A DNA stretch of 64,000 nucleotides, from assembly GCA_029263455.1 (NCBI GenBank), contig JAJCXM010000035.1, positions 62,001-126,000 of the forward strand, written 5' to 3'. The first letter of the stretch is position 1. Every line of letters begins with the position of its first letter. The stretch comes from Holophagae bacterium (GTDB lineage: Bacteria; Acidobacteriota; Holophagae; Acanthopleuribacterales; Acanthopleuribacteraceae). The notes beneath the pieces were generated by a model. The model had not been told where the DNA came from. It made no database searches and saw only the letters and a program-made list of their open reading frames with translations. Shown one piece after another: positions 1-64,000 of the stretch. The translations under genes and the position numbers were made by a program.

Positions 1-2
1 AC

Positions 3-905
3 GTGACTTCTGGCAATGACGTTTCTTTCTCAAATGGAGGGGTTATCAATTTTTCAACGGCTGTTAGCGGCACTGAAGTAACTGGATCGCTAATTGTCAG
101 ATTGAATTCTTCAATCGAACAAGAATTAGTCACATTAAACATCGCATTTGAGGATACCGTCAACGTCCCCGTCAACAACGCCATGGAATCTTGGGTTGGA
201 CACTACGATCTCTCCCCGACCCTAACCACAGACGACGCGGAAGGTGTTGACGCTTGGGATAGGCAAGTGGATGTAGGCATAGCTGAGTGGGCGATCATTG
301 CCGACGGCAACTCAACCAGCGGCACACACGCCTATTTCATCATCGATACTGAGACATCATTGGACAGTCACCTGATTAGCCCCGAAATTGCGGTACCGGC
401 CGTTGGTGACTTCACTTTTAGTTTTGAACACCGTCACCGATTTGAGACAGGCGCATGGGATGGTGGCGTCCTTGAAATCAGCACTGACGGCGTCAACTGG
501 ACTGACATTGGCGCATCCGCAACACCCGGCTACAACGGTGTCATTACAACCAATCCGAGTAGCCCAATAAGTGACCAGCCTGCTTTTGTGGATGATAACC
601 CTGATTATCCCAACTTCACGTCGGTGAACGTTGACCTTGGTACCACCTACAATAGCCAAACTGTGAGAGTGCGGTTCCGTATTGGCTGTGATGGCGCTGC
701 GGGCTCGGACGGCTGGTGGCTGGACGATATCTCGTTCCCAACGGCACCGCCTATCTTCCCGGTCATTGTGTCCGAGCCTACTATCTGCGACGGTTGTTTT
801 GTGTCGGTTCCCGGCGCTTTACTAGGAACCATGCAGAAGTTCCCGACTTGGCCTTTGACCAACATGATCCAGTTAGTGGAAACACTGCAGAACTTTTGTC
901 CATAA
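3..905 (+). CDS. C-terminal part of a secreted protein with a MAM/choice-of-anchor-like jelly-roll domain (5' truncated)
   Basis: The reading frame is open to the left edge, so only the last ~300 residues are present and the start lies outside the window. The visible part has a beta-rich, Thr/Ser/Asp-rich composition typical of exported proteins. Residues ~60-250 resemble the jelly-roll domain found at the C-termini of secreted proteases and anchor-type proteins: a LISPEI strand, a FSFEHRHRFE strand, VLEISTDGVNWTDIG, and a closing GSDGWWLDDISF, which is the W-x-x-D-D-I signature of that fold. The final ~50 residues contain three Cys (D-G-C-F and the terminal N-F-C-P) and match nothing I recognise. 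No catalytic motif is visible in this fragment. A strong hairpin follows nine bases after the stop. It could be the tail of an M36-like or other peptidase, but that cannot be told from here. Confidence 0.6.
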   Translation: MTSGNDVSFSNGGVINFSTAVSGTEVTGSLIVRLNSSIEQELVTLNIAFEDTVNVPVNNAMESWVGHYDLSPTLTTDDAEGVDAWDRQVDVGIAEWAIIADGNSTSGTHAYFIIDTETSLDSHLISPEIAVPAVGDFTFSFEHRHRFETGAWDGGVLEISTDGVNWTDIGASATPGYNGVITTNPSSPISDQPAFVDDNPDYPNFTSVNVDLGTTYNSQTVRVRFRIGCDGAAGSDGWWLDDISFPTAPPIFPVIVSEPTICDGCFVSVPGALLGTMQKFPTWPLTNMIQLVETLQNFCP

Positions 906-913
906 CCCGATTT

Positions 914-947
914 AAGTGGGCGTGGTCCATCTGGATCATGCCCACTT
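914..947 (+). terminator. Long stable hairpin just after the first gene, terminator-like without a clear U-run
   Basis: The arms 914-929 and 932-947 can pair over 16 positions with only two G-U type differences and a two-base loop (TC at 930-931). The outer eight pairs are AAGTGGGC with GCCCACTT. It begins nine bases past the stop at 905. The bases that follow (ACAACTTG) are not a T-run, so it may act in 3'-end processing or protection as much as in intrinsic termination. Confidence 0.5.
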
Positions 948-1007
948 ACAACTTGATTGGCTACTAAGGTTTGCGCGACTGTTAGGTGATGTAACCGTTC
1001 ACCCATC

Positions 1008-1038
1008 TTTACCCGATGTGCAATGTGAATGCTATTAT
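1008..1038 (+). promoter_or_regulatory. Possible promoter of the patatin gene
   Basis: TTTACC at 1008-1013 and TATTAT at 1033-1038 are 19 bases apart, 37 bases before the GTG start. The match is weak and the spacing is long, so this is only a candidate. Confidence 0.22.
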
Positions 1039-1074
1039 GTCAATAGCCATTCCAACGGAGCCGTGAGGTGAGAC

Positions 1075-2940
1075 GTGAGTCAGCCTGCACTCGAATGTGA
1101 TCTCGTCATGAAGGGCGGCATCACCAGCGGAGTTGTTTACCCTGAAGCCTTGCACGAACTCGCAAAGACCTATCGATTCCGAAACCTAGGTGGTACTTCG
1201 GCAGGCGCGATTGCAGCCGCCGCTGCTGCGGCCGCCAGTTACGGGCGGGCACGAGGCCGAGCCGATGCTTTTGAACGTTGCCAACAAATTCCCACCTGGC
1301 TTGGTGAAGTTCCCGCAGGGAGCCATTTTTCACGCCTGATCCATCTGTTCTCGGCACAGCCATCCACATCTCGCTATCTAAACCTCGCCCTTGTATTCGT
1401 TGGACCAAAACAGGGTCGCGCCACTCGTTGTCTCAAACTGGCACTGACACAGTTTCCTTTACCCTTGTTTCTTGCGCTGATAGTTTCTGTGCTGATCAAG
1501 CTCCCTTTAGCCCTGCATGTGCAAAGTGCGCCTCTTCTATCGTGGGCGCTTTTGCTGATCGATTTTTTTGTTCTCTCTTCGTTGCTATGGTTCCTGTTTC
1601 TGGCTGTGACGCTACTACGCGGTTTTCCCAAAGCGGTGGGCAATAATGACTACGGGCTGAGCCGCGGATTTGCAAGCAAAGATCCGCTATCACCCGACCT
1701 CAGCAGCTGGCTGCACGATTTGATCCAAGATTTGTCGGGTTTAAAACGGCCTTTGACTTTTGGTGATTTGTGGGGAGCAGGAGAGGAGCCTGAAACTAAT
1801 TTGGTGATGATGGCTACCAATGTCACTCAAGGTCGACCCATCTGCCTGCCATATGTCAATGATCCGGCAACAACCTATTACTTTGATGCCAGCGAAATAT
1901 CAAAGTTCTTTCCCGAATCGATCGTCGATCATATGGTCGAACATAGCGGCGCACAGTCAGTTGACCTGAAATTGAACAGGACCCTTTGGGCATGGCCTGA
2001 ACCCGCACACCTTCCCGTACTTGTTGCTACTCGAATGTCATTGAGTTTTCCCGTTCTACTCAGTGCTGTCCCTCTTTACGCGATCGATTATTCGCGTCCA
2101 CCTGAACATCAGAAGCTGGAACGAAACTGGATTTCTGACGGCGGCATCACCAGTAATTTCCCCATCCACTTTTTTGACGCCGCCCTTCCCCGTCGCCCAA
2201 CATTCGGCATAAACCTCACACCCACGCATCCCGATCGACCACGCGAACGTATATGGATGCCACAGACCAACGGCCAAGGTCGTGCTGCACGGTGGTTTAG
2301 GTTTGACTCAGATGATCAAGCTGACTTGGTCGGTTTTGTTTCCGCCATTCTGACAACGATGCAGAATTGGAGCGATCAAGAGCAAATGCGCGTTCCAGGT
2401 TATCGCGACCGAATTGTGCACGTGAATCTCGCAGCCGACGAGGGCGGGCTAAACCTGAATATGGACAAGCAAAAGATCAACGATTTGAGTCTTCGTGGTC
2501 GTGAGGCTGCTCAGGAATTGGCCAAAAGGTTTGACCCACAGCAAGCTGACGAACACGTGCTGAATTGGGCAAACCACCGTTGGGTCCGCTATCGCGCATT
2601 AATGAACTCACTAGAACAACTGCTGAAGCAAATGAAACGCGCTTTTGATACGGTTCCCTTGCCGTCGGCTGGCGTTTCGTACTTAGACCTTATAGAGCGC
2701 CCCGAAGGAAGTGATCCTAAGAGCTACCCTTTCGCCAATCAGCGTCAACGACGATTTGCGATCAGTCGCACACAGCGGTTGATGAAAGAAATTGCAGGTT
2801 GGCAACATAACTACATGACCTTCGGGCCCATAGGCAAAAATGGCGGGCCCCCTAAACCTACGCCGAAACTGCGAATGATGCCGAGTCTTACACCTAGTTC
2901 AAACAAACACACGACTGCAGCCGAAATCAGCCAAGCCTGA
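1075..2940 (+). CDS. Patatin-like phospholipase with an internal membrane hairpin
   Basis: Patatins are Ser-Asp dyad lipid acyl hydrolases. The oxyanion segment MKGGITSGVVYPEAL is at residues ~12-26, the nucleophile elbow GGTSAG places Ser42, and the dyad aspartate is in SDGGITSNFP (Asp355). Between them, residues ~123-142 and ~152-182 are two strongly hydrophobic stretches separated by a short polar turn, so the catalytic domain seems to carry a transmembrane hairpin. The chain is 621 residues, far longer than a minimal patatin of ~300, with a charged C-terminal region after ~400 of unknown role. Translation starts at GTG 1075 behind GAGGTGAG. No signal peptide is visible. The gene converges on the ADP-ribosylglycohydrolase gene. 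The family call is secure; the substrate is unknown. Confidence 0.85.
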   Translation: MSQPALECDLVMKGGITSGVVYPEALHELAKTYRFRNLGGTSAGAIAAAAAAAASYGRARGRADAFERCQQIPTWLGEVPAGSHFSRLIHLFSAQPSTSRYLNLALVFVGPKQGRATRCLKLALTQFPLPLFLALIVSVLIKLPLALHVQSAPLLSWALLLIDFFVLSSLLWFLFLAVTLLRGFPKAVGNNDYGLSRGFASKDPLSPDLSSWLHDLIQDLSGLKRPLTFGDLWGAGEEPETNLVMMATNVTQGRPICLPYVNDPATTYYFDASEISKFFPESIVDHMVEHSGAQSVDLKLNRTLWAWPEPAHLPVLVATRMSLSFPVLLSAVPLYAIDYSRPPEHQKLERNWISDGGITSNFPIHFFDAALPRRPTFGINLTPTHPDRPRERIWMPQTNGQGRAARWFRFDSDDQADLVGFVSAILTTMQNWSDQEQMRVPGYRDRIVHVNLAADEGGLNLNMDKQKINDLSLRGREAAQELAKRFDPQQADEHVLNWANHRWVRYRALMNSLEQLLKQMKRAFDTVPLPSAGVSYLDLIERPEGSDPKSYPFANQRQRRFAISRTQRLMKEIAGWQHNYMTFGPIGKNGGPPKPTPKLRMMPSLTPSSNKHTTAAEISQA

Positions 2941-2958
2941 CTCTGGTTCGAGATCTCG

Positions 2959-3900
2959 TCAGTCGCCAGCAAAGCCATCACGCAGATAAGCAACAAAACC
3001 GGATTCTTCCACGCAAGCCCACCAGGGTTTGGGTACTGGTTGTGCCAGAGCGGCAATCCCGCCTGCAATAGCGCACGCGCTATCACGCTTTCCAAGTCCT
3101 GACACTGCGCACCAAAGTGTCTCCTGGTAATCACCCATACATCGAGCGGCGCACCATATGGCATAAGGTATGGTGGCTTGCACACTCATATCTTCACCAT
3201 GGCCAAGCGCCGCTATTGCCTCATCAAGCTCACAATCAAATGCGATCGTCGACGCCGTCTCTAATCTAGCGTGAACAAGACCGGCTGGCGTATTTGCCAG
3301 CGTTGTTTCCAAAAGCTGCCGCCCACATTCAAGCTTATTGGCGTGCGGTCTCAGGTTCCAGGCTGTAGCCGCCGCAACAGCTACAGCGATGGCGCCCGAA
3401 ACCGACTCGGGGTGGTGATGCGTCACCGATGACTGCAACCTGGCTTGAGTGATGACTTCTGCTAAATCGTCGGCAAAATAAGCACCTAACGGAGCAACAC
3501 GCATGGCGGCCCCAATACCCATAAAACTCGAATCAGATCCAAGTGAGTTCGTCAATGCTCGCCAGTCACCACCACTAGCCAGCATTTTCAGAAGATTCTG
3601 CGCATATGGGCCATAGCCGCGCATTGGGTCGCGTATGTAGTTATTTGCAAAAGAACGTGCCAAAGCATCCTGATCCACCCGGCCTTTTCTTGCGAGGATC
3701 TCGACCAGTCCGCAAGCCATCACCGAATCGTCCGTTAAATGCCAAATTGGCTGTGGGAAGTCTCTCCGCGTAAGCCGCTGATTTACCTGCGCAGTCTCTC
3801 CGAAGAAACAGCCGCCAAAGCCATCACCTGTCATCAGGCCATCCAGCGACCGCACGGCTCGACTAAGCCTCAGTTGGTGTTGTCCTGATTGATCGCGCAT
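2959..3900 (-). CDS. ADP-ribosylglycohydrolase family protein (DraG/ARH-like)
   Basis: This family removes ADP-ribose from proteins or small molecules using a two-Mg2+ centre. GDGFGGCFFGE near the N-terminus, WHLTDDSVMACG (the T-D-D metal-ligand motif) and GIGAAMRVAPLG followed by THHHPESVSGAIAVA are the hallmark segments in the usual order. The length of 313 residues fits a single catalytic domain. The ATG at 3900 lies three bases after the stop of the LtrA-KirBac gene, so the two are almost surely co-transcribed and probably translationally coupled. That tight pairing hints that the hydrolase acts on the channel, its ligand or a shared stress, but this is inference. No ADP-ribosyltransferase partner was recognised in the window. 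Confidence 0.82.
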   Translation of the reverse strand: MRDQSGQHQLRLSRAVRSLDGLMTGDGFGGCFFGETAQVNQRLTRRDFPQPIWHLTDDSVMACGLVEILARKGRVDQDALARSFANNYIRDPMRGYGPYAQNLLKMLASGGDWRALTNSLGSDSSFMGIGAAMRVAPLGAYFADDLAEVITQARLQSSVTHHHPESVSGAIAVAVAAATAWNLRPHANKLECGRQLLETTLANTPAGLVHARLETASTIAFDCELDEAIAALGHGEDMSVQATIPYAIWCAARCMGDYQETLWCAVSGLGKRDSACAIAGGIAALAQPVPKPWWACVEESGFVAYLRDGFAGD

Positions 3901-3903
3901 ATC

Positions 3904-5988
3904 CTATCCAGCTTCCGGAATCGTGTGGTGGAAGAGCTCATAATCAACCATCATTCGCCCATCCTCCAATTCGTGAATGACATCAACAAATCGATGGTCG
4001 ACGAACACATCTTCCATGTCATAGGCGTTACGCGCATAAACCGTTTGGCCGTAGGTACCGTCGTGACCCAACAAAGTAACCAAAAATCCAATCAGGTTGG
4101 TGTCTGGATTCTTCAAGTCGATTCCGTTCAGTGGGCTAGTTGAATCAAGTTGGTGCATCACCAACCAGGTAAGCGTGAAAAACGGGTTGCGCGAGCGCAC
4201 AAGCGTCAAATCTGTGACACGGCGAACATGTTGACCTTCTGAGGTTAATTGATCGGTAAGAAGCGACAAGGTGATGCTTGCGTCTACTATCTCGCTTCCC
4301 CTGGCATTACCGATACGAAAAGCAAGAGTCGGGACACCATCCATCGACGAAATGATCATGGGTTGCGAAAAAACCACACTAGACTGCGGCCGCGAAACTC
4401 GAGCAAATAATATACCTGTTGCTAAGGCCACGCCCATGAGGCCGACCGCCGCTTCCAGGGTGACGATCAGGTTTCCATATGTTGTTACAGGCGTCATACT
4501 GCCATATCCAATCGTTGACATGGTTTGCACGCTGAAAAAGAAAGCATCGGCGAAATTGCCCTGTAGCGGGACAAAACTGCCCGGTTCTAACATAAACAAG
4601 GCAGCGAAGACGAGGTTTATGAGCAAGTAACTGGCTGCCATCACACCTATCAATCGCCACCAAGTCCCTTGCATCAAAAAGAAATACACATCTTTACGCA
4701 TATCTGAGGGCGTTCCTTTGCGCAAGGGTTCACCAATTCGCAAACGATTTGGGCGTTTGACATGCTCAAGGCGATGATTGAATCCTTCAGCAACGGTTTT
4801 GCTTCGAAGCGACTCATGAGGGGCGCCTTCTTCCATCGGAGCCGTGGAAATATCAACCAGGATCTGAGCTACACAAATGGCCATCAATATACCCAAATAC
4901 CAGAGGGCCGTCATACTTGCAGCTGTGGCCGTCACCAATACAAGAAGTAGCGCTGATACAAGGCGCAGGTTTACACGAAAGCTATCACTCAACTCGGCTT
5001 GACGACGCTCTGTGACGCTATCAATAATGGCGACACTCAAGAAAATGAGCGCTAATGAACCACCCAGGAGCCAGCGATACGAAGCTGGCGCTGGTAGCGT
5101 TAAGTCGAATGAAATCGCTTTCTTCAGGGCGACCCCAACAGCGGTAACACCAATTTGAAATGGCAGGTGCCCGTACAGCCAAATCATCGACGCCAATGGA
5201 ATCTTTTTCTTTACACAAGATCCGGCTACATCATCAAAGTAAATCCACCAAATACAACAGGTGATCAACAAAACGAACAAAGCCTGAAGCATCTGGGTAG
5301 ATGATGAGCTAGTTGAGGACAGTTGGCTAAGAACTTTAACGAACGATTCGCCAAGCACGATTAATGTCAGTAATCCATATCGTTCTGACAAATGTTCAAA
5401 ATCGATTGGGAACCGTTCCGTCAGCAAGCGTGAATGGCGACTAAACGGCGACGCAATAATGACCAACACACCCACAACCCAGGCTCCATATGCGATCTGG
5501 GTCGGCATCCATATGCTTACCAACCAGATAAGCGATCCGATGGCAAAAACAGATCCCCAATAACGACAATAGGCTCGTCCGTCAGGTTGTTGGAAATAAG
5601 CGCGCACATATAAGAGCGCGACAGTCGCCTGTGCGATTGAAAAGGCCAACGCAAATCCTCGCCCGTCGCCTTTCATTACGGCCGGGGCGGTGACGGCCAT
5701 GATTCCCACAGCGAACATCTTCCCAAAAACCGTCAGACGATGCAGGAAATCATCAACCGTGAATCGATTGACGAAAAATGTGAAGCCAGTCCAACTGACC
5801 CACATCGGCGTAAAAAGCGCTGCAAAAGCCAAAAAACCGAGGAGCGTCGCCTGTTTGCTCAGGCCATTGCCCAACTGAATAAAAGCGGCCACAAACACCA
5901 AATCATAAAACAATTCAAGCCAGGTAGGCTTCTTGTCAGGACTCAGACTGGTGTGAAGCAGGGGTTTATGAAACCAACGATTCCTCAA
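3904..5988 (-). CDS. LtrA membrane protein fused to a KirBac-type inward-rectifier K+ channel
   Basis: One uninterrupted 694-codon frame holds two membrane modules. Residues ~20-390 match the low-temperature-requirement A (LtrA) family, opening with PTWLELFYDLVFVAAF and continuing through about ten hydrophobic segments. Residues ~425-690 match a complete prokaryotic Kir channel: a slide-helix segment KDVYFFLMQGTWWRL, outer helix, pore helix, selectivity filter TIGYG at residues 492-496, inner helix with GLMGVALATGILFARVSRP, then the immunoglobulin-like cytoplasmic domain (LAFRIGNARGSEIVDA onwards). The linker of ~35 residues is basic. The start is TTG 5988, because an in-frame stop lies just upstream and AGGG precedes it. 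The function of LtrA is poorly known. A sequencing frameshift is not needed to explain the fusion. Confidence 0.85.
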   Translation of the reverse strand: MRNRWFHKPLLHTSLSPDKKPTWLELFYDLVFVAAFIQLGNGLSKQATLLGFLAFAALFTPMWVSWTGFTFFVNRFTVDDFLHRLTVFGKMFAVGIMAVTAPAVMKGDGRGFALAFSIAQATVALLYVRAYFQQPDGRAYCRYWGSVFAIGSLIWLVSIWMPTQIAYGAWVVGVLVIIASPFSRHSRLLTERFPIDFEHLSERYGLLTLIVLGESFVKVLSQLSSTSSSSTQMLQALFVLLITCCIWWIYFDDVAGSCVKKKIPLASMIWLYGHLPFQIGVTAVGVALKKAISFDLTLPAPASYRWLLGGSLALIFLSVAIIDSVTERRQAELSDSFRVNLRLVSALLLVLVTATAASMTALWYLGILMAICVAQILVDISTAPMEEGAPHESLRSKTVAEGFNHRLEHVKRPNRLRIGEPLRKGTPSDMRKDVYFFLMQGTWWRLIGVMAASYLLINLVFAALFMLEPGSFVPLQGNFADAFFFSVQTMSTIGYGSMTPVTTYGNLIVTLEAAVGLMGVALATGILFARVSRPQSSVVFSQPMIISSMDGVPTLAFRIGNARGSEIVDASITLSLLTDQLTSEGQHVRRVTDLTLVRSRNPFFTLTWLVMHQLDSTSPLNGIDLKNPDTNLIGFLVTLLGHDGTYGQTVYARNAYDMEDVFVDHRFVDVIHELEDGRMMVDYELFHHTIPEAG

Positions 5989-6024
5989 TTTACCCTATCA
6001 CCTTTAACCACAAAAACGACGAAT

Positions 6025-6768
6025 TCAACCTCCAAATCGTTGGGTCAAATGCATCAAACATTGCTTTTTCCACGATAGCCAATCATGGGCCGTATCACGT
6101 CCCCATATGTCTCTGGTGTGCGGAATATTTTGGGCGGCCAACAAATCTGCAAGCATGATGGTCTCTTCGATACAGCCTTCCTCATAATTACCTTGTCCAC
6201 AAACCAAAGTTAAATGGGTGTTCTTTTGCACGTGCTCAAGAAAGTCGCCAGACATATTCGCCACATAGGCAAGCGGGTTGTTGAAATAGACATCGCCGTT
6301 GCTGAACCCGCCCGTGAAATGAGTCAATAGATAGCGACCACTCATACACAAGGCGTAGTTAAATGTTTCGGGATGTTTCAGTGCATAATTAGCGGCGTAG
6401 AACGCACCTAAACTGGCTCCAGTCACAGCAATCGGTATATTCGCGTTGTGACAGTCCTGCCTAATAAAGGGCACTAACTGGTGCATAACAAAGTCTTCAT
6501 ATGCCATTAGTCTTCGTATTCTGACGTCGGCGGGATCGGTTTTGTTGGTCAACGATTGGCTAACGGTACTTTCAGGCGTATATAGTTTTATGCGACCGGA
6601 CCCGATCAGATGGGACAAGGTCTGAACCATAGATTGACGTTCCCACTCGTGGGCAAAACCCGCAGCAGTTGGAAAGGCGATCACTGGCAGACCCCAGTGT
6701 CCGTGGCACCAAACATGAACCGCACGACCCAAAGCCGGACTATGAATCATTTCATGACGCTTATTCAT
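6025..6768 (-). CDS. Alpha/beta-hydrolase esterase (esterase D/COG4947-like)
   Basis: The protein is a compact cytosolic esterase of ~247 residues. The nucleophile elbow TGASLG places Ser119, preceded by the strand NIPIAVTGAS. A late Asp segment (LVCGQG) and the C-terminal DTAHDWLSWK supply the expected Asp/His region. I chose ATG 6768 rather than an ATG 25 codons upstream because GGTGGAGGTAGC directly precedes it, a very strong ribosome-binding site. The gene is divergent from the S51-like gene at 7026 and shares its upstream region, which suggests it belongs to the ATP-grasp/glycogen synthase locus. The natural ester substrate is unknown. Confidence 0.75.
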   Translation of the reverse strand: MNKRHEMIHSPALGRAVHVWCHGHWGLPVIAFPTAAGFAHEWERQSMVQTLSHLIGSGRIKLYTPESTVSQSLTNKTDPADVRIRRLMAYEDFVMHQLVPFIRQDCHNANIPIAVTGASLGAFYAANYALKHPETFNYALCMSGRYLLTHFTGGFSNGDVYFNNPLAYVANMSGDFLEHVQKNTHLTLVCGQGNYEEGCIEETIMLADLLAAQNIPHTRDIWGRDTAHDWLSWKKQCLMHLTQRFGG

Positions 6769-7025
6769 GCTACCTCCACCCAAATCGGGTTCACCAAGGA
6801 TAGCGGACTTCTTCGCCAGTAGGAAGTCGGACTTGAAAGACAATTCAGGCCAAAAAATGAGCTATATGCCCGTAACATTTATGAACATGACGCGCCAACC
6901 TGCTGACTACGACCTTCAACGAAAAAAATCAGCAATTAGACCTAAAGCTTCTCAGTGAAAACGTCGAAAAATTAGGCTCCGGCACGGGATTCTGATAAAG
7001 TCCCGCTTTTCGAGGATTGTTCTAC
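6769..7025. other. Divergent intergenic region between the esterase and S51-like genes
   Basis: About 257 bases separate the two start codons. A short hairpin CGGGA/TCCCG (around 6985-7006) followed by CTTTT lies 15 bases before the S51-like start, and the ribosome-binding site GAGGA is at 7012-7016. No convincing -35/-10 pair or operator was seen. Short reading frames here lack both a family match and a ribosome-binding site. Confidence 0.3.
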
Positions 7026-7958
7026 ATGTCTATGCCACCCATAACCTTACTTGGACCTCAGCGTTTCAATCCGCATGTGGCAGACGTCTTCTCACAAGCC
7101 AAAGTGGATGGCTCAATCGCCCTAATCACGGCGGGCTGGCAAGAACGCGAAGCTGAAATCAACGAGTTAAGCGAACATCTCAAATTGCCTACCCAGAATT
7201 TGGCCCTCTATCAACGCGGTGATCAGCTTTTTTCGGAGCATAGCGATTTCCATCGAGATTACCGTGCGCGACAATCCATGTTGCGTAGATTACAAAGACT
7301 CTATCGCACTCGATTAGAAAGATTACTCGACTCAGCCAGGGTATTGATGCGCGCTGAAAACGACGAGCTCATAGATGAAGCGCGAGATGCGGCGATCGAG
7401 GACGTTCGTCGACTCGATGAGCATCACTTAAATCGAATCGAAAAGACTCATTTGGAATTTCGCCAAACCTGGCCTTTGGATCGCCTGCCAGAGCTGGTGC
7501 GTCATCGTAACGAGATTCAAGAGATTTTGGGTTCCTGTACGGCGCTCTGCATCGCCGGTGGTCATGTGGTGGTTCTTTTGAACCGATTACGCTTATTCGG
7601 TATCAAATCTTTGATCCAAGACCTACCCATCGTCGCTTGGTCAGCTGGGGCGATGGCAATCGCAGAAAGAATCGTGCTTTTTCATGACAGTCCACCACAA
7701 GGTGCCGGCAACCCAGAAGTCTTAGAAACGGGATTAGCCTTATTCAAGGGTTTGGTTCCCTTACCTCACGCGAAACGTAGACTTCGCTTACAGGATTCCG
7801 TTCGCGTTTCGCTGTTCTCCAAGCGCTTTGAGCCGCGTTTGTGTTTGACTTTAGACGAAGGGGCGCAAGCTCAATACATGAATGATCATTGGACTCATAA
7901 TCAAGTGGCACAGGTTCTCTCAACCGACGGCACCATAAGCCATATGGACGGCCAATAA
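7026..7958 (+). CDS. Peptidase S51-like (cyanophycinase/class I amidotransferase-like fold) protein with a charged helical insert
   Basis: The C-terminal half carries the S51 pattern: CIAGGHVVVLLNRL, then PIVAWSAGAMAIAE with the predicted nucleophile Ser206, then GLALFKGLVPLPHAKRRLRL with a candidate catalytic His. S51 enzymes include peptidase E and cyanophycinase, which cut aspartyl or isoaspartyl bonds. Residues ~60-160 are an Arg/Glu-rich, strongly helical insert (for example RRLQRLYRTRLERLLDSARV) absent from simple S51 peptidases. ATG 7026 is preferred over an upstream TTG because GAGGA sits nine bases before it. The stop overlaps the next start in TAATG, so the pair is coupled. The role is probably hydrolysis of an amide or isopeptide made by the neighbouring ATP-grasp ligases; this is inference. 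Confidence 0.7.
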   Translation: MSMPPITLLGPQRFNPHVADVFSQAKVDGSIALITAGWQEREAEINELSEHLKLPTQNLALYQRGDQLFSEHSDFHRDYRARQSMLRRLQRLYRTRLERLLDSARVLMRAENDELIDEARDAAIEDVRRLDEHHLNRIEKTHLEFRQTWPLDRLPELVRHRNEIQEILGSCTALCIAGGHVVVLLNRLRLFGIKSLIQDLPIVAWSAGAMAIAERIVLFHDSPPQGAGNPEVLETGLALFKGLVPLPHAKRRLRLQDSVRVSLFSKRFEPRLCLTLDEGAQAQYMNDHWTHNQVAQVLSTDGTISHMDGQ

Positions 7959-9085
7959 TGCACCAGTCCTACGTCGAATCACTCGCCAACGACCAAGCGG
8001 CCGCCGAGACTTTTGTGTCTGAGCATACATTTCCGCTCGTGGATGATCGCTCCGTAACTTTTGCCTATCGCGGATCCGCCGACCAAGTATTGCTCCAGCA
8101 TTTCATTTACGGATTACCAACCTCACAGGAGTTTCAGGCAGTTGTAGGCACCGACTTATGGCTTTTGACTATGGAAGTACCTCCCGAATCGCGCTTTGAA
8201 TACAAATTCAATATCATCAACGGCGAAAACCATAAGTGGATACGAGATCCACTTAATAAGGTGCAAGCCCGCGACCCCTTTGGTGCAAATTCGGTTTGTC
8301 ATACCCACGGTTACGAGACCCCTTTTTGGGTTCATCCTGACCCTGAGGCGCGCCCTGGAAGCATTCATAAGTTGACTCTTTCGCAAACCTCGCTGGGCCC
8401 GAACAAGACGGTCAGCCTCTACCTTCCAGCCCGCTACCGACGCACACGACGATACCCATTACTGGTCGTCCATGATGGCCGCGACTACTTGAAGTACGCA
8501 GCATTAAAAACCGTGTTGGACAACCTAATCCATCGTTTGGAAATCCCGCCACTCATCGTCGCGCTTACGCAATCCGACGATCGCCTCAACGAATATGCGG
8601 GCCATGAACCACATGCTCGCTTCCTGGTTGAAGAACTACTCCCCACTTTAGAGGGTCGCTTACCATTGTTGCGGGCACCGGAATCACGTTGCCTCATGGG
8701 TGCCAGTTTCGGCGCAGTCGCCTCGCTACATGCGGCGTGGACGTATCCAGGGGTATTCGGGAAACTGCTGCTGCAATCTGGGAGTTTCGCGTTTACCGAT
8801 ATAGGTTGGCACGAACGCAGCCCCGTTTTTGACCCAGTCGTTCACTTCGTTAATCAGTTCAGGGAGAACCCGGGCCGACCTGCGGAGCGTATTTATGTGA
8901 GTTGTGGCACCTACGAATCCCTCATCTATGAAAACAGATCAATGGTCCCTCTTTTGCAGGCTGCCGGCATAACGGTTAAATATAGGGAATTCAGGGATGG
9001 TCATAATTGGGAGAATTGGAGAGATCGCCTGCGTGAAGGTCTTTCGTGGCAATTCCCCGGTCCTTTATGGATGGTTTACGAGTAG
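7958..9085 (+). CDS. Enterochelin-esterase-like hydrolase with an N-terminal CBM48/E-set-like domain
   Basis: Residues ~15-125 look like an E-set/glycogen-binding type beta-sandwich of the kind found in front of Fes-type esterases (VTFAYRG, FEYKFNIINGENHKWIRDPLN). Residues ~135-375 are an esterase D alpha/beta hydrolase: SLYLPARYRRTRRYPLLVVHDG, the nucleophile elbow MGASFGA with Ser250, and the C-terminal DGHNWENWRDRL with the catalytic His. The start ATG overlaps the S51-like stop by one base. With the separate CBM48 protein and glycogen synthase nearby, the sandwich domain may hold the enzyme on an alpha-glucan. There is no signal peptide, so it should act in the cytoplasm. The true ester substrate is unknown. 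Confidence 0.78.
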   Translation: MHQSYVESLANDQAAAETFVSEHTFPLVDDRSVTFAYRGSADQVLLQHFIYGLPTSQEFQAVVGTDLWLLTMEVPPESRFEYKFNIINGENHKWIRDPLNKVQARDPFGANSVCHTHGYETPFWVHPDPEARPGSIHKLTLSQTSLGPNKTVSLYLPARYRRTRRYPLLVVHDGRDYLKYAALKTVLDNLIHRLEIPPLIVALTQSDDRLNEYAGHEPHARFLVEELLPTLEGRLPLLRAPESRCLMGASFGAVASLHAAWTYPGVFGKLLLQSGSFAFTDIGWHERSPVFDPVVHFVNQFRENPGRPAERIYVSCGTYESLIYENRSMVPLLQAAGITVKYREFRDGHNWENWRDRLREGLSWQFPGPLWMVYE

Positions 9086-9141
9086 AACAGTGACTTTTTT
9101 GCCCGAACCGTCTATTCTGTATAGCAACATCTGAGACCTGT

Positions 9142-12100
9142 ATGAAACCGCATTTAATACTATTACTCACCTTCGCTGGTGTGGGTTTTTCACAACGATT
9201 CAATGTGCGAACATTCACCAACGATGATGGTTTGCCTCAGATTCAACCATTGAGCTTGTACCAAAGTAGATCAGGTATTCTATGGGTCGCCACCTATGCC
9301 GGTTTAACCAGCTACGATGGGACGAGTTGGTCAACATGGTCTCGCCACAGCGGCTTACCTACGGCCCAGATTTTCGCTTTATGCGAGGACAAATACGGCG
9401 CAATTTTGATTGGCTACGAAAAGAACGGTCTTTGGCGCCTAAACACAAAATCTGGCCCCAAACCGACCACGCTTAACGAAGAGACCATCGAAAGCTTAGC
9501 CGTTGACGGCGAAAACAATGTTTGGATTGGTACGCCTAACGGTCTGTTCTACGACGATGGCACGCAAATACGAAACATTATCCAAGATAGAGCTGTCCGT
9601 AAAATCATCCGTGCCGGCGATGGTATGTGGGTAGCCTTCAATAACAACATAGCCCACTTTTCAGATCATCAGAAAGAACCCAGCTACATTCACGATGCAC
9701 GAATGGAAGACGGCATTCTCTTTTTAGCCTCATTTGGAACAGACACGATCCTCGTTGGCGTGTACGAGGGCATGATATCCATTGGCACCGAAACAACTTG
9801 GATTCCGTACCCTGCAGACGTACCCAGACCTAACTTGGCCTTAGATGATGGCCGTGGCATGTGTTGGGTTGGAACAAATGTCAGGGGACTCATCGGCTGG
9901 AACGGTCAAAATTGGTTTCCGCTGGGCATGGCCCAGGGATTACCTGACGCCCGTGTCAGAGCATTGGAAGCCGATCGCGAAGGTAACCTGTGGATAGGAA
10001 CAGATAGCGGACTTGCGCGCTTTTCTCCAGCTCCCTTTTCTGTTTACGACGAATCTACCGGATTACCCAACCCCTTTGTCCGCTCACTGTTTACCGACAA
10101 CCAAGGGACGCTCTGGGCTGGTACACGACGCGGTCCTGCCTACCTTGAGGGTAACCAATTTGTACCCTTAGACGCTGAACTATTCCCGGATCCACTCATT
10201 TTTGATATTGATCAGGATAAGCAAGGACGCATGTATTTCGCAAATCGTAGCGGCTTCACGATTTACGAATCCGGAAAAACTGAATATTACGATCGTAGTC
10301 GCGGCCTGCCCACCGACACCATGGTATGCCTATTAGTCGATCACAAAGATCGAATTTGGCTAGGCGGGAACGGCCTGTTCGAATGGCGCGAAGGCCAATT
10401 CATTGCTCACCTTCAAGAACAGCTAAGTGATCTCAGTGTTATTACGATGAAAGCATCAGGCGACGGCAAAATATGGGTTGGCAGCTCTCGAGGCCCATTT
10501 CTGTATGACCCAGAAACCAGATCCGTCACATCATTTGAAGCAGAGATCCCGACGACCATTTGGTCGATTGATGTGGCAGACGACGGTTCAACCTGGTTCG
10601 CGACCAACGGACTGGGCGCAGCCAACTATACGGCGGATAACGGTTTTACCTTCATCGACGAGACGACCGGCCTACCAAACGAATTCACATGGCAGGTGCT
10701 TAGTCATCAAGGTGCCATTTGGATTGCCCACAGTATGGGTATTAGCAAACTAAAAGAAAATGAGTGGACTCACTTCGATACCGATGACGGTATTGCCGAA
10801 CTTGAAGGTTCTGCGACCGCTTGCCTAGTAGATTCCAAGGGCAATCTCTGGTTTGGCAGCGGCAAGGGAGTCAGTAAGTATTCGCCCGACGTTGTGTTTG
10901 AAAACAAAACGCCACCCGGAATTCACATCCGTTCCATTGAATGCTCAAGTCCTAATCTCAATGAATTGGATCGTGATTTTGGGCAATTGACATTTCGCTA
11001 CAGCGCTATTCGATTGGCTGGGCCTACGCAGTATCGGTACCGATTGATAGGGCTATCCGATGTATGGTCGGAGATTACTGACCAAAGAGCGGTCACGTTT
11101 GGAAGCTTGGGCCCCGGAACCTATCAATTTGAAGTTCAATCCATTACCCACGATGGACTGGCAAGCTTAGTTCCCGCATCTCACCGGTTCAAGGTTATGC
11201 CGTCGATGTGGGAAACTTGGCCGTTTCGATTCATGGTTTTTCTAAGCGGGATTTTACTCATTCTTGGGCTATTTCGTTTTGGCCTATACCGCAGTAAGAA
11301 AAGGCGCCTTGAGCTGGAAAGACTTGTCGGTCAGCGCACTCGTGCGCTGCAACGCGCCAATCAAGAGCTTATCCATTTACAGGAACAACTTGTGGAATCA
11401 GCTCACCATTCAGGCATGGCCGAGACGGCTCGTCAGTTCTTGCATTTGGCTGGCAACACACTCAACAGCATGTCGGTTGCCATATATGCCATTCGAGATT
11501 ATTTGAAAGATAAAGCAGAATTACAGATGATTGATAAATTCAAATCATTGTTTAGCGAACCATTATCCGAACAAGTTATCGATCGCTTGCCACAAGCATT
11601 TGATGAGTATTCTTCCCTAAAGAAACGTCGTCGCCAAGCAACAGAGGACGAGCTAAAGACACTCGAGGCAGGCATGCAGTCGCTGGCTAAGGTCGTGCGT
11701 GACCAAGAGGAAATGGCCTCCACTGAAGCCGCCAAGGAGTCCATTGATCTAGCGACCAAACTGAGAGATATGATTGAGCATCCACCCCGGTGGTTAGTAG
11801 AGCTTGACGCCGAAATCGAATTGAACATTGGCAAAGATTTACCACAAGTAACTGCGCCAAGGGTTGTCCTGACCCGTGTCATTCGTGAGCTCTTACGCAA
11901 CGCCGTCGACGCAATCGATGCCGCTGGTGGTCCGCAAAGATGCATTCGCATTGGCGCACAACAAGAGGGTGTGCAAATGGTCATTACCATCCAAGATAGC
12001 GGTATTGGATTGGATCCTGGGGAAGTGGATATCGCTTTTAACTATGGCTATTCAACCAAAGTAAAAGGGAGCGGATTTGGGTTACACTATTGTGCTAATG

Positions 12101-12219
12101 CGATCCGAGAGATCGGCGGTCATTTGACGTTAACCAGTCGTGGTCGAGGGCAAGGTGCTACCAGTACGATTACTTTGCCACTTCAAGAATCACCCCAGGT
12201 GGCGCTAAGCGGTCGATAG
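9142..12219 (+). CDS. Propeller-type sensor histidine kinase (Reg_prop, Y_Y_Y, TM, NIGN-type H-box, HATPase)
   Basis: A signal peptide (residues ~1-17) is followed by a periplasmic beta-propeller of Reg_prop repeats (GILWVATYAGLTSYDG, NLWIGTDSGLARFSP and others). A Y_Y_Y sandwich lies near residues 615-675, one transmembrane helix near 694-715, and a coiled coil after it. The phosphoacceptor region is atypical: FLHLAGNTLNSM with His768, resembling the HNIGNVLNS box of the larger kinase at 20729 rather than S-H-E-L-R-T-P. The ATPase domain is complete, with RELLRNAVDAID, DSGIGL and GSGFGLHY. No receiver or DNA-binding output domain is present, so it needs a separate partner. It sits 56 bases after the esterase and 59 before an ATP-grasp gene on the same strand, which suggests it regulates this locus. 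Confidence 0.88.
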   Translation: MKPHLILLLTFAGVGFSQRFNVRTFTNDDGLPQIQPLSLYQSRSGILWVATYAGLTSYDGTSWSTWSRHSGLPTAQIFALCEDKYGAILIGYEKNGLWRLNTKSGPKPTTLNEETIESLAVDGENNVWIGTPNGLFYDDGTQIRNIIQDRAVRKIIRAGDGMWVAFNNNIAHFSDHQKEPSYIHDARMEDGILFLASFGTDTILVGVYEGMISIGTETTWIPYPADVPRPNLALDDGRGMCWVGTNVRGLIGWNGQNWFPLGMAQGLPDARVRALEADREGNLWIGTDSGLARFSPAPFSVYDESTGLPNPFVRSLFTDNQGTLWAGTRRGPAYLEGNQFVPLDAELFPDPLIFDIDQDKQGRMYFANRSGFTIYESGKTEYYDRSRGLPTDTMVCLLVDHKDRIWLGGNGLFEWREGQFIAHLQEQLSDLSVITMKASGDGKIWVGSSRGPFLYDPETRSVTSFEAEIPTTIWSIDVADDGSTWFATNGLGAANYTADNGFTFIDETTGLPNEFTWQVLSHQGAIWIAHSMGISKLKENEWTHFDTDDGIAELEGSATACLVDSKGNLWFGSGKGVSKYSPDVVFENKTPPGIHIRSIECSSPNLNELDRDFGQLTFRYSAIRLAGPTQYRYRLIGLSDVWSEITDQRAVTFGSLGPGTYQFEVQSITHDGLASLVPASHRFKVMPSMWETWPFRFMVFLSGILLILGLFRFGLYRSKKRRLELERLVGQRTRALQRANQELIHLQEQLVESAHHSGMAETARQFLHLAGNTLNSMSVAIYAIRDYLKDKAELQMIDKFKSLFSEPLSEQVIDRLPQAFDEYSSLKKRRRQATEDELKTLEAGMQSLAKVVRDQEEMASTEAAKESIDLATKLRDMIEHPPRWLVELDAEIELNIGKDLPQVTAPRVVLTRVIRELLRNAVDAIDAAGGPQRCIRIGAQQEGVQMVITIQDSGIGLDPGEVDIAFNYGYSTKVKGSGFGLHYCANAIREIGGHLTLTSRGRGQGATSTITLPLQESPQVALSGR

Positions 12220-12278
12220 CGGTAGGATGACAAGACAATCCGCAAATCCAGATCTCAGTTCGTCTCAAAGGAGCCTGC

Positions 12279-13514
12279 ATGGCAGATGTAAAACGACTCA
12301 TAGGTTTATCACTGGGTGCCGATATTTGCTGGCCCATCTGTTATGAAGAAATCCTGGATAGACTCAATTTGCAAATACCCTACCAAGGCGATCAAGTTTC
12401 GGTCGCCTGCGAACGGGTGGCCATAGAACCCTTTGACCTTAAGAAGCCTTGCAAATATACCGTTGTGCTTGATCGCTTAACTCATTGGTTCCATACCTCT
12501 CGAGAATGGATCAAGAAGGCCGTCATCATGGACGACCTTTACGTCCTCAACAATCCTTGGTCCATTCAATCGATGGAAAAACAGACGAGCTATTGCGCCA
12601 TGATGCGGCTTGGCTTACTTATCCCGGAAACGTGGATGATCCCACCCAAAGAGCACGAGCCAACCAACGACTTACGCCAGACCCTAATGAGTTACGCCAA
12701 ATTATTTGACCTAGGAAAGATTGGGGAAGAGTTGGGCTATCCCATGTTCATGAAGCCTTATGACGGAGGTGCTTGGGTAGGTGTAACTAAGATTGACAAT
12801 GATGAGGAGCTAAAAGCGTCTTATGAACAGTCTGGTAAAAAAGTTATGCATTTGCAGAAAGGTGTCATCCCCTTCGATCGCTTTGTTCGCTGTGTGGGCT
12901 TGGGCCCTCAAATGCGTTGTGTTAATTACGATCCGGGCGCGCCTTTACATGACCGCTACCAAATCGACATTGACATCACGGACGATGACCGCTCCTTACT
13001 CCATGACATCACCCTTACCATCAACACCTTTTTTGGTTGGGATTTCAATTCCTGTGAATCGCTGCGAAAAGACGGGCAATGGTATCCCATCGACTTTGCA
13101 AACCCTTGTCCAGACTCGCAAGTCACATCGCTTCATTACCATTTTCCTTGGCTTGTCATCGCCAACTTAAAATGGTCCATTTTTTGTGCCGTCACACAAC
13201 GCAAAATGCGACAGAACTTAGACTGGCAACCTTATTACGATATAGCAGAACAAGGGTTACCGTACCGCGAACGCATCGCCGCTTATGCGGCCGTAGCACG
13301 TCAACGATTAGATGCCGATCGCTTTGAAGAATTCTGTGAGACCCACCTCAAACACCTTGACGAAGTCGCCTACGATTTTTTTGCAGAAGACATCGCCAAG
13401 GATGCGGTACGAAAGAAAGTTACTAGCCTATTTCCAAGCCACGAAATTGATTCATTTACGGACTTATTCTGGGAACGCATCCAATTGTGGCGCGAACGCG
13501 AATGCCAGTCTTAA
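12279..13514 (+). CDS. ATP-grasp ligase, divergent subfamily (first of five)
   Basis: ATP-grasp enzymes join a carboxylate to an amine or thiol through an acyl-phosphate. Here ME-K-Q-T-S-Y-C-A-M-M-R-L-G (residues ~99-112) starts the ATP-grasp region. YPMFMKPYDGGAWVGV (~155-170) is the ATP-binding lysine and glycine loop, and PIDFANPCPD (~270) carries the late metal-binding acid and Asn. The N-terminal ~90 residues form a pre-ATP-grasp domain. The C-terminal ~100 residues are acidic and helical and specific to this protein. It differs clearly from the other four ligases of the locus, which end the motif with R-P-P-G. AAAGGAG precedes the ATG. The substrates are not identifiable from sequence. 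Confidence 0.8.
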   Translation: MADVKRLIGLSLGADICWPICYEEILDRLNLQIPYQGDQVSVACERVAIEPFDLKKPCKYTVVLDRLTHWFHTSREWIKKAVIMDDLYVLNNPWSIQSMEKQTSYCAMMRLGLLIPETWMIPPKEHEPTNDLRQTLMSYAKLFDLGKIGEELGYPMFMKPYDGGAWVGVTKIDNDEELKASYEQSGKKVMHLQKGVIPFDRFVRCVGLGPQMRCVNYDPGAPLHDRYQIDIDITDDDRSLLHDITLTINTFFGWDFNSCESLRKDGQWYPIDFANPCPDSQVTSLHYHFPWLVIANLKWSIFCAVTQRKMRQNLDWQPYYDIAEQGLPYRERIAAYAAVARQRLDADRFEEFCETHLKHLDEVAYDFFAEDIAKDAVRKKVTSLFPSHEIDSFTDLFWERIQLWRERECQS

Positions 13515-13560
13515 GACAAAAGCCTTAAAAACACTTTAAAATTAGAGTCGAGAGGTCCCC

Positions 13561-14781
13561 ATGCATGTCATTTTCGTAGAACCCTGTTTTCCAAGTTACC
13601 AGGGCAAATTTGTGCGCGCGTTACGTGAGGCTGGCGCCTTTGTCACAGGTATAAGCGAGGTGCCGATAGAAAGCATGCCACACTCAGTTAAGGAAACGCT
13701 GCACCACGTGGAACACGTGCCTTCTGTCGTCCATGAAGGCGCTATGTTTGACGCGGTTCGCCGCATCCAACGCAAAGGGTGGGTCGACCGACTGGAGGCA
13801 ACCGTTGAAGCGCATATCATGCCGGTCGCCAAAGTTCGAGAAGCCTGCAAAATCCCAGGGACATCGGTAAAAACAGCGTTTCTGTGTCGAGATAAACCCG
13901 CTATGAAACAAGCACTGCGCGAAGCAGGCGTGCCGTGCGCCCAATCAACCGGAGCCAATAGTGAGCAACAGGTTCGAGCATTTGCCAAACAGGTAGGCTT
14001 ACCGATCATCATCAAGCCGCCCGACGGCGCAGGCGCAGCCGGTACTTACAAAGTGTCGACGCCAGAACAACTCGACACAGCCATCCAAGCCTGCGGTGTT
14101 ACTCAAGGATACAGCGTCGCCTGTGAAGAGTTTATTGAAGGGCATGAGGCCTTTTACGACACCATAACCATTGGCGGTCAAGTGGTCCACGAGTTTATCT
14201 CCCACTACTACCCGGGCGTGCTGGAAGCCATGCGCACCCGCTGGATTTCGCCACAAATCATCACCACCAACCGCGTTGACGCCTCCAGTTACGACGATGT
14301 CAAAGAATTGGGTGCTAAGGTCATCCAAGCCTTAAACATCGGCACCTCGGCCACACACATGGAATGGTTCTATGGGCCTAAAGGCTTAAAGTTCTCAGAA
14401 ATAGGGTGTCGACCACCAGGCGTGGGGGCGTGGGATCTTTATTCGGCGGCCAATGATATGGATATATATCGAGAATGGGCAAACGCCATTGTCCATCGCA
14501 AACCAGGTACACGCGCTTCGCGTCAATACTCCGCTGGCATGATCGCTTTGCGACCTGAACGTGACGGTACGATTACCGGATACGATGGCTTAGACGCCAT
14601 CGAGCGTAAATACGGCAAGTGGATCATCGATGGTCATTTCCCGCCCGTCGGTTCGCCCACTCGGCCTGTCGAAGGCGGTTATTGGGCCAACGCATGGATG
14701 CGGGTGAAACACACCGATTATGACCAGTTACATGCGATTCTCGATGAAATCGGGGAGTCGGTCAAAGTACGTGCTCGTTAA
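13561..14781 (+). CDS. ATP-grasp ligase (second of five)
   Basis: The order is a short pre-ATP-grasp domain starting MHVIFVEPCFP, then CRDKPAMKQALREAGVPC (~110), LPIIIKPPDGAGAAGTYKV with the nucleotide-binding lysine (~150), EEFIEGHEAFYD (~190), and HMEWF followed by SEIGCRPPGV (~267-290). The last motif is the metal-binding site; the usual E-x-N-x-R is here E-I-G-C-R, so Asn is replaced by Gly. The architecture matches the CarB/biotin-carboxylase-like branch. GAGAGGTCCCC precedes the ATG, and the gene follows the first ligase by 46 bases. A strong hairpin terminator follows its stop. It is closest to the ligase at 16954 by eye. Confidence 0.8.
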   Translation: MHVIFVEPCFPSYQGKFVRALREAGAFVTGISEVPIESMPHSVKETLHHVEHVPSVVHEGAMFDAVRRIQRKGWVDRLEATVEAHIMPVAKVREACKIPGTSVKTAFLCRDKPAMKQALREAGVPCAQSTGANSEQQVRAFAKQVGLPIIIKPPDGAGAAGTYKVSTPEQLDTAIQACGVTQGYSVACEEFIEGHEAFYDTITIGGQVVHEFISHYYPGVLEAMRTRWISPQIITTNRVDASSYDDVKELGAKVIQALNIGTSATHMEWFYGPKGLKFSEIGCRPPGVGAWDLYSAANDMDIYREWANAIVHRKPGTRASRQYSAGMIALRPERDGTITGYDGLDAIERKYGKWIIDGHFPPVGSPTRPVEGGYWANAWMRVKHTDYDQLHAILDEIGESVKVRAR

Positions 14782-14801
14782 GCTTTGTTAGCGTAAAAAA
14801 G

Positions 14802-14830
14802 GACCCGGACAAAAACGTGTCGTCCGGGTC
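14802..14830. terminator. Bidirectional intrinsic terminator between converging genes
   Basis: GACCCGGAC (14802-14810) pairs perfectly with GTCCGGGTC (14822-14830) around an 11-base loop. On the minus strand the stem is followed by a run of six T (complement of 14795-14800), a textbook terminator for the CBM48 gene. On the plus strand the trailing sequence is ACAAAATTTT, less typical, for the second ATP-grasp gene. Confidence 0.85.
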
Positions 14831-14838
14831 ACAAAATT

Positions 14839-15168
14839 TTAGGCTTTGACTTCCAACAGACTATTAAATGATCCAAATGGGTTTGGCGACCAACCAGCAG
14901 CATTCGGGTCTGGCAGCCAGCGACCGTTACTGATGATCTTGTACTCGTAATCGCCGGCGGGCAACATTAAGTTGATGCTGTATTCGCCATCGTTAACTTC
15001 ATTCATTTTTTTATCGTTGGCTTTCCATTCGTTGAATGATCCAGCAACAAAAACGCGACTTCCTGGTTCCGCTTTAAACTGTAGCGTGACCTTCTTGCGC
15101 TTCACTTTAGGTTTACTTTCGATTTTTTTAGTTTTTTTGACTTTTGTTTCTTTCTTGGCGCCAGCCAT
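14839..15168 (-). CDS. Stand-alone CBM48/AMPK-type glycogen-binding domain with a Lys-rich tail
   Basis: Residues ~26-109 form one CBM48 (AMPK beta glycogen-binding) module: KVTLQFKAEPGSRVFVAGSF, NEWKANDKKM, GEYSINLMLPAGDYEYKII, then NGRWLPDPNA, the conserved sugar-contact region. The first ~25 residues are almost all Lys, Thr and Glu (KKETKVKKTKKIESKPKVKR), a flexible basic tail. There is no catalytic domain. AAGGAG lies nine bases before the ATG. The gene is convergent with the second ATP-grasp gene and divergent from glycogen synthase, so it fits a glucan-bound adaptor or a substrate of the ligases. The domain call is secure; the role is inference. Confidence 0.85.
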   Translation of the reverse strand: MAGAKKETKVKKTKKIESKPKVKRKKVTLQFKAEPGSRVFVAGSFNEWKANDKKMNEVNDGEYSINLMLPAGDYEYKIISNGRWLPDPNAAGWSPNPFGSFNSLLEVKA

Positions 15169-15433
15169 GAATGACTCCTTAACTTACACTTCGATATTGA
15201 GCATTACGTCGTGGATTGCTTGCAGCGCACCACTTTGAACGCAAAACGCGCTAGGATAGCCGATCCGCAACCATAAAGCTAGTCCCTCTATACAAAATTT
15301 CATGATTTATGTGCGCGCACAAGCTTACGCCCCTAGCCATCGCGATTAGGCTATAATTGATTCGCAAGCAAGAACCCATTCAAAATAAGAGGTTTCCCGG
15401 CTTTTATAGCCCGGGACAATCAAGGTGTTCGCC
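15169..15433. promoter_or_regulatory. Divergent control region between the CBM48 and glycogen synthase genes
   Basis: A perfect TATAAT stands at 15352-15357, pointing rightward, but no good -35 lies 16-18 bases upstream. A GC-rich hairpin TCCCGG (15395-15400)/CCGGGA (15411-15416) lies in the presumed 5' leader of the glycogen synthase mRNA, and AAGGTG at 15421-15426 is its ribosome-binding site. The hairpin is close enough to that site to affect translation. Confidence 0.35.
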
Positions 15434-16939
15434 ATGGCAGAGGCTCCACAGCGAGAAAAAAAACGTATCCTCATCGTCACACCTGAAATAACCTATTTGC
15501 CACGCGGCATGGGTAATATGGCTAATCATTTACACGCAAAAGCGGGCGGATTAGCCGATGTTTCAGCGACCTTGGCCGCGACGCTCTACGATCAGGGTGC
15601 AGACGTTCATGTCGCATTGCCCCATTACCGTCAAATGTTCAACGTCAACATCGGTAATTTCATTAATGAGGAATTGCGTATTTACAAGAGTAAGATGCCT
15701 GAAGAGCGCATCCATCTTGCTGAAGACCGCATCTTCTATTACCGCGACAAAGTCTATGACAATCACGCCTTAGTAAATATGAAACTGGCGTTGGTGTTTC
15801 AACGCGAGGTCATCAACAATATTATTCCTCGCGTAAACCCCGACATCATTCATTGCAATGATTGGATGACAGGCCTGATTCCCGCTGTTGCACGCCGACA
15901 AAACATTCTTTCCCTATTCACTGTGCACAATATTTTTTCACTGAAAACCAACATAGAGCATATCGAAGAGGTAGGCATCGATAGTCGCGAGTTTTGGCGG
16001 TATCTGTACTACGACCGTCCACCTAACAATTACGCCGACAGTTTCGCCAACAATTATGTCGATTTTCTGGCCACCGGTATCTTTTCTTCGAATTTCATCA
16101 ACACCGTTAGTCCAAACTTCCTCAAAGAAATAGTCAATGGTCAGCACTCCTTCGTCAAGGACCATGTCCGACGTGAAATCACCAACAAATGTAACGCTGG
16201 TCTTGCGGCAGGCGTGCTCAATTCACCTGATCCTAAATTTAATCCCAAATCAGACAGGGCGCTTGCACGGCGTTTCAGTGTCGAAAAAGTGATGGAAGGT
16301 AAACGCGAAAACAAAGTAAAACTGCAACAGCATCTAGGTTTGGATGTAGACGCAAATGCTGCCATGTTTTATTGGCCCTCGCGTCTTGACCCTTTGCAGA
16401 AGGGTTGCCAGCTACTAGCTGAGATCATGTTCTCGCTGGTTTCAGATTATGCACAACAGAAATTACAAATTGTCGTCGTCGCCAATGGACCTTTCCAGAC
16501 GCACTTCCATGAAGTCGTTGAACTCCACCACATCCCTAACCGAATCTCTGTTGTGAATTTTGACGAACGACTATCTCGAATTGCCTACGCCGCATCTGAC
16601 TTCCTCTTTATGCCTTCGTTATATGAACCTTGCGGCCTGCCGCAGATGATCGGGCCGATTTATGGGACTCTGCCAGTCGTGCGCGATACCGGCGGTATCC
16701 ACGACACGATTCGACATCTCAACATGGCGGCCAATGAGGGCAATGGTTTTGTGTTCAAGCACTATGACTCTATCGGTTTGCGGTGGGCAGTCGACCAAGC
16801 GATGCAATTCCATCAGTTACCTAGCGCAAAAAAATTGCCCCATATCAAACGCATCATGGTCGAAAGTAACGAACAGTTTAATCATTCAATAACGGCGAAA
16901 CGGTATATTGAAATTTACAAAAAAATTCTTAACATCTAA
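15434..16939 (+). CDS. glgA: Glycogen/starch synthase (GT5), divergent subgroup
   Basis: GT5 enzymes extend alpha-1,4-glucan from ADP- or UDP-glucose. The N-terminal Rossmann domain has RILIVTPEITYLP and the donor loop KAGGLADVSATL (from residue ~36). IIHCNDWMTGLIPAVA and LFTVHNI follow. The C-terminal domain has FYWPSRLDPLQKG and PSLYEPCGLPQM (~394-405), the E-x7-E region that binds the sugar nucleotide. A 10-15 residue insertion (PRGMGNMANHLHA) precedes the K-x-G-G-L loop, unlike E. coli GlgA. The length of 501 is normal. ATG 15434 is chosen because AAGGTG lies before it. No glgB, glgC or glgP is nearby; instead it is 14 bases ahead of an ATP-grasp gene, implying a special glucan product. 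The symbol is by family. Confidence 0.82.
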   Translation: MAEAPQREKKRILIVTPEITYLPRGMGNMANHLHAKAGGLADVSATLAATLYDQGADVHVALPHYRQMFNVNIGNFINEELRIYKSKMPEERIHLAEDRIFYYRDKVYDNHALVNMKLALVFQREVINNIIPRVNPDIIHCNDWMTGLIPAVARRQNILSLFTVHNIFSLKTNIEHIEEVGIDSREFWRYLYYDRPPNNYADSFANNYVDFLATGIFSSNFINTVSPNFLKEIVNGQHSFVKDHVRREITNKCNAGLAAGVLNSPDPKFNPKSDRALARRFSVEKVMEGKRENKVKLQQHLGLDVDANAAMFYWPSRLDPLQKGCQLLAEIMFSLVSDYAQQKLQIVVVANGPFQTHFHEVVELHHIPNRISVVNFDERLSRIAYAASDFLFMPSLYEPCGLPQMIGPIYGTLPVVRDTGGIHDTIRHLNMAANEGNGFVFKHYDSIGLRWAVDQAMQFHQLPSAKKLPHIKRIMVESNEQFNHSITAKRYIEIYKKILNI

Positions 16940-16953
16940 AAGGTGAGGCGGCC

Positions 16954-18171
16954 ATGAATCTCCTGATCATTTCACCAGGATACCCTTCTGAAATGCCACA
17001 TTTCACGCGTGGTGCCGCGGAGAGCGGAGCTCAGGTTTGGGGTATCGGTGACCAACCGTTAGCTGGACTACCAGAAATGGCGAGATCGGCGCTTTCGGGA
17101 TTCCTACAGGTTCCCTCCCTTTGGCGCGAAGACCATGTCATTCAAGCTCTCAAATCATGGCGTCAAGCGCCTAAATTTGACCGTGTCGAGTGTTTATGGG
17201 AACCAGGCATGCTGCTCGCAGCCCGTATCCGTGAGGCATTTTCTGTGCCGGGTTTGAACGTCGCTAAAACACAACCATATCGCGACAAAGAAGCGATGAA
17301 AGTTAAGTTAGACGCGGCTGGCATTCGCACCCCAAGGCACAAAAGAGCGCGAACCATGGCTGACTGCTGGGAGTACGCTGAGGAAATTGGCTACCCTTTA
17401 ATCCTTAAACCCATTGACGGCGCAGGTTCAGCGGATACTTATCGCGTCAATGACCAAGAACAATTACGAGCCGTCCTACCAAAACTTAGACACGTACCCG
17501 AGGTAAGCGTCGAGGAGTTCGTAGACGGCGAGGAATTCACCTTCGACACGATCTGTATTGAAGGCCGAATCGTTTACTACAATATTGCCTGGTACCGACC
17601 CAGACCGTTGATTGCGCGCAGCAACGAATGGATCAGTCCCCAAGTCATTGCTCTACGAAACGTGGATCAGCCTGACCTTAAAGGCGGCACAAAAATGGGT
17701 TACGACGTCATCAAAGCCTTGGAGTTCCAGAGTGGCATCACCCATATGGAATGGTATCGCAAGGCGGATGGCGAGGTTGTGTTTGGAGAAATCGGCGCGC
17801 GGCCTCCGGGCGCCCGTCAAGTGGATCAAATGAACTTCGCATGCGACATAGATGTCTTTCGTGAATGGGGACGTTCGGTTTGTTTTGGTCGTTTCGAGGC
17901 CGACGTCCAACGTAAATACAATGTGGCCACCATCTTCAAACGTGCTCAGGGTCAGGGACGCATTTTCAAGATGGAGGGCCGGGACCATATTCAACGTCGC
18001 TGGGGCGATTGCATTGTATGGGATAATCTCTTAAGCGTGGGATCACCGAGACGTAACTGGCGTCAAACGCTCGTATCTGATGGATTCCTCATGATGCGTC
18101 ACCCAGATCTAAAGACAACCATGGAAATGGCTGACGACGTGGGGCAAAACCTGCAGATGTATGCCGGTTAA
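16954..18171 (+). CDS. ATP-grasp ligase (third of five)
   Basis: MNLLIISPGYPSEMP opens a small Rossmann-like pre-domain. YRDKEAMKVKLDAAGIRTP (~109), YPLILKPIDGAGSADTYRV (~148), EEFVDGEEFTFD and HMEWY followed by GEIGARPPGA (~264-287) are the ATP-grasp motifs in order. The Asn of the canonical metal-binding E-x-N-x-R is Gly here. The gene starts 14 bases after glycogen synthase behind AAAAGGTGAGG, so both are surely on one mRNA. Its overall pattern resembles the ligase at 13561. The substrate is unknown; physical linkage to glycogen synthase suggests a product built on or with alpha-glucan. Confidence 0.8.
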   Translation: MNLLIISPGYPSEMPHFTRGAAESGAQVWGIGDQPLAGLPEMARSALSGFLQVPSLWREDHVIQALKSWRQAPKFDRVECLWEPGMLLAARIREAFSVPGLNVAKTQPYRDKEAMKVKLDAAGIRTPRHKRARTMADCWEYAEEIGYPLILKPIDGAGSADTYRVNDQEQLRAVLPKLRHVPEVSVEEFVDGEEFTFDTICIEGRIVYYNIAWYRPRPLIARSNEWISPQVIALRNVDQPDLKGGTKMGYDVIKALEFQSGITHMEWYRKADGEVVFGEIGARPPGARQVDQMNFACDIDVFREWGRSVCFGRFEADVQRKYNVATIFKRAQGQGRIFKMEGRDHIQRRWGDCIVWDNLLSVGSPRRNWRQTLVSDGFLMMRHPDLKTTMEMADDVGQNLQMYAG

Positions 18172-18210
18172 GGTCCAACGCCCTAACGTTTCCAATAAAC
18201 TAAAAAACGG

Positions 18211-19440
18211 ATGGCACGACCCATGAACGTCATTTTTGTTGCACCTTATTTCTTACCGGCAACGGTTCGTTTCATTGATGCAGTCGCTAGCCTTCCTGGC
18301 GTGCGAACCGGTCTAATTAGCCAAGACCCATCGGGCCTATTACCGGTTTCAGTACGCGCCAAACTCACCGCACACCAACGAATCCAACAAGGTCTGGACC
18401 CGCGGCAGATCAGAGCGGCGGCCGTTGCATTAATACGAGAACTCGGTCCAGTGACTCGTTTGTTTGGGTCGCTAGAAGACTTACAAGTGGCGCTTGCACA
18501 AGTTCGCGAGTCTCTATCTATTCCGGGTTTAAGCGTTGAAGCGGCCAATTACTTTCGCGACAAGTCGGAAATGAAGCGGGTCTTGCGAAAAAACCAACTG
18601 CCATGTGCACAACACTGTTTGGCCAGATCACTAGAGGAAGGTTTAGCATTTAGCCATCAAGTTGGATTCCCCATCGTGCTTAAACCGCGGGCCGGCGCTG
18701 GCGCGCGCAACACCTTCAAGGTCACTGACACCGAACAATTGAAACAAATCATGAGGGCCTACCCGCCGTCAGCCTATGAACCTACTATGCTTGAAGAGTT
18801 CGTTCGAGGCGAAGAACATTCATTTGACGCGATATCCATTCGCGGTCAAATGGTTTGGCACTCCATCACCCGTTATTACCCTACCCCGCTCGAAGTCCTA
18901 GAGAATCCCTGGATCCAATGGTGTGTATTGTTACCAAGCGACATTGATCATGCCCGTTTTGACAAAATCCGAGACGTTGGTAGACGGTCATTGCAGGCTC
19001 TGGGCATGGGGACTGGTATGTCGCATATGGAGTGGTTTCGCCGTGCAGACGGCGACGTCGCCGTTTCGGAAGTTGCAGCCAGACCTCCGGGTGCCCAAAT
19101 CACCACCCTACACAGCGTGGCTCATGATATCGATCTATTCAAAGCTTGGGCACAATTGATGGTAAGGGAGACATTCGATATTCCACTGCAAAAATACAGT
19201 GCTGGCGTTGCCTTTTTACGCGGCATGGGAACAGGTCGAGTGAAAGAAGTTTTAGGCATCGAACAAATTCAAAAAGAAATCGGTTCTTTGGTTATCGAAG
19301 CGAAATTGCCTCAGATAGGTCAATCCGCCGGAAGCGGATACGAAGGTCAGGGTTACGTCATTGTTCGGCATCCAGATACCGAAGTGGTAAAGCAAGCATT
19401 GAAAAAACTGATCAGCCAAATACGCATCGTTATCAGCTAA
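18211..19440 (+). CDS. ATP-grasp ligase (fourth of five), paralogue of the next gene
   Basis: Motifs: YFRDKSEMKRVLRKNQLPC (~115), FPIVLKPRAGAGARNTFKV (~155), EEFVRGEEHSFD (~195), HMEWF followed by SEVAARPPGA (~271-293). The metal-site Asn is replaced by Ala. The protein aligns over its full length with the product of the next gene, sharing the F-R-D-K-S-x-M-K, G-A-R-N-T, N-P-W-I-Q-W-C-V-L-L-P and G-Y-V-x-V-R-H segments, so the two arose by tandem duplication. The start may be ATG 18211 or ATG 18223 (MNVIFVAP, which aligns better with its relatives). The ribosome-binding site is weak for both. Confidence 0.8.
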   Translation: MARPMNVIFVAPYFLPATVRFIDAVASLPGVRTGLISQDPSGLLPVSVRAKLTAHQRIQQGLDPRQIRAAAVALIRELGPVTRLFGSLEDLQVALAQVRESLSIPGLSVEAANYFRDKSEMKRVLRKNQLPCAQHCLARSLEEGLAFSHQVGFPIVLKPRAGAGARNTFKVTDTEQLKQIMRAYPPSAYEPTMLEEFVRGEEHSFDAISIRGQMVWHSITRYYPTPLEVLENPWIQWCVLLPSDIDHARFDKIRDVGRRSLQALGMGTGMSHMEWFRRADGDVAVSEVAARPPGAQITTLHSVAHDIDLFKAWAQLMVRETFDIPLQKYSAGVAFLRGMGTGRVKEVLGIEQIQKEIGSLVIEAKLPQIGQSAGSGYEGQGYVIVRHPDTEVVKQALKKLISQIRIVIS

Positions 19441-19449
19441 GGAGTCATT

Positions 19450-20673
19450 GTGGCTAAGAATGTGATTTTTGTGGCGCCCAATTTAATGCCAAGCACCTTG
19501 GTTTTTGTTCGTGCGGTTGCCAGTCTCGATCATGTCAATTTGGGGATTATTAGTCATCACCCGGCCACAGCTATCCCCGCCGACCTTAAACCACTGGTAT
19601 CGGCGCATTACCAAATTAATAACGCCCTTGACGTTCAGCAAGTCGCCAAAGCTGCTAGGTTCATGGGCGCGAAATTCGGTGGTATCGATTGTCTCATCGG
19701 TTACCTTGAAGAATTGCAAATAACGATGGGCGAAGTTAGAGACATATTAGGCATTCCTGGACTTGGAAAAGAGGCGTCGCTTAATTTCCGTGATAAGTCT
19801 CGAATGAAAACCGTGCTCAGACAGCATGGACTCCCCTGTGCTCACCATGCCATCGTCTCCCAGATAAGCGAGGCAATTAAGTTCTGTCAAGAAATCGGCT
19901 TTCCTGTGGTCGCAAAACCACCAGCAGGTTTAGGCGCGCGTAACACCTATCAAATCAATAACCTCTCCGAGTTGAAAAACTACTTGACCCAACACCCACC
20001 CAGTGCGGCTGTTCCTGCGTTATTGGAGGAGTTCGTCCAAGGCAGCGAACACTCCTACGAAAGCATGTGCCGAAACGGTCAAACCTTATGGCACAGCCTG
20101 ACGCACTATTACCCCGCTCCGCTTGAGGTCATGCAGAATCCTTGGATCCAGTGGTGCGTTTTACTACCCAAGGAAATAGATGGACCAGAGTACGGCGATA
20201 TTCGTTCTGTGGCAGCCCGCGCAAATCAAGTCCTAGGCATGGCAACCGGGTTGACTCATATGGAATGGTTCAGACGTACGGACGGCAGCTTGGCCATTTC
20301 CGAAGTTGGAGCCCGGCCACCAGGTGCCCAAATTATGAAAATCATTTCTCTCGCACACGATGTCGATTTTTACCATTCCTGGGCTCGCCTAGTAGTACAA
20401 GGTACATTTGATAGCCCACCTCGCAAGTTCGCCGCTGGCGCAGCCTATCTCAGGGGCCAAAAGGGCGGACGCGTGAAAGCCGTACACGGGCTAGATCAAG
20501 CACAAAAGGAAGCCGGCAACTTAGTTGTACAGGCTCAATTGCCCAAGCCCGGGCAAGTCAAATCATCAAGTTACGAAGGGGAAGGCTACGTTTTAGTGCG
20601 ACATGAAGACACAGAAGTCGTAAAACACGCCCTAAAACGACTCGTTACCTTGATTCAAGTGGAAATGGAATAG
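19450..20673 (+). CDS. ATP-grasp ligase (fifth of five), tandem duplicate
   Basis: A GTG start at 19450 sits behind AAGGAG, nine bases after the previous stop. NFRDKSRMKTVLRQHGLPC (~116), FPVVAKPPAGLGARNTYQI, EEFVQGSEHSYE and HMEWF followed by SEVGARPPGA (~270-292) give the full ATP-grasp set, again with Gly in place of the metal-site Asn. Segments shared with the fourth ligase include N-P-W-I-Q-W-C-V-L-L-P and Y-E-G-x-G-Y-V-x-V-R-H. Retaining two close copies suggests two related acceptor or donor substrates, or a hetero-oligomer. It ends 55 bases before the large hybrid kinase. Confidence 0.8.
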   Translation: MAKNVIFVAPNLMPSTLVFVRAVASLDHVNLGIISHHPATAIPADLKPLVSAHYQINNALDVQQVAKAARFMGAKFGGIDCLIGYLEELQITMGEVRDILGIPGLGKEASLNFRDKSRMKTVLRQHGLPCAHHAIVSQISEAIKFCQEIGFPVVAKPPAGLGARNTYQINNLSELKNYLTQHPPSAAVPALLEEFVQGSEHSYESMCRNGQTLWHSLTHYYPAPLEVMQNPWIQWCVLLPKEIDGPEYGDIRSVAARANQVLGMATGLTHMEWFRRTDGSLAISEVGARPPGAQIMKIISLAHDVDFYHSWARLVVQGTFDSPPRKFAAGAAYLRGQKGGRVKAVHGLDQAQKEAGNLVVQAQLPKPGQVKSSSYEGEGYVLVRHEDTEVVKHALKRLVTLIQVEME

Positions 20674-20728
20674 GAATAAGTGGCGATATTCTTGTTACAA
20701 TTACTTCAGTAAACGCCACGGCTAGACC

Positions 20729-23700
20729 ATGAACTACTTTAGAAATACCGTCTCTATCGCTTTATTAAGCGGCTTGGGAATATTAATCCCAAGTTTTGCA
20801 AGGCCTGATACCTTGCCAGGACGACACGTAGAATTCACGTCTCTGTCCTTAAATGAAGGTTTGTCTCAGAGTTCTGTCTACGATATGGCTCAAGACCGGC
20901 ATGGGTTCTTGTGGCTCGCCACCGAGGATGGACTGAACAGATATGACGGAATGGGATTCCGTATTTATAAGCACAACCCTAAAGATGACAGCTCGCTTTC
21001 GGAGAGTCATATCTTGTCTGTCTATGTGGATCACACAGGCACTCTCTGGGTGGGCACATTTGGGGGAGGTCTCAATCGTTATGATGCGGCCACCGATTCC
21101 TTTGTCCGTTACATGCATCAGCCTAACGATTCCCACTCGATCAGCGGCAACCATGTCGCCGATATGATGACTGACAAGGATGGCGATCTGTGGATCGTCA
21201 CACTGGATTCGGGCATCAGTTGCTGGAATCGTGAAAGCGACAAATTCACAAACTTCATAGGCGATCCAGCTGAGCAGCAGGATCTGACACTCAATCAAAC
21301 CTATTGTGTCATGCGCGATAAACAGGATCGTATGTGGTTTGGGACCGGTTCAGGATTGCTTGTTCTGGACGCACATCAACTTGATTACGCCAAACAAGGT
21401 CAACGTCTTTTCCGAGTCCTACAGTCAGATCAAATTGCCTCATCGGCGCTAGATAAGTCTGTCCGCTGTTTGCTCAGCGATGATCAAGACCGTCTTTGGG
21501 TGGGCACACAGTCAGGTTTGTACCGATCCATTCATTCAATTGCCACGAATGAGCCCGTGAGCTTCGAAGAGTACCACGCCGACAATGCGGACCAGCATGG
21601 TCTCAACTTTAATGACATTAGGTGTCTCTTCCAAGATAGTGCCGGCACTATTTACGCGGGCTCCGATGGGGCTGGAATCTTTTTATATCATCAAGAACAG
21701 AATCGTTTTTATCAATACGATCATAATGTCACAGACCCCGAAAGTTTATCCTCAAGTCGCGTTTGGTCAATCTTCGAGGATGCCTCCGGACTCGTTTGGA
21801 TTGGAACCTTTGTCGGCGGCGTTAATCAACTCAACCCACGACGAATGCAATTCAACCACCTCTATCAAGACCCGCGCCATAAGCTCCCTTTACCGGATAA
21901 TTTCATCAAAGCCATATTTTCTGACAGCCAACGCAGGCAATGGGTCGGTACCGGCCAGGGCGTGGCGCAGTTATCCCCGGATTACCCGAACAATCCTAGT
22001 TCCGGTGTCAATGGACCGGTGATAAGCATTGAACAACATGACCCTAACGATCCAACCAGTATTAGCCACAACTACATCCGTGCCATTGTTGAAGATCAAG
22101 AAGGCCACTTATGGATTGCCACTTGGGGTGGTGGCCTGTGCCGTCGTGACGGTCAGTCACCTATATACACACGATATTTGCATGATCCCTCAAACCCAAA
22201 ATCAATCAGCCATAACTTGGTAAGAACCCTTGTCGTCGACAGCAAAGGCCAGATTTGGGCGGGCACATCAAACGGGCTCGATCTTTATGTGCCAGACACC
22301 GAGAGTTTCGAACATTTCACCTTCGAGGCAGCCAATAGCCCGTACCAAGACCGCAACCGCGTGTCCAGTATTCGCGAAGATCAACACGGCATTTTCTGGT
22401 TAGGGACAGATGGCGGATTATTGCGATTCGATCGCACTACCAAATCGGTTACCGCGTACACCAAAGACCGGCGCGACGGCAAGGGTATTAGCAGCAATTT
22501 AGTTCGCCCCATTTACGAAGATATTGAAGGCATTCTCTGGGTTGGTACCAAAGGGGGCGGCCTCAATCGTTTTGATCCATCAAGCGAGACTTTTGCTCAC
22601 TACACAGAAGCCGACGGCCTACCAAACAATGTCATATACGCGATTCTCCCTGACGGGAACGAAAAACTTTGGCTTTCAACGAATAGGGGACTGACACAAT
22701 TCGATCCAAAAACAGGTACCTGTCGGGTGTATACCGAACGCGATGGATTGCAAAGTAACGAATTCAATATAGGGGCCGCGTTACGTCGACAAGATGGCAT
22801 ACTCATGTTTGGCGGAATTAACGGCATCAATGCATTCCACCCCGATCGATTGGTACACAACCCCCACATTCCCAACATTGTGCTGAAAGATTTTACCGTT
22901 GGACCCAACGATGAACCCTTAGGGTTACCCATTTGGACCTTGCCATCCGTGACTCTACCTGAGTTCAAAAACGCGTTTACGGCCGAGTTCGTGGCTCTGG
23001 ACTTTACAGACCCAACTCAGAATATCTTTAGATTTAAGCTTGATGGGCTTGATGAAGATTGGCACGATGTTGGTTCGCTTAACCGTATAACCTACACCAA
23101 TTTGGCGCCGGGCACCTATTCGTTGCAAGTACTTGGAACGAATAATGATGGTCTTTGGAACAATGCCGGCGTGGATTTAGAAATCGTGGTAGTACCGCCT
23201 TGGTGGAAAACACAATGGGCCCGTGCTTTGATGGTTGCGTCGATATTTTTGCTTGCCTCATTAACGCTGTTCTCGTTAATTAGAAGACGGGATCGTCGTC
23301 AACAAAAGCGACTGGAAGAGACTGAAACCCAACTTGCGCAAGAACGTCGTGTTGCGGAACGACTTGAACAACTCGATCGACTAAAAGATGAGTTCTTGAC
23401 AAATACGTCACACGAACTAAGGACACCCCTCAACGGCATCATTGGCTTAGTTGATGCCTCATTGCGAGGTTCTGCAGGTGAGCTAAATGCGGGGCTTCGC
23501 AGTGATCTGTTCTTGGTTCTATCAAGTGCAAAACGGCTTGCAAACTTGGTTAACGATTTACTTGATTACGCCCAGATACGACAAAGCACAATTCATCTAA
23601 ACACAAAACCTATCGACCTTTATGGCTTAACGAGTCTGGTGATCAGCCTTTTACGACCAACGGTTGGCAACAAATCGATTGAATTGGTTAATCTAATTGA

Positions 23701-25396
23701 TCCGGACCTGCCAGCCGTTTTAGCAGATGAGAACCGCGTTCACCAAATCCTGCATAATCTAGTTGGAAACGCCATTAAATTCACCGATGAGGGCTCGGTC
23801 AAAATAAGCGCCGAACAAGAGAATGGTCATATACGCGTTAAGGTGAAAGACACTGGCGTTGGCATCCCCGAACAAGACCATCAACGTATCTTCGAATCAT
23901 TTGAGCAATACGATGGGTCCATGACACGACACCATCAAGGGACCGGACTAGGGCTTGCCATCACACAACAGTTAGTTAAGTTACATGGCGGCACGATGGG
24001 CGTCGACTCAGAGCCTAACCATGGTTCATGTTTCAGTTTTAGCTTACCCATTAGCGATGGACCCGCCTTACCCTCTCGAGACATGCCATTGACCCACGAA
24101 GACCATGAACATTTGATCCCTGAAATGGTTAACGAGGGGACGCCCCACATCCTGATTGTCGATGACGAACCAATCAATCTAAGGGTATTGGCCAACCAAT
24201 TGGGGCTAGCAGGATTCAGGACAACCAAAGCACAGTCCGCTGAAGAAGCTATTCAGTTTATTGATCATGATCAGCATTTCGATCTCATTATTTTGGACAT
24301 CATGATGCCGGGCGCAACCGGCCTCCATGTTTGTCGTGAAGTCAGAAAAAAATTCTCAATGGACGCACTTCCGATTATCTTGTTGACCGCAAAAACGATG
24401 ACCGAAGACATGGCTGCAGGTTTTGAAGCTGGAGCAAATGACTATGTCATGAAACCCATTACTGCCGATGAGTTGATTCCGCGTTTGAAAAATCATCTGA
24501 AAACTGCAGAGCTACGCGAAGACCTAGAAGAAGCCCTTGAAGTAGCCAGTCATTTCGAGTCAGAACGCGAAAAATCGATTATGGCCACGTCGGTCTTGCA
24601 CAACATTGGAAACGTCCTTAATTCCCTACGAATCTCCAGTCAACAGATATATGGGGTACTTAACAAGTCGAAAGCCCATTACTTAGACCGCGCAGTCAAT
24701 ATGATCAAGCAAAACTCTCATCAGTTGGCCGTCTTCCTTTCTCAAGATGAAAAAGGAAAACTACTGCCCTCATTCTTGGAACAAGCTTCGACCATGATCA
24801 AAGAGGAACATGACTATATCGAGCGCGAGCTGAATGACTTGAGCAAAAAACTGGAATTGATGCGCAACATCATCGAGACCCAACAACGACTGGCAAGAGC
24901 CGAGTTAGACAATGTCCTTGAGCATCGGGTCGATCACTTGGTCCGCGAAGCCGTGCAAATCCAGGAACAATTCCTCGCGCGCCGACATGTAGAGGTGGAA
25001 ACCATACTTGACCCTGACTTGACCACTAAAGTCCAGGAGCTTCACACGATTAATGTGCTAATCAATCTGATTAAAAATGCCGTTGAGTCAATGGAGGCTA
25101 ATGTCGACCGACCAAAACATCTAATTATTCGCTCAGGGATAAGCCCAAAAGGAAACCCATTCATCTCAGTTCAAGACAACGGGGCGGGAATAGACGAAAA
25201 AGAGAGGGTTCATTTATTCAAACATGGATATACAACCAAATCCCACGGACACGGTTTTGGACTCCACTACGGGCTCAATGCTATGAAGAGTATGGGCGGA
25301 ACGTTAGAGGCCACGAGTGCTGGAAAAGGTAAAGGTGCGAATTTCACGATGCTATTTGCTGTCGACGGGCAGGTAGTCGAAAGCATGTCATCCTGA
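20729..25396 (+). CDS. Giant hybrid sensor kinase: propeller, Y_Y_Y, HisKA-HATPase, receiver, second NIGN-type kinase core
   Basis: A signal peptide (~1-25) precedes a two-lobed Reg_prop propeller (to ~740; for example GFLWLATEDGLNRYDG and TLWVGTFGGGLNRYD). A Y_Y_Y domain (~750-825), one TM helix (~829-850) and a coiled coil follow. Core 1 has SHELRTPLNG with His895 and an HATPase with NAIKFTDEG, DTGVGIP and GTGLGLAI. The receiver starts ILIVDDEPINL, with phospho-acceptor Asp1190 in LIILDIMMPG and LLTAK. Core 2 has VLHNIGNVLNS with His1291 and its own HATPase (NLIKNAVESME, DNGAGI, GHGFGLHYGLNAM). Two kinase cores around one receiver is unusual. The gene follows the last ATP-grasp gene on the same strand. 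No output DNA-binding domain is present. Confidence 0.88.
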   Translation: MNYFRNTVSIALLSGLGILIPSFARPDTLPGRHVEFTSLSLNEGLSQSSVYDMAQDRHGFLWLATEDGLNRYDGMGFRIYKHNPKDDSSLSESHILSVYVDHTGTLWVGTFGGGLNRYDAATDSFVRYMHQPNDSHSISGNHVADMMTDKDGDLWIVTLDSGISCWNRESDKFTNFIGDPAEQQDLTLNQTYCVMRDKQDRMWFGTGSGLLVLDAHQLDYAKQGQRLFRVLQSDQIASSALDKSVRCLLSDDQDRLWVGTQSGLYRSIHSIATNEPVSFEEYHADNADQHGLNFNDIRCLFQDSAGTIYAGSDGAGIFLYHQEQNRFYQYDHNVTDPESLSSSRVWSIFEDASGLVWIGTFVGGVNQLNPRRMQFNHLYQDPRHKLPLPDNFIKAIFSDSQRRQWVGTGQGVAQLSPDYPNNPSSGVNGPVISIEQHDPNDPTSISHNYIRAIVEDQEGHLWIATWGGGLCRRDGQSPIYTRYLHDPSNPKSISHNLVRTLVVDSKGQIWAGTSNGLDLYVPDTESFEHFTFEAANSPYQDRNRVSSIREDQHGIFWLGTDGGLLRFDRTTKSVTAYTKDRRDGKGISSNLVRPIYEDIEGILWVGTKGGGLNRFDPSSETFAHYTEADGLPNNVIYAILPDGNEKLWLSTNRGLTQFDPKTGTCRVYTERDGLQSNEFNIGAALRRQDGILMFGGINGINAFHPDRLVHNPHIPNIVLKDFTVGPNDEPLGLPIWTLPSVTLPEFKNAFTAEFVALDFTDPTQNIFRFKLDGLDEDWHDVGSLNRITYTNLAPGTYSLQVLGTNNDGLWNNAGVDLEIVVVPPWWKTQWARALMVASIFLLASLTLFSLIRRRDRRQQKRLEETETQLAQERRVAERLEQLDRLKDEFLTNTSHELRTPLNGIIGLVDASLRGSAGELNAGLRSDLFLVLSSAKRLANLVNDLLDYAQIRQSTIHLNTKPIDLYGLTSLVISLLRPTVGNKSIELVNLIDPDLPAVLADENRVHQILHNLVGNAIKFTDEGSVKISAEQENGHIRVKVKDTGVGIPEQDHQRIFESFEQYDGSMTRHHQGTGLGLAITQQLVKLHGGTMGVDSEPNHGSCFSFSLPISDGPALPSRDMPLTHEDHEHLIPEMVNEGTPHILIVDDEPINLRVLANQLGLAGFRTTKAQSAEEAIQFIDHDQHFDLIILDIMMPGATGLHVCREVRKKFSMDALPIILLTAKTMTEDMAAGFEAGANDYVMKPITADELIPRLKNHLKTAELREDLEEALEVASHFESEREKSIMATSVLHNIGNVLNSLRISSQQIYGVLNKSKAHYLDRAVNMIKQNSHQLAVFLSQDEKGKLLPSFLEQASTMIKEEHDYIERELNDLSKKLELMRNIIETQQRLARAELDNVLEHRVDHLVREAVQIQEQFLARRHVEVETILDPDLTTKVQELHTINVLINLIKNAVESMEANVDRPKHLIIRSGISPKGNPFISVQDNGAGIDEKERVHLFKHGYTTKSHGHGFGLHYGLNAMKSMGGTLEATSAGKGKGANFTMLFAVDGQVVESMSS

Positions 25397-25437
25397 ATCC
25401 TCGTCTAAGCTAGAATAGAAACAAGTTGGTTCATTTT

Positions 25438-27420
25438 ATGTACACCATTTATCACAGCAGCGGCTTTCCGGCGCGAGACTTACTTGACGAATTGAAGCGT
25501 CGCGGTATGGTCGTTCGCGAAGTGGACGAGCACTTCATTCCTGATCAACTTATTCCAGGCATCGTTCTAGCGGACAACATTCTGATTAAACGTTATGAGG
25601 ATATGGATGGCCTAAGGCGTTATTTCGGAACACTTTCCTATGTCATCACCAATGAAGACGCAAATGCTGACCTTTCGGTCCCTTCAAGCTGGCCTACACG
25701 ACTGACGCTCAAAGCCATAGAAGCGGGACTTCGGCATACAGGCCTATTGGTTAGGCAAAGAATGATGGAGCAAACTTTAGACGTCGAACGTAATCAGCTC
25801 TTGCAATTAACTAATATCGGCATTGCCCTGTCGGCAGAAACCAATTTGGATATTCTCCTCGAGAAGATTCTGACTGAATGTAGAAAACTAGCCTCTTGCG
25901 ACGCGGCATCGCTTTTCCTCATGGAACGTCATGATGATGATCAAGCCAATCTTATTTTCAAAATGACGCAGAATGACACTATCCGATTCCCGTTTGAAGA
26001 GAAGCGTTTTCCCTTGGATCGCAATTCACTGGCCGGTTTCGTGGCACTCACCGGCGAAGAGCTAAACATCGAAGACGTCCATCGAGCTCCAGCGGACGCA
26101 ACATGGAAATTCAATTCATCATTTGATCTGGAAATGGGGTACCACACAAGATCGATGTTGATTATTCCAATGCGTAATCACCAACAGGAAGTGATTGGCG
26201 TCCTGCAGTTCATTAATCGAAAACGCGACGCCAATGTCAAACTGACCAACATCGAAATCACCAAGCGAGAAACCATATCATTTGACGCGGAAATTTCCAC
26301 CTTACTACGAGCCTTGGCCAGCCAGGCGGCTGTAGCCATAGACAACAGTATCCTCATCGCCAGTATCCAAAATCTATTTGAAGGCTTTGTAAGTGCTGCC
26401 GTCACGGCCATCGAACAACGGGACCCCACCACAAGTGGTCATTCGTTTCGTGTCGCTGAGTTAACCATCCAATTAGCAGCCGCGCTGACTCGATCCGACC
26501 ACTATCGTTTTCGGCAGACTTCATTTAGCGATGATGATCTTAAGGAGCTCCGATACGCCTCGTTACTACACGATTTCGGCAAGGTAGGCGTTCGTGAACA
26601 TGTCCTGGTAAAAGCCAACAAACTACCTGCCGACGGTCTTGAACGCATGTGGTTTCGTTTTGAAGTTCTCAAAGAGCAGCTGCAACGCCGGGCTGCCGAA
26701 GACAAGTTAGACTTACTGTTATCTAAGGGCCAAGAGGCCTATCAAAAGCAGTTACTTCCTATAGATCGAAACCTGGCTGAGGAGCTTGCACATCTTGACA
26801 AGTTATTTGCCGAAGTTGTCCTCTCCAACAAGCCGTCAATTTTGCCAGACGAACGGTTTACAAATCTTGAAGCCATCCGCGCTTATCCGTCCTTTCAAGT
26901 GGCTGATCGACAGCTTCAGTTACTGACGGATCAAGAGTTCTTAGCACTTTCGGTTCGCAAGGGATCATTGACGCCGGAAGAACGTAAGGAAATCGAATCT
27001 CACGTCGTGCATACATACGATTTCCTAATGCATATTCCGTGGACTAAGCAGCTGAAGAACATCCCCTCCTTGGCCGTATCGCACCACGAGAAACTGGACG
27101 GATCAGGCTACCCTCACGGTCTCGCCGAAACAGACATTCCTTTAGGATCAAAAATCATGACGGTTTCCGATATATATGACGCGTTAACGGCGTCTGATCG
27201 ACCGTACAAAGCCGCAATGCCGGCAGAACGTGCCATTTCTATCTTAGAAGATGAAGTCAAAAGAGGCCTTCTAGATTCAGACTTAGTGGCCATATTTGTT
27301 GAGGCAAAAGTTTTTGGTTGGGTTGATCCTAATTTTGGGCGTAGTGCAAAAAAAATAGAGCGGCCAGTTCAGCCTCAACGCGATGTCTGTGATTATGATT
27401 TTGAAGGTCGTTTCGGTTAG
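25438..27420 (+). CDS. GAF-HD-GYP protein, probable cyclic-di-GMP phosphodiesterase
   Basis: Residues ~1-105 look like a receiver-type fold that lacks a clear phospho-acceptor set. A GAF domain covers ~120-305 (CDAASLFLMER, SMLIIPMRNHQQEVIGVLQF). The HD-GYP domain opens with IEQRDPTTSGHSFRVAEL and SLLHDFGKVGVRE, and closes with VSHHEKLDGSGYPHGL and VSDIYDALTASDRPYK, all metal and substrate residues kept. Between the HD and HHE motifs about 120 extra residues are inserted. ATG 25438 is preferred to an upstream TTG; neither has a good ribosome-binding site. It lies 41 bases after the hybrid kinase on the same strand, so it may serve as its output. Confidence 0.83.
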   Translation: MYTIYHSSGFPARDLLDELKRRGMVVREVDEHFIPDQLIPGIVLADNILIKRYEDMDGLRRYFGTLSYVITNEDANADLSVPSSWPTRLTLKAIEAGLRHTGLLVRQRMMEQTLDVERNQLLQLTNIGIALSAETNLDILLEKILTECRKLASCDAASLFLMERHDDDQANLIFKMTQNDTIRFPFEEKRFPLDRNSLAGFVALTGEELNIEDVHRAPADATWKFNSSFDLEMGYHTRSMLIIPMRNHQQEVIGVLQFINRKRDANVKLTNIEITKRETISFDAEISTLLRALASQAAVAIDNSILIASIQNLFEGFVSAAVTAIEQRDPTTSGHSFRVAELTIQLAAALTRSDHYRFRQTSFSDDDLKELRYASLLHDFGKVGVREHVLVKANKLPADGLERMWFRFEVLKEQLQRRAAEDKLDLLLSKGQEAYQKQLLPIDRNLAEELAHLDKLFAEVVLSNKPSILPDERFTNLEAIRAYPSFQVADRQLQLLTDQEFLALSVRKGSLTPEERKEIESHVVHTYDFLMHIPWTKQLKNIPSLAVSHHEKLDGSGYPHGLAETDIPLGSKIMTVSDIYDALTASDRPYKAAMPAERAISILEDEVKRGLLDSDLVAIFVEAKVFGWVDPNFGRSAKKIERPVQPQRDVCDYDFEGRFG

Positions 27421-27491
27421 GACCAGGATCCTCAAATAGTTGGACAAAAACGGAAGAGCAAAATGCCCATTGACGAACAAGGAGCCCTCCA

Positions 27492-28817
27492 ATGTTGATC
27501 CCTACCCTATTGACCCTAATCGGCTTTTCGCAATCAGCCTGGCCCAGTTTTCGCGGCCTAGATGCTAGCGGCGTTGCGGCAGGACAGAAGGTTCCGGTCA
27601 GTTGGAATGTCGAGTCTGGCGAATCGATCGCTTGGAAAAGTGCTATTCCGGGTCTAGCTCATTCGAGCCCAATCGTGTGGGGAGGTAAGGTCTACGTAAC
27701 CACCGCGGTCAGTAGTCAAGGTCGAGCCTATTTGAAACACGGTCTCTACGGAAGCGGCGACGCAGCTGACGACCACTCGATCCAAAAATGGCGCTTACTT
27801 TGTCTTTCCCTAGCGGATGGTACCGTCCTTTGGGATACGCTTGTCACCGAAGGCGAGCCCATTGACAAACGACACATTAAAGCCACCTACGCCAACAGTA
27901 CACCTTCAACAGATGGCGAACATGTGGTTGCACTTTTCGGATCAGAAGGCCTTTATTGTGTGTCTGCAAGCGGCAAGGTCCTATGGAAAAAAGATCTGGG
28001 CCGCATGAATATGGGTGCCTATGACGCGCCAACCTACGAGTGGGGGCCCGCATCTTCACCGATCATTTACGATGACATGGTCATTGTTCAAGTCGATACA
28101 CAAGAAAAGGATTTCTTAATAGCCTGCCACCTCCGCACGGGCGAAACCAAATGGAAGACAGCCCGAGATGAATTGCCCTCCTGGGGTACACCGACTGTTG
28201 TTACCAACGGAAAGTCAGCTCAAATCGTGACCAATGGCTCGAACCACATTCTGGGTTATGACTTAACAGGCAACGAGTTGTGGCGCTTGGGCGGTAGCTC
28301 GCAAATCACGGCTCCTACACCAGTTTTCAATGAGGAGCTCATCATTGTTGCCAGCGGACGACGACCGGAAAAACCCATTTTTGCGATTCGTCCGGGAGCA
28401 AAAGGCGATTTAACGCTACCTGAAGACAGCGATACAAGTGAATACATTGCTTGGCGTGTCAAGGGTCGCGGCCCGTATATGCCCACGCCGCTCATTTACG
28501 GGCAATTACTATTTACGCTGCAAAACCAAGGCATTCTTGACTGTTATGACCTAACAACAGGTAAAGAAATATACCGGGAAAGGATCAGTCACGGCGGAGG
28601 TGGATTTAGCGCATCTCCCGTTGCTTGCAATGAAAAACTGTATTTGTCTGGAGAAGATGGCGATGTATTTGTGATCCAAGTGGGAAAAGAATTCCAACAA
28701 TTAAACATGAATCAAATGAATGAGGTTGTGATGGCCACGCCAGCAATTGCAGATAACACGCTGCTCATACGTGGTCGGGACCATCTTTATGCCATCCGAA
28801 CGCCTGGTTCTGATTGA
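27492..28817 (+). CDS. Exported PQQ-like beta-propeller protein (BamB/alcohol-dehydrogenase-like repeats)
   Basis: A short signal peptide (~1-15, MLIPTLLTLIGFSQSAW) is followed by PQQ-type repeats: WPSFRGLDASGV, SSPIVWGGKVYVTTAV, GKVLWKKDLG, LRTGETKWKTARDE, YDLTTGKEIYRERI. The opening W-P-x-F-R-G with a later A-W-K is typical of the PQQ-binding-like propellers common in Acidobacteriota and Planctomycetota. Cofactor-binding residues of true quinoproteins are not evident, so an enzymatic role is unproven and a scaffold or sensing role is possible. AAGGAG precedes the ATG. It faces the lone receiver gene, with about 40 bases between the stops and no clear terminator. Confidence 0.75.
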   Translation: MLIPTLLTLIGFSQSAWPSFRGLDASGVAAGQKVPVSWNVESGESIAWKSAIPGLAHSSPIVWGGKVYVTTAVSSQGRAYLKHGLYGSGDAADDHSIQKWRLLCLSLADGTVLWDTLVTEGEPIDKRHIKATYANSTPSTDGEHVVALFGSEGLYCVSASGKVLWKKDLGRMNMGAYDAPTYEWGPASSPIIYDDMVIVQVDTQEKDFLIACHLRTGETKWKTARDELPSWGTPTVVTNGKSAQIVTNGSNHILGYDLTGNELWRLGGSSQITAPTPVFNEELIIVASGRRPEKPIFAIRPGAKGDLTLPEDSDTSEYIAWRVKGRGPYMPTPLIYGQLLFTLQNQGILDCYDLTTGKEIYRERISHGGGGFSASPVACNEKLYLSGEDGDVFVIQVGKEFQQLNMNQMNEVVMATPAIADNTLLIRGRDHLYAIRTPGSD

Positions 28818-28856
28818 AAAGTCATCCGAGCAGAAAAGTTAACGTCAATAAGAAAC

Positions 28857-29228
28857 TTAAGGTCGGGTTAGCTGTCGAACCACCTGAACCAAATCTTCAC
28901 CACGAACAGGCTTCTCCAATATTTTCGCAACACCGGCGGCTTCGGCTTCCATTTCAAATTCGCGTTGGTAATAGCCGGTCATGAGGATCACATGTGGAGG
29001 ATGCTCGAAGTCTCTCAATTGGCGGGCAAGATCAAAGCCATTCACGGCACCCATCTTCACATCACTTATGACGACTTGAGGTTGATAGCTTCGAATAAAA
29101 ACCATGGCTTCATTTGGGTCAGAAAATGACTTGACCTCAAATCCAGAAAAAGTGAGGAATTGGCTCACGATCACGAGGATTTGTTCATCATCATCAATCA
29201 ATACTAAGGTCGTCCGCTCACCAATCAC
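28857..29228 (-). CDS. Stand-alone response-regulator receiver domain
   Basis: The 123-residue protein is a single CheY-like receiver. The acidic pocket IDDDE is at ~11-15, the phospho-acceptor Asp56 is in VVISDVKMG, the Thr is in VILMTG, and the Lys is in ILEKPV. No output domain follows. The start is GTG 29228 with GGTGGA upstream. The propeller kinase at 9142 has no receiver of its own and the hybrid kinase at 20729 carries two kinase cores, so this protein is a plausible phosphorelay partner for either. That link is inference from proximity. Confidence 0.88.
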   Translation of the reverse strand: MIGERTTLVLIDDDEQILVIVSQFLTFSGFEVKSFSDPNEAMVFIRSYQPQVVISDVKMGAVNGFDLARQLRDFEHPPHVILMTGYYQREFEMEAEAAGVAKILEKPVRGEDLVQVVRQLTRP

Positions 29229-29271
29229 GATTCATTCCACCCTAACGTTAATTAGCGTACGCAGGATCCTA

Positions 29272-30747
29272 TCACGGTTGGACACCAGGAGAATACTCAT
29301 GCTGAATGCACTCAGAGCATAACTCCTGACGGGTAGCCGGAACCGAGTCTTGCGTACTTAGGTGTTGACGGAAAAAGGTGGTCACAGCTCGATTAACAAT
29401 CTCATTCATACGCGTCCCTCCATGTGGACCCAAAGCGTCAAGCCAGCGATAAATTGCCCCAAAAAAGACAAAATCACTGAAATCAAAATGGTGACTTTCT
29501 TTAACAATAAGCCACGTGGCTGGCGCTGTCACACGCGTCAGCACGAAGTCATTGCGCCAGGTTACCGCCATGTCACTGGAGAAGAGTAAATAAGGCACCG
29601 GAACGGCCTGCCCTTTCAAAGCGCTCCCATAGTGAAAACCGTCCAGATTGACAACCGCTCGAATACGCGGATCCTCGATACTGGCCTCAACAGAGCAAGC
29701 TCCACCAAATGACATGCCAGCAGCTCCAAGGCGCTGCAGATCGATCAAAGCGTTCAATTCATGTTGACGATCGCCTTGCTGAATCAGCTCAAGTTCATCG
29801 ATAAGCTGCCGGATATCGCTTGCCCAGAGTGAGGCCCGCTCCATCACAGTTGGAATATAGGTCACTAGCCGCTTAAACGAATATTGATCAATTTCCTCTG
29901 TTTGAATGATCTGTTTGTGGTGTTTCTTGAATTCTTGTATTTCTGAATTGAACCGATCGACTAATTCCTGATCAAGTGAAACGAATCGTCCGTCGGGGAA
30001 AAGTACCGCCAAACATTCGGTCGTATGAGCAATAGAGCAAACCAGATAACCTTGCGAAGCCAATTCCTCCATCAGCGGTAAATTCTGATTAACATATCCG
30101 GGTGCGTACCCGTGCGAAAAAATTACTACAGGTAACGGACCTAGCTGATCGTTCACTGGCGCGCCTAAATAGCTATTGCTTTTAACCAAATCGAGATGAC
30201 TAAAAGCATAAGATGGCATCCCAAATGTCCGTGACATGATACGACCGAACCGATTGTCATCAGGCCAATACGACTCATATTGCTGGCCGGTAACAGCCTT
30301 TGTCGGATACCAAATCTTAACCATTAATTCACGGTTAGTCGCATACGCTCCTGATTCAACATGTCGCGCTTGCAAGTGCATCCACCTTGTTCCTACTTGG
30401 TAAGGTCCCGACGGCTTCGGAAAGTGAAAAACGGGAATAACCATAGGCAGGGCCAAGGAAATGGACCAAGCAAATCCCAAAAGCACAGCCCGTAATACTC
30501 GTCTCTTTTTTACAGTGATACGCCGGCCTCGTTTCAAAGCCAGCGCAAAGAGACCCATGCAAAGGATACTCAACAAGACCCAAGCGGGTGTTAGTTGCCA
30601 ACGATAGCCCTCAAAGACAACTTGAGCCAAAGCAGCCACCCAACCTGCCAGGATTAGAGGAGCCGCAAATGAACGCGGGCGTTCGGTTGACATCAAAAGG
30701 CACTGAATTGCCAGCACAACAAAAAAAAGGACCTCAAACGACCTCAT
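29272..30747 (-). CDS. Membrane-anchored PAF-acetylhydrolase-like alpha/beta hydrolase
   Basis: The N-terminal ~120 residues contain four hydrophobic helices (including SFEVLFFVVLAIQCLL and VLLGFAWSISLALPMVIPV). A serine hydrolase of the platelet-activating-factor acetylhydrolase type follows: LPVVIFSHGYAPGY for the oxyanion region, AAGMSFGGACS for the nucleophile elbow, VVNLDGF for the Asp strand, and KESHHFDFSDF for the His. Homologues cut short acyl esters from phospholipids or other lipids. The catalytic domain should face either the periplasm or cytoplasm near the membrane. ATG 30747 is chosen over TTG 30765; neither has a clear ribosome-binding site. It is the last gene of a leftward run after the SDR gene. 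Confidence 0.75.
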   Translation of the reverse strand: MRSFEVLFFVVLAIQCLLMSTERPRSFAAPLILAGWVAALAQVVFEGYRWQLTPAWVLLSILCMGLFALALKRGRRITVKKRRVLRAVLLGFAWSISLALPMVIPVFHFPKPSGPYQVGTRWMHLQARHVESGAYATNRELMVKIWYPTKAVTGQQYESYWPDDNRFGRIMSRTFGMPSYAFSHLDLVKSNSYLGAPVNDQLGPLPVVIFSHGYAPGYVNQNLPLMEELASQGYLVCSIAHTTECLAVLFPDGRFVSLDQELVDRFNSEIQEFKKHHKQIIQTEEIDQYSFKRLVTYIPTVMERASLWASDIRQLIDELELIQQGDRQHELNALIDLQRLGAAGMSFGGACSVEASIEDPRIRAVVNLDGFHYGSALKGQAVPVPYLLFSSDMAVTWRNDFVLTRVTAPATWLIVKESHHFDFSDFVFFGAIYRWLDALGPHGGTRMNEIVNRAVTTFFRQHLSTQDSVPATRQELCSECIQHEYSPGVQP

Positions 30748-30802
30748 CTCGGCACGAGAACCCAAGTTCGCCCGTCAACCGTAACAAGGCTGCTCAGTCG
30801 CG

Positions 30803-31573
30803 TCATTGGTGACGTCGTCCCGTTTTGCGACCAAGCCAACGGATCAGCCATGGGAAAGAGAATGAAAGACGAATGACCCATGGGTAAATCACTTCTCGTT
30901 TAGGTCGATTGACAAGCTTTAAGATAAGAAGAGCACATTTCTCTGGCGTCAGTGTTGGCGCAAACCGATTGGCTGCGGGAATCACTTCCTCGGAACCTGG
31001 ATTGTGCAGAAAGTAAGCGCTGGACACTTTGCCAAAAACAATGTGAGACGCGTGTACGCCCGTCCCTGCCAAATCTTGATTGAGGGCCTCATTCAGACCT
31101 CGAAGCGCGAACCGGGCAGCAACATATCCCGTTGCTCCGGGCCAGGGAGCAATTGAGGCCGGTGATCCGACAAAAATATGGTGGCCTGACCTTCGAGCCA
31201 AGCACGCAGCCATGAATACTTGGGTCAGGTTGAATGCCGAGTAGTAGGGGGCGGCCATAAGTTGACCAGCCGCTCCAAGTTCAGCTTCCTCAATAAATTG
31301 CCATGTACCAGCGCCCGCCGCGTGAACAAATACCTCTGGCAATCCGTAGCGGCTCAAAACACGCTTCGCCATTTCTTTGATAGCCATATGATCGGCCCCA
31401 TCAAGCGCTTCATAGCTCGCTTGAAAGCCCAGATCAACCAATTCCGCCACGATTTTGTTCAATTTGCTTTCCGAACGCGCTAATAGGATGACGTGATAAC
31501 CATGTTTCACGAACAAACGTGCACATGCTTCCCCTATACCACTGGAAGCGCCTGAGACGACTGCCAGCTTCAC
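30803..31573 (-). CDS. Short-chain dehydrogenase/reductase with Arg in place of the catalytic Lys
   Basis: The N-terminal AVVSGASSGIGEACARLF is the T-G-x3-G-x-G nucleotide loop, and VFVHAAGAG is the N-A-G-type strand. HHIFVGSPASIA supplies the catalytic Ser, and TGYVAARFAL holds the Tyr. The residue four after the Tyr, normally Lys, is Arg (codon CGG), which departs from the Y-x-x-x-K rule. A hydrophobic C-terminal stretch (VIRLSFSFPWLIRWLGRK) may attach it to the membrane. The start is GTG 31573, five bases after the transglycosylase stop. The substrate is unknown, perhaps a lipid given the tail and the adjacent PAF-hydrolase-like gene. Confidence 0.8.
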   Translation of the reverse strand: MKLAVVSGASSGIGEACARLFVKHGYHVILLARSESKLNKIVAELVDLGFQASYEALDGADHMAIKEMAKRVLSRYGLPEVFVHAAGAGTWQFIEEAELGAAGQLMAAPYYSAFNLTQVFMAACLARRSGHHIFVGSPASIAPWPGATGYVAARFALRGLNEALNQDLAGTGVHASHIVFGKVSSAYFLHNPGSEEVIPAANRFAPTLTPEKCALLILKLVNRPKREVIYPWVIRLSFSFPWLIRWLGRKTGRRHQ

Positions 31574-31578
31574 ATCAA

Positions 31579-32265
31579 CTATTTAGATTGAAGTCGGGCT
31601 ACTGGCTTAACCGGTCTCTTGCCGGGGCGGCTACATAAAACGGAGCGGTAAGGAATAGAGTCGTCATAGGAGGTTAACTTATCATCAAAGTAACGGCGCA
31701 CTTTAACCACATAACGACGGGTCTCTTTGTATGGCGGGATACCACCATGTCTGTCTACCGCATGCTCGCCCGCGTTGTATCCAGCCAAAGCTAGGTCAAC
31801 ATTACCTTCAAAATAAGCGAGCAAGAAACGCAAATACTTAACGCCACCTTTAATATTTTGGCGAGGATCCCAAGGATCCGAGACCCCAAATCGAGACGCT
31901 GTATCCGGAATGAGCTGCATTAATCCTATTGCGCCCTTATTGGAAAGTGCGCGGTAGTTACGGCTCGATTCAATTTGAATAACGGCCTTTACGAGTTCGG
32001 GATCAACACCATAGGATTTCGCAATCGGGTAAACAAATCCATCAAGCTGTTCCATCGACAACTGATATTTAGAGTGTGGGCGCTTGTATGTGTTGGCTTG
32101 CCGTTCCTTAACGACGGGTGGCACATACTTGTCCAACAATTTGTAGCCCGGTTTGGAAATCCGTTTATCGGTAATGATTAACTGACCATTAGGCGAACGA
32201 TATGAGAATAGTTGCGACCAAGCCGAAACCGAAAAACAAAACAAAATGGCGATCGCTCTAAACAC
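31579..32265 (-). CDS. Soluble lytic murein transglycosylase (SLT domain, exported)
   Basis: A signal peptide (~1-17) is followed by a short DUF4124-like segment (LFSYRSPNGQLIITDK) and an SLT goose-lysozyme-like domain. VDPELVKAVIQIESSRN gives the catalytic Glu, KGAIGLMQLIPDTASRFGV is the G-x-M-Q-x-x-P signature, and LALAGYNAGEHAV is the A-Y-N-A-G motif. Such enzymes cut the MurNAc-GlcNAc bond of peptidoglycan to 1,6-anhydroMurNAc products, the substrate class recycled by anmK and nagZ elsewhere in this window. The start is GTG 32265 behind GGGAG. It is transcribed with the downstream SDR gene, five bases away. Confidence 0.9.
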   Translation of the reverse strand: MFRAIAILFCFSVSAWSQLFSYRSPNGQLIITDKRISKPGYKLLDKYVPPVVKERQANTYKRPHSKYQLSMEQLDGFVYPIAKSYGVDPELVKAVIQIESSRNYRALSNKGAIGLMQLIPDTASRFGVSDPWDPRQNIKGGVKYLRFLLAYFEGNVDLALAGYNAGEHAVDRHGGIPPYKETRRYVVKVRRYFDDKLTSYDDSIPYRSVLCSRPGKRPVKPVARLQSK

Positions 32266-32361
32266 TCGCTACTCCCAACAAACCAGACACATACCCGTAT
32301 TATCCGGGTAAATGTGCGTCCAGGTCAAGTTTTAGGCAACTCGTCAAATAATTGTGCCCGA

Positions 32362-34998
32362 CTATATTTTGCCTTGAACTTGCTCAAGTCCGACTTGAAG
32401 CGCCGCATCAAGTTGATCGACTTGCTTACCTCCTGCCATCGCCATGTCCGGACGGCCGCCGCCTTTTCCGCCCACAACCTGCGCCATTTCACGAACAATG
32501 TGGCCAGCATGAATACGGTCATTTTCAAGTTTTACTTTGACGATGAGTTGGGCGCTATCGCCCATATCAGACCCCAACAACACAACACCCGACTTAATAC
32601 GGTCCATCATTTCGTCCGCAAGCTGGCGGAGCCCGCCCCCACTAACGCCAGAGACACGTTTCACCATGACTTTGAAATCACTGACAGGAACAATGTCTTC
32701 GCTACCCGAACCGCCTTTGGCTAAAGACATCTTCAGCTCGTCAACTTCTCTCTCTAACGCTTTGCGGTCCAACTGCCATTTCTGAAGTGTTTCCAACACA
32801 TTTTCACGTTTAATGGCGTATAGATCAGAAAGTGACTTTAGAATCGCCTCCGACTCCTGAAAACGGGCGATGGCAACTTCGCCCGTCACAGCCACTAATC
32901 TACGAATTCCGGACGCCAACGCACGTTCGCTAACGATCTTAAAGACACCAATCTCACCAGTTGCTCCGACATGGGTCCCACCGCATAATTCCTTGGAATA
33001 GTTCCCAATGCTTACCACACGGACCTGGTCGCCATATTTCTCGCCAAACAATGCCATGGCGCCGTCACTTCGTGCTGCCTCGATCGGCATCACCTTCACT
33101 TGCAAGCTCGTGTTAGCCAATATACGGGCATTAACAGCATCTTCGATACGCGTAATTTGCTCAACACCGATAGGTGCAAAATGTGAGAAGTCAAAACGTG
33201 TCTTTTCTGCATCAACCAAGGAACCTGCCTGCCGAACATGCAAACCTAACTCATCTCGCAAAGCTTGATGCAGGAGGTGCGTGGCAGTGTGGTTCTTCAT
33301 AACGGCGCTGCGGTTGACCATGTCGACATGTGTTTCGAGCTGCATGTCTAGACTTAGTGTTCCACTTACTAGCTTTCCATGATGAACAACTAAACGATCT
33401 AGGGCTTTGCTTGTGTGGGTGACCTGAAAAACGACGTCGCCACACTTCAATTGACCTTGATCACCGATCTGGCCGCCTGACTCCGAATAAAAAGGAGTCG
33501 CATCCAACACAACTTCCGCTTCCTGACCTGCCGTCAGCTGAGCTACCTCGTGTTGTTGATTCAAAATCAAGCGCACTTGGCCGTGTTCAATGGATTCGGA
33601 GTAACAATCTTGACGGGTCGTTAGTTTGGCTGCTAGACGTTCAATCGATGGGTTGACCTGACTAGAGTTAAAGTCGCCTTCTTGCCCAGAGGCTTTGGCG
33701 TCAGCTTCCATCAGTTGTTTATAACCTTCGTGGTCCATTCCGAGACCCCAATCCCGTGCGACATCCTCCATCAAGTCAACAGGGAATCCATGGGTTCCAT
33801 AAAGGAAAAAGATAACTTGGCCAGGTACGCTATCCGCACCGTCGTCCTTCAACTGTTGTAGGTACTTTTCTAGTACGGGCATACCGCGGCTCAAAGTCGA
33901 ATCAAATTGTTTTTCTTCTACTTCCACTAGCGTGATGATTTGAGGTTCTTCAGCCACGAGCTGGGGGTAGGCCTCCCCCATCTTAGCGACCAATATTGGG
34001 ATTAATTTGTACAAAAAGGGCTGTTCTTGCCCAAGCTGTTTCCCAAACCTCATGGCGCGTCGCATGATTCGCCGCAATACGTATCCTCGACCTTCGTTTG
34101 ATGGGACGACACCGTCGGCGATCAAAAAACTCATCGCTCGTAAATGGTCGGCCAATACGTGCAGGGCAACGATTGTCTGCCGTTGGTAGGGTGTTCGCAA
34201 GCCCAAATACTCAGCGACAGGCTGAATAATTTCCTTGAAAAGATCGGTCTCATAATTCGTCAAGACGCCTTGAACCGCGGCACACACGCGCTCTAAACCC
34301 ATACCCGTATCGACGCTGGGTTTTGGAAGTGGGACCATGCTGCCATCGGCACGTCGGTCAAATTGCATGAAGACAAGATTCCAGATTTCCATGAATCGGT
34401 CTGATCCACTGGCAATGCCCTGCTTGGCGTCGTCTGGGCCGTCAGCGTCTGGACCAAAATCAAAAAAGATTTCGGAGCAGGGACCGCAAGGTCCAGTGTC
34501 GCCCATACTCCAAAAATTGTCCTGCTCTCCGAAGCGATAAATTCGGTCCAGCGGTACCCCGATCTCTTCGTGCCAGATGGTAGCTGCTTCATCATCATCA
34601 TCAAAAACGGTGACGTAAAGTCGGTCAGCCGGAATCTCAAGTTCTTTGGTCAAGAATTGCCAAGCTAGCTCAATGGCTTTCGATTTGAAGTAGTCACCAA
34701 AAGAGAAGTTGCCTAACATTTCGAAGAAGGTGTGATGGCGGGCTGTGAAACCTACATTGTCCAAGTCATTATGTTTTCCGCCGGCCCGCACACATTTTTG
34801 TGAACTGCAGGCGGCGGTGTAACTGCGTTGTTCGCGTCCCAAAAAGACATCTTTGAACTGGTTCATACCCGCGTTCGCAAACAATAACGTCGGATCATCG
34901 GCAGGAATGAGCCCCGAAGAAGCTACTCTTTGATGCCCATGCTCTTCAAAAAACTTTAGGAAGGCCTCACGAAGGGCCTCTGACCGTAGCGCACGCAT
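32362..34998 (-). CDS. alaS: Alanine--tRNA ligase
   Basis: Alanyl-tRNA synthetase charges tRNA-Ala. The class II catalytic domain starts LRSEALREAFLKFFEEHGH and continues with SGLIPADDPTLLFANAGMNQFKD (split across the signature) and ARHHTFFEMLGNFSFGDYF. The editing domain has the zinc ligands NHTATHLLHQAL and LCGGTHVGATGEIG. A C-Ala/DHHA1 domain ends GGKGGGRPDMAMAGG. The length of 878 residues is full. GCGAGGTGATGGA precedes the ATG. It is 54 bases downstream of the FHA-DUF4388 gene in the same direction. No alternative call. Confidence 0.97.
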   Translation of the reverse strand: MRALRSEALREAFLKFFEEHGHQRVASSGLIPADDPTLLFANAGMNQFKDVFLGREQRSYTAACSSQKCVRAGGKHNDLDNVGFTARHHTFFEMLGNFSFGDYFKSKAIELAWQFLTKELEIPADRLYVTVFDDDDEAATIWHEEIGVPLDRIYRFGEQDNFWSMGDTGPCGPCSEIFFDFGPDADGPDDAKQGIASGSDRFMEIWNLVFMQFDRRADGSMVPLPKPSVDTGMGLERVCAAVQGVLTNYETDLFKEIIQPVAEYLGLRTPYQRQTIVALHVLADHLRAMSFLIADGVVPSNEGRGYVLRRIMRRAMRFGKQLGQEQPFLYKLIPILVAKMGEAYPQLVAEEPQIITLVEVEEKQFDSTLSRGMPVLEKYLQQLKDDGADSVPGQVIFFLYGTHGFPVDLMEDVARDWGLGMDHEGYKQLMEADAKASGQEGDFNSSQVNPSIERLAAKLTTRQDCYSESIEHGQVRLILNQQHEVAQLTAGQEAEVVLDATPFYSESGGQIGDQGQLKCGDVVFQVTHTSKALDRLVVHHGKLVSGTLSLDMQLETHVDMVNRSAVMKNHTATHLLHQALRDELGLHVRQAGSLVDAEKTRFDFSHFAPIGVEQITRIEDAVNARILANTSLQVKVMPIEAARSDGAMALFGEKYGDQVRVVSIGNYSKELCGGTHVGATGEIGVFKIVSERALASGIRRLVAVTGEVAIARFQESEAILKSLSDLYAIKRENVLETLQKWQLDRKALEREVDELKMSLAKGGSGSEDIVPVSDFKVMVKRVSGVSGGGLRQLADEMMDRIKSGVVLLGSDMGDSAQLIVKVKLENDRIHAGHIVREMAQVVGGKGGGRPDMAMAGGKQVDQLDAALQVGLEQVQGKI

Positions 34999-35052
34999 TC
35001 CATCACCTCGCGATTTGGTCGCTAAACGGCGCAGTCTATCACAAAAATGCGT

Positions 35053-36168
35053 TTATTCGTCCGCTCTCGACCCATTGTTGGCACCCATAGGGTCTTTCAG
35101 TTTCAATGTCTCCACTCGACAAGCCAGGTTTTGACCCGTCTGCAGCTCAAGCGGAGTTTCTGCCTCTCCAACAACAATGACTTTCTGTTTCAGGAGCATC
35201 AACAGAATTCGACAGGCTGGCAAATCGGCGAGGTCCGTGTGTTCTAATACGCCTGCCACCGTTGGGTGCCGACTCAACGCAGCCAACACATCAAAAACAT
35301 CGGCAGGAAACTTGTGCATCAAAACAGCTACTTCTCTATTCAACATCAAGGGTAACTCGTCGTCCGGAAGTTCTTTTCGATAAATAGGAAGCTCATCAAA
35401 TTGAACCATTGCCTGCATGAGTAATTCCTGCAGGTGATGATCCAGAGAAGGGTTACCGGGGAGACGGCTTGGGGAATAAAAATCGAAGTGACCATTTTCC
35501 ATCCCTGCGATGCGAAAAAACGCTTTCTTACCGCTATGCACACCGAGTTCAGCATGGACGATACGTCCATCATCAATGACCACTTCTCCTTGATGTTGGT
35601 CCGATCGAATGACAACCGTGCCACTACTACCATTCACTTCCAGGATCTGTAAAAGTGATGGCATGTTTATGGTTTGCAAATCGCCTGTAAAGAGGCTCTT
35701 TCGCGGCTGATCAGGCCGGCGCTTAACTGTTTTGAGCCGATTCGTGTATTGATCAAGTTGAACTTGATTGACCTGTTCCACCTCAAACCCGGCACCTGAA
35801 GTAACTAAAGCCACACAAAACTCAGCCGAACAAATCTGAAAGACGTCACCGTCCATCAACTGCTGACGTTCCGCTTTCTTTCGATTAACAAAGATCCCGT
35901 TCGTACTACCCAGATCCTCGATCCAGGGCATATCGCCGGTATAAACGATCTTCGCGTGAAAACGCGATACACCCAATTCATCAATACGAATGTGGGTATT
36001 CTCGCCACGGCCGATAATCACTTCCTGAAGTGGAAGCACCTTAAACTCACGATTCTCACCGGCCCCTTTGACTTGACGAATGACAAGTCTATCGGCACGA
36101 TCCAACATGGCCAAATGATCAAATTTTGCAATACGGGTTGGTCCGCCAGGCTCGGCGTCAAATGTCAT
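35053..36168 (-). CDS. FHA domain plus DUF4388 (PATAN-like) signalling protein
   Basis: Residues ~25-125 are an FHA phosphothreonine-binding domain: EVIIGRGENTHIRI, VSRFHAKIVY and DLGSTNGIFVNRKKAE are its three hallmark segments. Residues ~155-275 are a DUF4388/PATAN domain (FTGDLQTINMPSLLQILEVNG, GEVVIDDGRIVHAELG, KAFFRI). The last ~100 residues look helical and are unassigned. Such proteins are common next to type IV pilus and Ser/Thr kinase systems. ATG 36168 is preferred over ATG 36180 because GGAGGGGTGT directly precedes it. It is downstream of pilT by 129 bases. A Ser/Thr kinase partner was not seen in the window. Confidence 0.85.
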   Translation of the reverse strand: MTFDAEPGGPTRIAKFDHLAMLDRADRLVIRQVKGAGENREFKVLPLQEVIIGRGENTHIRIDELGVSRFHAKIVYTGDMPWIEDLGSTNGIFVNRKKAERQQLMDGDVFQICSAEFCVALVTSGAGFEVEQVNQVQLDQYTNRLKTVKRRPDQPRKSLFTGDLQTINMPSLLQILEVNGSSGTVVIRSDQHQGEVVIDDGRIVHAELGVHSGKKAFFRIAGMENGHFDFYSPSRLPGNPSLDHHLQELLMQAMVQFDELPIYRKELPDDELPLMLNREVAVLMHKFPADVFDVLAALSRHPTVAGVLEHTDLADLPACRILLMLLKQKVIVVGEAETPLELQTGQNLACRVETLKLKDPMGANNGSRADE

Positions 36169-36297
36169 ACACCCCTCCATGAAGCGGAAGTTGTGATGAC
36201 GAATCTTACCACGATGATCGCAAGATAAAGCTTGAGTCAGTGCAAATCGAGTCGTATCTGTTTAATTACATAGACCGTGCTGCTTTTTACCTAAGCG

Positions 36298-37518
36298 CTA
36301 TTCGTCCAGCTGTTTAGAGAAGTCAAATAGCGCGTCTTCATCGGTTTTGGCACCGCCGAATTGACCACTGCTTGAACCCTCGGGAGCTTCAAGACCACTT
36401 GATCCAGCAATTGACCGTTCCATATAATCGCGAGCAATGTCGCTGGTGCTCTGAATGCCCTGAGCTTTGAGTTTGAATTCGTCGGGATTGGTTGCCCGTT
36501 TCAACGCCTCTTCAAAGGTAATCAATTCATTCTTCCAAAGATAATAAAGCGACTGGTCAAATGTCTGCATCCCGTATTGGGAAACACCAGAAGCGATGGC
36601 ATCATGAATCAACTTGGTCTTTTCTTTTTCTTCAACACACGAACGAATATAGGGCGTCGCAATCATGACTTCGACCGCAGGAACACGTCCCTGATTATCG
36701 ACCCGAGGAACTAAGCGCATAGAAATGATCGATTTAATAACGCCCGCCAACTGCAGTCTGACCTGCTTTTGTTGGTGTGGAGGGAAAACGGTGACAATAC
36801 GGTTGATGGTTTCGGTGGCGTCCAACGTGTGTAAAGTGGACATAAGAAGGTGACCCGTTTCAGCCGCGTTAATCGCCGTTTCTATAGTCTCATAGTCGCG
36901 CATCTCACCCACTAGAATCACGTCAGGGTCTTGGCGCAAAGCGCCGCGCAAGGCAGAGGCAAAGGATTTAGTATCCACATCAACTTCTCGCTGATTGACA
37001 ATAGACTTTTTGTCGCGATGTAGGTATTCAATGGGGTCTTCAATAGTAATAATGTGCTCAGTACGACGCGCATTCACGTGATCTATCATGGCCGCCAGTG
37101 TCGTCGATTTGCCTGAACCTGTGGTTCCCGTACACAAAATCATGCCGCGTTGTTCCAAACAAATTTCTTCAATGGTCGTTGGCAAGTTTAATTCTCGAAT
37201 GGTGAGAATTCTCACAGGAATGACACGCAGAACCATACCCACCGTATTCCTCTGTTGGAAGATATTGCAACGGAAACGACCCAAGCCTGGCACTGAGTAG
37301 GCAACATCGATTTCATGATTCTCTTTAAACTTTTGTTTTTGACGTCCATTCAAAATTGAAAACGCCATCGAAATCGTGTCTTCCTGCATAAGCCTATTGA
37401 CCTCAGTTAGAAGCGTCAAATGACCGTCGATGCGTATGATAGGGTGACTGCCAACCTTTAAGTGCAAATCGGAAGCCTTTCGTTCCGTTGCCGTCTTGAG
37501 TAGGTCGTTAATATGCAT
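36298..37518 (-). CDS. pilT: Type IV pilus retraction ATPase PilT
   Basis: PilT hexamers pull type IV pili back into the cell and drive twitching. The chain has the N-terminal ASDLHLKVGSHPIIRIDG, the Walker A CTGTTGSGKSTTL, the Asp box ITIEDPIEYLH, the Walker B DPDVILVGEMRD and the His box ETGHLLMSTLHT. MIATPYIRSCVEE ends the core near the A-I-R-N-L-I region; the A-I-R-N-L-I signature itself is changed. A Ser/Gly-rich C-terminal tail of ~50 residues is appended. ATG 37518 follows AAGGAGGGTGG. PilU is the main alternative. It sits 84 bases after the transglutaminase-like gene and before the FHA gene. Confidence 0.88.
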   Translation of the reverse strand: MHINDLLKTATERKASDLHLKVGSHPIIRIDGHLTLLTEVNRLMQEDTISMAFSILNGRQKQKFKENHEIDVAYSVPGLGRFRCNIFQQRNTVGMVLRVIPVRILTIRELNLPTTIEEICLEQRGMILCTGTTGSGKSTTLAAMIDHVNARRTEHIITIEDPIEYLHRDKKSIVNQREVDVDTKSFASALRGALRQDPDVILVGEMRDYETIETAINAAETGHLLMSTLHTLDATETINRIVTVFPPHQQKQVRLQLAGVIKSIISMRLVPRVDNQGRVPAVEVMIATPYIRSCVEEKEKTKLIHDAIASGVSQYGMQTFDQSLYYLWKNELITFEEALKRATNPDEFKLKAQGIQSTSDIARDYMERSIAGSSGLEAPEGSSSGQFGGAKTDEDALFDFSKQLDE

Positions 37519-37602
37519 GACCACCCTCCTTCACTTTGGGGACCTTTTCTTTATGTTGTATATGATTCTCGCAGATTTTTCCAGTGCTGCTACCATCATA
37601 AC

Positions 37603-38403
37603 TCAAGGACGACGAGGCACAACCCATTGGTTCGGTCTCATCTGTAAACGTCCGTCCAAATCGCTGCGGTGACTGACACGCCTAAGCCCATCATGCAAAG
37701 ACATCAATTCTATTTCAGCGCCCTCAGCACTCCGAACTGCAAGGTCCAAGTCATGAACCTGGTGCACAGCTAAAACGACATAGGTCGCTTCGACAAAATG
37801 GATCTTACCTGAAGGATCACAAAAAACTCGACCCACATCAGGGTATTCAACCTCAATCCAGCGATGTAGGACCTGGCCCTTCAGCTCAAGCTTAACTGAG
37901 TCATCGCTCTTAAAGGCGACTCCGGTCACGGCACGTGCCTGCAAGTCTAACGATGACAACAAAGAAACCGCCGCATTACAAAAGCCAACACAGTTTCCAG
38001 AACGCATAGCCAAGACCGTGTCCGCATCTTGAGCCTGATCTTTGACATCATCGGCGTAATTGATGTGGTTTCGCATCCAGTTAAATATGATGGCCACCTG
38101 ATCAACTAAATCACCCTCTACATGTTCGTCTAATAATCGTGCCAGATCAGCGGTTCCAGCGGGAAGTTGGCCCGCTCTCCGTCCTCTCATCTGAGAATTT
38201 AATGGTTGGTTCAAAACTTCAACGGCCACTTCGAGAAAACCATTGTGGAATCGAACCTGTTGGGTGAACCCGTTGTTCTTATAATTTGGAAATGCTGGTT
38301 CAAGTTGTGAACGAACCACGAAGTGGGCCCGTTGACCACCAACCATAATACCCGCACCGGGCGAATTCCCCATTAGCAGGAAAAGCATACATAAGGTGTT
38401 CAA
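37603..38403 (-). CDS. Exported transglutaminase-like cysteine peptidase-fold protein
   Basis: The N-terminus is a short hydrophobic segment (MNTLCMLFLLMGNSPGAG) that may be a signal peptide. The transglutaminase core spans ~95-205 and shows the Cys-His-Asp triad: RSGNCVGFCNAAVSLL, then VLHRWIEVEYP, then RVFCDPSGK. Related domains act as proteases or amide-bond-forming enzymes on the cell surface. The start overlaps the nusB stop by four bases (ATGA), so it is translated with nusB. The nearby pilT suggests a cell-surface role, but no specific substrate can be named. Confidence 0.75.
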   Translation of the reverse strand: MNTLCMLFLLMGNSPGAGIMVGGQRAHFVVRSQLEPAFPNYKNNGFTQQVRFHNGFLEVAVEVLNQPLNSQMRGRRAGQLPAGTADLARLLDEHVEGDLVDQVAIIFNWMRNHINYADDVKDQAQDADTVLAMRSGNCVGFCNAAVSLLSSLDLQARAVTGVAFKSDDSVKLELKGQVLHRWIEVEYPDVGRVFCDPSGKIHFVEATYVVLAVHQVHDLDLAVRSAEGAEIELMSLHDGLRRVSHRSDLDGRLQMRPNQWVVPRRP

Positions 38404-38819
38404 TTAGGCACTCGCTCGCGATTCTGCGTGCCCCAGGCATGCACAATGCCATTAATGAAGGAGGTACTCTGCTCAGAACTAAATAGTCGAGCCAAGGTAA
38501 CGACCTCATCTGCAACGACCTTCCAAGGGACATCCACTTTATGGATCATTTCAAACATACCCAAACGCAGGATGATGTGGTCAACAATGGCCATGCGTTC
38601 TATGGACCAGTTCTTCGCATAAGCCGCGATCTCTAGATCCAAATCCGTGGCGAAATCTAGGACCCCTTCAACCAGTTCGTTGGCAAATCCCTGCGTTTTC
38701 TTGTCAGCCTTCTCTCTAGCCCAGAATTTGTCTTGCACATCGTCGATATCAAATTCGGTGATACGTACTTGATAGAGCATTTGAACTGCATATTGTCGTG
38801 CGCGAGATCGAGAAGCCAT
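38400..38819 (-). CDS. nusB: Transcription antitermination factor NusB
   Basis: NusB binds boxA RNA with NusE in antitermination of rRNA operons. The all-helical 139-residue chain starts SRSRARQYAVQMLYQVRI, the typical R-x-x-A-x-Q-x-L-Y opening. It ends with VVADEVVTLARLFSSEQSTSFINGIV, the characteristic N-E-x-V-x-L-A-x-x-F-x-x-x-x-S-x-x-F-I-N-G-x-L block. The ATG at 38819 begins the leftward run nusB-transglutaminase-pilT. No ribH neighbour was seen, although that is a common arrangement. Confidence 0.95.
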   Translation of the reverse strand: MASRSRARQYAVQMLYQVRITEFDIDDVQDKFWAREKADKKTQGFANELVEGVLDFATDLDLEIAAYAKNWSIERMAIVDHIILRLGMFEMIHKVDVPWKVVADEVVTLARLFSSEQSTSFINGIVHAWGTQNRERVPN

Positions 38820-39114
38820 GGAAAACCCAAACCTTTATTGGCCCTCCAAAAGAACAGAGCCGAATAATTAGTCTACACGACCCCATGATGGAGTGCGACG
38901 ACTTTCGCCTTCTAATGAGTGCGGACGATCGATAATGACGAAGCAAACGAACACATTCACTATGCGAATGATTAGTCAGCCGAATCGATTATATGAGTTG
39001 CGACGCAAAAAAGTTGGCCGTCATAGACAAGGCTAATGGTCTAATAAAGTCACTAAAGTGCTTCATTCAAACTGGGTATGTAGACAATAACGACCTGGTT
39101 CAATGGGATCGGGG
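38820..39114. other. Divergent intergenic region between nusB and anmK
   Basis: Nearly 300 bases without a gene. It should hold promoters for both directions. The only symmetric element noticed is a small palindrome TTGCG-A-CGCAA at 38998-39008. No RNA gene, riboswitch-like fold or convincing -35/-10 pair was recognised. Confidence 0.3.
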
Positions 39115-40260
39115 ATGAATTCATTGAGTTTATTTATTGGGATTATGTCGGGCACGTCATGTGATGGAACAGACATCGCACTCGTCGATATCGTGGGTCT
39201 TGATCAATTGACTTGTCTCAGCCAACGTCATTTCCCTTGGCCTGCTTCGATTAAGGCGCAAGCGCGAGACCTTGCTGAAAAGAGGGCATGGAATGCTCAA
39301 ACGATGATTTCCTTTGAAAACGCCTATAGTCGACTGGTAGGCGAACATCTTTGTGAATTCATGAAGCAAGAGAATCTGGCGCCCAATGACATTGAGGCCG
39401 TTGGCTGGCATGGCTTGACACTGGCACATTTCCCGCCCACTGCATCATCATCGCCAGGCACCTTCCAAACAGCGAATCCGAGCCTATTGGCTTTGGCATG
39501 TGGTTGCCCAGTTGTAACCGACTTCAGACGTGCCGATGTCGCGTTAGGTGGCGAAGGAGCACCGCTTGCCGCTTTTCTTGACTACCATTATTTTCGCAGT
39601 AAAACGGAACACCGTGTGCTTTTGAATCTCGGTGGCATTGCCAATTTGACCTGCCTGCCAGCCGCATGTGAAAAAAAACACGTCATCGCCTTCGACACCG
39701 GACCCGCGAATATGATCATGGACAGCCTCATGATCGAACACACTTCTGGTGAGTTGGCTTACGACGAAAACGGCGCACGTGCTAAGTCAGGTCGCGTGCA
39801 TGCCGCTGTCTTACAAAAACTTCTGAGCCACCCCTATTTCGAAATCGAGGGTCCTAAGTCGACAGGAAGAGAAGATTTTGGCAACAGCGCAAGTCAAATT
39901 CTTGCCAGTTGTGAGGGTACATTGGCTGACAAATTGGCCACGGCCTGTGCATTTACGGCGCAGACCATTGCCAATGCTTTGGAAGCACACGAAAAGAAAC
40001 TAGGCATAACATTCACGTGCATCATCGCGGCAGGCGGCGGGGTTAAGAATACCTACTTAATGGAACAGCTCCAGCTTCGTTTTCCTGCCAAGTCACTTAA
40101 GACTACGGCAGACTTTGCCATTGATCCAGAAAGTAAAGAGGCTGTTTTGATGGCTCTCTTGGCATTTGCGCGTGTTCGAAAGATCGCCGCGAATCTGCCC
40201 AGTGTCTCTGGGTCAAGTGGGCCAGCTATCCTGGGCAGCATAACCTTGTCTGCCAACTAA
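39115..40260 (+). CDS. anmK: Anhydro-N-acetylmuramic acid kinase
   Basis: AnmK opens and phosphorylates 1,6-anhydroMurNAc from peptidoglycan turnover to MurNAc-6-phosphate. The sequence begins LSLFIGIMSGTSCDGTDIAL, the family's ATP-binding start. It continues with GWHGLTLAHFPP, FQTANPSLLALACGCPVVTDFR, LNLGGIANLTCLP, FDTGPANMIMD and IIAAGGGVKNTYLM, in the usual order. The ~382-residue length is normal. ATG 39115 lies right after ATCGGGG; ATG 39103 is an alternative that adds four residues. With nagZ and a lytic transglycosylase in the same window, a wall-recycling route is supported. Confidence 0.95.
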   Translation: MNSLSLFIGIMSGTSCDGTDIALVDIVGLDQLTCLSQRHFPWPASIKAQARDLAEKRAWNAQTMISFENAYSRLVGEHLCEFMKQENLAPNDIEAVGWHGLTLAHFPPTASSSPGTFQTANPSLLALACGCPVVTDFRRADVALGGEGAPLAAFLDYHYFRSKTEHRVLLNLGGIANLTCLPAACEKKHVIAFDTGPANMIMDSLMIEHTSGELAYDENGARAKSGRVHAAVLQKLLSHPYFEIEGPKSTGREDFGNSASQILASCEGTLADKLATACAFTAQTIANALEAHEKKLGITFTCIIAAGGGVKNTYLMEQLQLRFPAKSLKTTADFAIDPESKEAVLMALLAFARVRKIAANLPSVSGSSGPAILGSITLSAN

Positions 40261-40278
40261 GCCATTCGGACGCACAGG

Positions 40279-41886
40279 CTACTCTTGGTTGCGATGGAGC
40301 CGCGCGTACTCTTTTAAGTCATGGGCATAGGAATCACGTAGGGGGACTTTGCCGTCATAAACGTCCAGCAATTCTTTGGCTTCGTCAAAAAGGTCCTGAG
40401 ACGCTTTCACGTGTACATCATTCATGATCAGGTAGCGCCAAGCTTCATCAAAATGTTTTGTACTCAATAACTCGTATGTGATGTTTTGGGTGAGTGCACT
40501 GCGTTCCTCGAGCAACGCTTCATAGGCGACTTCGTAGCCACGGTCTTTGACAAATCCATAAAACTCAACGACGACTTCTTCCGGCATGATCCATTCACTA
40601 TTGATATTGCCGTAGCGATCTTGGTTGGCCGTTGCAAAGTTAAAAAAGGCGTTGTACTTGTATTGTAGTTGCTCGACCAAGGCTTTGTTTTTTGCATAAG
40701 CGATATAAACGTCAGGCACAATCCCTCGAACCTGCAAGACTTCACGACCAGCGATCGTGTAGAACTTTTGACCGCTCTGGACTTGGGGTTCAAAAAATAT
40801 CTGCTCGCTGGATTTGGGATGGTAATACTCATCAATTGAGTCATAGGGACCCTGAATGTTTCGCCCTGATGGCGTGTAATAGCGCGCTGTGGTTAGAGCC
40901 AGCCCTTTCGAGCCGTTGCCGACTGGAAAGACACTTTGAACCAAGCCCTTACCCCAAGAAGTCACACCTACGATTAGACCACGATCATGATCTTGAATGG
41001 CACCGGCGACAATTTCTGACGCCGAGGCGCTGCCTCTATCGATCAATACGATGAGTGGGAATGGTTGGATAGGCGATACAGGGTCAGAGCGGTACTCTTG
41101 ATTGGCGTTACTCATGCGGCCCTGGGTAGAAACGATCACTTTTTCGCCCGGCACAAATAGGCTTGCCACGCCAATTGCTTGAGGTAAAAGCCCGCCAGGA
41201 TTACCACGAAGGTCCAAAATCATGCGTTGCATTTTTTCGCTACGTAGGCCGAGGATGGCGTCCGCCACTTCTTCGGTCGCCGTCTCCCCGAAGTCCTTTA
41301 AAGATATGTAACCTGTTTGATCGTCGAGCATAAAGGTAGCGCGCACATTTTTAGTAGGGATCTGAGCGCGGATGAGGGATACATCAAAGGCTTCACGCCC
41401 AATTCTCTTTAAAGAGACGTTGACCGCTTCGCCTTCGTTACCGCGTAAATGACGAATCGCTTCACTGACACTCATTTTTTGGGCAAACTGATCATCAATG
41501 GCCATGATCAAATCACCAGCACGTATCCCAGCCGAAGCGGCAGGGGTATCAGCAATCGGGCTTACGACAGTCAAAACACCATTCTCGATGCCAATATGCA
41601 AACCGACGCCAAAATACGATCCACGTTGATCCTCTTTCATGGTTCGATAGCGATCCGCTGAGTAGTAGACGGTGTGTGGGTCCAAGCGATTAAGTAATCC
41701 TTGAATGGCGCCTTCAACCATATCCGGTGAAGGCGCGTTGTGGGCTGATTTATCTAGCGCTAAGGTCATGATTTCTGCCAGTCTTTGCAACTGCAAATCC
41801 ACCCGAGCGGCTTCATCGGGTTCGTCAACCCAAGCTGACCCTAAACACAGCAATAACAGCAAAAGAAATCGATGACACATTGACAT
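40279..41886 (-). CDS. C-terminal processing peptidase (S41, PDZ domain), exported
   Basis: The signal peptide MSMCHRFLLLLLLCLGSAW leads to a PDZ domain (~85-165; GVGLHIGIENGVLTVVSPIA, IRAGDLIMAIDD) and an S41 protease core. The nucleophile is in IDRGSASASEIVAGAI, and the Lys is in VTSWGKGLVQSVFP. RYYTPSGRNIQG is the usual post-catalytic strand. The C-terminal ~140 residues are charged and family-typical. Ctp proteases trim exported proteins and murein hydrolases. CAGGGTAGATT precedes the ATG. It converges on anmK with 18 bases between the stops. Confidence 0.92.
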   Translation of the reverse strand: MSMCHRFLLLLLLCLGSAWVDEPDEAARVDLQLQRLAEIMTLALDKSAHNAPSPDMVEGAIQGLLNRLDPHTVYYSADRYRTMKEDQRGSYFGVGLHIGIENGVLTVVSPIADTPAASAGIRAGDLIMAIDDQFAQKMSVSEAIRHLRGNEGEAVNVSLKRIGREAFDVSLIRAQIPTKNVRATFMLDDQTGYISLKDFGETATEEVADAILGLRSEKMQRMILDLRGNPGGLLPQAIGVASLFVPGEKVIVSTQGRMSNANQEYRSDPVSPIQPFPLIVLIDRGSASASEIVAGAIQDHDRGLIVGVTSWGKGLVQSVFPVGNGSKGLALTTARYYTPSGRNIQGPYDSIDEYYHPKSSEQIFFEPQVQSGQKFYTIAGREVLQVRGIVPDVYIAYAKNKALVEQLQYKYNAFFNFATANQDRYGNINSEWIMPEEVVVEFYGFVKDRGYEVAYEALLEERSALTQNITYELLSTKHFDEAWRYLIMNDVHVKASQDLFDEAKELLDVYDGKVPLRDSYAHDLKEYARLHRNQE

Positions 41887-41966
41887 AATCTACCCTGTAG
41901 CGTCCGTCTCCTCTTTAATATACGCTTCTGTGTTGTCATCGGCTAGGGTTTGGCAAGTTAGCTTCA

Positions 41967-42593
41967 CTAGTATTGCGATGTAATCTCTTTGATTGAGGCT
42001 AGAAGCGCAATCTGTTGCTCGGCGGGAAAGGCACTGTCTAAGCCAATCGTTTGGATACGTAGCGGACCCTCAGGAGATTGAATGAAACGGTAACAACAAG
42101 TTGCTTCTTTGAGACCCGAGTCCATTTTTTGAATGCCCGAAAACCAATGGACCAAGACTTCCAAGCCGTCAACCATTCGGGTTTCCGTTTGCGAAGAACG
42201 TGTTCTAAATTCTCGTTTATCTAATTCCACCTCAAGGGCGCCGATGGTTTTCTCCCTCAATTCATCGACCGACCAATCACGCCAACCGTTCTCTCGCTGG
42301 ATCGCAATGACAGCCGTAGCCCGGCCATCTACCGCGTGGGTTTGATCCCAAAAGGCAATCGCCTCGACGCCTAAAACCTGATTGACACGATAGGGAACAA
42401 ACCCTTCCGGCACCTGGATTTTCATGAGTTGATCGACCCGTGCTTGAACCTCATTTGGATCCGTCTTGGCTCTGCCTTTTACGGTCATGATAGTCGTTAT
42501 GGCTATGGCCCAAATAGCGATCCACAACCCAATGATCTTTAACAAACAGCCGCGTTTTCTTTTTTTCCGATCAAGCACAGCCTCTGACGTCAA
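41967..42593 (-). CDS. Membrane-anchored protein of unknown function
   Basis: I do not recognise the family. A basic N-terminus (DRKKRKRGCLLK) leads into one transmembrane helix (IIGLWIAIWAIAITTIM), then an ~165-residue mixed alpha/beta domain that probably lies in the periplasm. It has strands such as VLGVEAIAFWDQ and TAVIAIQRE and ends in an amphipathic helix. The pattern is loosely like a small periplasmic sensor or DUF domain, without motifs. The start is placed at TTG 42593 because TGGAGGTGTTTC lies directly before it; a longer TTG start is possible. It is next to the S41 protease in the same direction (80-base gap) and divergent from ispH. Confidence 0.6.
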   Translation of the reverse strand: MTSEAVLDRKKRKRGCLLKIIGLWIAIWAIAITTIMTVKGRAKTDPNEVQARVDQLMKIQVPEGFVPYRVNQVLGVEAIAFWDQTHAVDGRATAVIAIQRENGWRDWSVDELREKTIGALEVELDKREFRTRSSQTETRMVDGLEVLVHWFSGIQKMDSGLKEATCCYRFIQSPEGPLRIQTIGLDSAFPAEQQIALLASIKEITSQY

Positions 42594-42728
42594 GAAACAC
42601 CTCCACAAAGGCCCGCATTCTACCTTAGCTCAATCGGATTGCCGCAAAAAACCCACACCCGCCTATCTGGTAAGCCATCGTCAGCCCTGATATGATAACC
42701 GCGCTAGGAACGTTACTTAAGGTGAAAC

Positions 42729-43703
42729 ATGACAAAAACCATTACCATATGCCGTCCCAATGGATTCTGTGCCGGCGTCGAGCGAGCCATCAAGATCGTC
42801 GACCTAGCACTTGAAGCTTACGGAGCGCCAATCTACGTAAACCATGAAATTGTTCATAACCAACATGTGGTCGAAGAGTTGGCGCAAAAAGGCGCCATTT
42901 TTGTCGATGACCTAGATGCCGTCCCAAGAGGTTCAAGACTCATCTTTTCGGCCCATGGCGTAAGCCCTGAAGTTAGGCAGAAAGCGGTGGCCCGTCAATT
43001 GGATGAAATTGACGCAACGTGCCCCTTGGTTACGAAGGTCCATCTAGAAGCCATTCGTTACGCCAAACGCGGTTATCACATCTTTCTCATCGGCCATAGC
43101 AATCATGTTGAGGTCGTCGGAACATTCGGTGAAGTGCCAGATCACATCACCGTTGTCGAACCTCTAACAGGCAGCGAATTAGAAGCACATGTTCAGGAAC
43201 TGCCAGATCCAGGTCCAGGTCCACTCGTTTATCTCACGCAGACAACCCTTAACGTGGACGATTGCCTAACCGTTGTCAATGCGCTGAAAAAACGTTTCTC
43301 CCATTTGGAAGCTCCACCTAAGGACGATATCTGCTACGCCACTTCCAATCGGCAAAATGCCGTTAAAGCCGTTGCCCCTCTGGTCGACTTCTTCATCGTC
43401 GTCGGTTCACCGACCTCTTCCAATTCACGTCGCTTAGTGGAAGTAGCCCTTAGCTTAGGATGTCGGGCAGAACTGGTACCATCAGTCGCGCAATTGGCAG
43501 ATGTCGATCTCAACGAATTTCAACATATCGGTGTGACAGCGGGTGCTTCAACACCTGATGTGTTGGTTCAAGGCATCATTAGGAAATTGGGTGAATTGGG
43601 ATTCGGTGAGGTCAGAGAGGCTGAGTTCGTAGAAGAACACATGAGTTTTTCTTTACCCAAAGACTTCCGCTTAGATCTGGTTAATAGAGGTATTCCAGTC
43701 TAA
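42729..43703 (+). CDS. ispH: 4-hydroxy-3-methylbut-2-enyl diphosphate reductase
   Basis: IspH is the last enzyme of the MEP isoprenoid pathway and makes IPP and DMAPP with a [4Fe-4S] cluster. The three cluster Cys are visible: PNGFCAGVERAI, DATCPLVTKVH and DDICYATSNRQ. VNHEIVHNQHVVEEL, FSAHGVSP and GSPTSSNSRRLVEVA are the substrate-binding segments. The length of 324 residues is normal. AAGGTGAAAC precedes the ATG. The stop overlaps the next start by one base (TAATG). Its presence indicates MEP-route isoprenoid synthesis. Confidence 0.97.
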   Translation: MTKTITICRPNGFCAGVERAIKIVDLALEAYGAPIYVNHEIVHNQHVVEELAQKGAIFVDDLDAVPRGSRLIFSAHGVSPEVRQKAVARQLDEIDATCPLVTKVHLEAIRYAKRGYHIFLIGHSNHVEVVGTFGEVPDHITVVEPLTGSELEAHVQELPDPGPGPLVYLTQTTLNVDDCLTVVNALKKRFSHLEAPPKDDICYATSNRQNAVKAVAPLVDFFIVVGSPTSSNSRRLVEVALSLGCRAELVPSVAQLADVDLNEFQHIGVTAGASTPDVLVQGIIRKLGELGFGEVREAEFVEEHMSFSLPKDFRLDLVNRGIPV

Positions 43704-45010
43704 TGCCTTCTCCCGGAGAACTCTTAGGTCAAATACCAGAGTTCTCGGCAACGCAATCGATCAAGATCGCGCCCAATACCTCGGTGCCAGTCACCGACCG
43801 TATCTTGGCCATTATTGATTCAAGTTCATTTCAACGACTGCGCGCGGTGCGCCAATTAAGTTTGGCTGACCGCGTTTTTCCGTCAGCAACGCACACCCGT
43901 TTTTCCCATGCACTTGGCGTGTATCACAACGTCTTAGATTACCTCCGGCATTTGGACCGTTTCGCTGAATTCAGAAACCGCTACTCCGTTGACGACTATC
44001 TTTCGGTGTTACTGGCAGGCTTGTTACATGATCTGGGTCATTATCCCTGTTCCCATCAACTTGACCACCTAACCGGGTTCCCCAGGCACGAAGAATTGAC
44101 CATCGCCATGATTGAAGGCACTTTGCGCTTTGAAGCTGAGGATCTATCAGAGATTATTCAGCGAAATTTTGCTCTGGACCCGCGGTTGGTGACTAGGTTT
44201 TTTAAGCATCAACCCGAACCTAATAATTTGCTGCTTCATCAACTGATCGATTCTCCAATTGATGCAGACAAATGTGACTACTTGCCGCGCGATAGCTATT
44301 TTTGCGGCGTCGACTACGGAACTGGTTTCGACCGACAACGGTTTATCGCCAATCTTGTACCTAACAAGAGCGGGACCTGCCTAAGCATCCGCGAGAAAGG
44401 CTTGCTAAGCGCCGAACGGTTCCAACTAGCGCGCTACTGGATGTACCGATCCGTTTATTGGGGACATACCGTCCGCGCTTTAATTACCAATCTCATACAA
44501 GCCTGCTCCCACCTAAATACCGAACCCGACCCGGCCCAACTATTGGCTTTTAACGACAATAGTTTCCTTGATTGGGTTCAACAGAATTCAGACGCCACAG
44601 GCCAAGCATTGGTGCAATGCATCCACGGACGACGTAAGCCTTTTAAGCGTGTGTACACCATTGCCTACAATCATGGCCCAGAAATCTACCAAACCCTGCA
44701 ATCGGCCTCTGCGCGCGCGCATATTACACAACAAATCGCTAAGAGAGCCGCGTCGCTAAATGTACTGACGGCCGACCACTTTCTCGCCTGGGATGTTCCA
44801 CCAGCCTACAAATCGGAGTCATGGGAATCGTTCCCGGTCACCATGAACAATGGGCGTGAGTTTCCTATTGAGGACGAAAGTCCCGTCATCCGAGCTCTGG
44901 GCCCAGCCTTTTTGCAAGGGGTCCGTAAGATTCGACTTTTTGCTCACCCGGACTACTACAGTCAGGCCCAACTGAGTCAGCTACCGACCATTGAGCAGTT
45001 ACTGAATTAG
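43703..45010 (+). CDS. HD-domain phosphohydrolase (dGTPase/SAMHD1-like)
   Basis: The HD superfamily metal ligands are in order: THTRFSHALGVYHNVL (first His), LLAGLLHDLGHYPCSHQLD (His-Asp), and PIDADKCDYLPRDSYFCG (late Asp). The D-x-x-K-x-D-Y-L-x-R-D segment and overall length of 435 residues resemble the dNTP triphosphohydrolase-like group. The last ~150 residues are less conserved. It is translationally coupled to ispH by a one-base overlap. The substrate is not determined; a nucleotide is likely by family. Confidence 0.85.
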   Translation: MPSPGELLGQIPEFSATQSIKIAPNTSVPVTDRILAIIDSSSFQRLRAVRQLSLADRVFPSATHTRFSHALGVYHNVLDYLRHLDRFAEFRNRYSVDDYLSVLLAGLLHDLGHYPCSHQLDHLTGFPRHEELTIAMIEGTLRFEAEDLSEIIQRNFALDPRLVTRFFKHQPEPNNLLLHQLIDSPIDADKCDYLPRDSYFCGVDYGTGFDRQRFIANLVPNKSGTCLSIREKGLLSAERFQLARYWMYRSVYWGHTVRALITNLIQACSHLNTEPDPAQLLAFNDNSFLDWVQQNSDATGQALVQCIHGRRKPFKRVYTIAYNHGPEIYQTLQSASARAHITQQIAKRAASLNVLTADHFLAWDVPPAYKSESWESFPVTMNNGREFPIEDESPVIRALGPAFLQGVRKIRLFAHPDYYSQAQLSQLPTIEQLLN

Positions 45011-45078
45011 CAGGTCTGGCCAGCTGTCTTCTCATCTAAATAGCGGCTCTGAGTCACCGATGCCCGATCCGAAATTTA

Positions 45079-45093
45079 TTTAACCAAATGGTT
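45079..45093. promoter_or_regulatory. Probable ArsR-type operator, copy 1
   Basis: TTTAACCAAATGGTT contains the perfect inverted repeat AACCA-aa-TGGTT and overlaps the start of the TTGACA -35 box. The same motif recurs 43 bases downstream, about four helical turns away. It is a likely binding site for the ArsR-family regulator encoded just downstream. Confidence 0.7.
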
Positions 45094-45120
45094 GACAATT
45101 CGATTCAGGCAACGCATTAT
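45092..45120 (+). promoter_or_regulatory. Promoter of the ArsR-AHSA1-GST operon
   Basis: A perfect -35 TTGACA (45092-45097) is followed 17 bases later by CATTAT (45115-45120), a four-of-six match to TATAAT. TATATT at 45118-45123 is an alternative with 20-base spacing. The promoter is bracketed by the two operator copies, so repressor binding would block it. Confidence 0.6.
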
Positions 45121-45121
45121 A

Positions 45122-45136
45122 TTTAACCATAAGGTT
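45122..45136. promoter_or_regulatory. Probable ArsR-type operator, copy 2
   Basis: TTTAACCATAAGGTT repeats the upstream motif with a central change of two bases; AACC and GGTT form the arms. It lies at the expected transcription start, four bases before the ArsR ATG, and so also covers the ribosome-binding region. Confidence 0.7.
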
Positions 45137-45140
45137 TAAT

Positions 45141-45482
45141 ATGAACAGCTCGCTTGATACACAATTGGACCATATATTTTCGGCATTGTCGGACCATACG
45201 CGGCGGCGTCTTGTCCACGCGCTTGCCGAAGGCGAAAAGTCTATCGGACAGTTGGCAGAGCCATTTGAAATCTCGCTTGTAGCCGTATCGAAACACCTGC
45301 GTGTCCTAGAACGAGCTGGCATTATTAGCCGGCGAATCGACGGACGCACTCATTTTTGTCGACTCCATCCCGAGTCACTTACACAAGCTTTAGACTGGAT
45401 CGCCATTTACCGCAGTTTTTGGGATCAACGCCTATCGAAAATGAAGCATTTAATGGAAAAGGAGACAGAACCAGATGCATGA
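45141..45482 (+). CDS. ArsR-family winged-helix transcriptional repressor
   Basis: The 113-residue protein has the ArsR opening LDHIFSALSDHTRRRLVHAL and the winged helix SIGQLAEPFEISLVAVSKHLRVLERAGIIS (split: recognition helix VAVSKHLRVLERAG), with the wing RRIDGRTHFC. The metal-binding box of ArsR/SmtB (E-x-C-V-C) is absent. This is the metal-free type usually paired with an AHSA1/SRPBCC gene, as here. The next gene starts inside its 3' end (8-base overlap). Autoregulation through the two TTTAACCA sites is likely. The ligand is unknown. Confidence 0.92.
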   Translation: MNSSLDTQLDHIFSALSDHTRRRLVHALAEGEKSIGQLAEPFEISLVAVSKHLRVLERAGIISRRIDGRTHFCRLHPESLTQALDWIAIYRSFWDQRLSKMKHLMEKETEPDA

Positions 45483-45909
45483 TCTACATGTACAACAGAC
45501 ATTCAAGACACCACTTGCAAGCCTATTTAGAGCTTGGCGAGACCCTGCATTTGTCCGTCAGTGGTTTGCGCCAGGAGCGATGACCGTCCCAGAACTAGCC
45601 ATTGATTTCCGGGTTGGCGGCACTTATCGGATCGTGATGCAAGGGCCTGAAGAAGAGCGCCACGTCGTGTGTGGCGAGTATCGGGAAATCATCGAAAACG
45701 AAAGAATTTGTTTCAGTTGGCAATGGGAAGGTAGCCCGGTCAAAACCGAAGTCGAACTGAGTTTCCAAGCTGCAGGTGAAGGCAGCACCATGGAACTCAT
45801 TCATCGTCAATTCCCAGACGCCGAACAGAGAGATAAGCACAACCAAGGATGGAACGCTTGTATCGCCAACTTAGGTAAAGCACTTGCTCAGAAAGGAGCT
45901 GTCACATGA
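45475..45909 (+). CDS. SRPBCC/AHSA1-like ligand-binding protein
   Basis: The chain has the AHSA1 (Hsp90 ATPase activator homologue, C-terminal) START-like fold. It opens LHVQQTFKTPLASLFRAWRDPAFVRQWF (the A-W-x-D-P-x-x-x-x-x-W-F motif), then FRVGGTYRIVM, ICFSWQWEG, STMELIHRQFPD and HNQGWNACIANLGKAL, the typical closing helix. Such proteins bind hydrophobic small ligands. It is coupled to the ArsR gene by an 8-base overlap and to the GST gene by four, so all three are one unit, probably a response to an organic compound. Confidence 0.9.
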   Translation: MHDLHVQQTFKTPLASLFRAWRDPAFVRQWFAPGAMTVPELAIDFRVGGTYRIVMQGPEEERHVVCGEYREIIENERICFSWQWEGSPVKTEVELSFQAAGEGSTMELIHRQFPDAEQRDKHNQGWNACIANLGKALAQKGAVT

Positions 45910-46550
45910 AACTACATTATTTTCCCTTATCAACCTACTCACAGAAGGTATTGATTGCCCTGTATGAAAAGGAAATATCGTTTGAGCCCGAGGTGGTTCA
46001 AATGATGGACCCGGCAGCAATGGCCGTCTATTCGGAGACATACCCAATCGGGAAAGTACCGCTTCTGGTCCTCGACGACGGCTACAAGATCCCTGAATCG
46101 ACCATCATTATCGAATATTTGGAGACGCACCACAAAACGGGATCAACGTTAATCCCAAGTGATCCAGACACGGCACGTAAAGTGCGATTTTACGACCGCA
46201 TGAGTGATTTTTACCTCAACAACCCAGTGGTCACCCTATTGTTTCAGCAAATCAAGATGCGCGAATACATGGAAGTCGATTTGGAGAAAGCGCGCAAGCA
46301 GCTGAGCCTCGCCTGTGAACACCTCAATCAAAATTTGTCGGATCACAAATGGCTAGTGGGCGACGATTTTAGTATGGCCGACTGCGCCGCTATTCCCGCT
46401 CTTTATTACATGCAACATGTATTTCCAACCGAGAACCTAACCCATCTGAATCGCTACTGGGCGCAAGCTCAAGAGCGCGAAAGCTATCGCAAGGTTCAGT
46501 CCGAGTTTGTACCGATCTGGCAAGGCATGATGGCCAAAGCGTCGCCTTAA
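45906..46550 (+). CDS. Glutathione S-transferase family protein
   Basis: The N-terminal thioredoxin-like domain (LHYFPLSTYSQKVLIALYEK) carries the Ser/Tyr candidates for thiol activation. GKVPLLVLDDGYKIPESTIIIEYLE has the cis-Pro and the E-S glutathione-binding pair. The helical C-terminal domain has KWLVGDDFSMADCAAIPALYY, the conserved N-capping-box segment. The length of 214 residues is normal. AAAGGAG precedes the ATG, which overlaps the AHSA1 stop. It is probably a detoxifying enzyme induced with its regulator. Whether the cell uses glutathione or another thiol cannot be told here. Confidence 0.9.
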   Translation: MKLHYFPLSTYSQKVLIALYEKEISFEPEVVQMMDPAAMAVYSETYPIGKVPLLVLDDGYKIPESTIIIEYLETHHKTGSTLIPSDPDTARKVRFYDRMSDFYLNNPVVTLLFQQIKMREYMEVDLEKARKQLSLACEHLNQNLSDHKWLVGDDFSMADCAAIPALYYMQHVFPTENLTHLNRYWAQAQERESYRKVQSEFVPIWQGMMAKASP

Positions 46551-46573
46551 CAAATCAATGTGCGTAAACACAA

Positions 46574-46605
46574 AAGGCCGACCCGTATTTAAGCGGGTCG
46601 GCCTT
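46574..46605. terminator. Bidirectional intrinsic terminator between GST and tRNA-Leu
   Basis: AAGGCCGACCCG (46574-46585) pairs perfectly with CGGGTCGGCCTT (46594-46605), a 12-bp stem with an 8-base loop. On the minus strand it is followed by TTGTGTTT, serving the tRNA; on the plus strand by GTCTATTCTT, serving the GST operon. Confidence 0.85.
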
Positions 46606-46614
46606 GTCTATTCT

Positions 46615-46701
46615 TGGTGCCCAGGAAGGGACTCGAACCCCCATGCCCGTGAAGGCACACGGACCTGAACCGTGCGTGTCTACCAATTTCACCACCTGGG
46701 C
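46615..46701 (-). tRNA. tRNA-Leu (anticodon CAG)
   Basis: The minus strand folds as a class II tRNA. The acceptor arms are GCCCAGG (5' end at 46701) and CCTGGGC, the discriminator is A, and CCA is encoded (46615-46617). The anticodon loop TTCAGGT gives CAG, read between ACGG and CCGT stems. A long variable arm (GTGCCTTCACGGGCAT region) is typical of Leu tRNA, and the T-loop GGTTCGAGTCC is canonical. It decodes CUG. Confidence 0.95.
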
Positions 46702-46735
46702 AGCTCGCTAAGAATACAGAAATCACAGCATTCAA

Positions 46736-47434
46736 TCAAGAGGGTTTGCGCGCCCAGATAACGGCTACCGAATTCATCCAAAACTTTTGCATTCCGCCAG
46801 CCTCAAAGCCAACCGATCGCAACTCATCCAGTAGAACGGAAGGCGATGCAAAACCGAGCGTTGAATCGCCTAGATAGCGATAGGCGCCGGAACGGCCAGT
46901 CATCAAGCGCGCAAGCAGAGGAACGGCAAAGCGGCAAGCGACCCACACCAACGGTTTGGCAAACCCAGACGGCGGCATCGTGTCTAGGCTTGCGAATCTA
47001 GCACCTGGTTTCAGCACCCTAAGAATCTCACGCTGAGCTCTATTCCTGTCTTCCACATTTCGCAACAAAAAGCCACAGATCACAGCATCAAAGCAGTCAT
47101 CGGCGAAAGGCAGCGATAGGGCGTCGCAAGCCAGCCAATGAATGCGTTCAGCGTGCTGGCGTTGTTGGCCCTGCTTCATCATTTGCACAGCGAAATCGCC
47201 GGCCCACACGGACACATCGGCTTGTTGCCGCAAGACCTCAAAGGCCAGGTCTCCGGTTCCGGTAGCTAAATCCAGAATTTTCTCTCCGGGTTGTGGCGCG
47301 ATCTTTCTTACGAGGAAGCGCCGCCATGAACGATCCTGGCCGAAGGTCATAAGTCGGTTCATACGGTCATAAACAGGGGTAATGGCGTCAAACATTGACC
47401 TAACTTGATCGCCATGTAGATCGTTCTTCAGCAT
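46736..47434 (-). CDS. ubiE: Demethylmenaquinone/ubiquinone C-methyltransferase UbiE/MenG
   Basis: UbiE methylates the quinone ring in menaquinone or ubiquinone synthesis. The chain opens RSMFDAITPVYDRMNRLMTFGQD (split by the family's F-D-x-I-A-x-x-Y-D-x-x-N motif) and has the SAM loop ILDLATGTGDLAFEV. ALSLPFADDCFDAVICGFLLRNV (motif II/III) and FASLDTMPPSG follow, with the C-terminal YRYLGDSTLGF. ATG 47434 is chosen, four bases after the parC stop, giving ~232 residues as in the family; a longer start would overlap parC. It is the third gene of parE-parC-ubiE. Confidence 0.93.
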   Translation of the reverse strand: MLKNDLHGDQVRSMFDAITPVYDRMNRLMTFGQDRSWRRFLVRKIAPQPGEKILDLATGTGDLAFEVLRQQADVSVWAGDFAVQMMKQGQQRQHAERIHWLACDALSLPFADDCFDAVICGFLLRNVEDRNRAQREILRVLKPGARFASLDTMPPSGFAKPLVWVACRFAVPLLARLMTGRSGAYRYLGDSTLGFASPSVLLDELRSVGFEAGGMQKFWMNSVAVIWARKPS

Positions 47435-47438
47435 GTGC

Positions 47439-49361
47439 TTATTCAGTTTGAGACGAACGTGATCCAGCGAGGACACGAATCCTGGTGACCGGCTTCGTTG
47501 ACACACGATTACCGCGCGCGGACACGCCCTTGATCATAAGGTCCTTCAGATCGATGACTTCATCGCGTATTCGAGAGCGCTTAGCCTTTGGGTAATAGAC
47601 CTTGACTTGCGGTGGAGGATCAGGCTCAAGCATGAGCACCTTGCTGTTCTCCTGGGTGTAGTCATACTCTTTATCCATGATGAATTTGTCGACCACAAAT
47701 CGTTTCATGTAACCCATTCCAGAGGTCTGTTCACGATAAATACAATTGAAAACCGTCGTTTTGTCTGCCTTATCGAAAAACAGCACATCCGTCCCAATGA
47801 AGAGTTTGCTGGGTACACCCATCACTTTGTAGTGATCGGGTAAAAACACAAGAATCTTGTCAAATGGAGAACAGGCGATGGTCTTTTCGCCTTTCACGTC
47901 GGTACCCATATAACCGGATTCTGCATCGTAACTTAGGCGTAACGACTGCACAGCTACTTCACTTAAGTCGACACGCTCAATTTCATCAATGATCTCCGTT
48001 TTTCGCTGAAACGGGGCGCCGTACTTCTTCTTAATGTCCTTAATATAGGCAATCGTGGTGCCGATCATGTCGGCCATGAGCAGGTTGACTTGTTCGATGC
48101 GGTCCAATATTTCTTGAATTTCTTTTAGGCTCTTGTTGATGTCAAAGCGCGAGATACGTTTGATTTTGATTTGTAACAAACGTTCGATGTCTTCGTCGAC
48201 GACGTCGCGAATTAATCGATCAGAGAAGGGTTTCAGCCCGTCGTATACCGCCTGAATAACTGCCTGATAGGTTTCCTTTTCTTCGATATTCTTGTAAATG
48301 CGGTTTTCAATAAAGATCTGCTCTAACGTCTTGTAGTGCAGTTTGTCGTTTAGTTTGCCAAGTTCAATTTCATATTCGCGACGCAAATCGGCCAGCAATT
48401 TATCGCTGCAATGGTGAATGACTTCGGTCACGGAGACTTGCACTGGCTTTTCGTCTTTAATGACAATCAGCGCCGGAGAATGATTCACCTCGCAATCGGT
48501 AAATGCGTACAAGGCTTCCTCAACCTGTTCGGCATACACGCCACGAGGCAAGGATAGTTCGATCTCTACCTTATCCGATGTGTAGTCCTGGATCGCCGAT
48601 ACTTTAATGCGGTTCTTGCGAATGGCCGCTTCAATCGACGCAATCAATTTCTCTGAGTTGGTCCCGAAGGGAATCTCGCGGATGACCAAATGTTTCTCAT
48701 CGCGATGTTCGATACGCGCTCGCACTTTGATCTTGCCATTGCCATCCTGATATTGAGAGACATCCATCAGTCCGCCCAACTGAAAGTCGGGATAGAGCGT
48801 AAAAGACTTGCCTTTCAAATAAGCGATTTGCGCATTGAGCACTTCATTAAAGTTATGTGGCAAGATGTGTGTTGCGAGCCCGACAGCTATGCCATCTGTG
48901 CCTTGTAGCAGGATCACGGGCACCTTAGCGGGCAAGGTCACTGGCTCTTTGTTGCGACCGTCGTATGAAGGAACAAATTCTGTGATCTCTTTATTGAAAA
49001 GAACCGCACGTGCAAGGTCTGTGAGTCGACATTCAATATAACGAGCCGCCGACGCAGAATCGCCGGTATAGATATTCCCGAAGTTACCCTGCTTATCGAT
49101 GAAATAATCACGATTGGCTAGCACAACAAGCGCAGAATAGATCGAAGCGTCGCCGTGCGGGTGATATTGCATGGAGCGGCCGACCACATTGGCAACCTTA
49201 TGAAACTTGCCATCGTCCATATCCCAAAGCGTATGCAATATGCGGCGCTGTACGGGCTTTAAGCCATCATCGATGTGGGGAATGGCTCGGTCTTTGATGA
49301 CATAACTGGCATACTCCAGAAAGTTTTCATCGATGATTGAGCGCAGTGATTGATCGGTCAA
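47439..49361 (-). CDS. parC: Type IIA topoisomerase subunit A (ParC-like)
   Basis: This is the DNA breakage-reunion subunit. It shows LKPVQRRILHTLWDM, the helix region YHPHGDASIYSALVVLANR, and the active-site Tyr in SAARYIECRLTDLA. PYNF-type ILPHNFNEVL and the coiled-coil tower segment IKRISRFDINKSLKEI follow. At 640 residues it is shorter than E. coli ParC (about 750), with a reduced C-terminal propeller, as in the Bacteroidetes-like subgroup. At the positions equal to E. coli GyrA Ser83 and Asp87 it has Ala and Ser. The TTG start follows AAGGA, nine bases after the parE stop. GyrA is the alternative name, but pairing and length favour ParC. Confidence 0.88.
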   Translation of the reverse strand: MTDQSLRSIIDENFLEYASYVIKDRAIPHIDDGLKPVQRRILHTLWDMDDGKFHKVANVVGRSMQYHPHGDASIYSALVVLANRDYFIDKQGNFGNIYTGDSASAARYIECRLTDLARAVLFNKEITEFVPSYDGRNKEPVTLPAKVPVILLQGTDGIAVGLATHILPHNFNEVLNAQIAYLKGKSFTLYPDFQLGGLMDVSQYQDGNGKIKVRARIEHRDEKHLVIREIPFGTNSEKLIASIEAAIRKNRIKVSAIQDYTSDKVEIELSLPRGVYAEQVEEALYAFTDCEVNHSPALIVIKDEKPVQVSVTEVIHHCSDKLLADLRREYEIELGKLNDKLHYKTLEQIFIENRIYKNIEEKETYQAVIQAVYDGLKPFSDRLIRDVVDEDIERLLQIKIKRISRFDINKSLKEIQEILDRIEQVNLLMADMIGTTIAYIKDIKKKYGAPFQRKTEIIDEIERVDLSEVAVQSLRLSYDAESGYMGTDVKGEKTIACSPFDKILVFLPDHYKVMGVPSKLFIGTDVLFFDKADKTTVFNCIYREQTSGMGYMKRFVVDKFIMDKEYDYTQENSKVLMLEPDPPPQVKVYYPKAKRSRIRDEVIDLKDLMIKGVSARGNRVSTKPVTRIRVLAGSRSSQTE

Positions 49362-49370
49362 AGCAGTTCC

Positions 49371-51173
49371 TTAAACCAGATTATCCATGATGTATGTTTT
49401 TCGTTCGGGCGTATTGTTGCCCATATAAAATTGAAGCAACACTTTAATATCCTTGAGATGATCGACGCGTACTTGCACCAATCTCATATCCGCTCCAATG
49501 AATTGACCGAACTCATTGGGCGAAATTTCTCCCAAACCCTTGAAGCGGGTCGTTTCAGGGTCCTTGATTTGCTCAAGTGCAGTATTTTTCTCGGAATCAG
49601 AAAAACAATATCTGGTTTCTTTTTTGTTGCGGACTCGGAAAATAGGCGTTTCCAGAATGTACAAGTGCCCACGGGTCACTAACTCTTCAAAATAATGAAG
49701 GAAATAGGTCATTAATAGGTTTCGGATATGTAGGCCATCCACGTCCGCATCTGTGGCCAGAATCACTTTGTGGTAGCGCAAATTATCGATTGAGTCCTCA
49801 ATATTAAGCGCTTTCATAATGTTATAAAGTTCGGTGTTTTTGTAGACAGCGTCGCGTTTCATGCCAAAGACGTTGAGTGGCTTACCGCGAAGGCTGAACA
49901 GGGCCTGCACATTGGCGTCACGACTGCTAACCATGCTGCCCAAAGCAGACTGGCCTTCGGTAAGAAATATCTGACTCTCATGTCCTCGCTTAGAGGCATC
50001 ATCAAAATGATATTTACAGTCCCGCAGGTTTGGGATCTTGATGGCTACTTTCTTCGCCTTGTCTTTGGCTTCCTTCTTGACCGCCTGCAATTCCTTACGC
50101 ACCCGTTCGTTGAACGCAATTTTTTCGATGACCTGTTTGGCCACGTCGGGGTTCTTGTGCATCATGTCCGACACAGCGTCTTTGACTACGCCAATGATCC
50201 AAGAACGAATATCCGAGTTACCTAGTTTGTTCTTGGTTTGCGATTCAAATACCGGATCCTTGAGTTTAATGGCAATGGCACCAACCACGCCGTCACGCAC
50301 ATCCACGCCCTGAAAACTCTTGCCCGCGAAATCATTGATGCCACGCAACAATCCTTCCCGGAACGCTGACAAGTGGGTGCCACCATCGTTCGTATATTGA
50401 CCATTTACAAAAGAAAAATGTGTCTCACCGTAGTTGGTGGTGTGGGTCAAGGCAAACTCAACGGTTTTGTCCCGATAATGCAATACCTCGTACAAGCAAT
50501 CGTCGCCGACCTCGTCCACCAACAAATCTTTCAAACCGCCGTCAGAAACGAGTTTCTCGCCGTTCAAATAGAAGGCTAGTCCAGAATTCAGGTACGCATA
50601 AAAAGTGATACGACGACGCATATACTCATCGCGCACGGCGACCTTTTCCGGGAAAATAGATCGATCCGGTGCGAAATCTATTTGTGTTCCGTTCTTTTCA
50701 GAGGTTTTCCCATCCTCTTCGTTGACCAAAACGCCACGGTCAAAACGGGCAGACTTAAATTCGCCTTCCCGAACCGAACGCACAACAAACCATTCGGACA
50801 GGGCATTAACGGCCTTTGTGCCGACCCCGTTCAGTCCAACTGAGAATTGGAACACGTCATCGTTATATTTAGCACCGGTATTAATTCGCGAAACGCAATC
50901 CACCACTTTTCCCAACGGAATTCCACGCCCGAAATCACGAACCCGTACCGAACCATCCTCATTGACACGTATATCTACGCGCCGACCATGGCCCATGATG
51001 AACTCGTCAACGGCATTGTCGATAACCTCTTTGATGAGTACATAAATACCATCGTCTATGTGGCTCCCATCCCCTAGCCGTCCTACGTACATGCCAGGAC
51101 GGAGCCGGATATGCTCTAAAGACGAGAGGCTCTTTATCTTACTTTCGTCGTAGATAACTTGTGGGGTTGCCAT
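49371..51173 (-). CDS. parE: Type IIA topoisomerase subunit B (ParE-like)
   Basis: This is the ATPase and Toprim subunit. The GHKL motifs are EVIDNAVDEF, RDFGRGIPLG, GLNGVGTKAVNAL and NGTQIDF. The Toprim acid is in FLTEGQSALGSM and the metal pair is in ATDADVDGLHI. The Toprim motif normally reads E-G-D-S-A; here Asp is Gln. RFKGLGEISPNEF is the closing signature. ATG 51173 is chosen with AGGA upstream, giving ~600 residues, the ParE length (no GyrB insert). It leads the parE-parC-ubiE operon. Confidence 0.88.
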   Translation of the reverse strand: MATPQVIYDESKIKSLSSLEHIRLRPGMYVGRLGDGSHIDDGIYVLIKEVIDNAVDEFIMGHGRRVDIRVNEDGSVRVRDFGRGIPLGKVVDCVSRINTGAKYNDDVFQFSVGLNGVGTKAVNALSEWFVVRSVREGEFKSARFDRGVLVNEEDGKTSEKNGTQIDFAPDRSIFPEKVAVRDEYMRRRITFYAYLNSGLAFYLNGEKLVSDGGLKDLLVDEVGDDCLYEVLHYRDKTVEFALTHTTNYGETHFSFVNGQYTNDGGTHLSAFREGLLRGINDFAGKSFQGVDVRDGVVGAIAIKLKDPVFESQTKNKLGNSDIRSWIIGVVKDAVSDMMHKNPDVAKQVIEKIAFNERVRKELQAVKKEAKDKAKKVAIKIPNLRDCKYHFDDASKRGHESQIFLTEGQSALGSMVSSRDANVQALFSLRGKPLNVFGMKRDAVYKNTELYNIMKALNIEDSIDNLRYHKVILATDADVDGLHIRNLLMTYFLHYFEELVTRGHLYILETPIFRVRNKKETRYCFSDSEKNTALEQIKDPETTRFKGLGEISPNEFGQFIGADMRLVQVRVDHLKDIKVLLQFYMGNNTPERKTYIMDNLV

Positions 51174-51313
51174 ATTTTCGATTCCTGATTTCAACCAGCG
51201 CGTGCCACAAGGTATAGTAGTGCGATGGACTTTGAACCCATCATATCAAACGCCAGTCCGAGTTGACAATCTTCACTGGGCGGCTCCTAACCCCCATCTG
51301 AGTCAAAAGAAAC

Positions 51314-52360
51314 ATGACCATAGCGCCAAGCCCACAACGACGCAAGCCTAACCACACAGCTACTGCTCTCAGTTTATGCTGTGCGGCGCTTTTCCTGTGG
51401 TTAGCCTTTCGAGGGGTAGAATTGGACCGTGTCTGGTCCGAAATCAAGCACGTGTCTGCCCTCGACACCTTCTTTCTTTTTTTCCTAGCCGCGACCGGGG
51501 TTGTCTTGCGCGCCTGGCGCTGGTGGTATACCTTGCCGAGACCCCACAAAACGGGTGAATTCATGGCTTCGCTACGTGCACTAGGTATCGGTTACGCGAT
51601 TAACAACGCCATTCCACGCTTGGGTGAAGTCATCCGCGTGATGGTCCTAGCCCGACGCAGCAAAAGGGATGTCGCTCAGTTGGCGAGCACCGTGGTCATC
51701 GACCGTTTTTTACTTGATTTGCTTGCTTTATCAGCACTCTTCGCCATGGGCATGATGTTTGCCCGCGACGACTTATTACGCGTCATGGGTGACCGCGTGG
51801 CGGCGGCCAATGCCCTGATGGCATTAGCCATCTTAGGTTTGATAGGCATGATGAGTTTCGCTGCCAAGCCCGCAGCCTACAAACGAGCACTTGAATGGCT
51901 GGGGGCGAAACGTTTGGGTCCCCTTTGGCAGAAAGTATCGGATCTCATTGATCAGTTGAGCGCCGGCATGGTTGTTATGACTGAGCCACGAAAAATAATC
52001 ATCATCCTGCTGCAAACTATTCTGATTTGGGCTTCATATATTGCGTTCTTCGTCTACGCACTACGACTATTCGATATCCAGGTTTCGTGGGGCACGACGC
52101 TCGTCATTTACGCGATAACCGTCCTAGGCATTGCACTTCCTAGCCCAGGAGGTGTGGGAACCTTTCACTTCTTTACACGGTTGTCACTGACCCAGTTAGC
52201 CGCGGTTGAACCATTAAAAGCAACGTCGGTTGCGACCTATATGCACGGCATCAATTATTTTGGACTTATCGTGATTGGCTTGATTGCTTTTATTATTGAA
52301 ACCAGCCTATCTAGGCGGGTTGGCGAGCGTGATAAGCTGAGTCCTGAGGAGCAACCATGA
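51314..52360 (+). CDS. Lysylphosphatidylglycerol synthase TM-region-like (UPF0104) membrane protein
   Basis: Eight or so hydrophobic helices are visible (for example ALSLCCAALFLWLAF, LDTFFLFFLAATGVVLRAWRW, and LLALSALFAMGMMFA). The family signature N-N-A-I-P-R-L-G-E-V-I-R and the STVVIDRFLLDLL segment appear. TTLVIYAITVLGIALPSPGGVGTF is split by the conserved P-S-P-G-G-x-G motif. There is no soluble aminoacyl-transfer domain, so this is the stand-alone flippase-like module. The next gene starts within its stop (ATGA overlap). Family members move or bind lipids at the inner membrane; the exact substrate is unknown. Confidence 0.88.
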   Translation: MTIAPSPQRRKPNHTATALSLCCAALFLWLAFRGVELDRVWSEIKHVSALDTFFLFFLAATGVVLRAWRWWYTLPRPHKTGEFMASLRALGIGYAINNAIPRLGEVIRVMVLARRSKRDVAQLASTVVIDRFLLDLLALSALFAMGMMFARDDLLRVMGDRVAAANALMALAILGLIGMMSFAAKPAAYKRALEWLGAKRLGPLWQKVSDLIDQLSAGMVVMTEPRKIIIILLQTILIWASYIAFFVYALRLFDIQVSWGTTLVIYAITVLGIALPSPGGVGTFHFFTRLSLTQLAAVEPLKATSVATYMHGINYFGLIVIGLIAFIIETSLSRRVGERDKLSPEEQP

Positions 52361-53571
52361 CCACCCGTAAGCGCAAGACACCGGTTCGCCGTAAGCGGAC
52401 CCCTCGGAAGAAAAAGGGGAATTCAATTCGACCGTTCGTCTTGCCGCTCATCCTTTTTCTATTTGGGGCGGCTGCTACATACGTCACTTTCTTTTATATG
52501 CCAAGCTCCTTACCGGTTGACAGTGGCTCCATCGAAAGTGTTCTTATCGGCGCCAACATTGATATCGCCGACGACGTTGATGTCAAAGAACAAGATGGAC
52601 TGCAGCATTGGCGCATTAAAGTATCGACCAAAAGCAAACGAAAATTGCTAGAACGCGCCCTCTCCCAATTAGCCGAATCTCATCAGGCAAATTGGTCTCT
52701 TTTAGATGAACAAAAAATTGACGGCGCACAACACGCACTATTTGTGATTCAAACAGAGGAAGGTGTGGAAGCGCACCGAATATTGATTGTGATTCCAGCG
52801 GCCAAAAAACCAACGACAAAAGCGCCTAAAGCGACCGAACCCAAATCTTCCCAATACATATCTCAAAACACGTTAGATCCTGAATCAGACCACCAAATTG
52901 CTATCATCATTGATGACGTGGGCGGTCACAGCGTCGAACAAACCACGCCACTCACCGATCTTAATCTACCTATCACTTTTGCCGTTATCCCCTTTTTGGC
53001 CCATTCAACCACCATGGCCACCTACCTCCATCAGAACCACTATGAAGTGATCCTGCATATGCCCATGGAACCGGGCAATTATCCTGCTTCAAATCCAGGT
53101 GAAGGTGCCATTCTGTCGCATATGAACTCTGCAGAGATCGAAGCCGCCTTGGCCAAAGCATTCCAGAACGTTCCCTTTGTTTCCGGGATGAACAATCACA
53201 TGGGTTCCAAGATCACCGCGAACCGCGCCTTGATGCGAGAAATCCTGCAAGAGCTCAAAAGTCGTGACCTATTTTTTGTCGACTCAAGGACACACAAATC
53301 CACGGTAGCATACGAGATGGCCCAAGAAATGGGTCTAAGTTCTGCAGAACGACATGTATTTTTGGATACGGAAGAGTCTTACACATACACCATGGGTCAA
53401 ATTGAAATTGCCCGCCAGAAAGCAGATGAATTAGGTCGAGTGATAGCCATTGGTCACCCCTACCCCACGACTATTCGCGCTCTGGTCGAAAGTATGCCGA
53501 AACTAGATCGTGATGGATACCGTTTCGTTTTTGTATCAGAACTCGTGCATGGACCTGAGGGCTCGCTTTAA
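52357..53571 (+). CDS. YibQ-type divergent polysaccharide deacetylase, membrane-anchored
   Basis: A strongly basic N-terminus (KRKTPVRRKRTPRKKKGNS) is followed by one TM helix (FVLPLILFLFGAAATYVTFF), then a linker and the YibQ/DUF610 NodB-like domain. IAIIIDDVGGHS carries the D-D pair, ILHMPMEP the H-x-P segment, and GMNNHMGSKITANR the metal-site His. FFVDSRTHKSTVA, and AIGHPYPTTI near the end, complete it. The protein should face the periplasm. It is translationally coupled to the UPF0104 gene, a pairing suggestive of a shared envelope role. Activity on a defined sugar has not been assigned for this family as far as I know. Confidence 0.88.
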   Translation: MTTRKRKTPVRRKRTPRKKKGNSIRPFVLPLILFLFGAAATYVTFFYMPSSLPVDSGSIESVLIGANIDIADDVDVKEQDGLQHWRIKVSTKSKRKLLERALSQLAESHQANWSLLDEQKIDGAQHALFVIQTEEGVEAHRILIVIPAAKKPTTKAPKATEPKSSQYISQNTLDPESDHQIAIIIDDVGGHSVEQTTPLTDLNLPITFAVIPFLAHSTTMATYLHQNHYEVILHMPMEPGNYPASNPGEGAILSHMNSAEIEAALAKAFQNVPFVSGMNNHMGSKITANRALMREILQELKSRDLFFVDSRTHKSTVAYEMAQEMGLSSAERHVFLDTEESYTYTMGQIEIARQKADELGRVIAIGHPYPTTIRALVESMPKLDRDGYRFVFVSELVHGPEGSL

Positions 53572-53610
53572 GTCGCCGAAGATATTCGACCACACACCAG
53601 AAGAATCCCA

Positions 53611-54075
53611 TCAGCTCCCACAGAACGCGGCCTCCATGACCGCAATATCGATCTTCTTCATCGTCATCATGGCCTGCATGGCTCGGCCCGCTGCCTCTAG
53701 ATCGGTAGAGGTGAACCAGCGGGGCAACATCTCAGGAATGATCTGCCAGGAAACCCCAAATCGGTCTTTCAACCATCCGCACATCTGTTCGGTGCCACCG
53801 TTTGCGAGTAAAGCTGCCCACAGTCGATCGATTTCAGCTTGATCTTTGCTTAGAACCGAAATCGAGGCCGCTTCTGAATGCGTATACTGAGGCCCTCCAT
53901 TCAAGGCCTGATAGGGCGTGCCAGCCAAGGTGAAATCAATGATTAGAGGTGGTCTTTTTGGATCAGGCAAAAAGACCTGCTCAATTTTACTTCCCTCCAG
54001 TAGTGACACATAGAATTCGACTACTTGTTGCGCGTTGGCATCAAACCACAAACAGGTGCGTACTTTTGCATTCAT
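53611..54075 (-). CDS. VOC-superfamily protein (PhnB/3-demethylubiquinone methyltransferase-like)
   Basis: The 154-residue protein shows the VOC (glyoxalase-like) betaalphabetabetabeta pattern with the PhnB-type landmarks: TCLWFDANAQQVVEFYVSLL at the start, IIDFTLAGTPYQALNGGPQYTHSEAASISV (the N-G-G-P motif), and QAEIDRLWAALLANGG. CGWLKDRFGVSWQIIP closes the core. The family is annotated widely but rarely characterised; metal-binding is not certain. GGAG lies six bases before the ATG. It converges on the YibQ gene. No functional link to neighbours is apparent. Confidence 0.9.
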   Translation of the reverse strand: MNAKVRTCLWFDANAQQVVEFYVSLLEGSKIEQVFLPDPKRPPLIIDFTLAGTPYQALNGGPQYTHSEAASISVLSKDQAEIDRLWAALLANGGTEQMCGWLKDRFGVSWQIIPEMLPRWFTSTDLEAAGRAMQAMMTMKKIDIAVMEAAFCGS

Positions 54076-54332
54076 TTTTTGCTCCTTGTTTCAGTGCATT
54101 TGTGAGCGAGGGTCGTTCGGCTTGAACCATTGGTCTTTGTATTTCCATAGTATAGCGACATTGATTTGCACCGCAAAAACCCGACACCAATCAATGATTG
54201 TTTGGTCTATTTCACACAAAAGTTACGCATGGAGCGCAATGACCCCTATCTTTGGGATTAATATAGTTACGCCCGATCGACGAGGCAGCGGCTAAGTCTA
54301 TTAGGCAGATCATGTTGATTGATAGGGGCGCC

Positions 54333-54659
54333 ATGAGCTGGAAAGAAAAATTAGCTAGGTATGACGAATTACTATCTCGTTGTCCCAGATTCGAACGTAA
54401 AGGCAAATCCGTGCCATACACCTCCGCCAACGGATACATGTTCTCGCTGCTCAACAAGGCTGGCGAACTGGGCATGCGATTCTCAAAAACCGTTCAAGAA
54501 CAGTACATAGAATCATGGAAAACGACGAAATTCACCTCACATGGAGCGATCATGAAAGGCTACGTTTTGGTCACCGACGAAATGTTAGATGACCTCGACC
54601 GCTTAGCTGATCTACTCAACGAGAGTTTTGACTACGTCATGAGTCTCGATCCCAAATAG
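54333..54659 (+). CDS. Small TfoX/Sxy N-terminal-like protein
   Basis: This protein of about 108 residues has SANGYMFSLLNKAGELGMRF in the middle, then QEQYIESWKTTKFTSHGAIMKGYVLV (with the R-x-x-x-K-G/E-Y-V-x-V pattern), and ends with a helical LADLLNESFDYVMSL. The order of strands and the M-K-x-Y-V-x-V segment resemble the TfoX N-terminal fold, seen in competence regulators and many small uncharacterised proteins. ATG 54333 is chosen over ATG 54312 because AGGGG sits before it. The family call is moderate. Confidence 0.55.
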   Translation: MSWKEKLARYDELLSRCPRFERKGKSVPYTSANGYMFSLLNKAGELGMRFSKTVQEQYIESWKTTKFTSHGAIMKGYVLVTDEMLDDLDRLADLLNESFDYVMSLDPK

Positions 54660-54684
54660 CTATTCACCGCCGATTTAATAAAGA

Positions 54685-57066
54685 CTAATTTCCAATTGGT
54701 GATCCGGGAGGCATGTCCAACGCTGACGTTGGCTGAAACCCTGCGTCTCGCTCGATGGCTCGGTCAATCTGGTGGGTCAACCATTGACTAACACTGTCAG
54801 ACTGACGTCCGGGATTAACACACCAATTTCGGATTCTCATTAGCGCAACAAATACGTCCGCTCTAACTTCAGGTGCCAGCGACGACGATTGGTAGGTTTC
54901 CACTAGTTTTGTTACCCAAGCTGACCGCACGCGCTTCTGTATTTCGCGTTTAAGGCCTCGCTCATCTGCGGCAAAGATCTGCTTATAAACTTGGTTAAAG
55001 AGGCTCTCTACCGTCAATCCTTTTTCATCTAAGGCGGATTGATAACGCAGCCTGGCTAATCTCGAAGGCTCCAAGAGAACACTAAAGGTGTGAACGGTGG
55101 AGGCTTCAGCTAATGAAATAGGGTCTAGCAAAACGCCCGTGTAACCCGATGGGCTTTCGCGGTCGCGATTGTGGCCCGCAGCCTTGGGTGGGATTGATTG
55201 CAAAATGTGAGAGTCCAAGGTTAGGAATGACATATCCAATGTTTTGAGTAAGGAATGCACAGCACGCGTCTGATCTGCGGCTGTTACCATCTTGATGTGA
55301 TATGCGTTTACTTGATCTCGCAACCAGTATTGGTAATCAACGCCACCAATCCATTTCCCAACGGCCTGTACTTGGTAACGGTGGCTAAAGTAGATAGGCA
55401 CCAAAATGTCTTCTAATTCAGACAGCGGTTGTCCAAACGGTAAAGCCTCGACACCAAAGTTTTGCAGGGCTTTATCACGGACAGCAATTAGCCTGTTAAG
55501 TTCCTCCACGGCGTCGGACCCGTTATCCCACAAATGGGCGCGCGGATGACATGCCCCAACGGAACGCGCGTCACGGTCATTGATAAACTCGAAACCTTGT
55601 GCGCGTGTTTCATTAATCACAGCCATAAGTGCCGCCGATTCTTGCTCTGGGCCTGAGAACTGGCTATAGCCATAAATAACAGCACGGCGATCCCAATCGC
55701 CAATACCCTCGGCATACGCAGCACCTAGGACGAGCTGCCCGTCGTCGTTCAGTTGGATCAAGGGATGTGGATAATCCATCACAGAGGCCCTTGAAGAAGT
55801 ACTGGCTGCAAAATTGTGATCTAGACCTAAGGTGTGGCCGACTTCATGGGCCGAGAGTTGCCTTATACGAGCCAAGGCCATGTCGCGCATCGGTTTGGTT
55901 GAAACATTTGGCTGGCTAAATGGCGCTAGCATGCCTTGGGCAATCAGGTAATCTTGTCGCACCCGCAACGAGCCCAGTGTCACATGACCCTTGATGATTT
56001 CGCCCGTACGCGGATCTGTCACGCCCAAGCCATATGACCAACCACGCGTGGCTCTATGAACCCATTGAATAACGTTGTAACGCACATCCATGGGATCAAC
56101 CCCTTCGGGCATCAGCTCTACCCGAAAAGCGTCCTCAAAGCCGGCTGCCTCAAAAGCGTCCGCCCACCATTCCGCACCATCTAACAGGGCACTACGAATG
56201 GGTTCAGGCGCGCCACGATCCAGGTAATAAACGATGGGCTTGATGGCTTTGCTGCGGGCCGCCTTGGGATCGACCTTTTGCAATCGATGGCGACCAATCC
56301 ATCGTTTCTCGAGCGGTTCATCTATGGCAGTGGCGTAGTCCGCAAACTGGTCAAACCAATAACCTGACTCTGGGTGATGGACCCGAGGCTGGTAGCCGTC
56401 ATCAGGTAGCGCAATAAAACTGTGGTGCATGCGCACGCTAATGATGCTTGGATCAGGGACAACTTGACGCAGCCAGTTTCCGGGCTCTGATCCGACAAAA
56501 GTGACGGTCGCTTCGAGTTCGGTGTTGAGTGGGAACGTCTTACAACGCTTCAAATAAGGGGCACAACGCGATGCATCAATCGAATAGTGACCTTGCTTGC
56601 TTTGTTTCAGCTGAGCTGCAACGCCGTGGGCATCGCGCATCATGAATTCGGTCGCGTCTACGATGATTTGATTGGCGTTCCGATCGACGATCGAAAACCC
56701 CCACAAAACAGATTCAGCAAAGGCTTCTTGAACCGACTTTTGCTCATCAACATCGTCACTTAGTGCCCGAAAGCGAGTGTTCAGCTGTCGCAGTAGGACT
56801 TTGTTACCGACAGTTTCAAATCGAACAAGTCGAATATCACTTAACTGACCGCGATCTAGGCCGATATCGTTTGAACCGATGCCATGAGGCAACGAGCTTT
56901 GATACAGCAAAATATCCAAATTATTAGGAATGGCCAAGTAAACGGACGCCGTTTGCGGATCGACGTATAAGTCCAAAAACCCCGTTTGGTGTTCTTTGTT
57001 GACTGAAAAACCAATCGTCTCATCCGCTTGAAGAACGGCTACCAAACCAAGTAAAAGGCACAGCAT
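54685..57066 (-). CDS. Exported zinc metalloprotease (DUF5117/DUF4953 type)
   Basis: The signal peptide MLCLLLGLVAVLQA precedes a ~300-residue N-terminal DUF5117-like beta region (FLDLYVDPQTASVYLAIP). The catalytic domain has LSAHEVGHTLGLDHNFAAS, the H-E-x-x-H-x-x-G-x-x-H zinc site, followed by ASVMDYPHPL with the Met-turn-like M-D-Y. The C-terminal ~250 residues match the DUF4953-type tail. GGGAG precedes ATG 57066, chosen over TTG 57072. These large proteases are common in Bacteroidota and Acidobacteriota; targets are unknown. It stands alone as a transcription unit. Confidence 0.87.
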   Translation of the reverse strand: MLCLLLGLVAVLQADETIGFSVNKEHQTGFLDLYVDPQTASVYLAIPNNLDILLYQSSLPHGIGSNDIGLDRGQLSDIRLVRFETVGNKVLLRQLNTRFRALSDDVDEQKSVQEAFAESVLWGFSIVDRNANQIIVDATEFMMRDAHGVAAQLKQSKQGHYSIDASRCAPYLKRCKTFPLNTELEATVTFVGSEPGNWLRQVVPDPSIISVRMHHSFIALPDDGYQPRVHHPESGYWFDQFADYATAIDEPLEKRWIGRHRLQKVDPKAARSKAIKPIVYYLDRGAPEPIRSALLDGAEWWADAFEAAGFEDAFRVELMPEGVDPMDVRYNVIQWVHRATRGWSYGLGVTDPRTGEIIKGHVTLGSLRVRQDYLIAQGMLAPFSQPNVSTKPMRDMALARIRQLSAHEVGHTLGLDHNFAASTSSRASVMDYPHPLIQLNDDGQLVLGAAYAEGIGDWDRRAVIYGYSQFSGPEQESAALMAVINETRAQGFEFINDRDARSVGACHPRAHLWDNGSDAVEELNRLIAVRDKALQNFGVEALPFGQPLSELEDILVPIYFSHRYQVQAVGKWIGGVDYQYWLRDQVNAYHIKMVTAADQTRAVHSLLKTLDMSFLTLDSHILQSIPPKAAGHNRDRESPSGYTGVLLDPISLAEASTVHTFSVLLEPSRLARLRYQSALDEKGLTVESLFNQVYKQIFAADERGLKREIQKRVRSAWVTKLVETYQSSSLAPEVRADVFVALMRIRNWCVNPGRQSDSVSQWLTHQIDRAIERDAGFQPTSALDMPPGSPIGN

Positions 57067-57327
57067 CGACAACTCCCTATACTGAATTAAGCCATCAACT
57101 TAGCACAAGAAGCGTATACTCATTTAGTCTATGAAATGATCGAGTTAGCTCTCATCAGTGGAACAACTACAAAAGATAGAACACCAATTTACACGTTAAC
57201 AACGGCACCTCGGTCACCGCACTTGCTACTCAATTGCCTTTTGACATCCAACGCAAGGGCTTTCGATTGCAAGGAACAGATCCCCATAAAAAGAGGGGAA
57301 ATAGGTCGATGCTACCCGAGGTTAAAG

Positions 57328-57403
57328 TGGTAGCGATGCAGGGAGTTGAACCCCGGACACCACGGTTATGAGCCGTGTGCTCTAACCACTGAGCTACATC
57401 GCC
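57328..57403 (-). tRNA. tRNA-Met (anticodon CAU), elongator type
   Basis: The minus strand folds as a 76-base class I tRNA with encoded CCA (57328-57330). The acceptor GGCGATG pairs with CATCGCT (first pair G-U), the D-arm is GCTCAGTGGTTAGAGC, and the anticodon loop CTCATAA gives CAU. The T-arm CGGGGTTCAACTCCC is slightly irregular. The acceptor pairs at position 1, so it is not initiator-like. tRNA-Ile2 (lysidine-modified CAU) cannot be fully excluded. Confidence 0.9.
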
Positions 57404-57476
57404 ACACGCCGCTAAATTGTAATCGAAAGTGCCTTAAGTTGGAACACTTTTTCAGTACTTCACTCAAAAATGTCGC

Positions 57477-58481
57477 CTAACTGCTGGCTATGAATTTCGA
57501 CGAGAAAGAGCGCCAACCCTTCAACGCTTCCTCGAATGAAACGTCAACGGGTGACGCGTGTGGGATGAACCCGCTGCGCGCCGAACGGCAGTCTGGAGAT
57601 TGATCAAGAAACGCGACCATTTGATCGATGATGGGCTTGGACCGGCACACCATCACCAAATCGACACCAGCCCTTAACGCGCGTGCAGCCGTCGATGTAA
57701 TAGTCTCCTCGTCAATCGCCTTCATTTCCAAGTCATCTGTCATGGTGATGCCCTGCCAGCCAATCGACTTTAACGCTTGCATCGATTTACTTGACCAAGA
57801 GGCCACCTCACCTTGCCAAAACGGCATGACACAATGCGCTAACATAACGGGTACCTGGGATTGGCCTTTGGCCGCCAGCAAGCGGTACACCTCGCCTTCC
57901 CCTTGGTCCCATTCGGAATAACTGCCTTGAAATGTCGGTAAGCTCAAGTGACTATCAGGAACGGTTGTTCCCAGTCCCGGGAAGTGTTTGAAACATCCAG
58001 CAACGCCAAACTGATTTAGACCAGTCACAAACTCAATCGCGTGTTCTGCTACTTTCGCTGGGTCCGAACCCAATGTGCGGCCCTGTAGACCATTGCTAAG
58101 TTGGCCATAATCTAAATCGACAACCGGCGCAAAATCGATGTCGATGCCAAGAGAAGCCAACAATTGACCCATGCGTGTTCCGGCCTCAAAACAAGCAGAG
58201 CTACTCACAGCCTGTGGCATGGAGGGGAACTGTCCTATCAAATGCTGCAGGCGATTAACCCGCCCTCCCTCCATATCGATCGCAATAAATGGGCGCGGTC
58301 TCAGCGTTCTCAGTCGCTGGCAGAGAAGTCTCACTTGTTCAATGGAGTTGAGATTTCTTGTAAATAAGATGACCCCGGTTGGACGTATTTGCTCCAACCA
58401 ATCCCAGTCGGGCTCCGCGCCTTCAAAACCAACGATGATGGGTCGGTGCTCAGGGGTTATTTCAAAGCCGACGTCAGTCAC
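57477..58481 (-). CDS. nagZ: Beta-N-acetylhexosaminidase NagZ (GH3)
   Basis: NagZ removes GlcNAc from anhydro-muropeptides in the cytoplasm. GVILFTRNL, FIAIDMEGGRVNRL and IDFAPVVDLDY are the early barrel strands. CFKHFPGLGTTVPDSHLSLP is the family signature with the catalytic Asp/His loop, and ITMTDDLEMKAI carries the nucleophile Asp. GTG 58481 is the start: GAAGGAGAACTT lies just before it, inside the mutS end, giving a GTGA overlap with the mutS stop. The order vanZ-mutS-nagZ is thus tightly coupled. With anmK at 39115 it completes part of wall recycling. Confidence 0.92.
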   Translation of the reverse strand: MTDVGFEITPEHRPIIVGFEGAEPDWDWLEQIRPTGVILFTRNLNSIEQVRLLCQRLRTLRPRPFIAIDMEGGRVNRLQHLIGQFPSMPQAVSSSACFEAGTRMGQLLASLGIDIDFAPVVDLDYGQLSNGLQGRTLGSDPAKVAEHAIEFVTGLNQFGVAGCFKHFPGLGTTVPDSHLSLPTFQGSYSEWDQGEGEVYRLLAAKGQSQVPVMLAHCVMPFWQGEVASWSSKSMQALKSIGWQGITMTDDLEMKAIDEETITSTAARALRAGVDLVMVCRSKPIIDQMVAFLDQSPDCRSARSGFIPHASPVDVSFEEALKGWRSFSSKFIASS

Positions 58482-61090
58482 AAGTTCTCCTTCCATCTAT
58501 AAAGCAGGTTCAAGGCATCTCGGGCCGTCATTTCGTCGAGTTCTAGTTCAGAAAGCTCAATTTCAAATGCAGACTTTTCGGCGGGAAATAAGGTGAGTTG
58601 CGCTGACTGCGCTTGTTTGGGTGCCAAACCTTGGCCCTTAGCCAAACGCGGTTGACCTGATGTATCCAATTCGTTGCGTTCCAGGTTAGCCAGTATTTCA
58701 CGTGCGCGACGAACAACATCGCCCGGAAGTCCCGCTAACTTAGCGACATGGATGCCATAGCTTTGGTCAGCTGCACCTCGTTCGACGCGGCGCAAAAAAA
58801 CAATCTCACCATTCCATTCACGAACAGTGATATGTAAGTTCCTAACTCCGTTACAAGTCTTCTCTAATTCAGTCATTTCGTGATAGTGAGTTGCAAATAG
58901 GGTCTTCGCGCCAACCCTCAATGGATCGGAAATATATTCAGCGGTCGCCCAGGCCAGCGACAAGCCGTCAAAAGTGGACGTGCCTCGACCGATTTCATCA
59001 AGCACAATCAGGCTTCTGTTGGTCGCATGATGGAGGATATTAGCGGTTTCAATCATCTCCACCATAAAGGTAGATTGACCGCGGGCCAGATGATCGCTGG
59101 CACCGACGCGCGTAAAGATGCGATCTACCAGCCCAATCTCTGCTTTTTTGGCTGGCACAAATGAACCCATTTGGGCCATCAGTGTGATTAGCGCAACCTG
59201 TCGTAAATAGGTCGATTTTCCGCCCATGTTTGGGCCTGTAATGATGTGCACACGGTCGTCAGCCATATTCAATTGCGTATCGTTGGCAATGAATGGGTCA
59301 TTTGATAGTGCTTCTACAACCGGATGACGGCCCTCGGTAATGAATATCTCGCCATGCTCGGTGACTTTGGGACGGCAATAGTTGCGATCGACGGCTAAAT
59401 CAGCCAATGCCGAGTGAACATCGATTTGCGACAAGGTGTCTGAATACGAACGGATCCGTGGCAGACTGGTTTGTGTTTCTTCAACAAGCGCTTTGAAGAG
59501 TTCGCATTCCAACTCCAACATCCGCTCTTCAGCGCCCAATATTTTGTGCTCATATTCTTTCAGTTCATCGGTAATGTAGCGTTCTGAATTAACTAAAGTT
59601 TGTTTTCTCACATAATCGTCTGGCACTTTGGCTTGATAGGCCTTGCTGACTTCGATGTAGTAGCCAAAAACCCTGTTATATTGCACCTTGAGCTTAGGAA
59701 TAGAAGTTCGTTCCCGTTCTCTGGCTTCAATCCGAGCTAACGCACTTTTGCCGTCACGACGTAATTCTCTAAGTTCATCCAGCTCGTCTGAAACGCCAGC
59801 CGCCATAAAGCCTACCTGACGGGTGTGCGTTGGTGGATCATCGGTCATGGATCTTTTGATCTGTTCGCACACGGTCCATAGAGTGTTTACGATCTCGTCG
59901 CTTAAGCCATAGCGATCGGCATCTACCTCTTCTAGCCATTGGATCAGGTTCGGCATACCATGTAGAGCTTGGCCCAAGGCAACGATCTCTCGCGGTTGTA
60001 TCATCCCCATCGCTAGTTTACCGATTAACCGATCCAGATCTGGTAACATGGCAAGTTGTTCTCTGACTTCAGCCCTAGCTACCATGGCATCCACAAAAGA
60101 CGCGATAGCTGTTTGTCGAATTTCTATCTTTGAGATATCTAATAAAGGCTCAAGTACCCAAGTCTTTAGGCATCTAGCGCCCATGGAAGTCTTAGTGCGA
60201 TCGATTTGGCCTAATAGACTCTCCCTGCGGTTTCCGTCAAAAATGGATTTGGTTAATTCCAGATTCCTCTGCGTGGCACCATCAATAAATAGGTAGTCAT
60301 CGAAGCGTAAGATGCGAATGGTTTCAATATGGCTGGCACGATTGTTTTGGGTCTCGTTCACGTAGGCCAATGACGCGCCTGCCGCCATAATCAATGCATC
60401 GTGCTCCTGGATACCAAAACCCGAAAGATCTAATGTTCCAAAGTGTTGGTTCAATTCTTTCGCGGCCGTATCTTTTTGGAATCGCCACCCTTCTAGCCGA
60501 GTCACGCATCGCGCCTTCAAATAGCCCGGGTCAAGCCATGCCAACGCCTCAGATTCTGAAACCAGAACTTCGGCGGGGTCACGAGTTACTAACAGATCGC
60601 CAGCACGCGTGAAGCGGTCGTCGCCCTCCAATAAGCAAACATCAAATCGGCCGGAAGAGAAGTCCATGAACGCCAGCCCTAAGCTCTCATCAAGGCAAGC
60701 GATCGCCGCAAGAAATCGAAAGTCTCGATGATCTAAGGTGGGATCATCCAAAATGGTACTTGGCGTCACAACCCTGACAACCTCACGACGGACGAGACCT
60801 TTGGCTTCTTTTGGATCTTCCACTTGTTCACAAATCGCGACGCGGTGGCCTTGACGCACCAGTTTGGCGATGTAGCCTTCAGCGGCGTGAAAAGGTATCC
60901 CGCACATGGGCGCCTCTGACTTGGTACCCTTGCCACGTTTTGTCAAGGTGATGTCAAGGGCGGCAGAGGCCGTGATCGCATCGTCAAACATCATCTCGTA
61001 AAAATCGCCCATGCGAAAAAAGAGGATTTCATTGGGATACTTCTTTTTAGCTTCGTGGAACTGCCGCATCATCGGCGTCGTTCCACTCAT
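58478..61090 (-). CDS. mutS: DNA mismatch repair protein MutS
   Basis: MutS recognises mismatches and signals with MutL. The N-terminal mismatch-binding domain opens TPMMRQFHEAKKKYPNEILF with RMGDFYEMM, the G-D-F-Y-E signature carrying the phenylalanine that stacks on the mismatch. The ATPase has GPNMGGKSTYLRQ (Walker A), VLDEIGRGTSTFDGLS (Walker B) and ATHYHEMTEL. The 870-residue length and C-terminal segment (ELDEMTARDALNLLY) fit MutS1. The ATG overlaps the VanZ stop by four bases. No alternative call. Confidence 0.97.
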   Translation of the reverse strand: MSGTTPMMRQFHEAKKKYPNEILFFRMGDFYEMMFDDAITASAALDITLTKRGKGTKSEAPMCGIPFHAAEGYIAKLVRQGHRVAICEQVEDPKEAKGLVRREVVRVVTPSTILDDPTLDHRDFRFLAAIACLDESLGLAFMDFSSGRFDVCLLEGDDRFTRAGDLLVTRDPAEVLVSESEALAWLDPGYLKARCVTRLEGWRFQKDTAAKELNQHFGTLDLSGFGIQEHDALIMAAGASLAYVNETQNNRASHIETIRILRFDDYLFIDGATQRNLELTKSIFDGNRRESLLGQIDRTKTSMGARCLKTWVLEPLLDISKIEIRQTAIASFVDAMVARAEVREQLAMLPDLDRLIGKLAMGMIQPREIVALGQALHGMPNLIQWLEEVDADRYGLSDEIVNTLWTVCEQIKRSMTDDPPTHTRQVGFMAAGVSDELDELRELRRDGKSALARIEARERERTSIPKLKVQYNRVFGYYIEVSKAYQAKVPDDYVRKQTLVNSERYITDELKEYEHKILGAEERMLELECELFKALVEETQTSLPRIRSYSDTLSQIDVHSALADLAVDRNYCRPKVTEHGEIFITEGRHPVVEALSNDPFIANDTQLNMADDRVHIITGPNMGGKSTYLRQVALITLMAQMGSFVPAKKAEIGLVDRIFTRVGASDHLARGQSTFMVEMIETANILHHATNRSLIVLDEIGRGTSTFDGLSLAWATAEYISDPLRVGAKTLFATHYHEMTELEKTCNGVRNLHITVREWNGEIVFLRRVERGAADQSYGIHVAKLAGLPGDVVRRAREILANLERNELDTSGQPRLAKGQGLAPKQAQSAQLTLFPAEKSAFEIELSELELDEMTARDALNLLYRWKENL

Positions 61091-61524
61091 TTAGGCCTCC
61101 CACGTGTTAAGGGGAATGGTCGAAACACAAGCAAGAAGGCAAAACCACCAATCATGCCAATAAAATCTGCAGCCAGATCGCAATACGAAGCATTTCGATA
61201 GCCCAAGTAGTGTTGAGCTAACTCGATAAAACCCGCATAAAGTGACCAGATACAAAAATTAGCAATCGTAAGCCACCCAGACAAACGCGTACATCGTCTT
61301 GCCAAATCAAAATTCAGAGCCCAGTAGCCCAAAACAAATAGAACAAAAAAGGCGGCAGCATGCAGCACCTTGTCTTGGCCGGAGAAGTGAGAAGTCCCTT
61401 GTTGTCGCGATAAGGCCAGGTAAGTACAGACATCTAGGGCCAAGATGACAAATATGCTCGCTAAACCCGGGTAGGTGAAGAGGCGGCGAATAGTCTTTTG
61501 AACAAAAATCACAAATTTCGACAT
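61087..61524 (-). CDS. VanZ-like membrane protein
   Basis: About 145 residues form four transmembrane helices: LASIFVILALDVCTYLAL, KVLHAAAFFVLFVLGYWAL, LTIANFCIWSLYAGFIELAQ and FIGMIGGFAFLLVFR. The D-K-x-x-H-x-x-x-F and E-x-x-Q-x-Y/H-x-x-x-R-x-x-x-x-x-D-x-x-A-D/N pattern of the VanZ family is present (GFIELAQHYLGYRNASYCDL). ATG 61524 is preferred to an upstream codon because CGAGAGAGAAC precedes it and it begins at the membrane domain. It overlaps mutS by four bases. The function of this family is not settled; glycopeptide resistance is not implied. Confidence 0.82.
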   Translation of the reverse strand: MSKFVIFVQKTIRRLFTYPGLASIFVILALDVCTYLALSRQQGTSHFSGQDKVLHAAAFFVLFVLGYWALNFDLARRCTRLSGWLTIANFCIWSLYAGFIELAQHYLGYRNASYCDLAADFIGMIGGFAFLLVFRPFPLTRGRPK

Positions 61525-61709
61525 GTTCTCTCTCGGGTGAGCAGTCAGAGCTACCCACTTTACCTGTGTGATACACCATAATTCAAATTGAATTCCAAGG
61601 GCTGTCAAGCTGTAGACTCTATGCTTACGAATAAGGCGCCTGTTAAGATGGGGCCGATATGGCGTCAGGCGGCGCTATTAACGTTACGCAAGGCAAATAA
61701 GGAGGCCAC

Positions 61710-62186
61710 ATGGCCAGTCTCAATCGAATCCAACTAATAGGCAATTTGGGTAAAGACCCTGAATTGCGCTACACCAAGTCACAAACCCCGTTTGCACGTT
61801 TTTCTCTCGCTACAACGGAAGAGTTCACCAACTCAAGCGGTGAAAAACAGAAAAAGACCCAGTGGCATAACCTTGTCGTTTGGGGGAAACAGGCGGAAAT
61901 AGCCGATCGCTACCTTCATAAGGGAAAACAAATATACGTAGAAGGTAAGGTGGAGTATCGGGATTACGAAGATCAGTCTGGTCAAAAGCGCTATATCACG
62001 GACGTCCGAGTCGAACGATTCTTGATGTTAGGTTCAGCGCCCCGAAGTGAGGGTTCAGGTGGACCTGGCAAGAGTTATGATGACAAGCAAGGTCAGGACG
62101 CGCCTCAGACTTATGGCAAAGCTGCTGACAGCGATTATGATGTCCCCGAAAGCGATAACTTCAATGACGATGACATCCCATTTTAG
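61710..62186 (+). CDS. ssb: Single-stranded DNA-binding protein
   Basis: SSB coats single-stranded DNA and recruits repair and replication partners through its C-terminal tip. The OB fold starts ASLNRIQLIGNLGKDPELRY and continues with KKTQWHNLVVWGKQAEIADRYLHKGKQIYVEGKVEYRDYED (split at the usual W-H-x-V-V-W-G motif). The tail ends acidic DDDIPF, the conserved partner-binding tip. GGAGG precedes the ATG. A strong terminator follows 30 bases after the stop. Confidence 0.97.
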   Translation: MASLNRIQLIGNLGKDPELRYTKSQTPFARFSLATTEEFTNSSGEKQKKTQWHNLVVWGKQAEIADRYLHKGKQIYVEGKVEYRDYEDQSGQKRYITDVRVERFLMLGSAPRSEGSGGPGKSYDDKQGQDAPQTYGKAADSDYDVPESDNFNDDDIPF

Positions 62187-62215
62187 ACAATGATGGTCAT
62201 CAACTTGTTCCAATT

Positions 62216-62235
62216 GGGCACGCTGCGGCGTGCCC
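62216..62235 (+). terminator. Intrinsic terminator of ssb
   Basis: GGGCACGC (62216-62223) and GCGTGCCC (62228-62235) pair perfectly around the loop TGCG, followed by GTTTTCTT. This is a typical rightward rho-independent terminator, 30 bases past the ssb stop and 41 bases before the dut start. Confidence 0.9.
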
Positions 62236-62275
62236 GTTTTCTTACATGAAGAGTTACTGGAGATTGTGAGCATTT

Positions 62276-62725
62276 ATGGGACCCGTGACTGTGCGAATAA
62301 CGAGACTACCTCACCATGATGGGCTTGACCTGCCTCAATATCAAACAGCACATGCTGCTGGCGTAGACTTACAGGCAGCCATTGATGACAGCTTTATCCT
62401 TGAGCCGCTGCAACGGGTCTTGGTACCGACTGGAATCGCAGTCGCCATCCCCGAAGGCTTTGAAGGTCAAGTCCGTCCGCGTTCCGGACTCGCCATTCGC
62501 CATGGTTTAAGCATGGTAAACACACCGGGAACTATCGATGCAGATTATCGCGGCGAAGTTTCGGTTGCACTGATCAATCTCTCGAACGAACCGATACGTA
62601 TCGAGCGAGCCATGCGTATCGCACAATTTGTTTTGTGCCCTGTTGCCAAGCTTGAGTGGCAGGTGGTTTCAGATCTGCCCGAGACTGATCGTGGCTCCGG
62701 CGGCTTTGGGCACACGGGACAATAA
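62276..62725 (+). CDS. dut: Deoxyuridine 5'-triphosphate nucleotidohydrolase
   Basis: dUTPase hydrolyses dUTP to dUMP and keeps uracil out of DNA. All five trimeric-dUTPase motifs are visible: AGVDLQA (1), RPRSGLAIRHG (2), NTPGTIDADYRGEV (3), RAMRIAQFV (4) and DRGSGGFGHTG (5). The 149-residue length is typical. GGAG lies about 15 bases upstream of ATG 62276 with nothing closer, so translation may be modest. It heads the dut-unknown-rlmN run. Confidence 0.96.
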   Translation: MGPVTVRITRLPHHDGLDLPQYQTAHAAGVDLQAAIDDSFILEPLQRVLVPTGIAVAIPEGFEGQVRPRSGLAIRHGLSMVNTPGTIDADYRGEVSVALINLSNEPIRIERAMRIAQFVLCPVAKLEWQVVSDLPETDRGSGGFGHTGQ

Positions 62726-62811
62726 CGTTTTCCATCACGCTTACGTAAAACAAAAGGATCAAGGGTGGACTAGCCTAATCAAATGGATTAAGCTTGGTTT
62801 GGGAGTAATGT

Positions 62812-63102
62812 ATGGAACTTGATGACACGATGAAGGCCTTGCTAAAAGACTTGGGAATGGCCCTGCATCAAGCGTTAACAAAAGACGAAAACGTAAAGTC
62901 ACTGACGGATAAGATCAAATCCACCGGCTATGACATTTACCTGATCATGGAGGCCAACATTGCGCTCGATAAGCGCGATGACCAGTCTGAAGGTAACCTT
63001 TTTCTGCACAGCCCGGAGCGCGACGAAGAGGCACGCGCGTCTTTTAACCAATACGACACCGATTTTTTGGCCAGTTTAAAAATAAAACCTGATGAAGCCT
63101 AA
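62812..63102 (+). CDS. Small acidic protein of unknown function
   Basis: The 96-residue protein is mostly helical and acidic, opening ELDDTMKALLKDLGMALHQA and later TGYDIYLIMEANIALDK. It has no cysteines, signal peptide or motif that I recognise. GGGAG lies six bases before ATG 62812, so it is translated. It lies between dut and rlmN on one strand, and the rlmN start falls inside its 3' end, an 11-base overlap. A homologue search is the only way forward. Confidence 0.65.
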   Translation: MELDDTMKALLKDLGMALHQALTKDENVKSLTDKIKSTGYDIYLIMEANIALDKRDDQSEGNLFLHSPERDEEARASFNQYDTDFLASLKIKPDEA

Positions 63103-64000
63103 GGGCACGAAGTTAAACTTATTTGGCTGTACCAAACAAGAACTCGTCGATTTAGCACTTAAACAAGGTCAGCCCGCATTTAGAGGCAGTCAAGTCTTTC
63201 AGTGGATTTATCAGAAGCGTGTCACTGCCATCAGTGAAATGAGCAATTTGCCTTTAGCCTGGCGTGATCAGCTTGAGTCCGAATGTGTGATCAAAATGCC
63301 AACCATTAGTCGCCGGCACGTATCTCAGGACGAATCCATCAAGTATATTTTCAACTTGGACGATGGCAGCGAAGTTGAAGCCGTCTATATGAAGATGACA
63401 AAGGGCGTCACCTTGTGTTTGTCGTCTCAAGTTGGTTGCGCTCAAGACTGCTCGTTTTGTCTAACCGCAAGTATGGGATTCATCCGCAACCTCAGTTGTG
63501 GCGAGATGGTTGGGCAAGTATTCGCTATTGCCCAAGATATCGATTTACCCGTGCCATTTAACGTCGTCATGATGGGTATGGGCGAACCTCTATTAAATTT
63601 GAAGAATCTTCAACGGATGTTAAAGGTTTTGACTGATGAGCACTGCTTTAGCCTGTCGCCCAAACGAATCACGGTATCCACATCGGGGCATGCACGCAAC
63701 CTGCAAAAACTAGCGGAATCAGAAATAGTCCCACGCTTAGCCATTTCACTCAACGCCACCACCGACGAACAACGCGACGCCTTGATGCCAGTCAACCTGA
63801 AGTGGAACATCAAAGAGTTATTAGAAATCTGCCGCCATCTACCCTTGAAACCACGCGAACGTTTAACTTTTGAATACGTGATGATTCGTGACCTCAACGA
63901 CTCAGATGCCGATGCAAAGCGATTAATACGACTAGTCAGAGGCATCCGCTGCAAGATAAACCTGATCCCGTTTAATGAAACCCCCGAATTGAATTACCAA
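63092..64000 (+). CDS. rlmN: 23S rRNA/tRNA adenine-C2 methyltransferase RlmN (3' truncated by the window edge)
   Basis: RlmN is a radical-SAM enzyme that methylates A2503 of 23S rRNA and A37 of some tRNAs. The first 303 codons are present and the frame runs off the right edge. GQPAFRGSQVFQWIYQK, the N-terminal accessory region, is followed by EAVYMKMTKGVTLCLSSQVGC. CAQDCSFCLTASMGF carries the C-x3-C-x2-C cluster motif, NVVMMGMGEPLLN the G-G-E-P-type motif, and KRITVSTSGH and FEYVMIRDLNDS follow. The start ATG 63092 overlaps the upstream gene by 11 bases, so translation is probably coupled. Confidence 0.95.
   Translation, partial: MKPKGTKLNLFGCTKQELVDLALKQGQPAFRGSQVFQWIYQKRVTAISEMSNLPLAWRDQLESECVIKMPTISRRHVSQDESIKYIFNLDDGSEVEAVYMKMTKGVTLCLSSQVGCAQDCSFCLTASMGFIRNLSCGEMVGQVFAIAQDIDLPVPFNVVMMGMGEPLLNLKNLQRMLKVLTDEHCFSLSPKRITVSTSGHARNLQKLAESEIVPRLAISLNATTDEQRDALMPVNLKWNIKELLEICRHLPLKPRERLTFEYVMIRDLNDSDADAKRLIRLVRGIRCKINLIPFNETPELNYQ

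Follow-up and report, generated by a model that had tools for sequence, protein, structure and literature searches.

Our analysis supports one conserved system that joins ATP-grasp ligases to a glycogen synthase. It was examined starting from a 64,000-nt stretch of Holophagae bacterium contig JAJCXM010000035.1 (the whole stretch is referred to as the window), in which the gene set occupies 7026–20673. An ORF check of the window found each gene listed in the preliminary description as an open reading frame at the coordinates given there. The genes are as follows.

6025–6768, minus strand: second esterase (PF00756, Pfam), cytosolic, divergent from the S51 gene
7026–7958, plus strand: S51 protein (peptidase E/cyanophycinase fold) with an inserted long helical hairpin (PF03575, 1.2e-7)
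7958–9085, plus strand: Fes/CE1-like esterase with an N-terminal E-set (CBM48-like) domain (PF00756, 2.4e-27)
9142–12219, plus strand: sensor with propeller (Reg_prop), Y_Y_Y and HATPase parts, two-component type
12279–13514, plus strand: AG1, divergent ATP-grasp ligase, the system's most conserved marker
13561–14781, plus strand: AG2, ATP-grasp ligase nearest L-amino acid ligases, the usual GT5 neighbour (Pfam/NCBIfam)
14839–15168, minus strand: stand-alone CBM48 protein (AMPK-type glycogen-binding), antisense to the operon
15434–16939, plus strand: GT5 alpha-glucan (glycogen) synthase of a divergent lineage (PF08323; TIGR02095)
16954–18171, plus strand: AG3, ATP-grasp ligase, separate orthologous group (Pfam/NCBIfam)
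18211–19440, plus strand: AG4, ATP-grasp ligase with an LAL_C2-like C-terminus (Pfam)
19450–20673, plus strand: AG5, ATP-grasp ligase, lineage-specific duplicate of AG4 (Pfam)

Organization of the gene set

The five ATP-grasp ligases, the GT5 enzyme, the S51 protein and the esterase of the preliminary description were all borne out at their positions by open reading frames and Pfam/NCBIfam matches, and the divergent esterase that it had ending at 6768 is the minus-strand PF00756 protein. The gaps, described as mostly under 60 bases, are indeed −1 to 59 bases elsewhere in the set, but AG2 and GT5 are 652 bases apart. Similarly, the stand-alone CBM48 gene is present where it had been placed, but on the minus strand, while the genes around it all run the other way. 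Because of this minus-strand gene and the 652-base gap, GT5–AG5 may be a second transcription unit. The label 'CBM48-esterase' for the protein starting at 7958 had to be given up: its N-terminal domain has no CBM48 match and only a weak Enterochelin_N match, and, this domain being Fes-like, glycogen binding by the esterase is unsupported. The sensor at 9142–12219, missing from the preliminary description, lies inside the gene set and is found at that position in the same genus only.

Conservation and co-occurrence

AG1 recurs in at least six phyla (Acidobacteriota, Myxococcota, Proteobacteria, Planctomycetota, Actinomycetota and Gemmatimonadota), with at least 558 AG1-related stretches in the genome collection. 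It was not found in the plasmid collection or the phage collection, and plasmid or phage cargo was dropped as an explanation on this account. Its operon partners are the S51 protein, the two esterases, AG2, AG3, AG4/5 and GT5, joined in a lineage-dependent manner by GlgC, GCS2-type ligases and FGase-like genes; an amidohydrolase family is likewise part of the operon in some lineages, and GlgC, GlgX and MalQ lie in or beside the cluster in other phyla. Among 85 AG1 loci from many phyla, the Fes-like esterase was found in 79, the S51 protein in 66, the second esterase in 61, AG2 in 49, GT5 in 37, AG3 in 30 and AG4/5 in about 29. Tight same-strand pairs were formed by the esterase and AG1 (76 loci), GT5 and AG2 (30 loci, median gap 10 bases), FGase and GT5 (13) and GlgC and GT5 (11). 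In most other genomes the gene for the second-esterase homologue overlaps AG1 or comes after it.

Co-occurrence was measured in 297 Acidobacteriota genomes, 14 with AG1 and 283 without. AG2 was present in 13 of the 14 AG1-positive genomes, even when unlinked, versus 0/283 AG1-negative ones, and a cluster-type GT5 (>600 bits) in 11/14 versus 0/283. The GT5s of AG1-positive genomes grouped with the cluster GT5s from other phyla in a clade of their own (10/11 versus 0/49), one that also takes in GT5s located far from AG1 but beside AG2, AG3 or AG4 (G110 and G003, both single-contig genomes). The window GT5 has a very long branch; a single FastTree branch, left unresolved by IQ-TREE, ties it to the cluster clade. 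Fisher tests of presence and clade gave p ~1e-10 to 1e-21, uncorrected for kinship, with the AG1-positive genomes spanning eight families. From the AG2 and GT5-clade counts, the co-occurrence check that the preliminary description called for is therefore positive, the set being conserved beyond close relatives and in several phyla.

Ligases, esterases and the S51 protein

The ligases are all single-domain proteins of ~405–411 residues. L-amino acid ligases were the closest PDB relatives of AG2, AG3, AG4 and AG5 in profile matches, and the ATP-grasp core Lys, Mg-site acids and Arg are 100% conserved in these four. AG1 scored 23.7 bits against the Pfam ATP-grasp model, just under the cut-off of 24 bits, and its AlphaFold model resembles ATP-grasp ligases, e.g. 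Ddl, VanA and ArgX. Three ligase orthologue groups were perfectly separated; AG4 and AG5 arose by lineage-specific duplication, and the ancient ligase types therefore number four.

Both esterases always have intact catalytic residues: Ser250, Glu320, Asp347 and His349 of the Fes-like enzyme in 77/77, and Ser119, Glu196 and His228 of the second esterase in 55/55. The S51 fold is clear (Foldseek probability 1.0 to 3en0, 7uqw and 6a4r), and Ser206 and His248 (the latter assigned by motif) are both present in the window's protein and in 36 of 65 loci. In the other 29, Ser or His is lost, which weakens the S51 protein as a key hydrolase and makes it an unlikely universal amide-polymer cutter.

The glucan synthase and glycogen genes

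The catalytic Lys, Asp, His, Arg, Lys and Glu of GT5 are all present in the window's protein and in 37/37. Against NCBIfam glgA (TIGR02095), the window GT5 scored 279.5 bits, below the subfamily cut-off of 328.45. A GlgC search at E ≤ 1e-20, positive in 12 of 14 control genomes, gave no match in the window's genome; the donor for GT5 in the window's own family is therefore probably not ADP-glucose.

The stand-alone CBM48 gene also adjoins GT5 in genomes G001 and G002, and G002, a relative without any ligase, retains the same GT5 together with CBM48 and GlgB. Clusters outside the window's family show no conservation of the CBM48 protein (85 loci), and it was set aside as a cluster member, being a neighbour of GT5 confined to that family. 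Of 31 AG1-positive genomes without a nearby GT5, many of them incomplete MAGs, five show no GlgA at all and 15 more have lower-scoring GlgAs only. GT5 as an obligate part was rejected on the strength of G002 and these five genomes. Because some ligase-positive genomes show no glycogen synthase, the ligase product need not be glycogen-based everywhere.

Proposed function and alternatives

We tentatively favour, at somewhat less than an even chance, a cytosolic system in which the dedicated GT5, the four ATP-grasp types and the two serine esterases build and reverse an alpha-glucan acylated with amino acids or short peptides. GT5 would make the alpha-1,4-glucan, as suggested by its intact residues and by GlgC in the operons of other phyla. 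AG2, AG3 and AG4/5, judging from their family and conserved Lys, Mg-site acids and Arg, would activate carboxylates as acyl phosphates and link amino acids. AG1, of the Ddl/VanA/ArgX fold, may attach that unit to its last acceptor, possibly through an ester bond of the type that VanA-like members of the fold are able to make. The two invariant esterases would remove or transfer the ester-linked group, so that the mark would be reversible, and the S51 protein, where its Ser/His pair survives, may trim the peptide part. A broader claim would be a new storage-polysaccharide class, i.e. glycogen to which four ATP-grasp types add amino acids or short peptides, in amide or ester linkage, and from which two esterases remove them, with its own GT5 clade co-inherited across phyla; this we consider unlikely, if not strongly so. 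The preliminary description had proposed an amino-acid- or peptide-decorated glucan, or an amide polymer on glycogen. What stands of it is a conserved ligase–glycogen synthase system across phyla with GlgC, GlgX and MalQ nearby; at odds with its wording are the losses in S51, the Fes-like esterase domain, the ligase-free G002 and the ligase-positive genomes that show no glycogen synthase.

That the ligases and esterases instead synthesize and turn over a free amide or ester metabolite in the cytosol (a dipeptide-like nitrogen store, osmolyte or cofactor), with glycogen synthesis merely co-expressed in a joint carbon/nitrogen reserve programme, is a real possibility on the unlikely side of even. 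Such a metabolite fits the resemblance of AG2–AG5 to dipeptide-forming enzymes, the five genomes that show no GlgA, the esterase–AG1–esterase–AG2 arrangement kept where a lineage's cluster lacks GT5 (in some cases alongside a YbdK-type ligase), and the 85 loci, among which no transporter family recurs near the cluster. However, the GT5s of ligase-positive genomes form a separate cross-phylum clade, and GT5 lies directly against AG2 in 30 loci, beyond what loose co-regulation needs. The absence of carrier, NRPS or export genes among the recurrent neighbours, the adjoining GlgC, GlgX and MalQ, the very broad and ancient distribution and the perfect separation of the three orthologue groups argue against a secondary-metabolite cluster for a peptide-like natural product that incidentally includes a sugar polymer enzyme. 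We consider this quite improbable, even though ATP-grasp and GCS2-type ligases and CE1 esterases are known from natural-product clusters.

Other ATP-grasp families, e.g. RimK and tubulin ligases, attach amino acids to proteins, and the present ligases might in this style tag a protein of the glycogen machinery, such as GT5 or a glycogen-bound protein, thereby controlling particle formation. The CBM48 protein with its Lys-rich tail, beside GT5 in the window's genus, would be in keeping with this. We nevertheless regard it as improbable, given the family-restricted occurrence of that protein, the small-molecule ligases as closest PDB relatives, and four ligases plus two esterases, which exceed known tagging systems. 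A chance neighbourhood of an ordinary glycogen gene and unrelated ligases, for which the ligase-free G002 might speak, is very improbable and was rejected by the co-occurrence statistics, read with the kinship limit given above, and by adjacency repeated in several phyla.

Bacterial glycogen is regarded as a nearly pure glucose polymer. If an operon this widespread couples glycogen synthase with esterases and with ligases of the amino-acid type, many uncultured phyla would have either chemically modified glycogen or a hidden metabolite linked to their carbon storage; the gene set suggests glycogen that bears nitrogen or ester groups, or a metabolite produced in parallel. The idea is directly testable: the window's family has cultured species, and the predicted nitrogen or ester mark on glycogen is measurable. 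It would also supply functions for several ligase families without a curated name.

Comparison with known systems

Literature searches, whose coverage excluded the amidoligase survey of Iyer et al. 2009 (reportedly on ATP-grasp, GCS2 and acetyltransferase amidoligase gene neighbourhoods, including amidohydrolases), found no description of the gene set. A word search found no mention of ATP-grasp in an Acanthopleuribacteraceae genome paper (PMC8841776) or a coral microbiome paper (PMC13083261). None of nine proteins matched a PADLOC model of anti-phage defence, and a defence system was rejected. Similarly, a graspetide (RiPP) cluster is disfavoured for the core, where genes overlap or lie tens of bases apart, leaving no room for a precursor gene.

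The cluster resembles the cyanophycin system (CphA, CphB) in combining ATP-grasp ligases with an S51 protein in an intracellular storage context. It differs in having invariant esterases, a glucan synthase and a frequently degenerate S51 protein; cyanophycin synthesis was rejected, there being no CphA-like fused ATP-grasp/Mur ligase among these single-domain enzymes. The 7958 esterase shares domain order and catalytic site with Fes-like enterochelin and CE1 feruloyl esterases, but has AG1 as a fixed partner and no siderophore or plant-polymer genes around it; no siderophore synthesis or uptake family recurred in the 85 loci. AG1 appears from its model to have the fold of D-Ala-D-Ala/D-Ala-D-Lac ligases and ArgX, but matches them in sequence over a short stretch only and belongs to no curated ligase family.

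With the bacterial glg operon (GlgA/GlgC/GlgB/GlgX/GlgP) the cluster shares a GT5 with full catalytic residues and, in other phyla, adjoining GlgC, GlgX and MalQ. In contrast to that operon, it carries four ATP-grasp types, two esterases and the S51 protein in the same transcript, its GT5s form a separate clade, and the window's genome has no detected GlgC. AG2–AG5 share the ATP-grasp core with the L-amino acid ligases that are their best PDB relatives (BacD, BL00235, 4wd3), but they form orthologue groups of their own that carry an RPPG-type motif, and three types are kept together with a glycogen synthase.

Organisation of the locus

The window covers positions 62001-126000 of contig C35 in a 6.25 Mb genome. 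The five ATP-grasp genes, GT5, S51, the esterase and the divergent second esterase lie where the preliminary description placed them.

6025-6768 (-), second esterase
7026-7958, S51, peptidase E/cyanophycinase-fold protein
7958-9085, Fes-like esterase
12279, 13561, 16954, 18211 and 19450, ATP-grasp ligases AG1 to AG5 (AG5 a lineage-specific duplicate of AG4)
14839-15168 (-), stand-alone CBM48 protein, antisense to the adjoining genes
15434-16939 (+), GT5, GlgA-type glycogen/alpha-glucan synthase

AG2 and GT5 are spaced 652 bases apart, and a propeller/HATPase sensor is situated within the set. Upstream (1075-5988) are genes for a patatin-like protein, an ADP-ribosylglycohydrolase-like protein (labelled by eye only) and a channel-type membrane protein, the first two also present in genome G001, where AG2 is followed by a sulfotransferase and a GT4-type glycosyltransferase (L008:15742-17828). 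Directly 3' of AG5 (20729-27420, gap 55 bases) stand genes for two candidate regulators of the set, a propeller-type hybrid histidine kinase and a GAF-HD protein, with clear orthologues at the same place in the same genus only.

Two modules share a single contig in the window and G001. In four family relatives (G003-G006) the S51-esterase-AG1 triad stands apart from AG2-GT5-AG3, which is followed by AG4 in G004; in the one-contig genome G110 the positions are 102 kb for AG1 and about 590 kb for AG2-GT5-AG4-AG3. A 3.5 Mb relative from which the ligases of the set are absent (L150, G002:C25, 878-4335) retains adjoining genes for CBM48, GT5 and a branching-enzyme-like protein.

Distribution and gene order

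An AG1 profile scan of 84,980 species (one genome each) returned at least 558 related stretches, the best 80 of which were in records named Acidobacteria, Myxococcales/other Deltaproteobacteria, Gamma-/Alphaproteobacteria, Planctomycetota/Phycisphaerales, Ilumatobacter and Gemmatimonadetes. AG1 neighbours were counted at 85 loci, on contigs many of which stop within the cluster; additional recurrent members were found through family clustering of all ORFs. Gene packing was operon-like.

Recurrent genes (loci) and adjacent pairs (occurrences, median gap)
AG1 neighbours: Fes-like esterase 79, S51 66, second esterase 61, AG2 49, GT5 37, AG3 30, AG4/5 about 29
GCS2-type ligase fused to CBS domains: 18
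N-formylglutamate-amidohydrolase-like protein (FGase): 13
GlgC: 13
GlgX: 7
MalQ: 5
YbdK-type GCS2 ligase: 5
S51-esterase: 67, -4 bases
esterase-AG1: 76, 39 bases
AG1-second esterase: 58, -17 bases
GT5-AG2: 30, 10 bases
second esterase-GCS2/CBS: 20, 4 bases
FGase-GT5: 13, 29 bases
GlgC-GT5: 11, 7 bases

The GCS2-type ligase with its fused CBS-domain pair lies directly 3' of the second esterase (L047:8478-10442 and 17 other loci, mainly of Myxococcota and also of Ilumatobacter), and the FGase-like gene at the opposite operon end; they are an additional ligase and amidohydrolase of the system. No transporter or carrier-protein family recurred among the clustered neighbours. A precursor-peptide gene in the core was excluded, the core gaps being too short to hold one.

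Linkage of the ligases to GT5

The co-occurrence of ligases and GT5 proposed as a test in the preliminary description was borne out in 297 Acidobacteriota genomes, 14 of which carried true AG1 (E<1e-200; next best match about 1e-50). AG2 (E<=1e-90) was present in 13/14 AG1-positive versus 0/283 AG1-negative genomes, and cluster-type GT5 (>600 bits) in 11/14 versus 0/283; one AG1-negative genome scored 578 bits. Fisher p values for presence and clade association were 1e-10 to 1e-21 with kinship ignored, the AG1-positive genomes coming from eight families. In a FastTree phylogeny of 107 GT5 sequences, one clade (support 97/100 in a smaller IQ-TREE run) held each of the 36 cluster GT5s that do not belong to the window's family, 10/11 GlgAs of AG1-positive Acidobacteriota and 0/49 GlgAs from AG1-negative genomes. 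The window's very divergent lineage adjoins this clade in FastTree (0.96), a placement that IQ-TREE did not resolve. GT5 catalytic residues were invariant (37/37).

Among 31 AG1-positive genomes from other loci without GT5 near AG1, 11 had a cluster-type GT5 (>700 bits) elsewhere, 15 had just lower-scoring GlgAs (300-540 bits), and in 5 GlgA was not found. Loci of alpha- and gammaproteobacteria, actinobacteria and Gemmatimonadetes are among these GlgA-less cases; their core is esterase-AG1-esterase, and S51 gave no match there. The ligase-GT5 linkage is thus strong but not strict.

Searching the window's genome turned up a phosphorylase and a branching-enzyme-like gene and gave no GlgC match; its GT5 therefore probably works with another NDP-glucose. 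Genomes of the family-specific divergent lineage (15434-16939 and L094-L099) are without GlgC or, in G003, G005 and G006, carry it solely next to a second GT5, and a glucose-donor switch in this lineage is possible.

Enzyme conservation and interpretation

On the best-supported reading, the ligases and esterases make up a conserved cytosolic system with a functional coupling to glycogen synthesis in most carriers. We tentatively take the glucan itself to be the ligases' substrate, as the dedicated GT5 clade and the 10-base median GT5-AG2 gap favour action on it over production of a separate metabolite; the latter, which we consider slightly less likely, is favoured by the GT5-free lineages. 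A literature search, which did not cover the 2009 survey of amidoligase neighbourhoods, found no description of the gene set, and AG1, S51 and the second esterase lack a name in the curated NCBIfam models.

S51 (model pLDDT 91) resembles peptidase E and cyanophycinase in structure and carries a long helical hairpin as an insertion; its Ser and likely catalytic His are both kept in just 36/65 loci. In the other 29 (L015, L018-L032 of Myxococcota, L047-L049, L052, L053, L058, L075, L078, L080, L084-L089) one or both are gone and the gene is still in the operon, as if S51 had turned into a non-catalytic partner.

AG2, AG3 and AG4/5 form three clean clades (support 1.0); the closest PDB relatives of AG2 and AG4/5, the two tested, are L-amino acid ligases. 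The Lys, Mg-site acids and Arg are invariant in each ligase group, and the two esterases keep their catalytic residues in every sequence compared (77/77 and 55/55). AG1 scores slightly under the Pfam cut-off, and its AlphaFold model (mean pLDDT 78) gave Foldseek matches to Ddl, VanA and ArgX. Given the invariance of both esterases and the Ddl/VanA-type fold of AG1, the reversible bond may be an ester.
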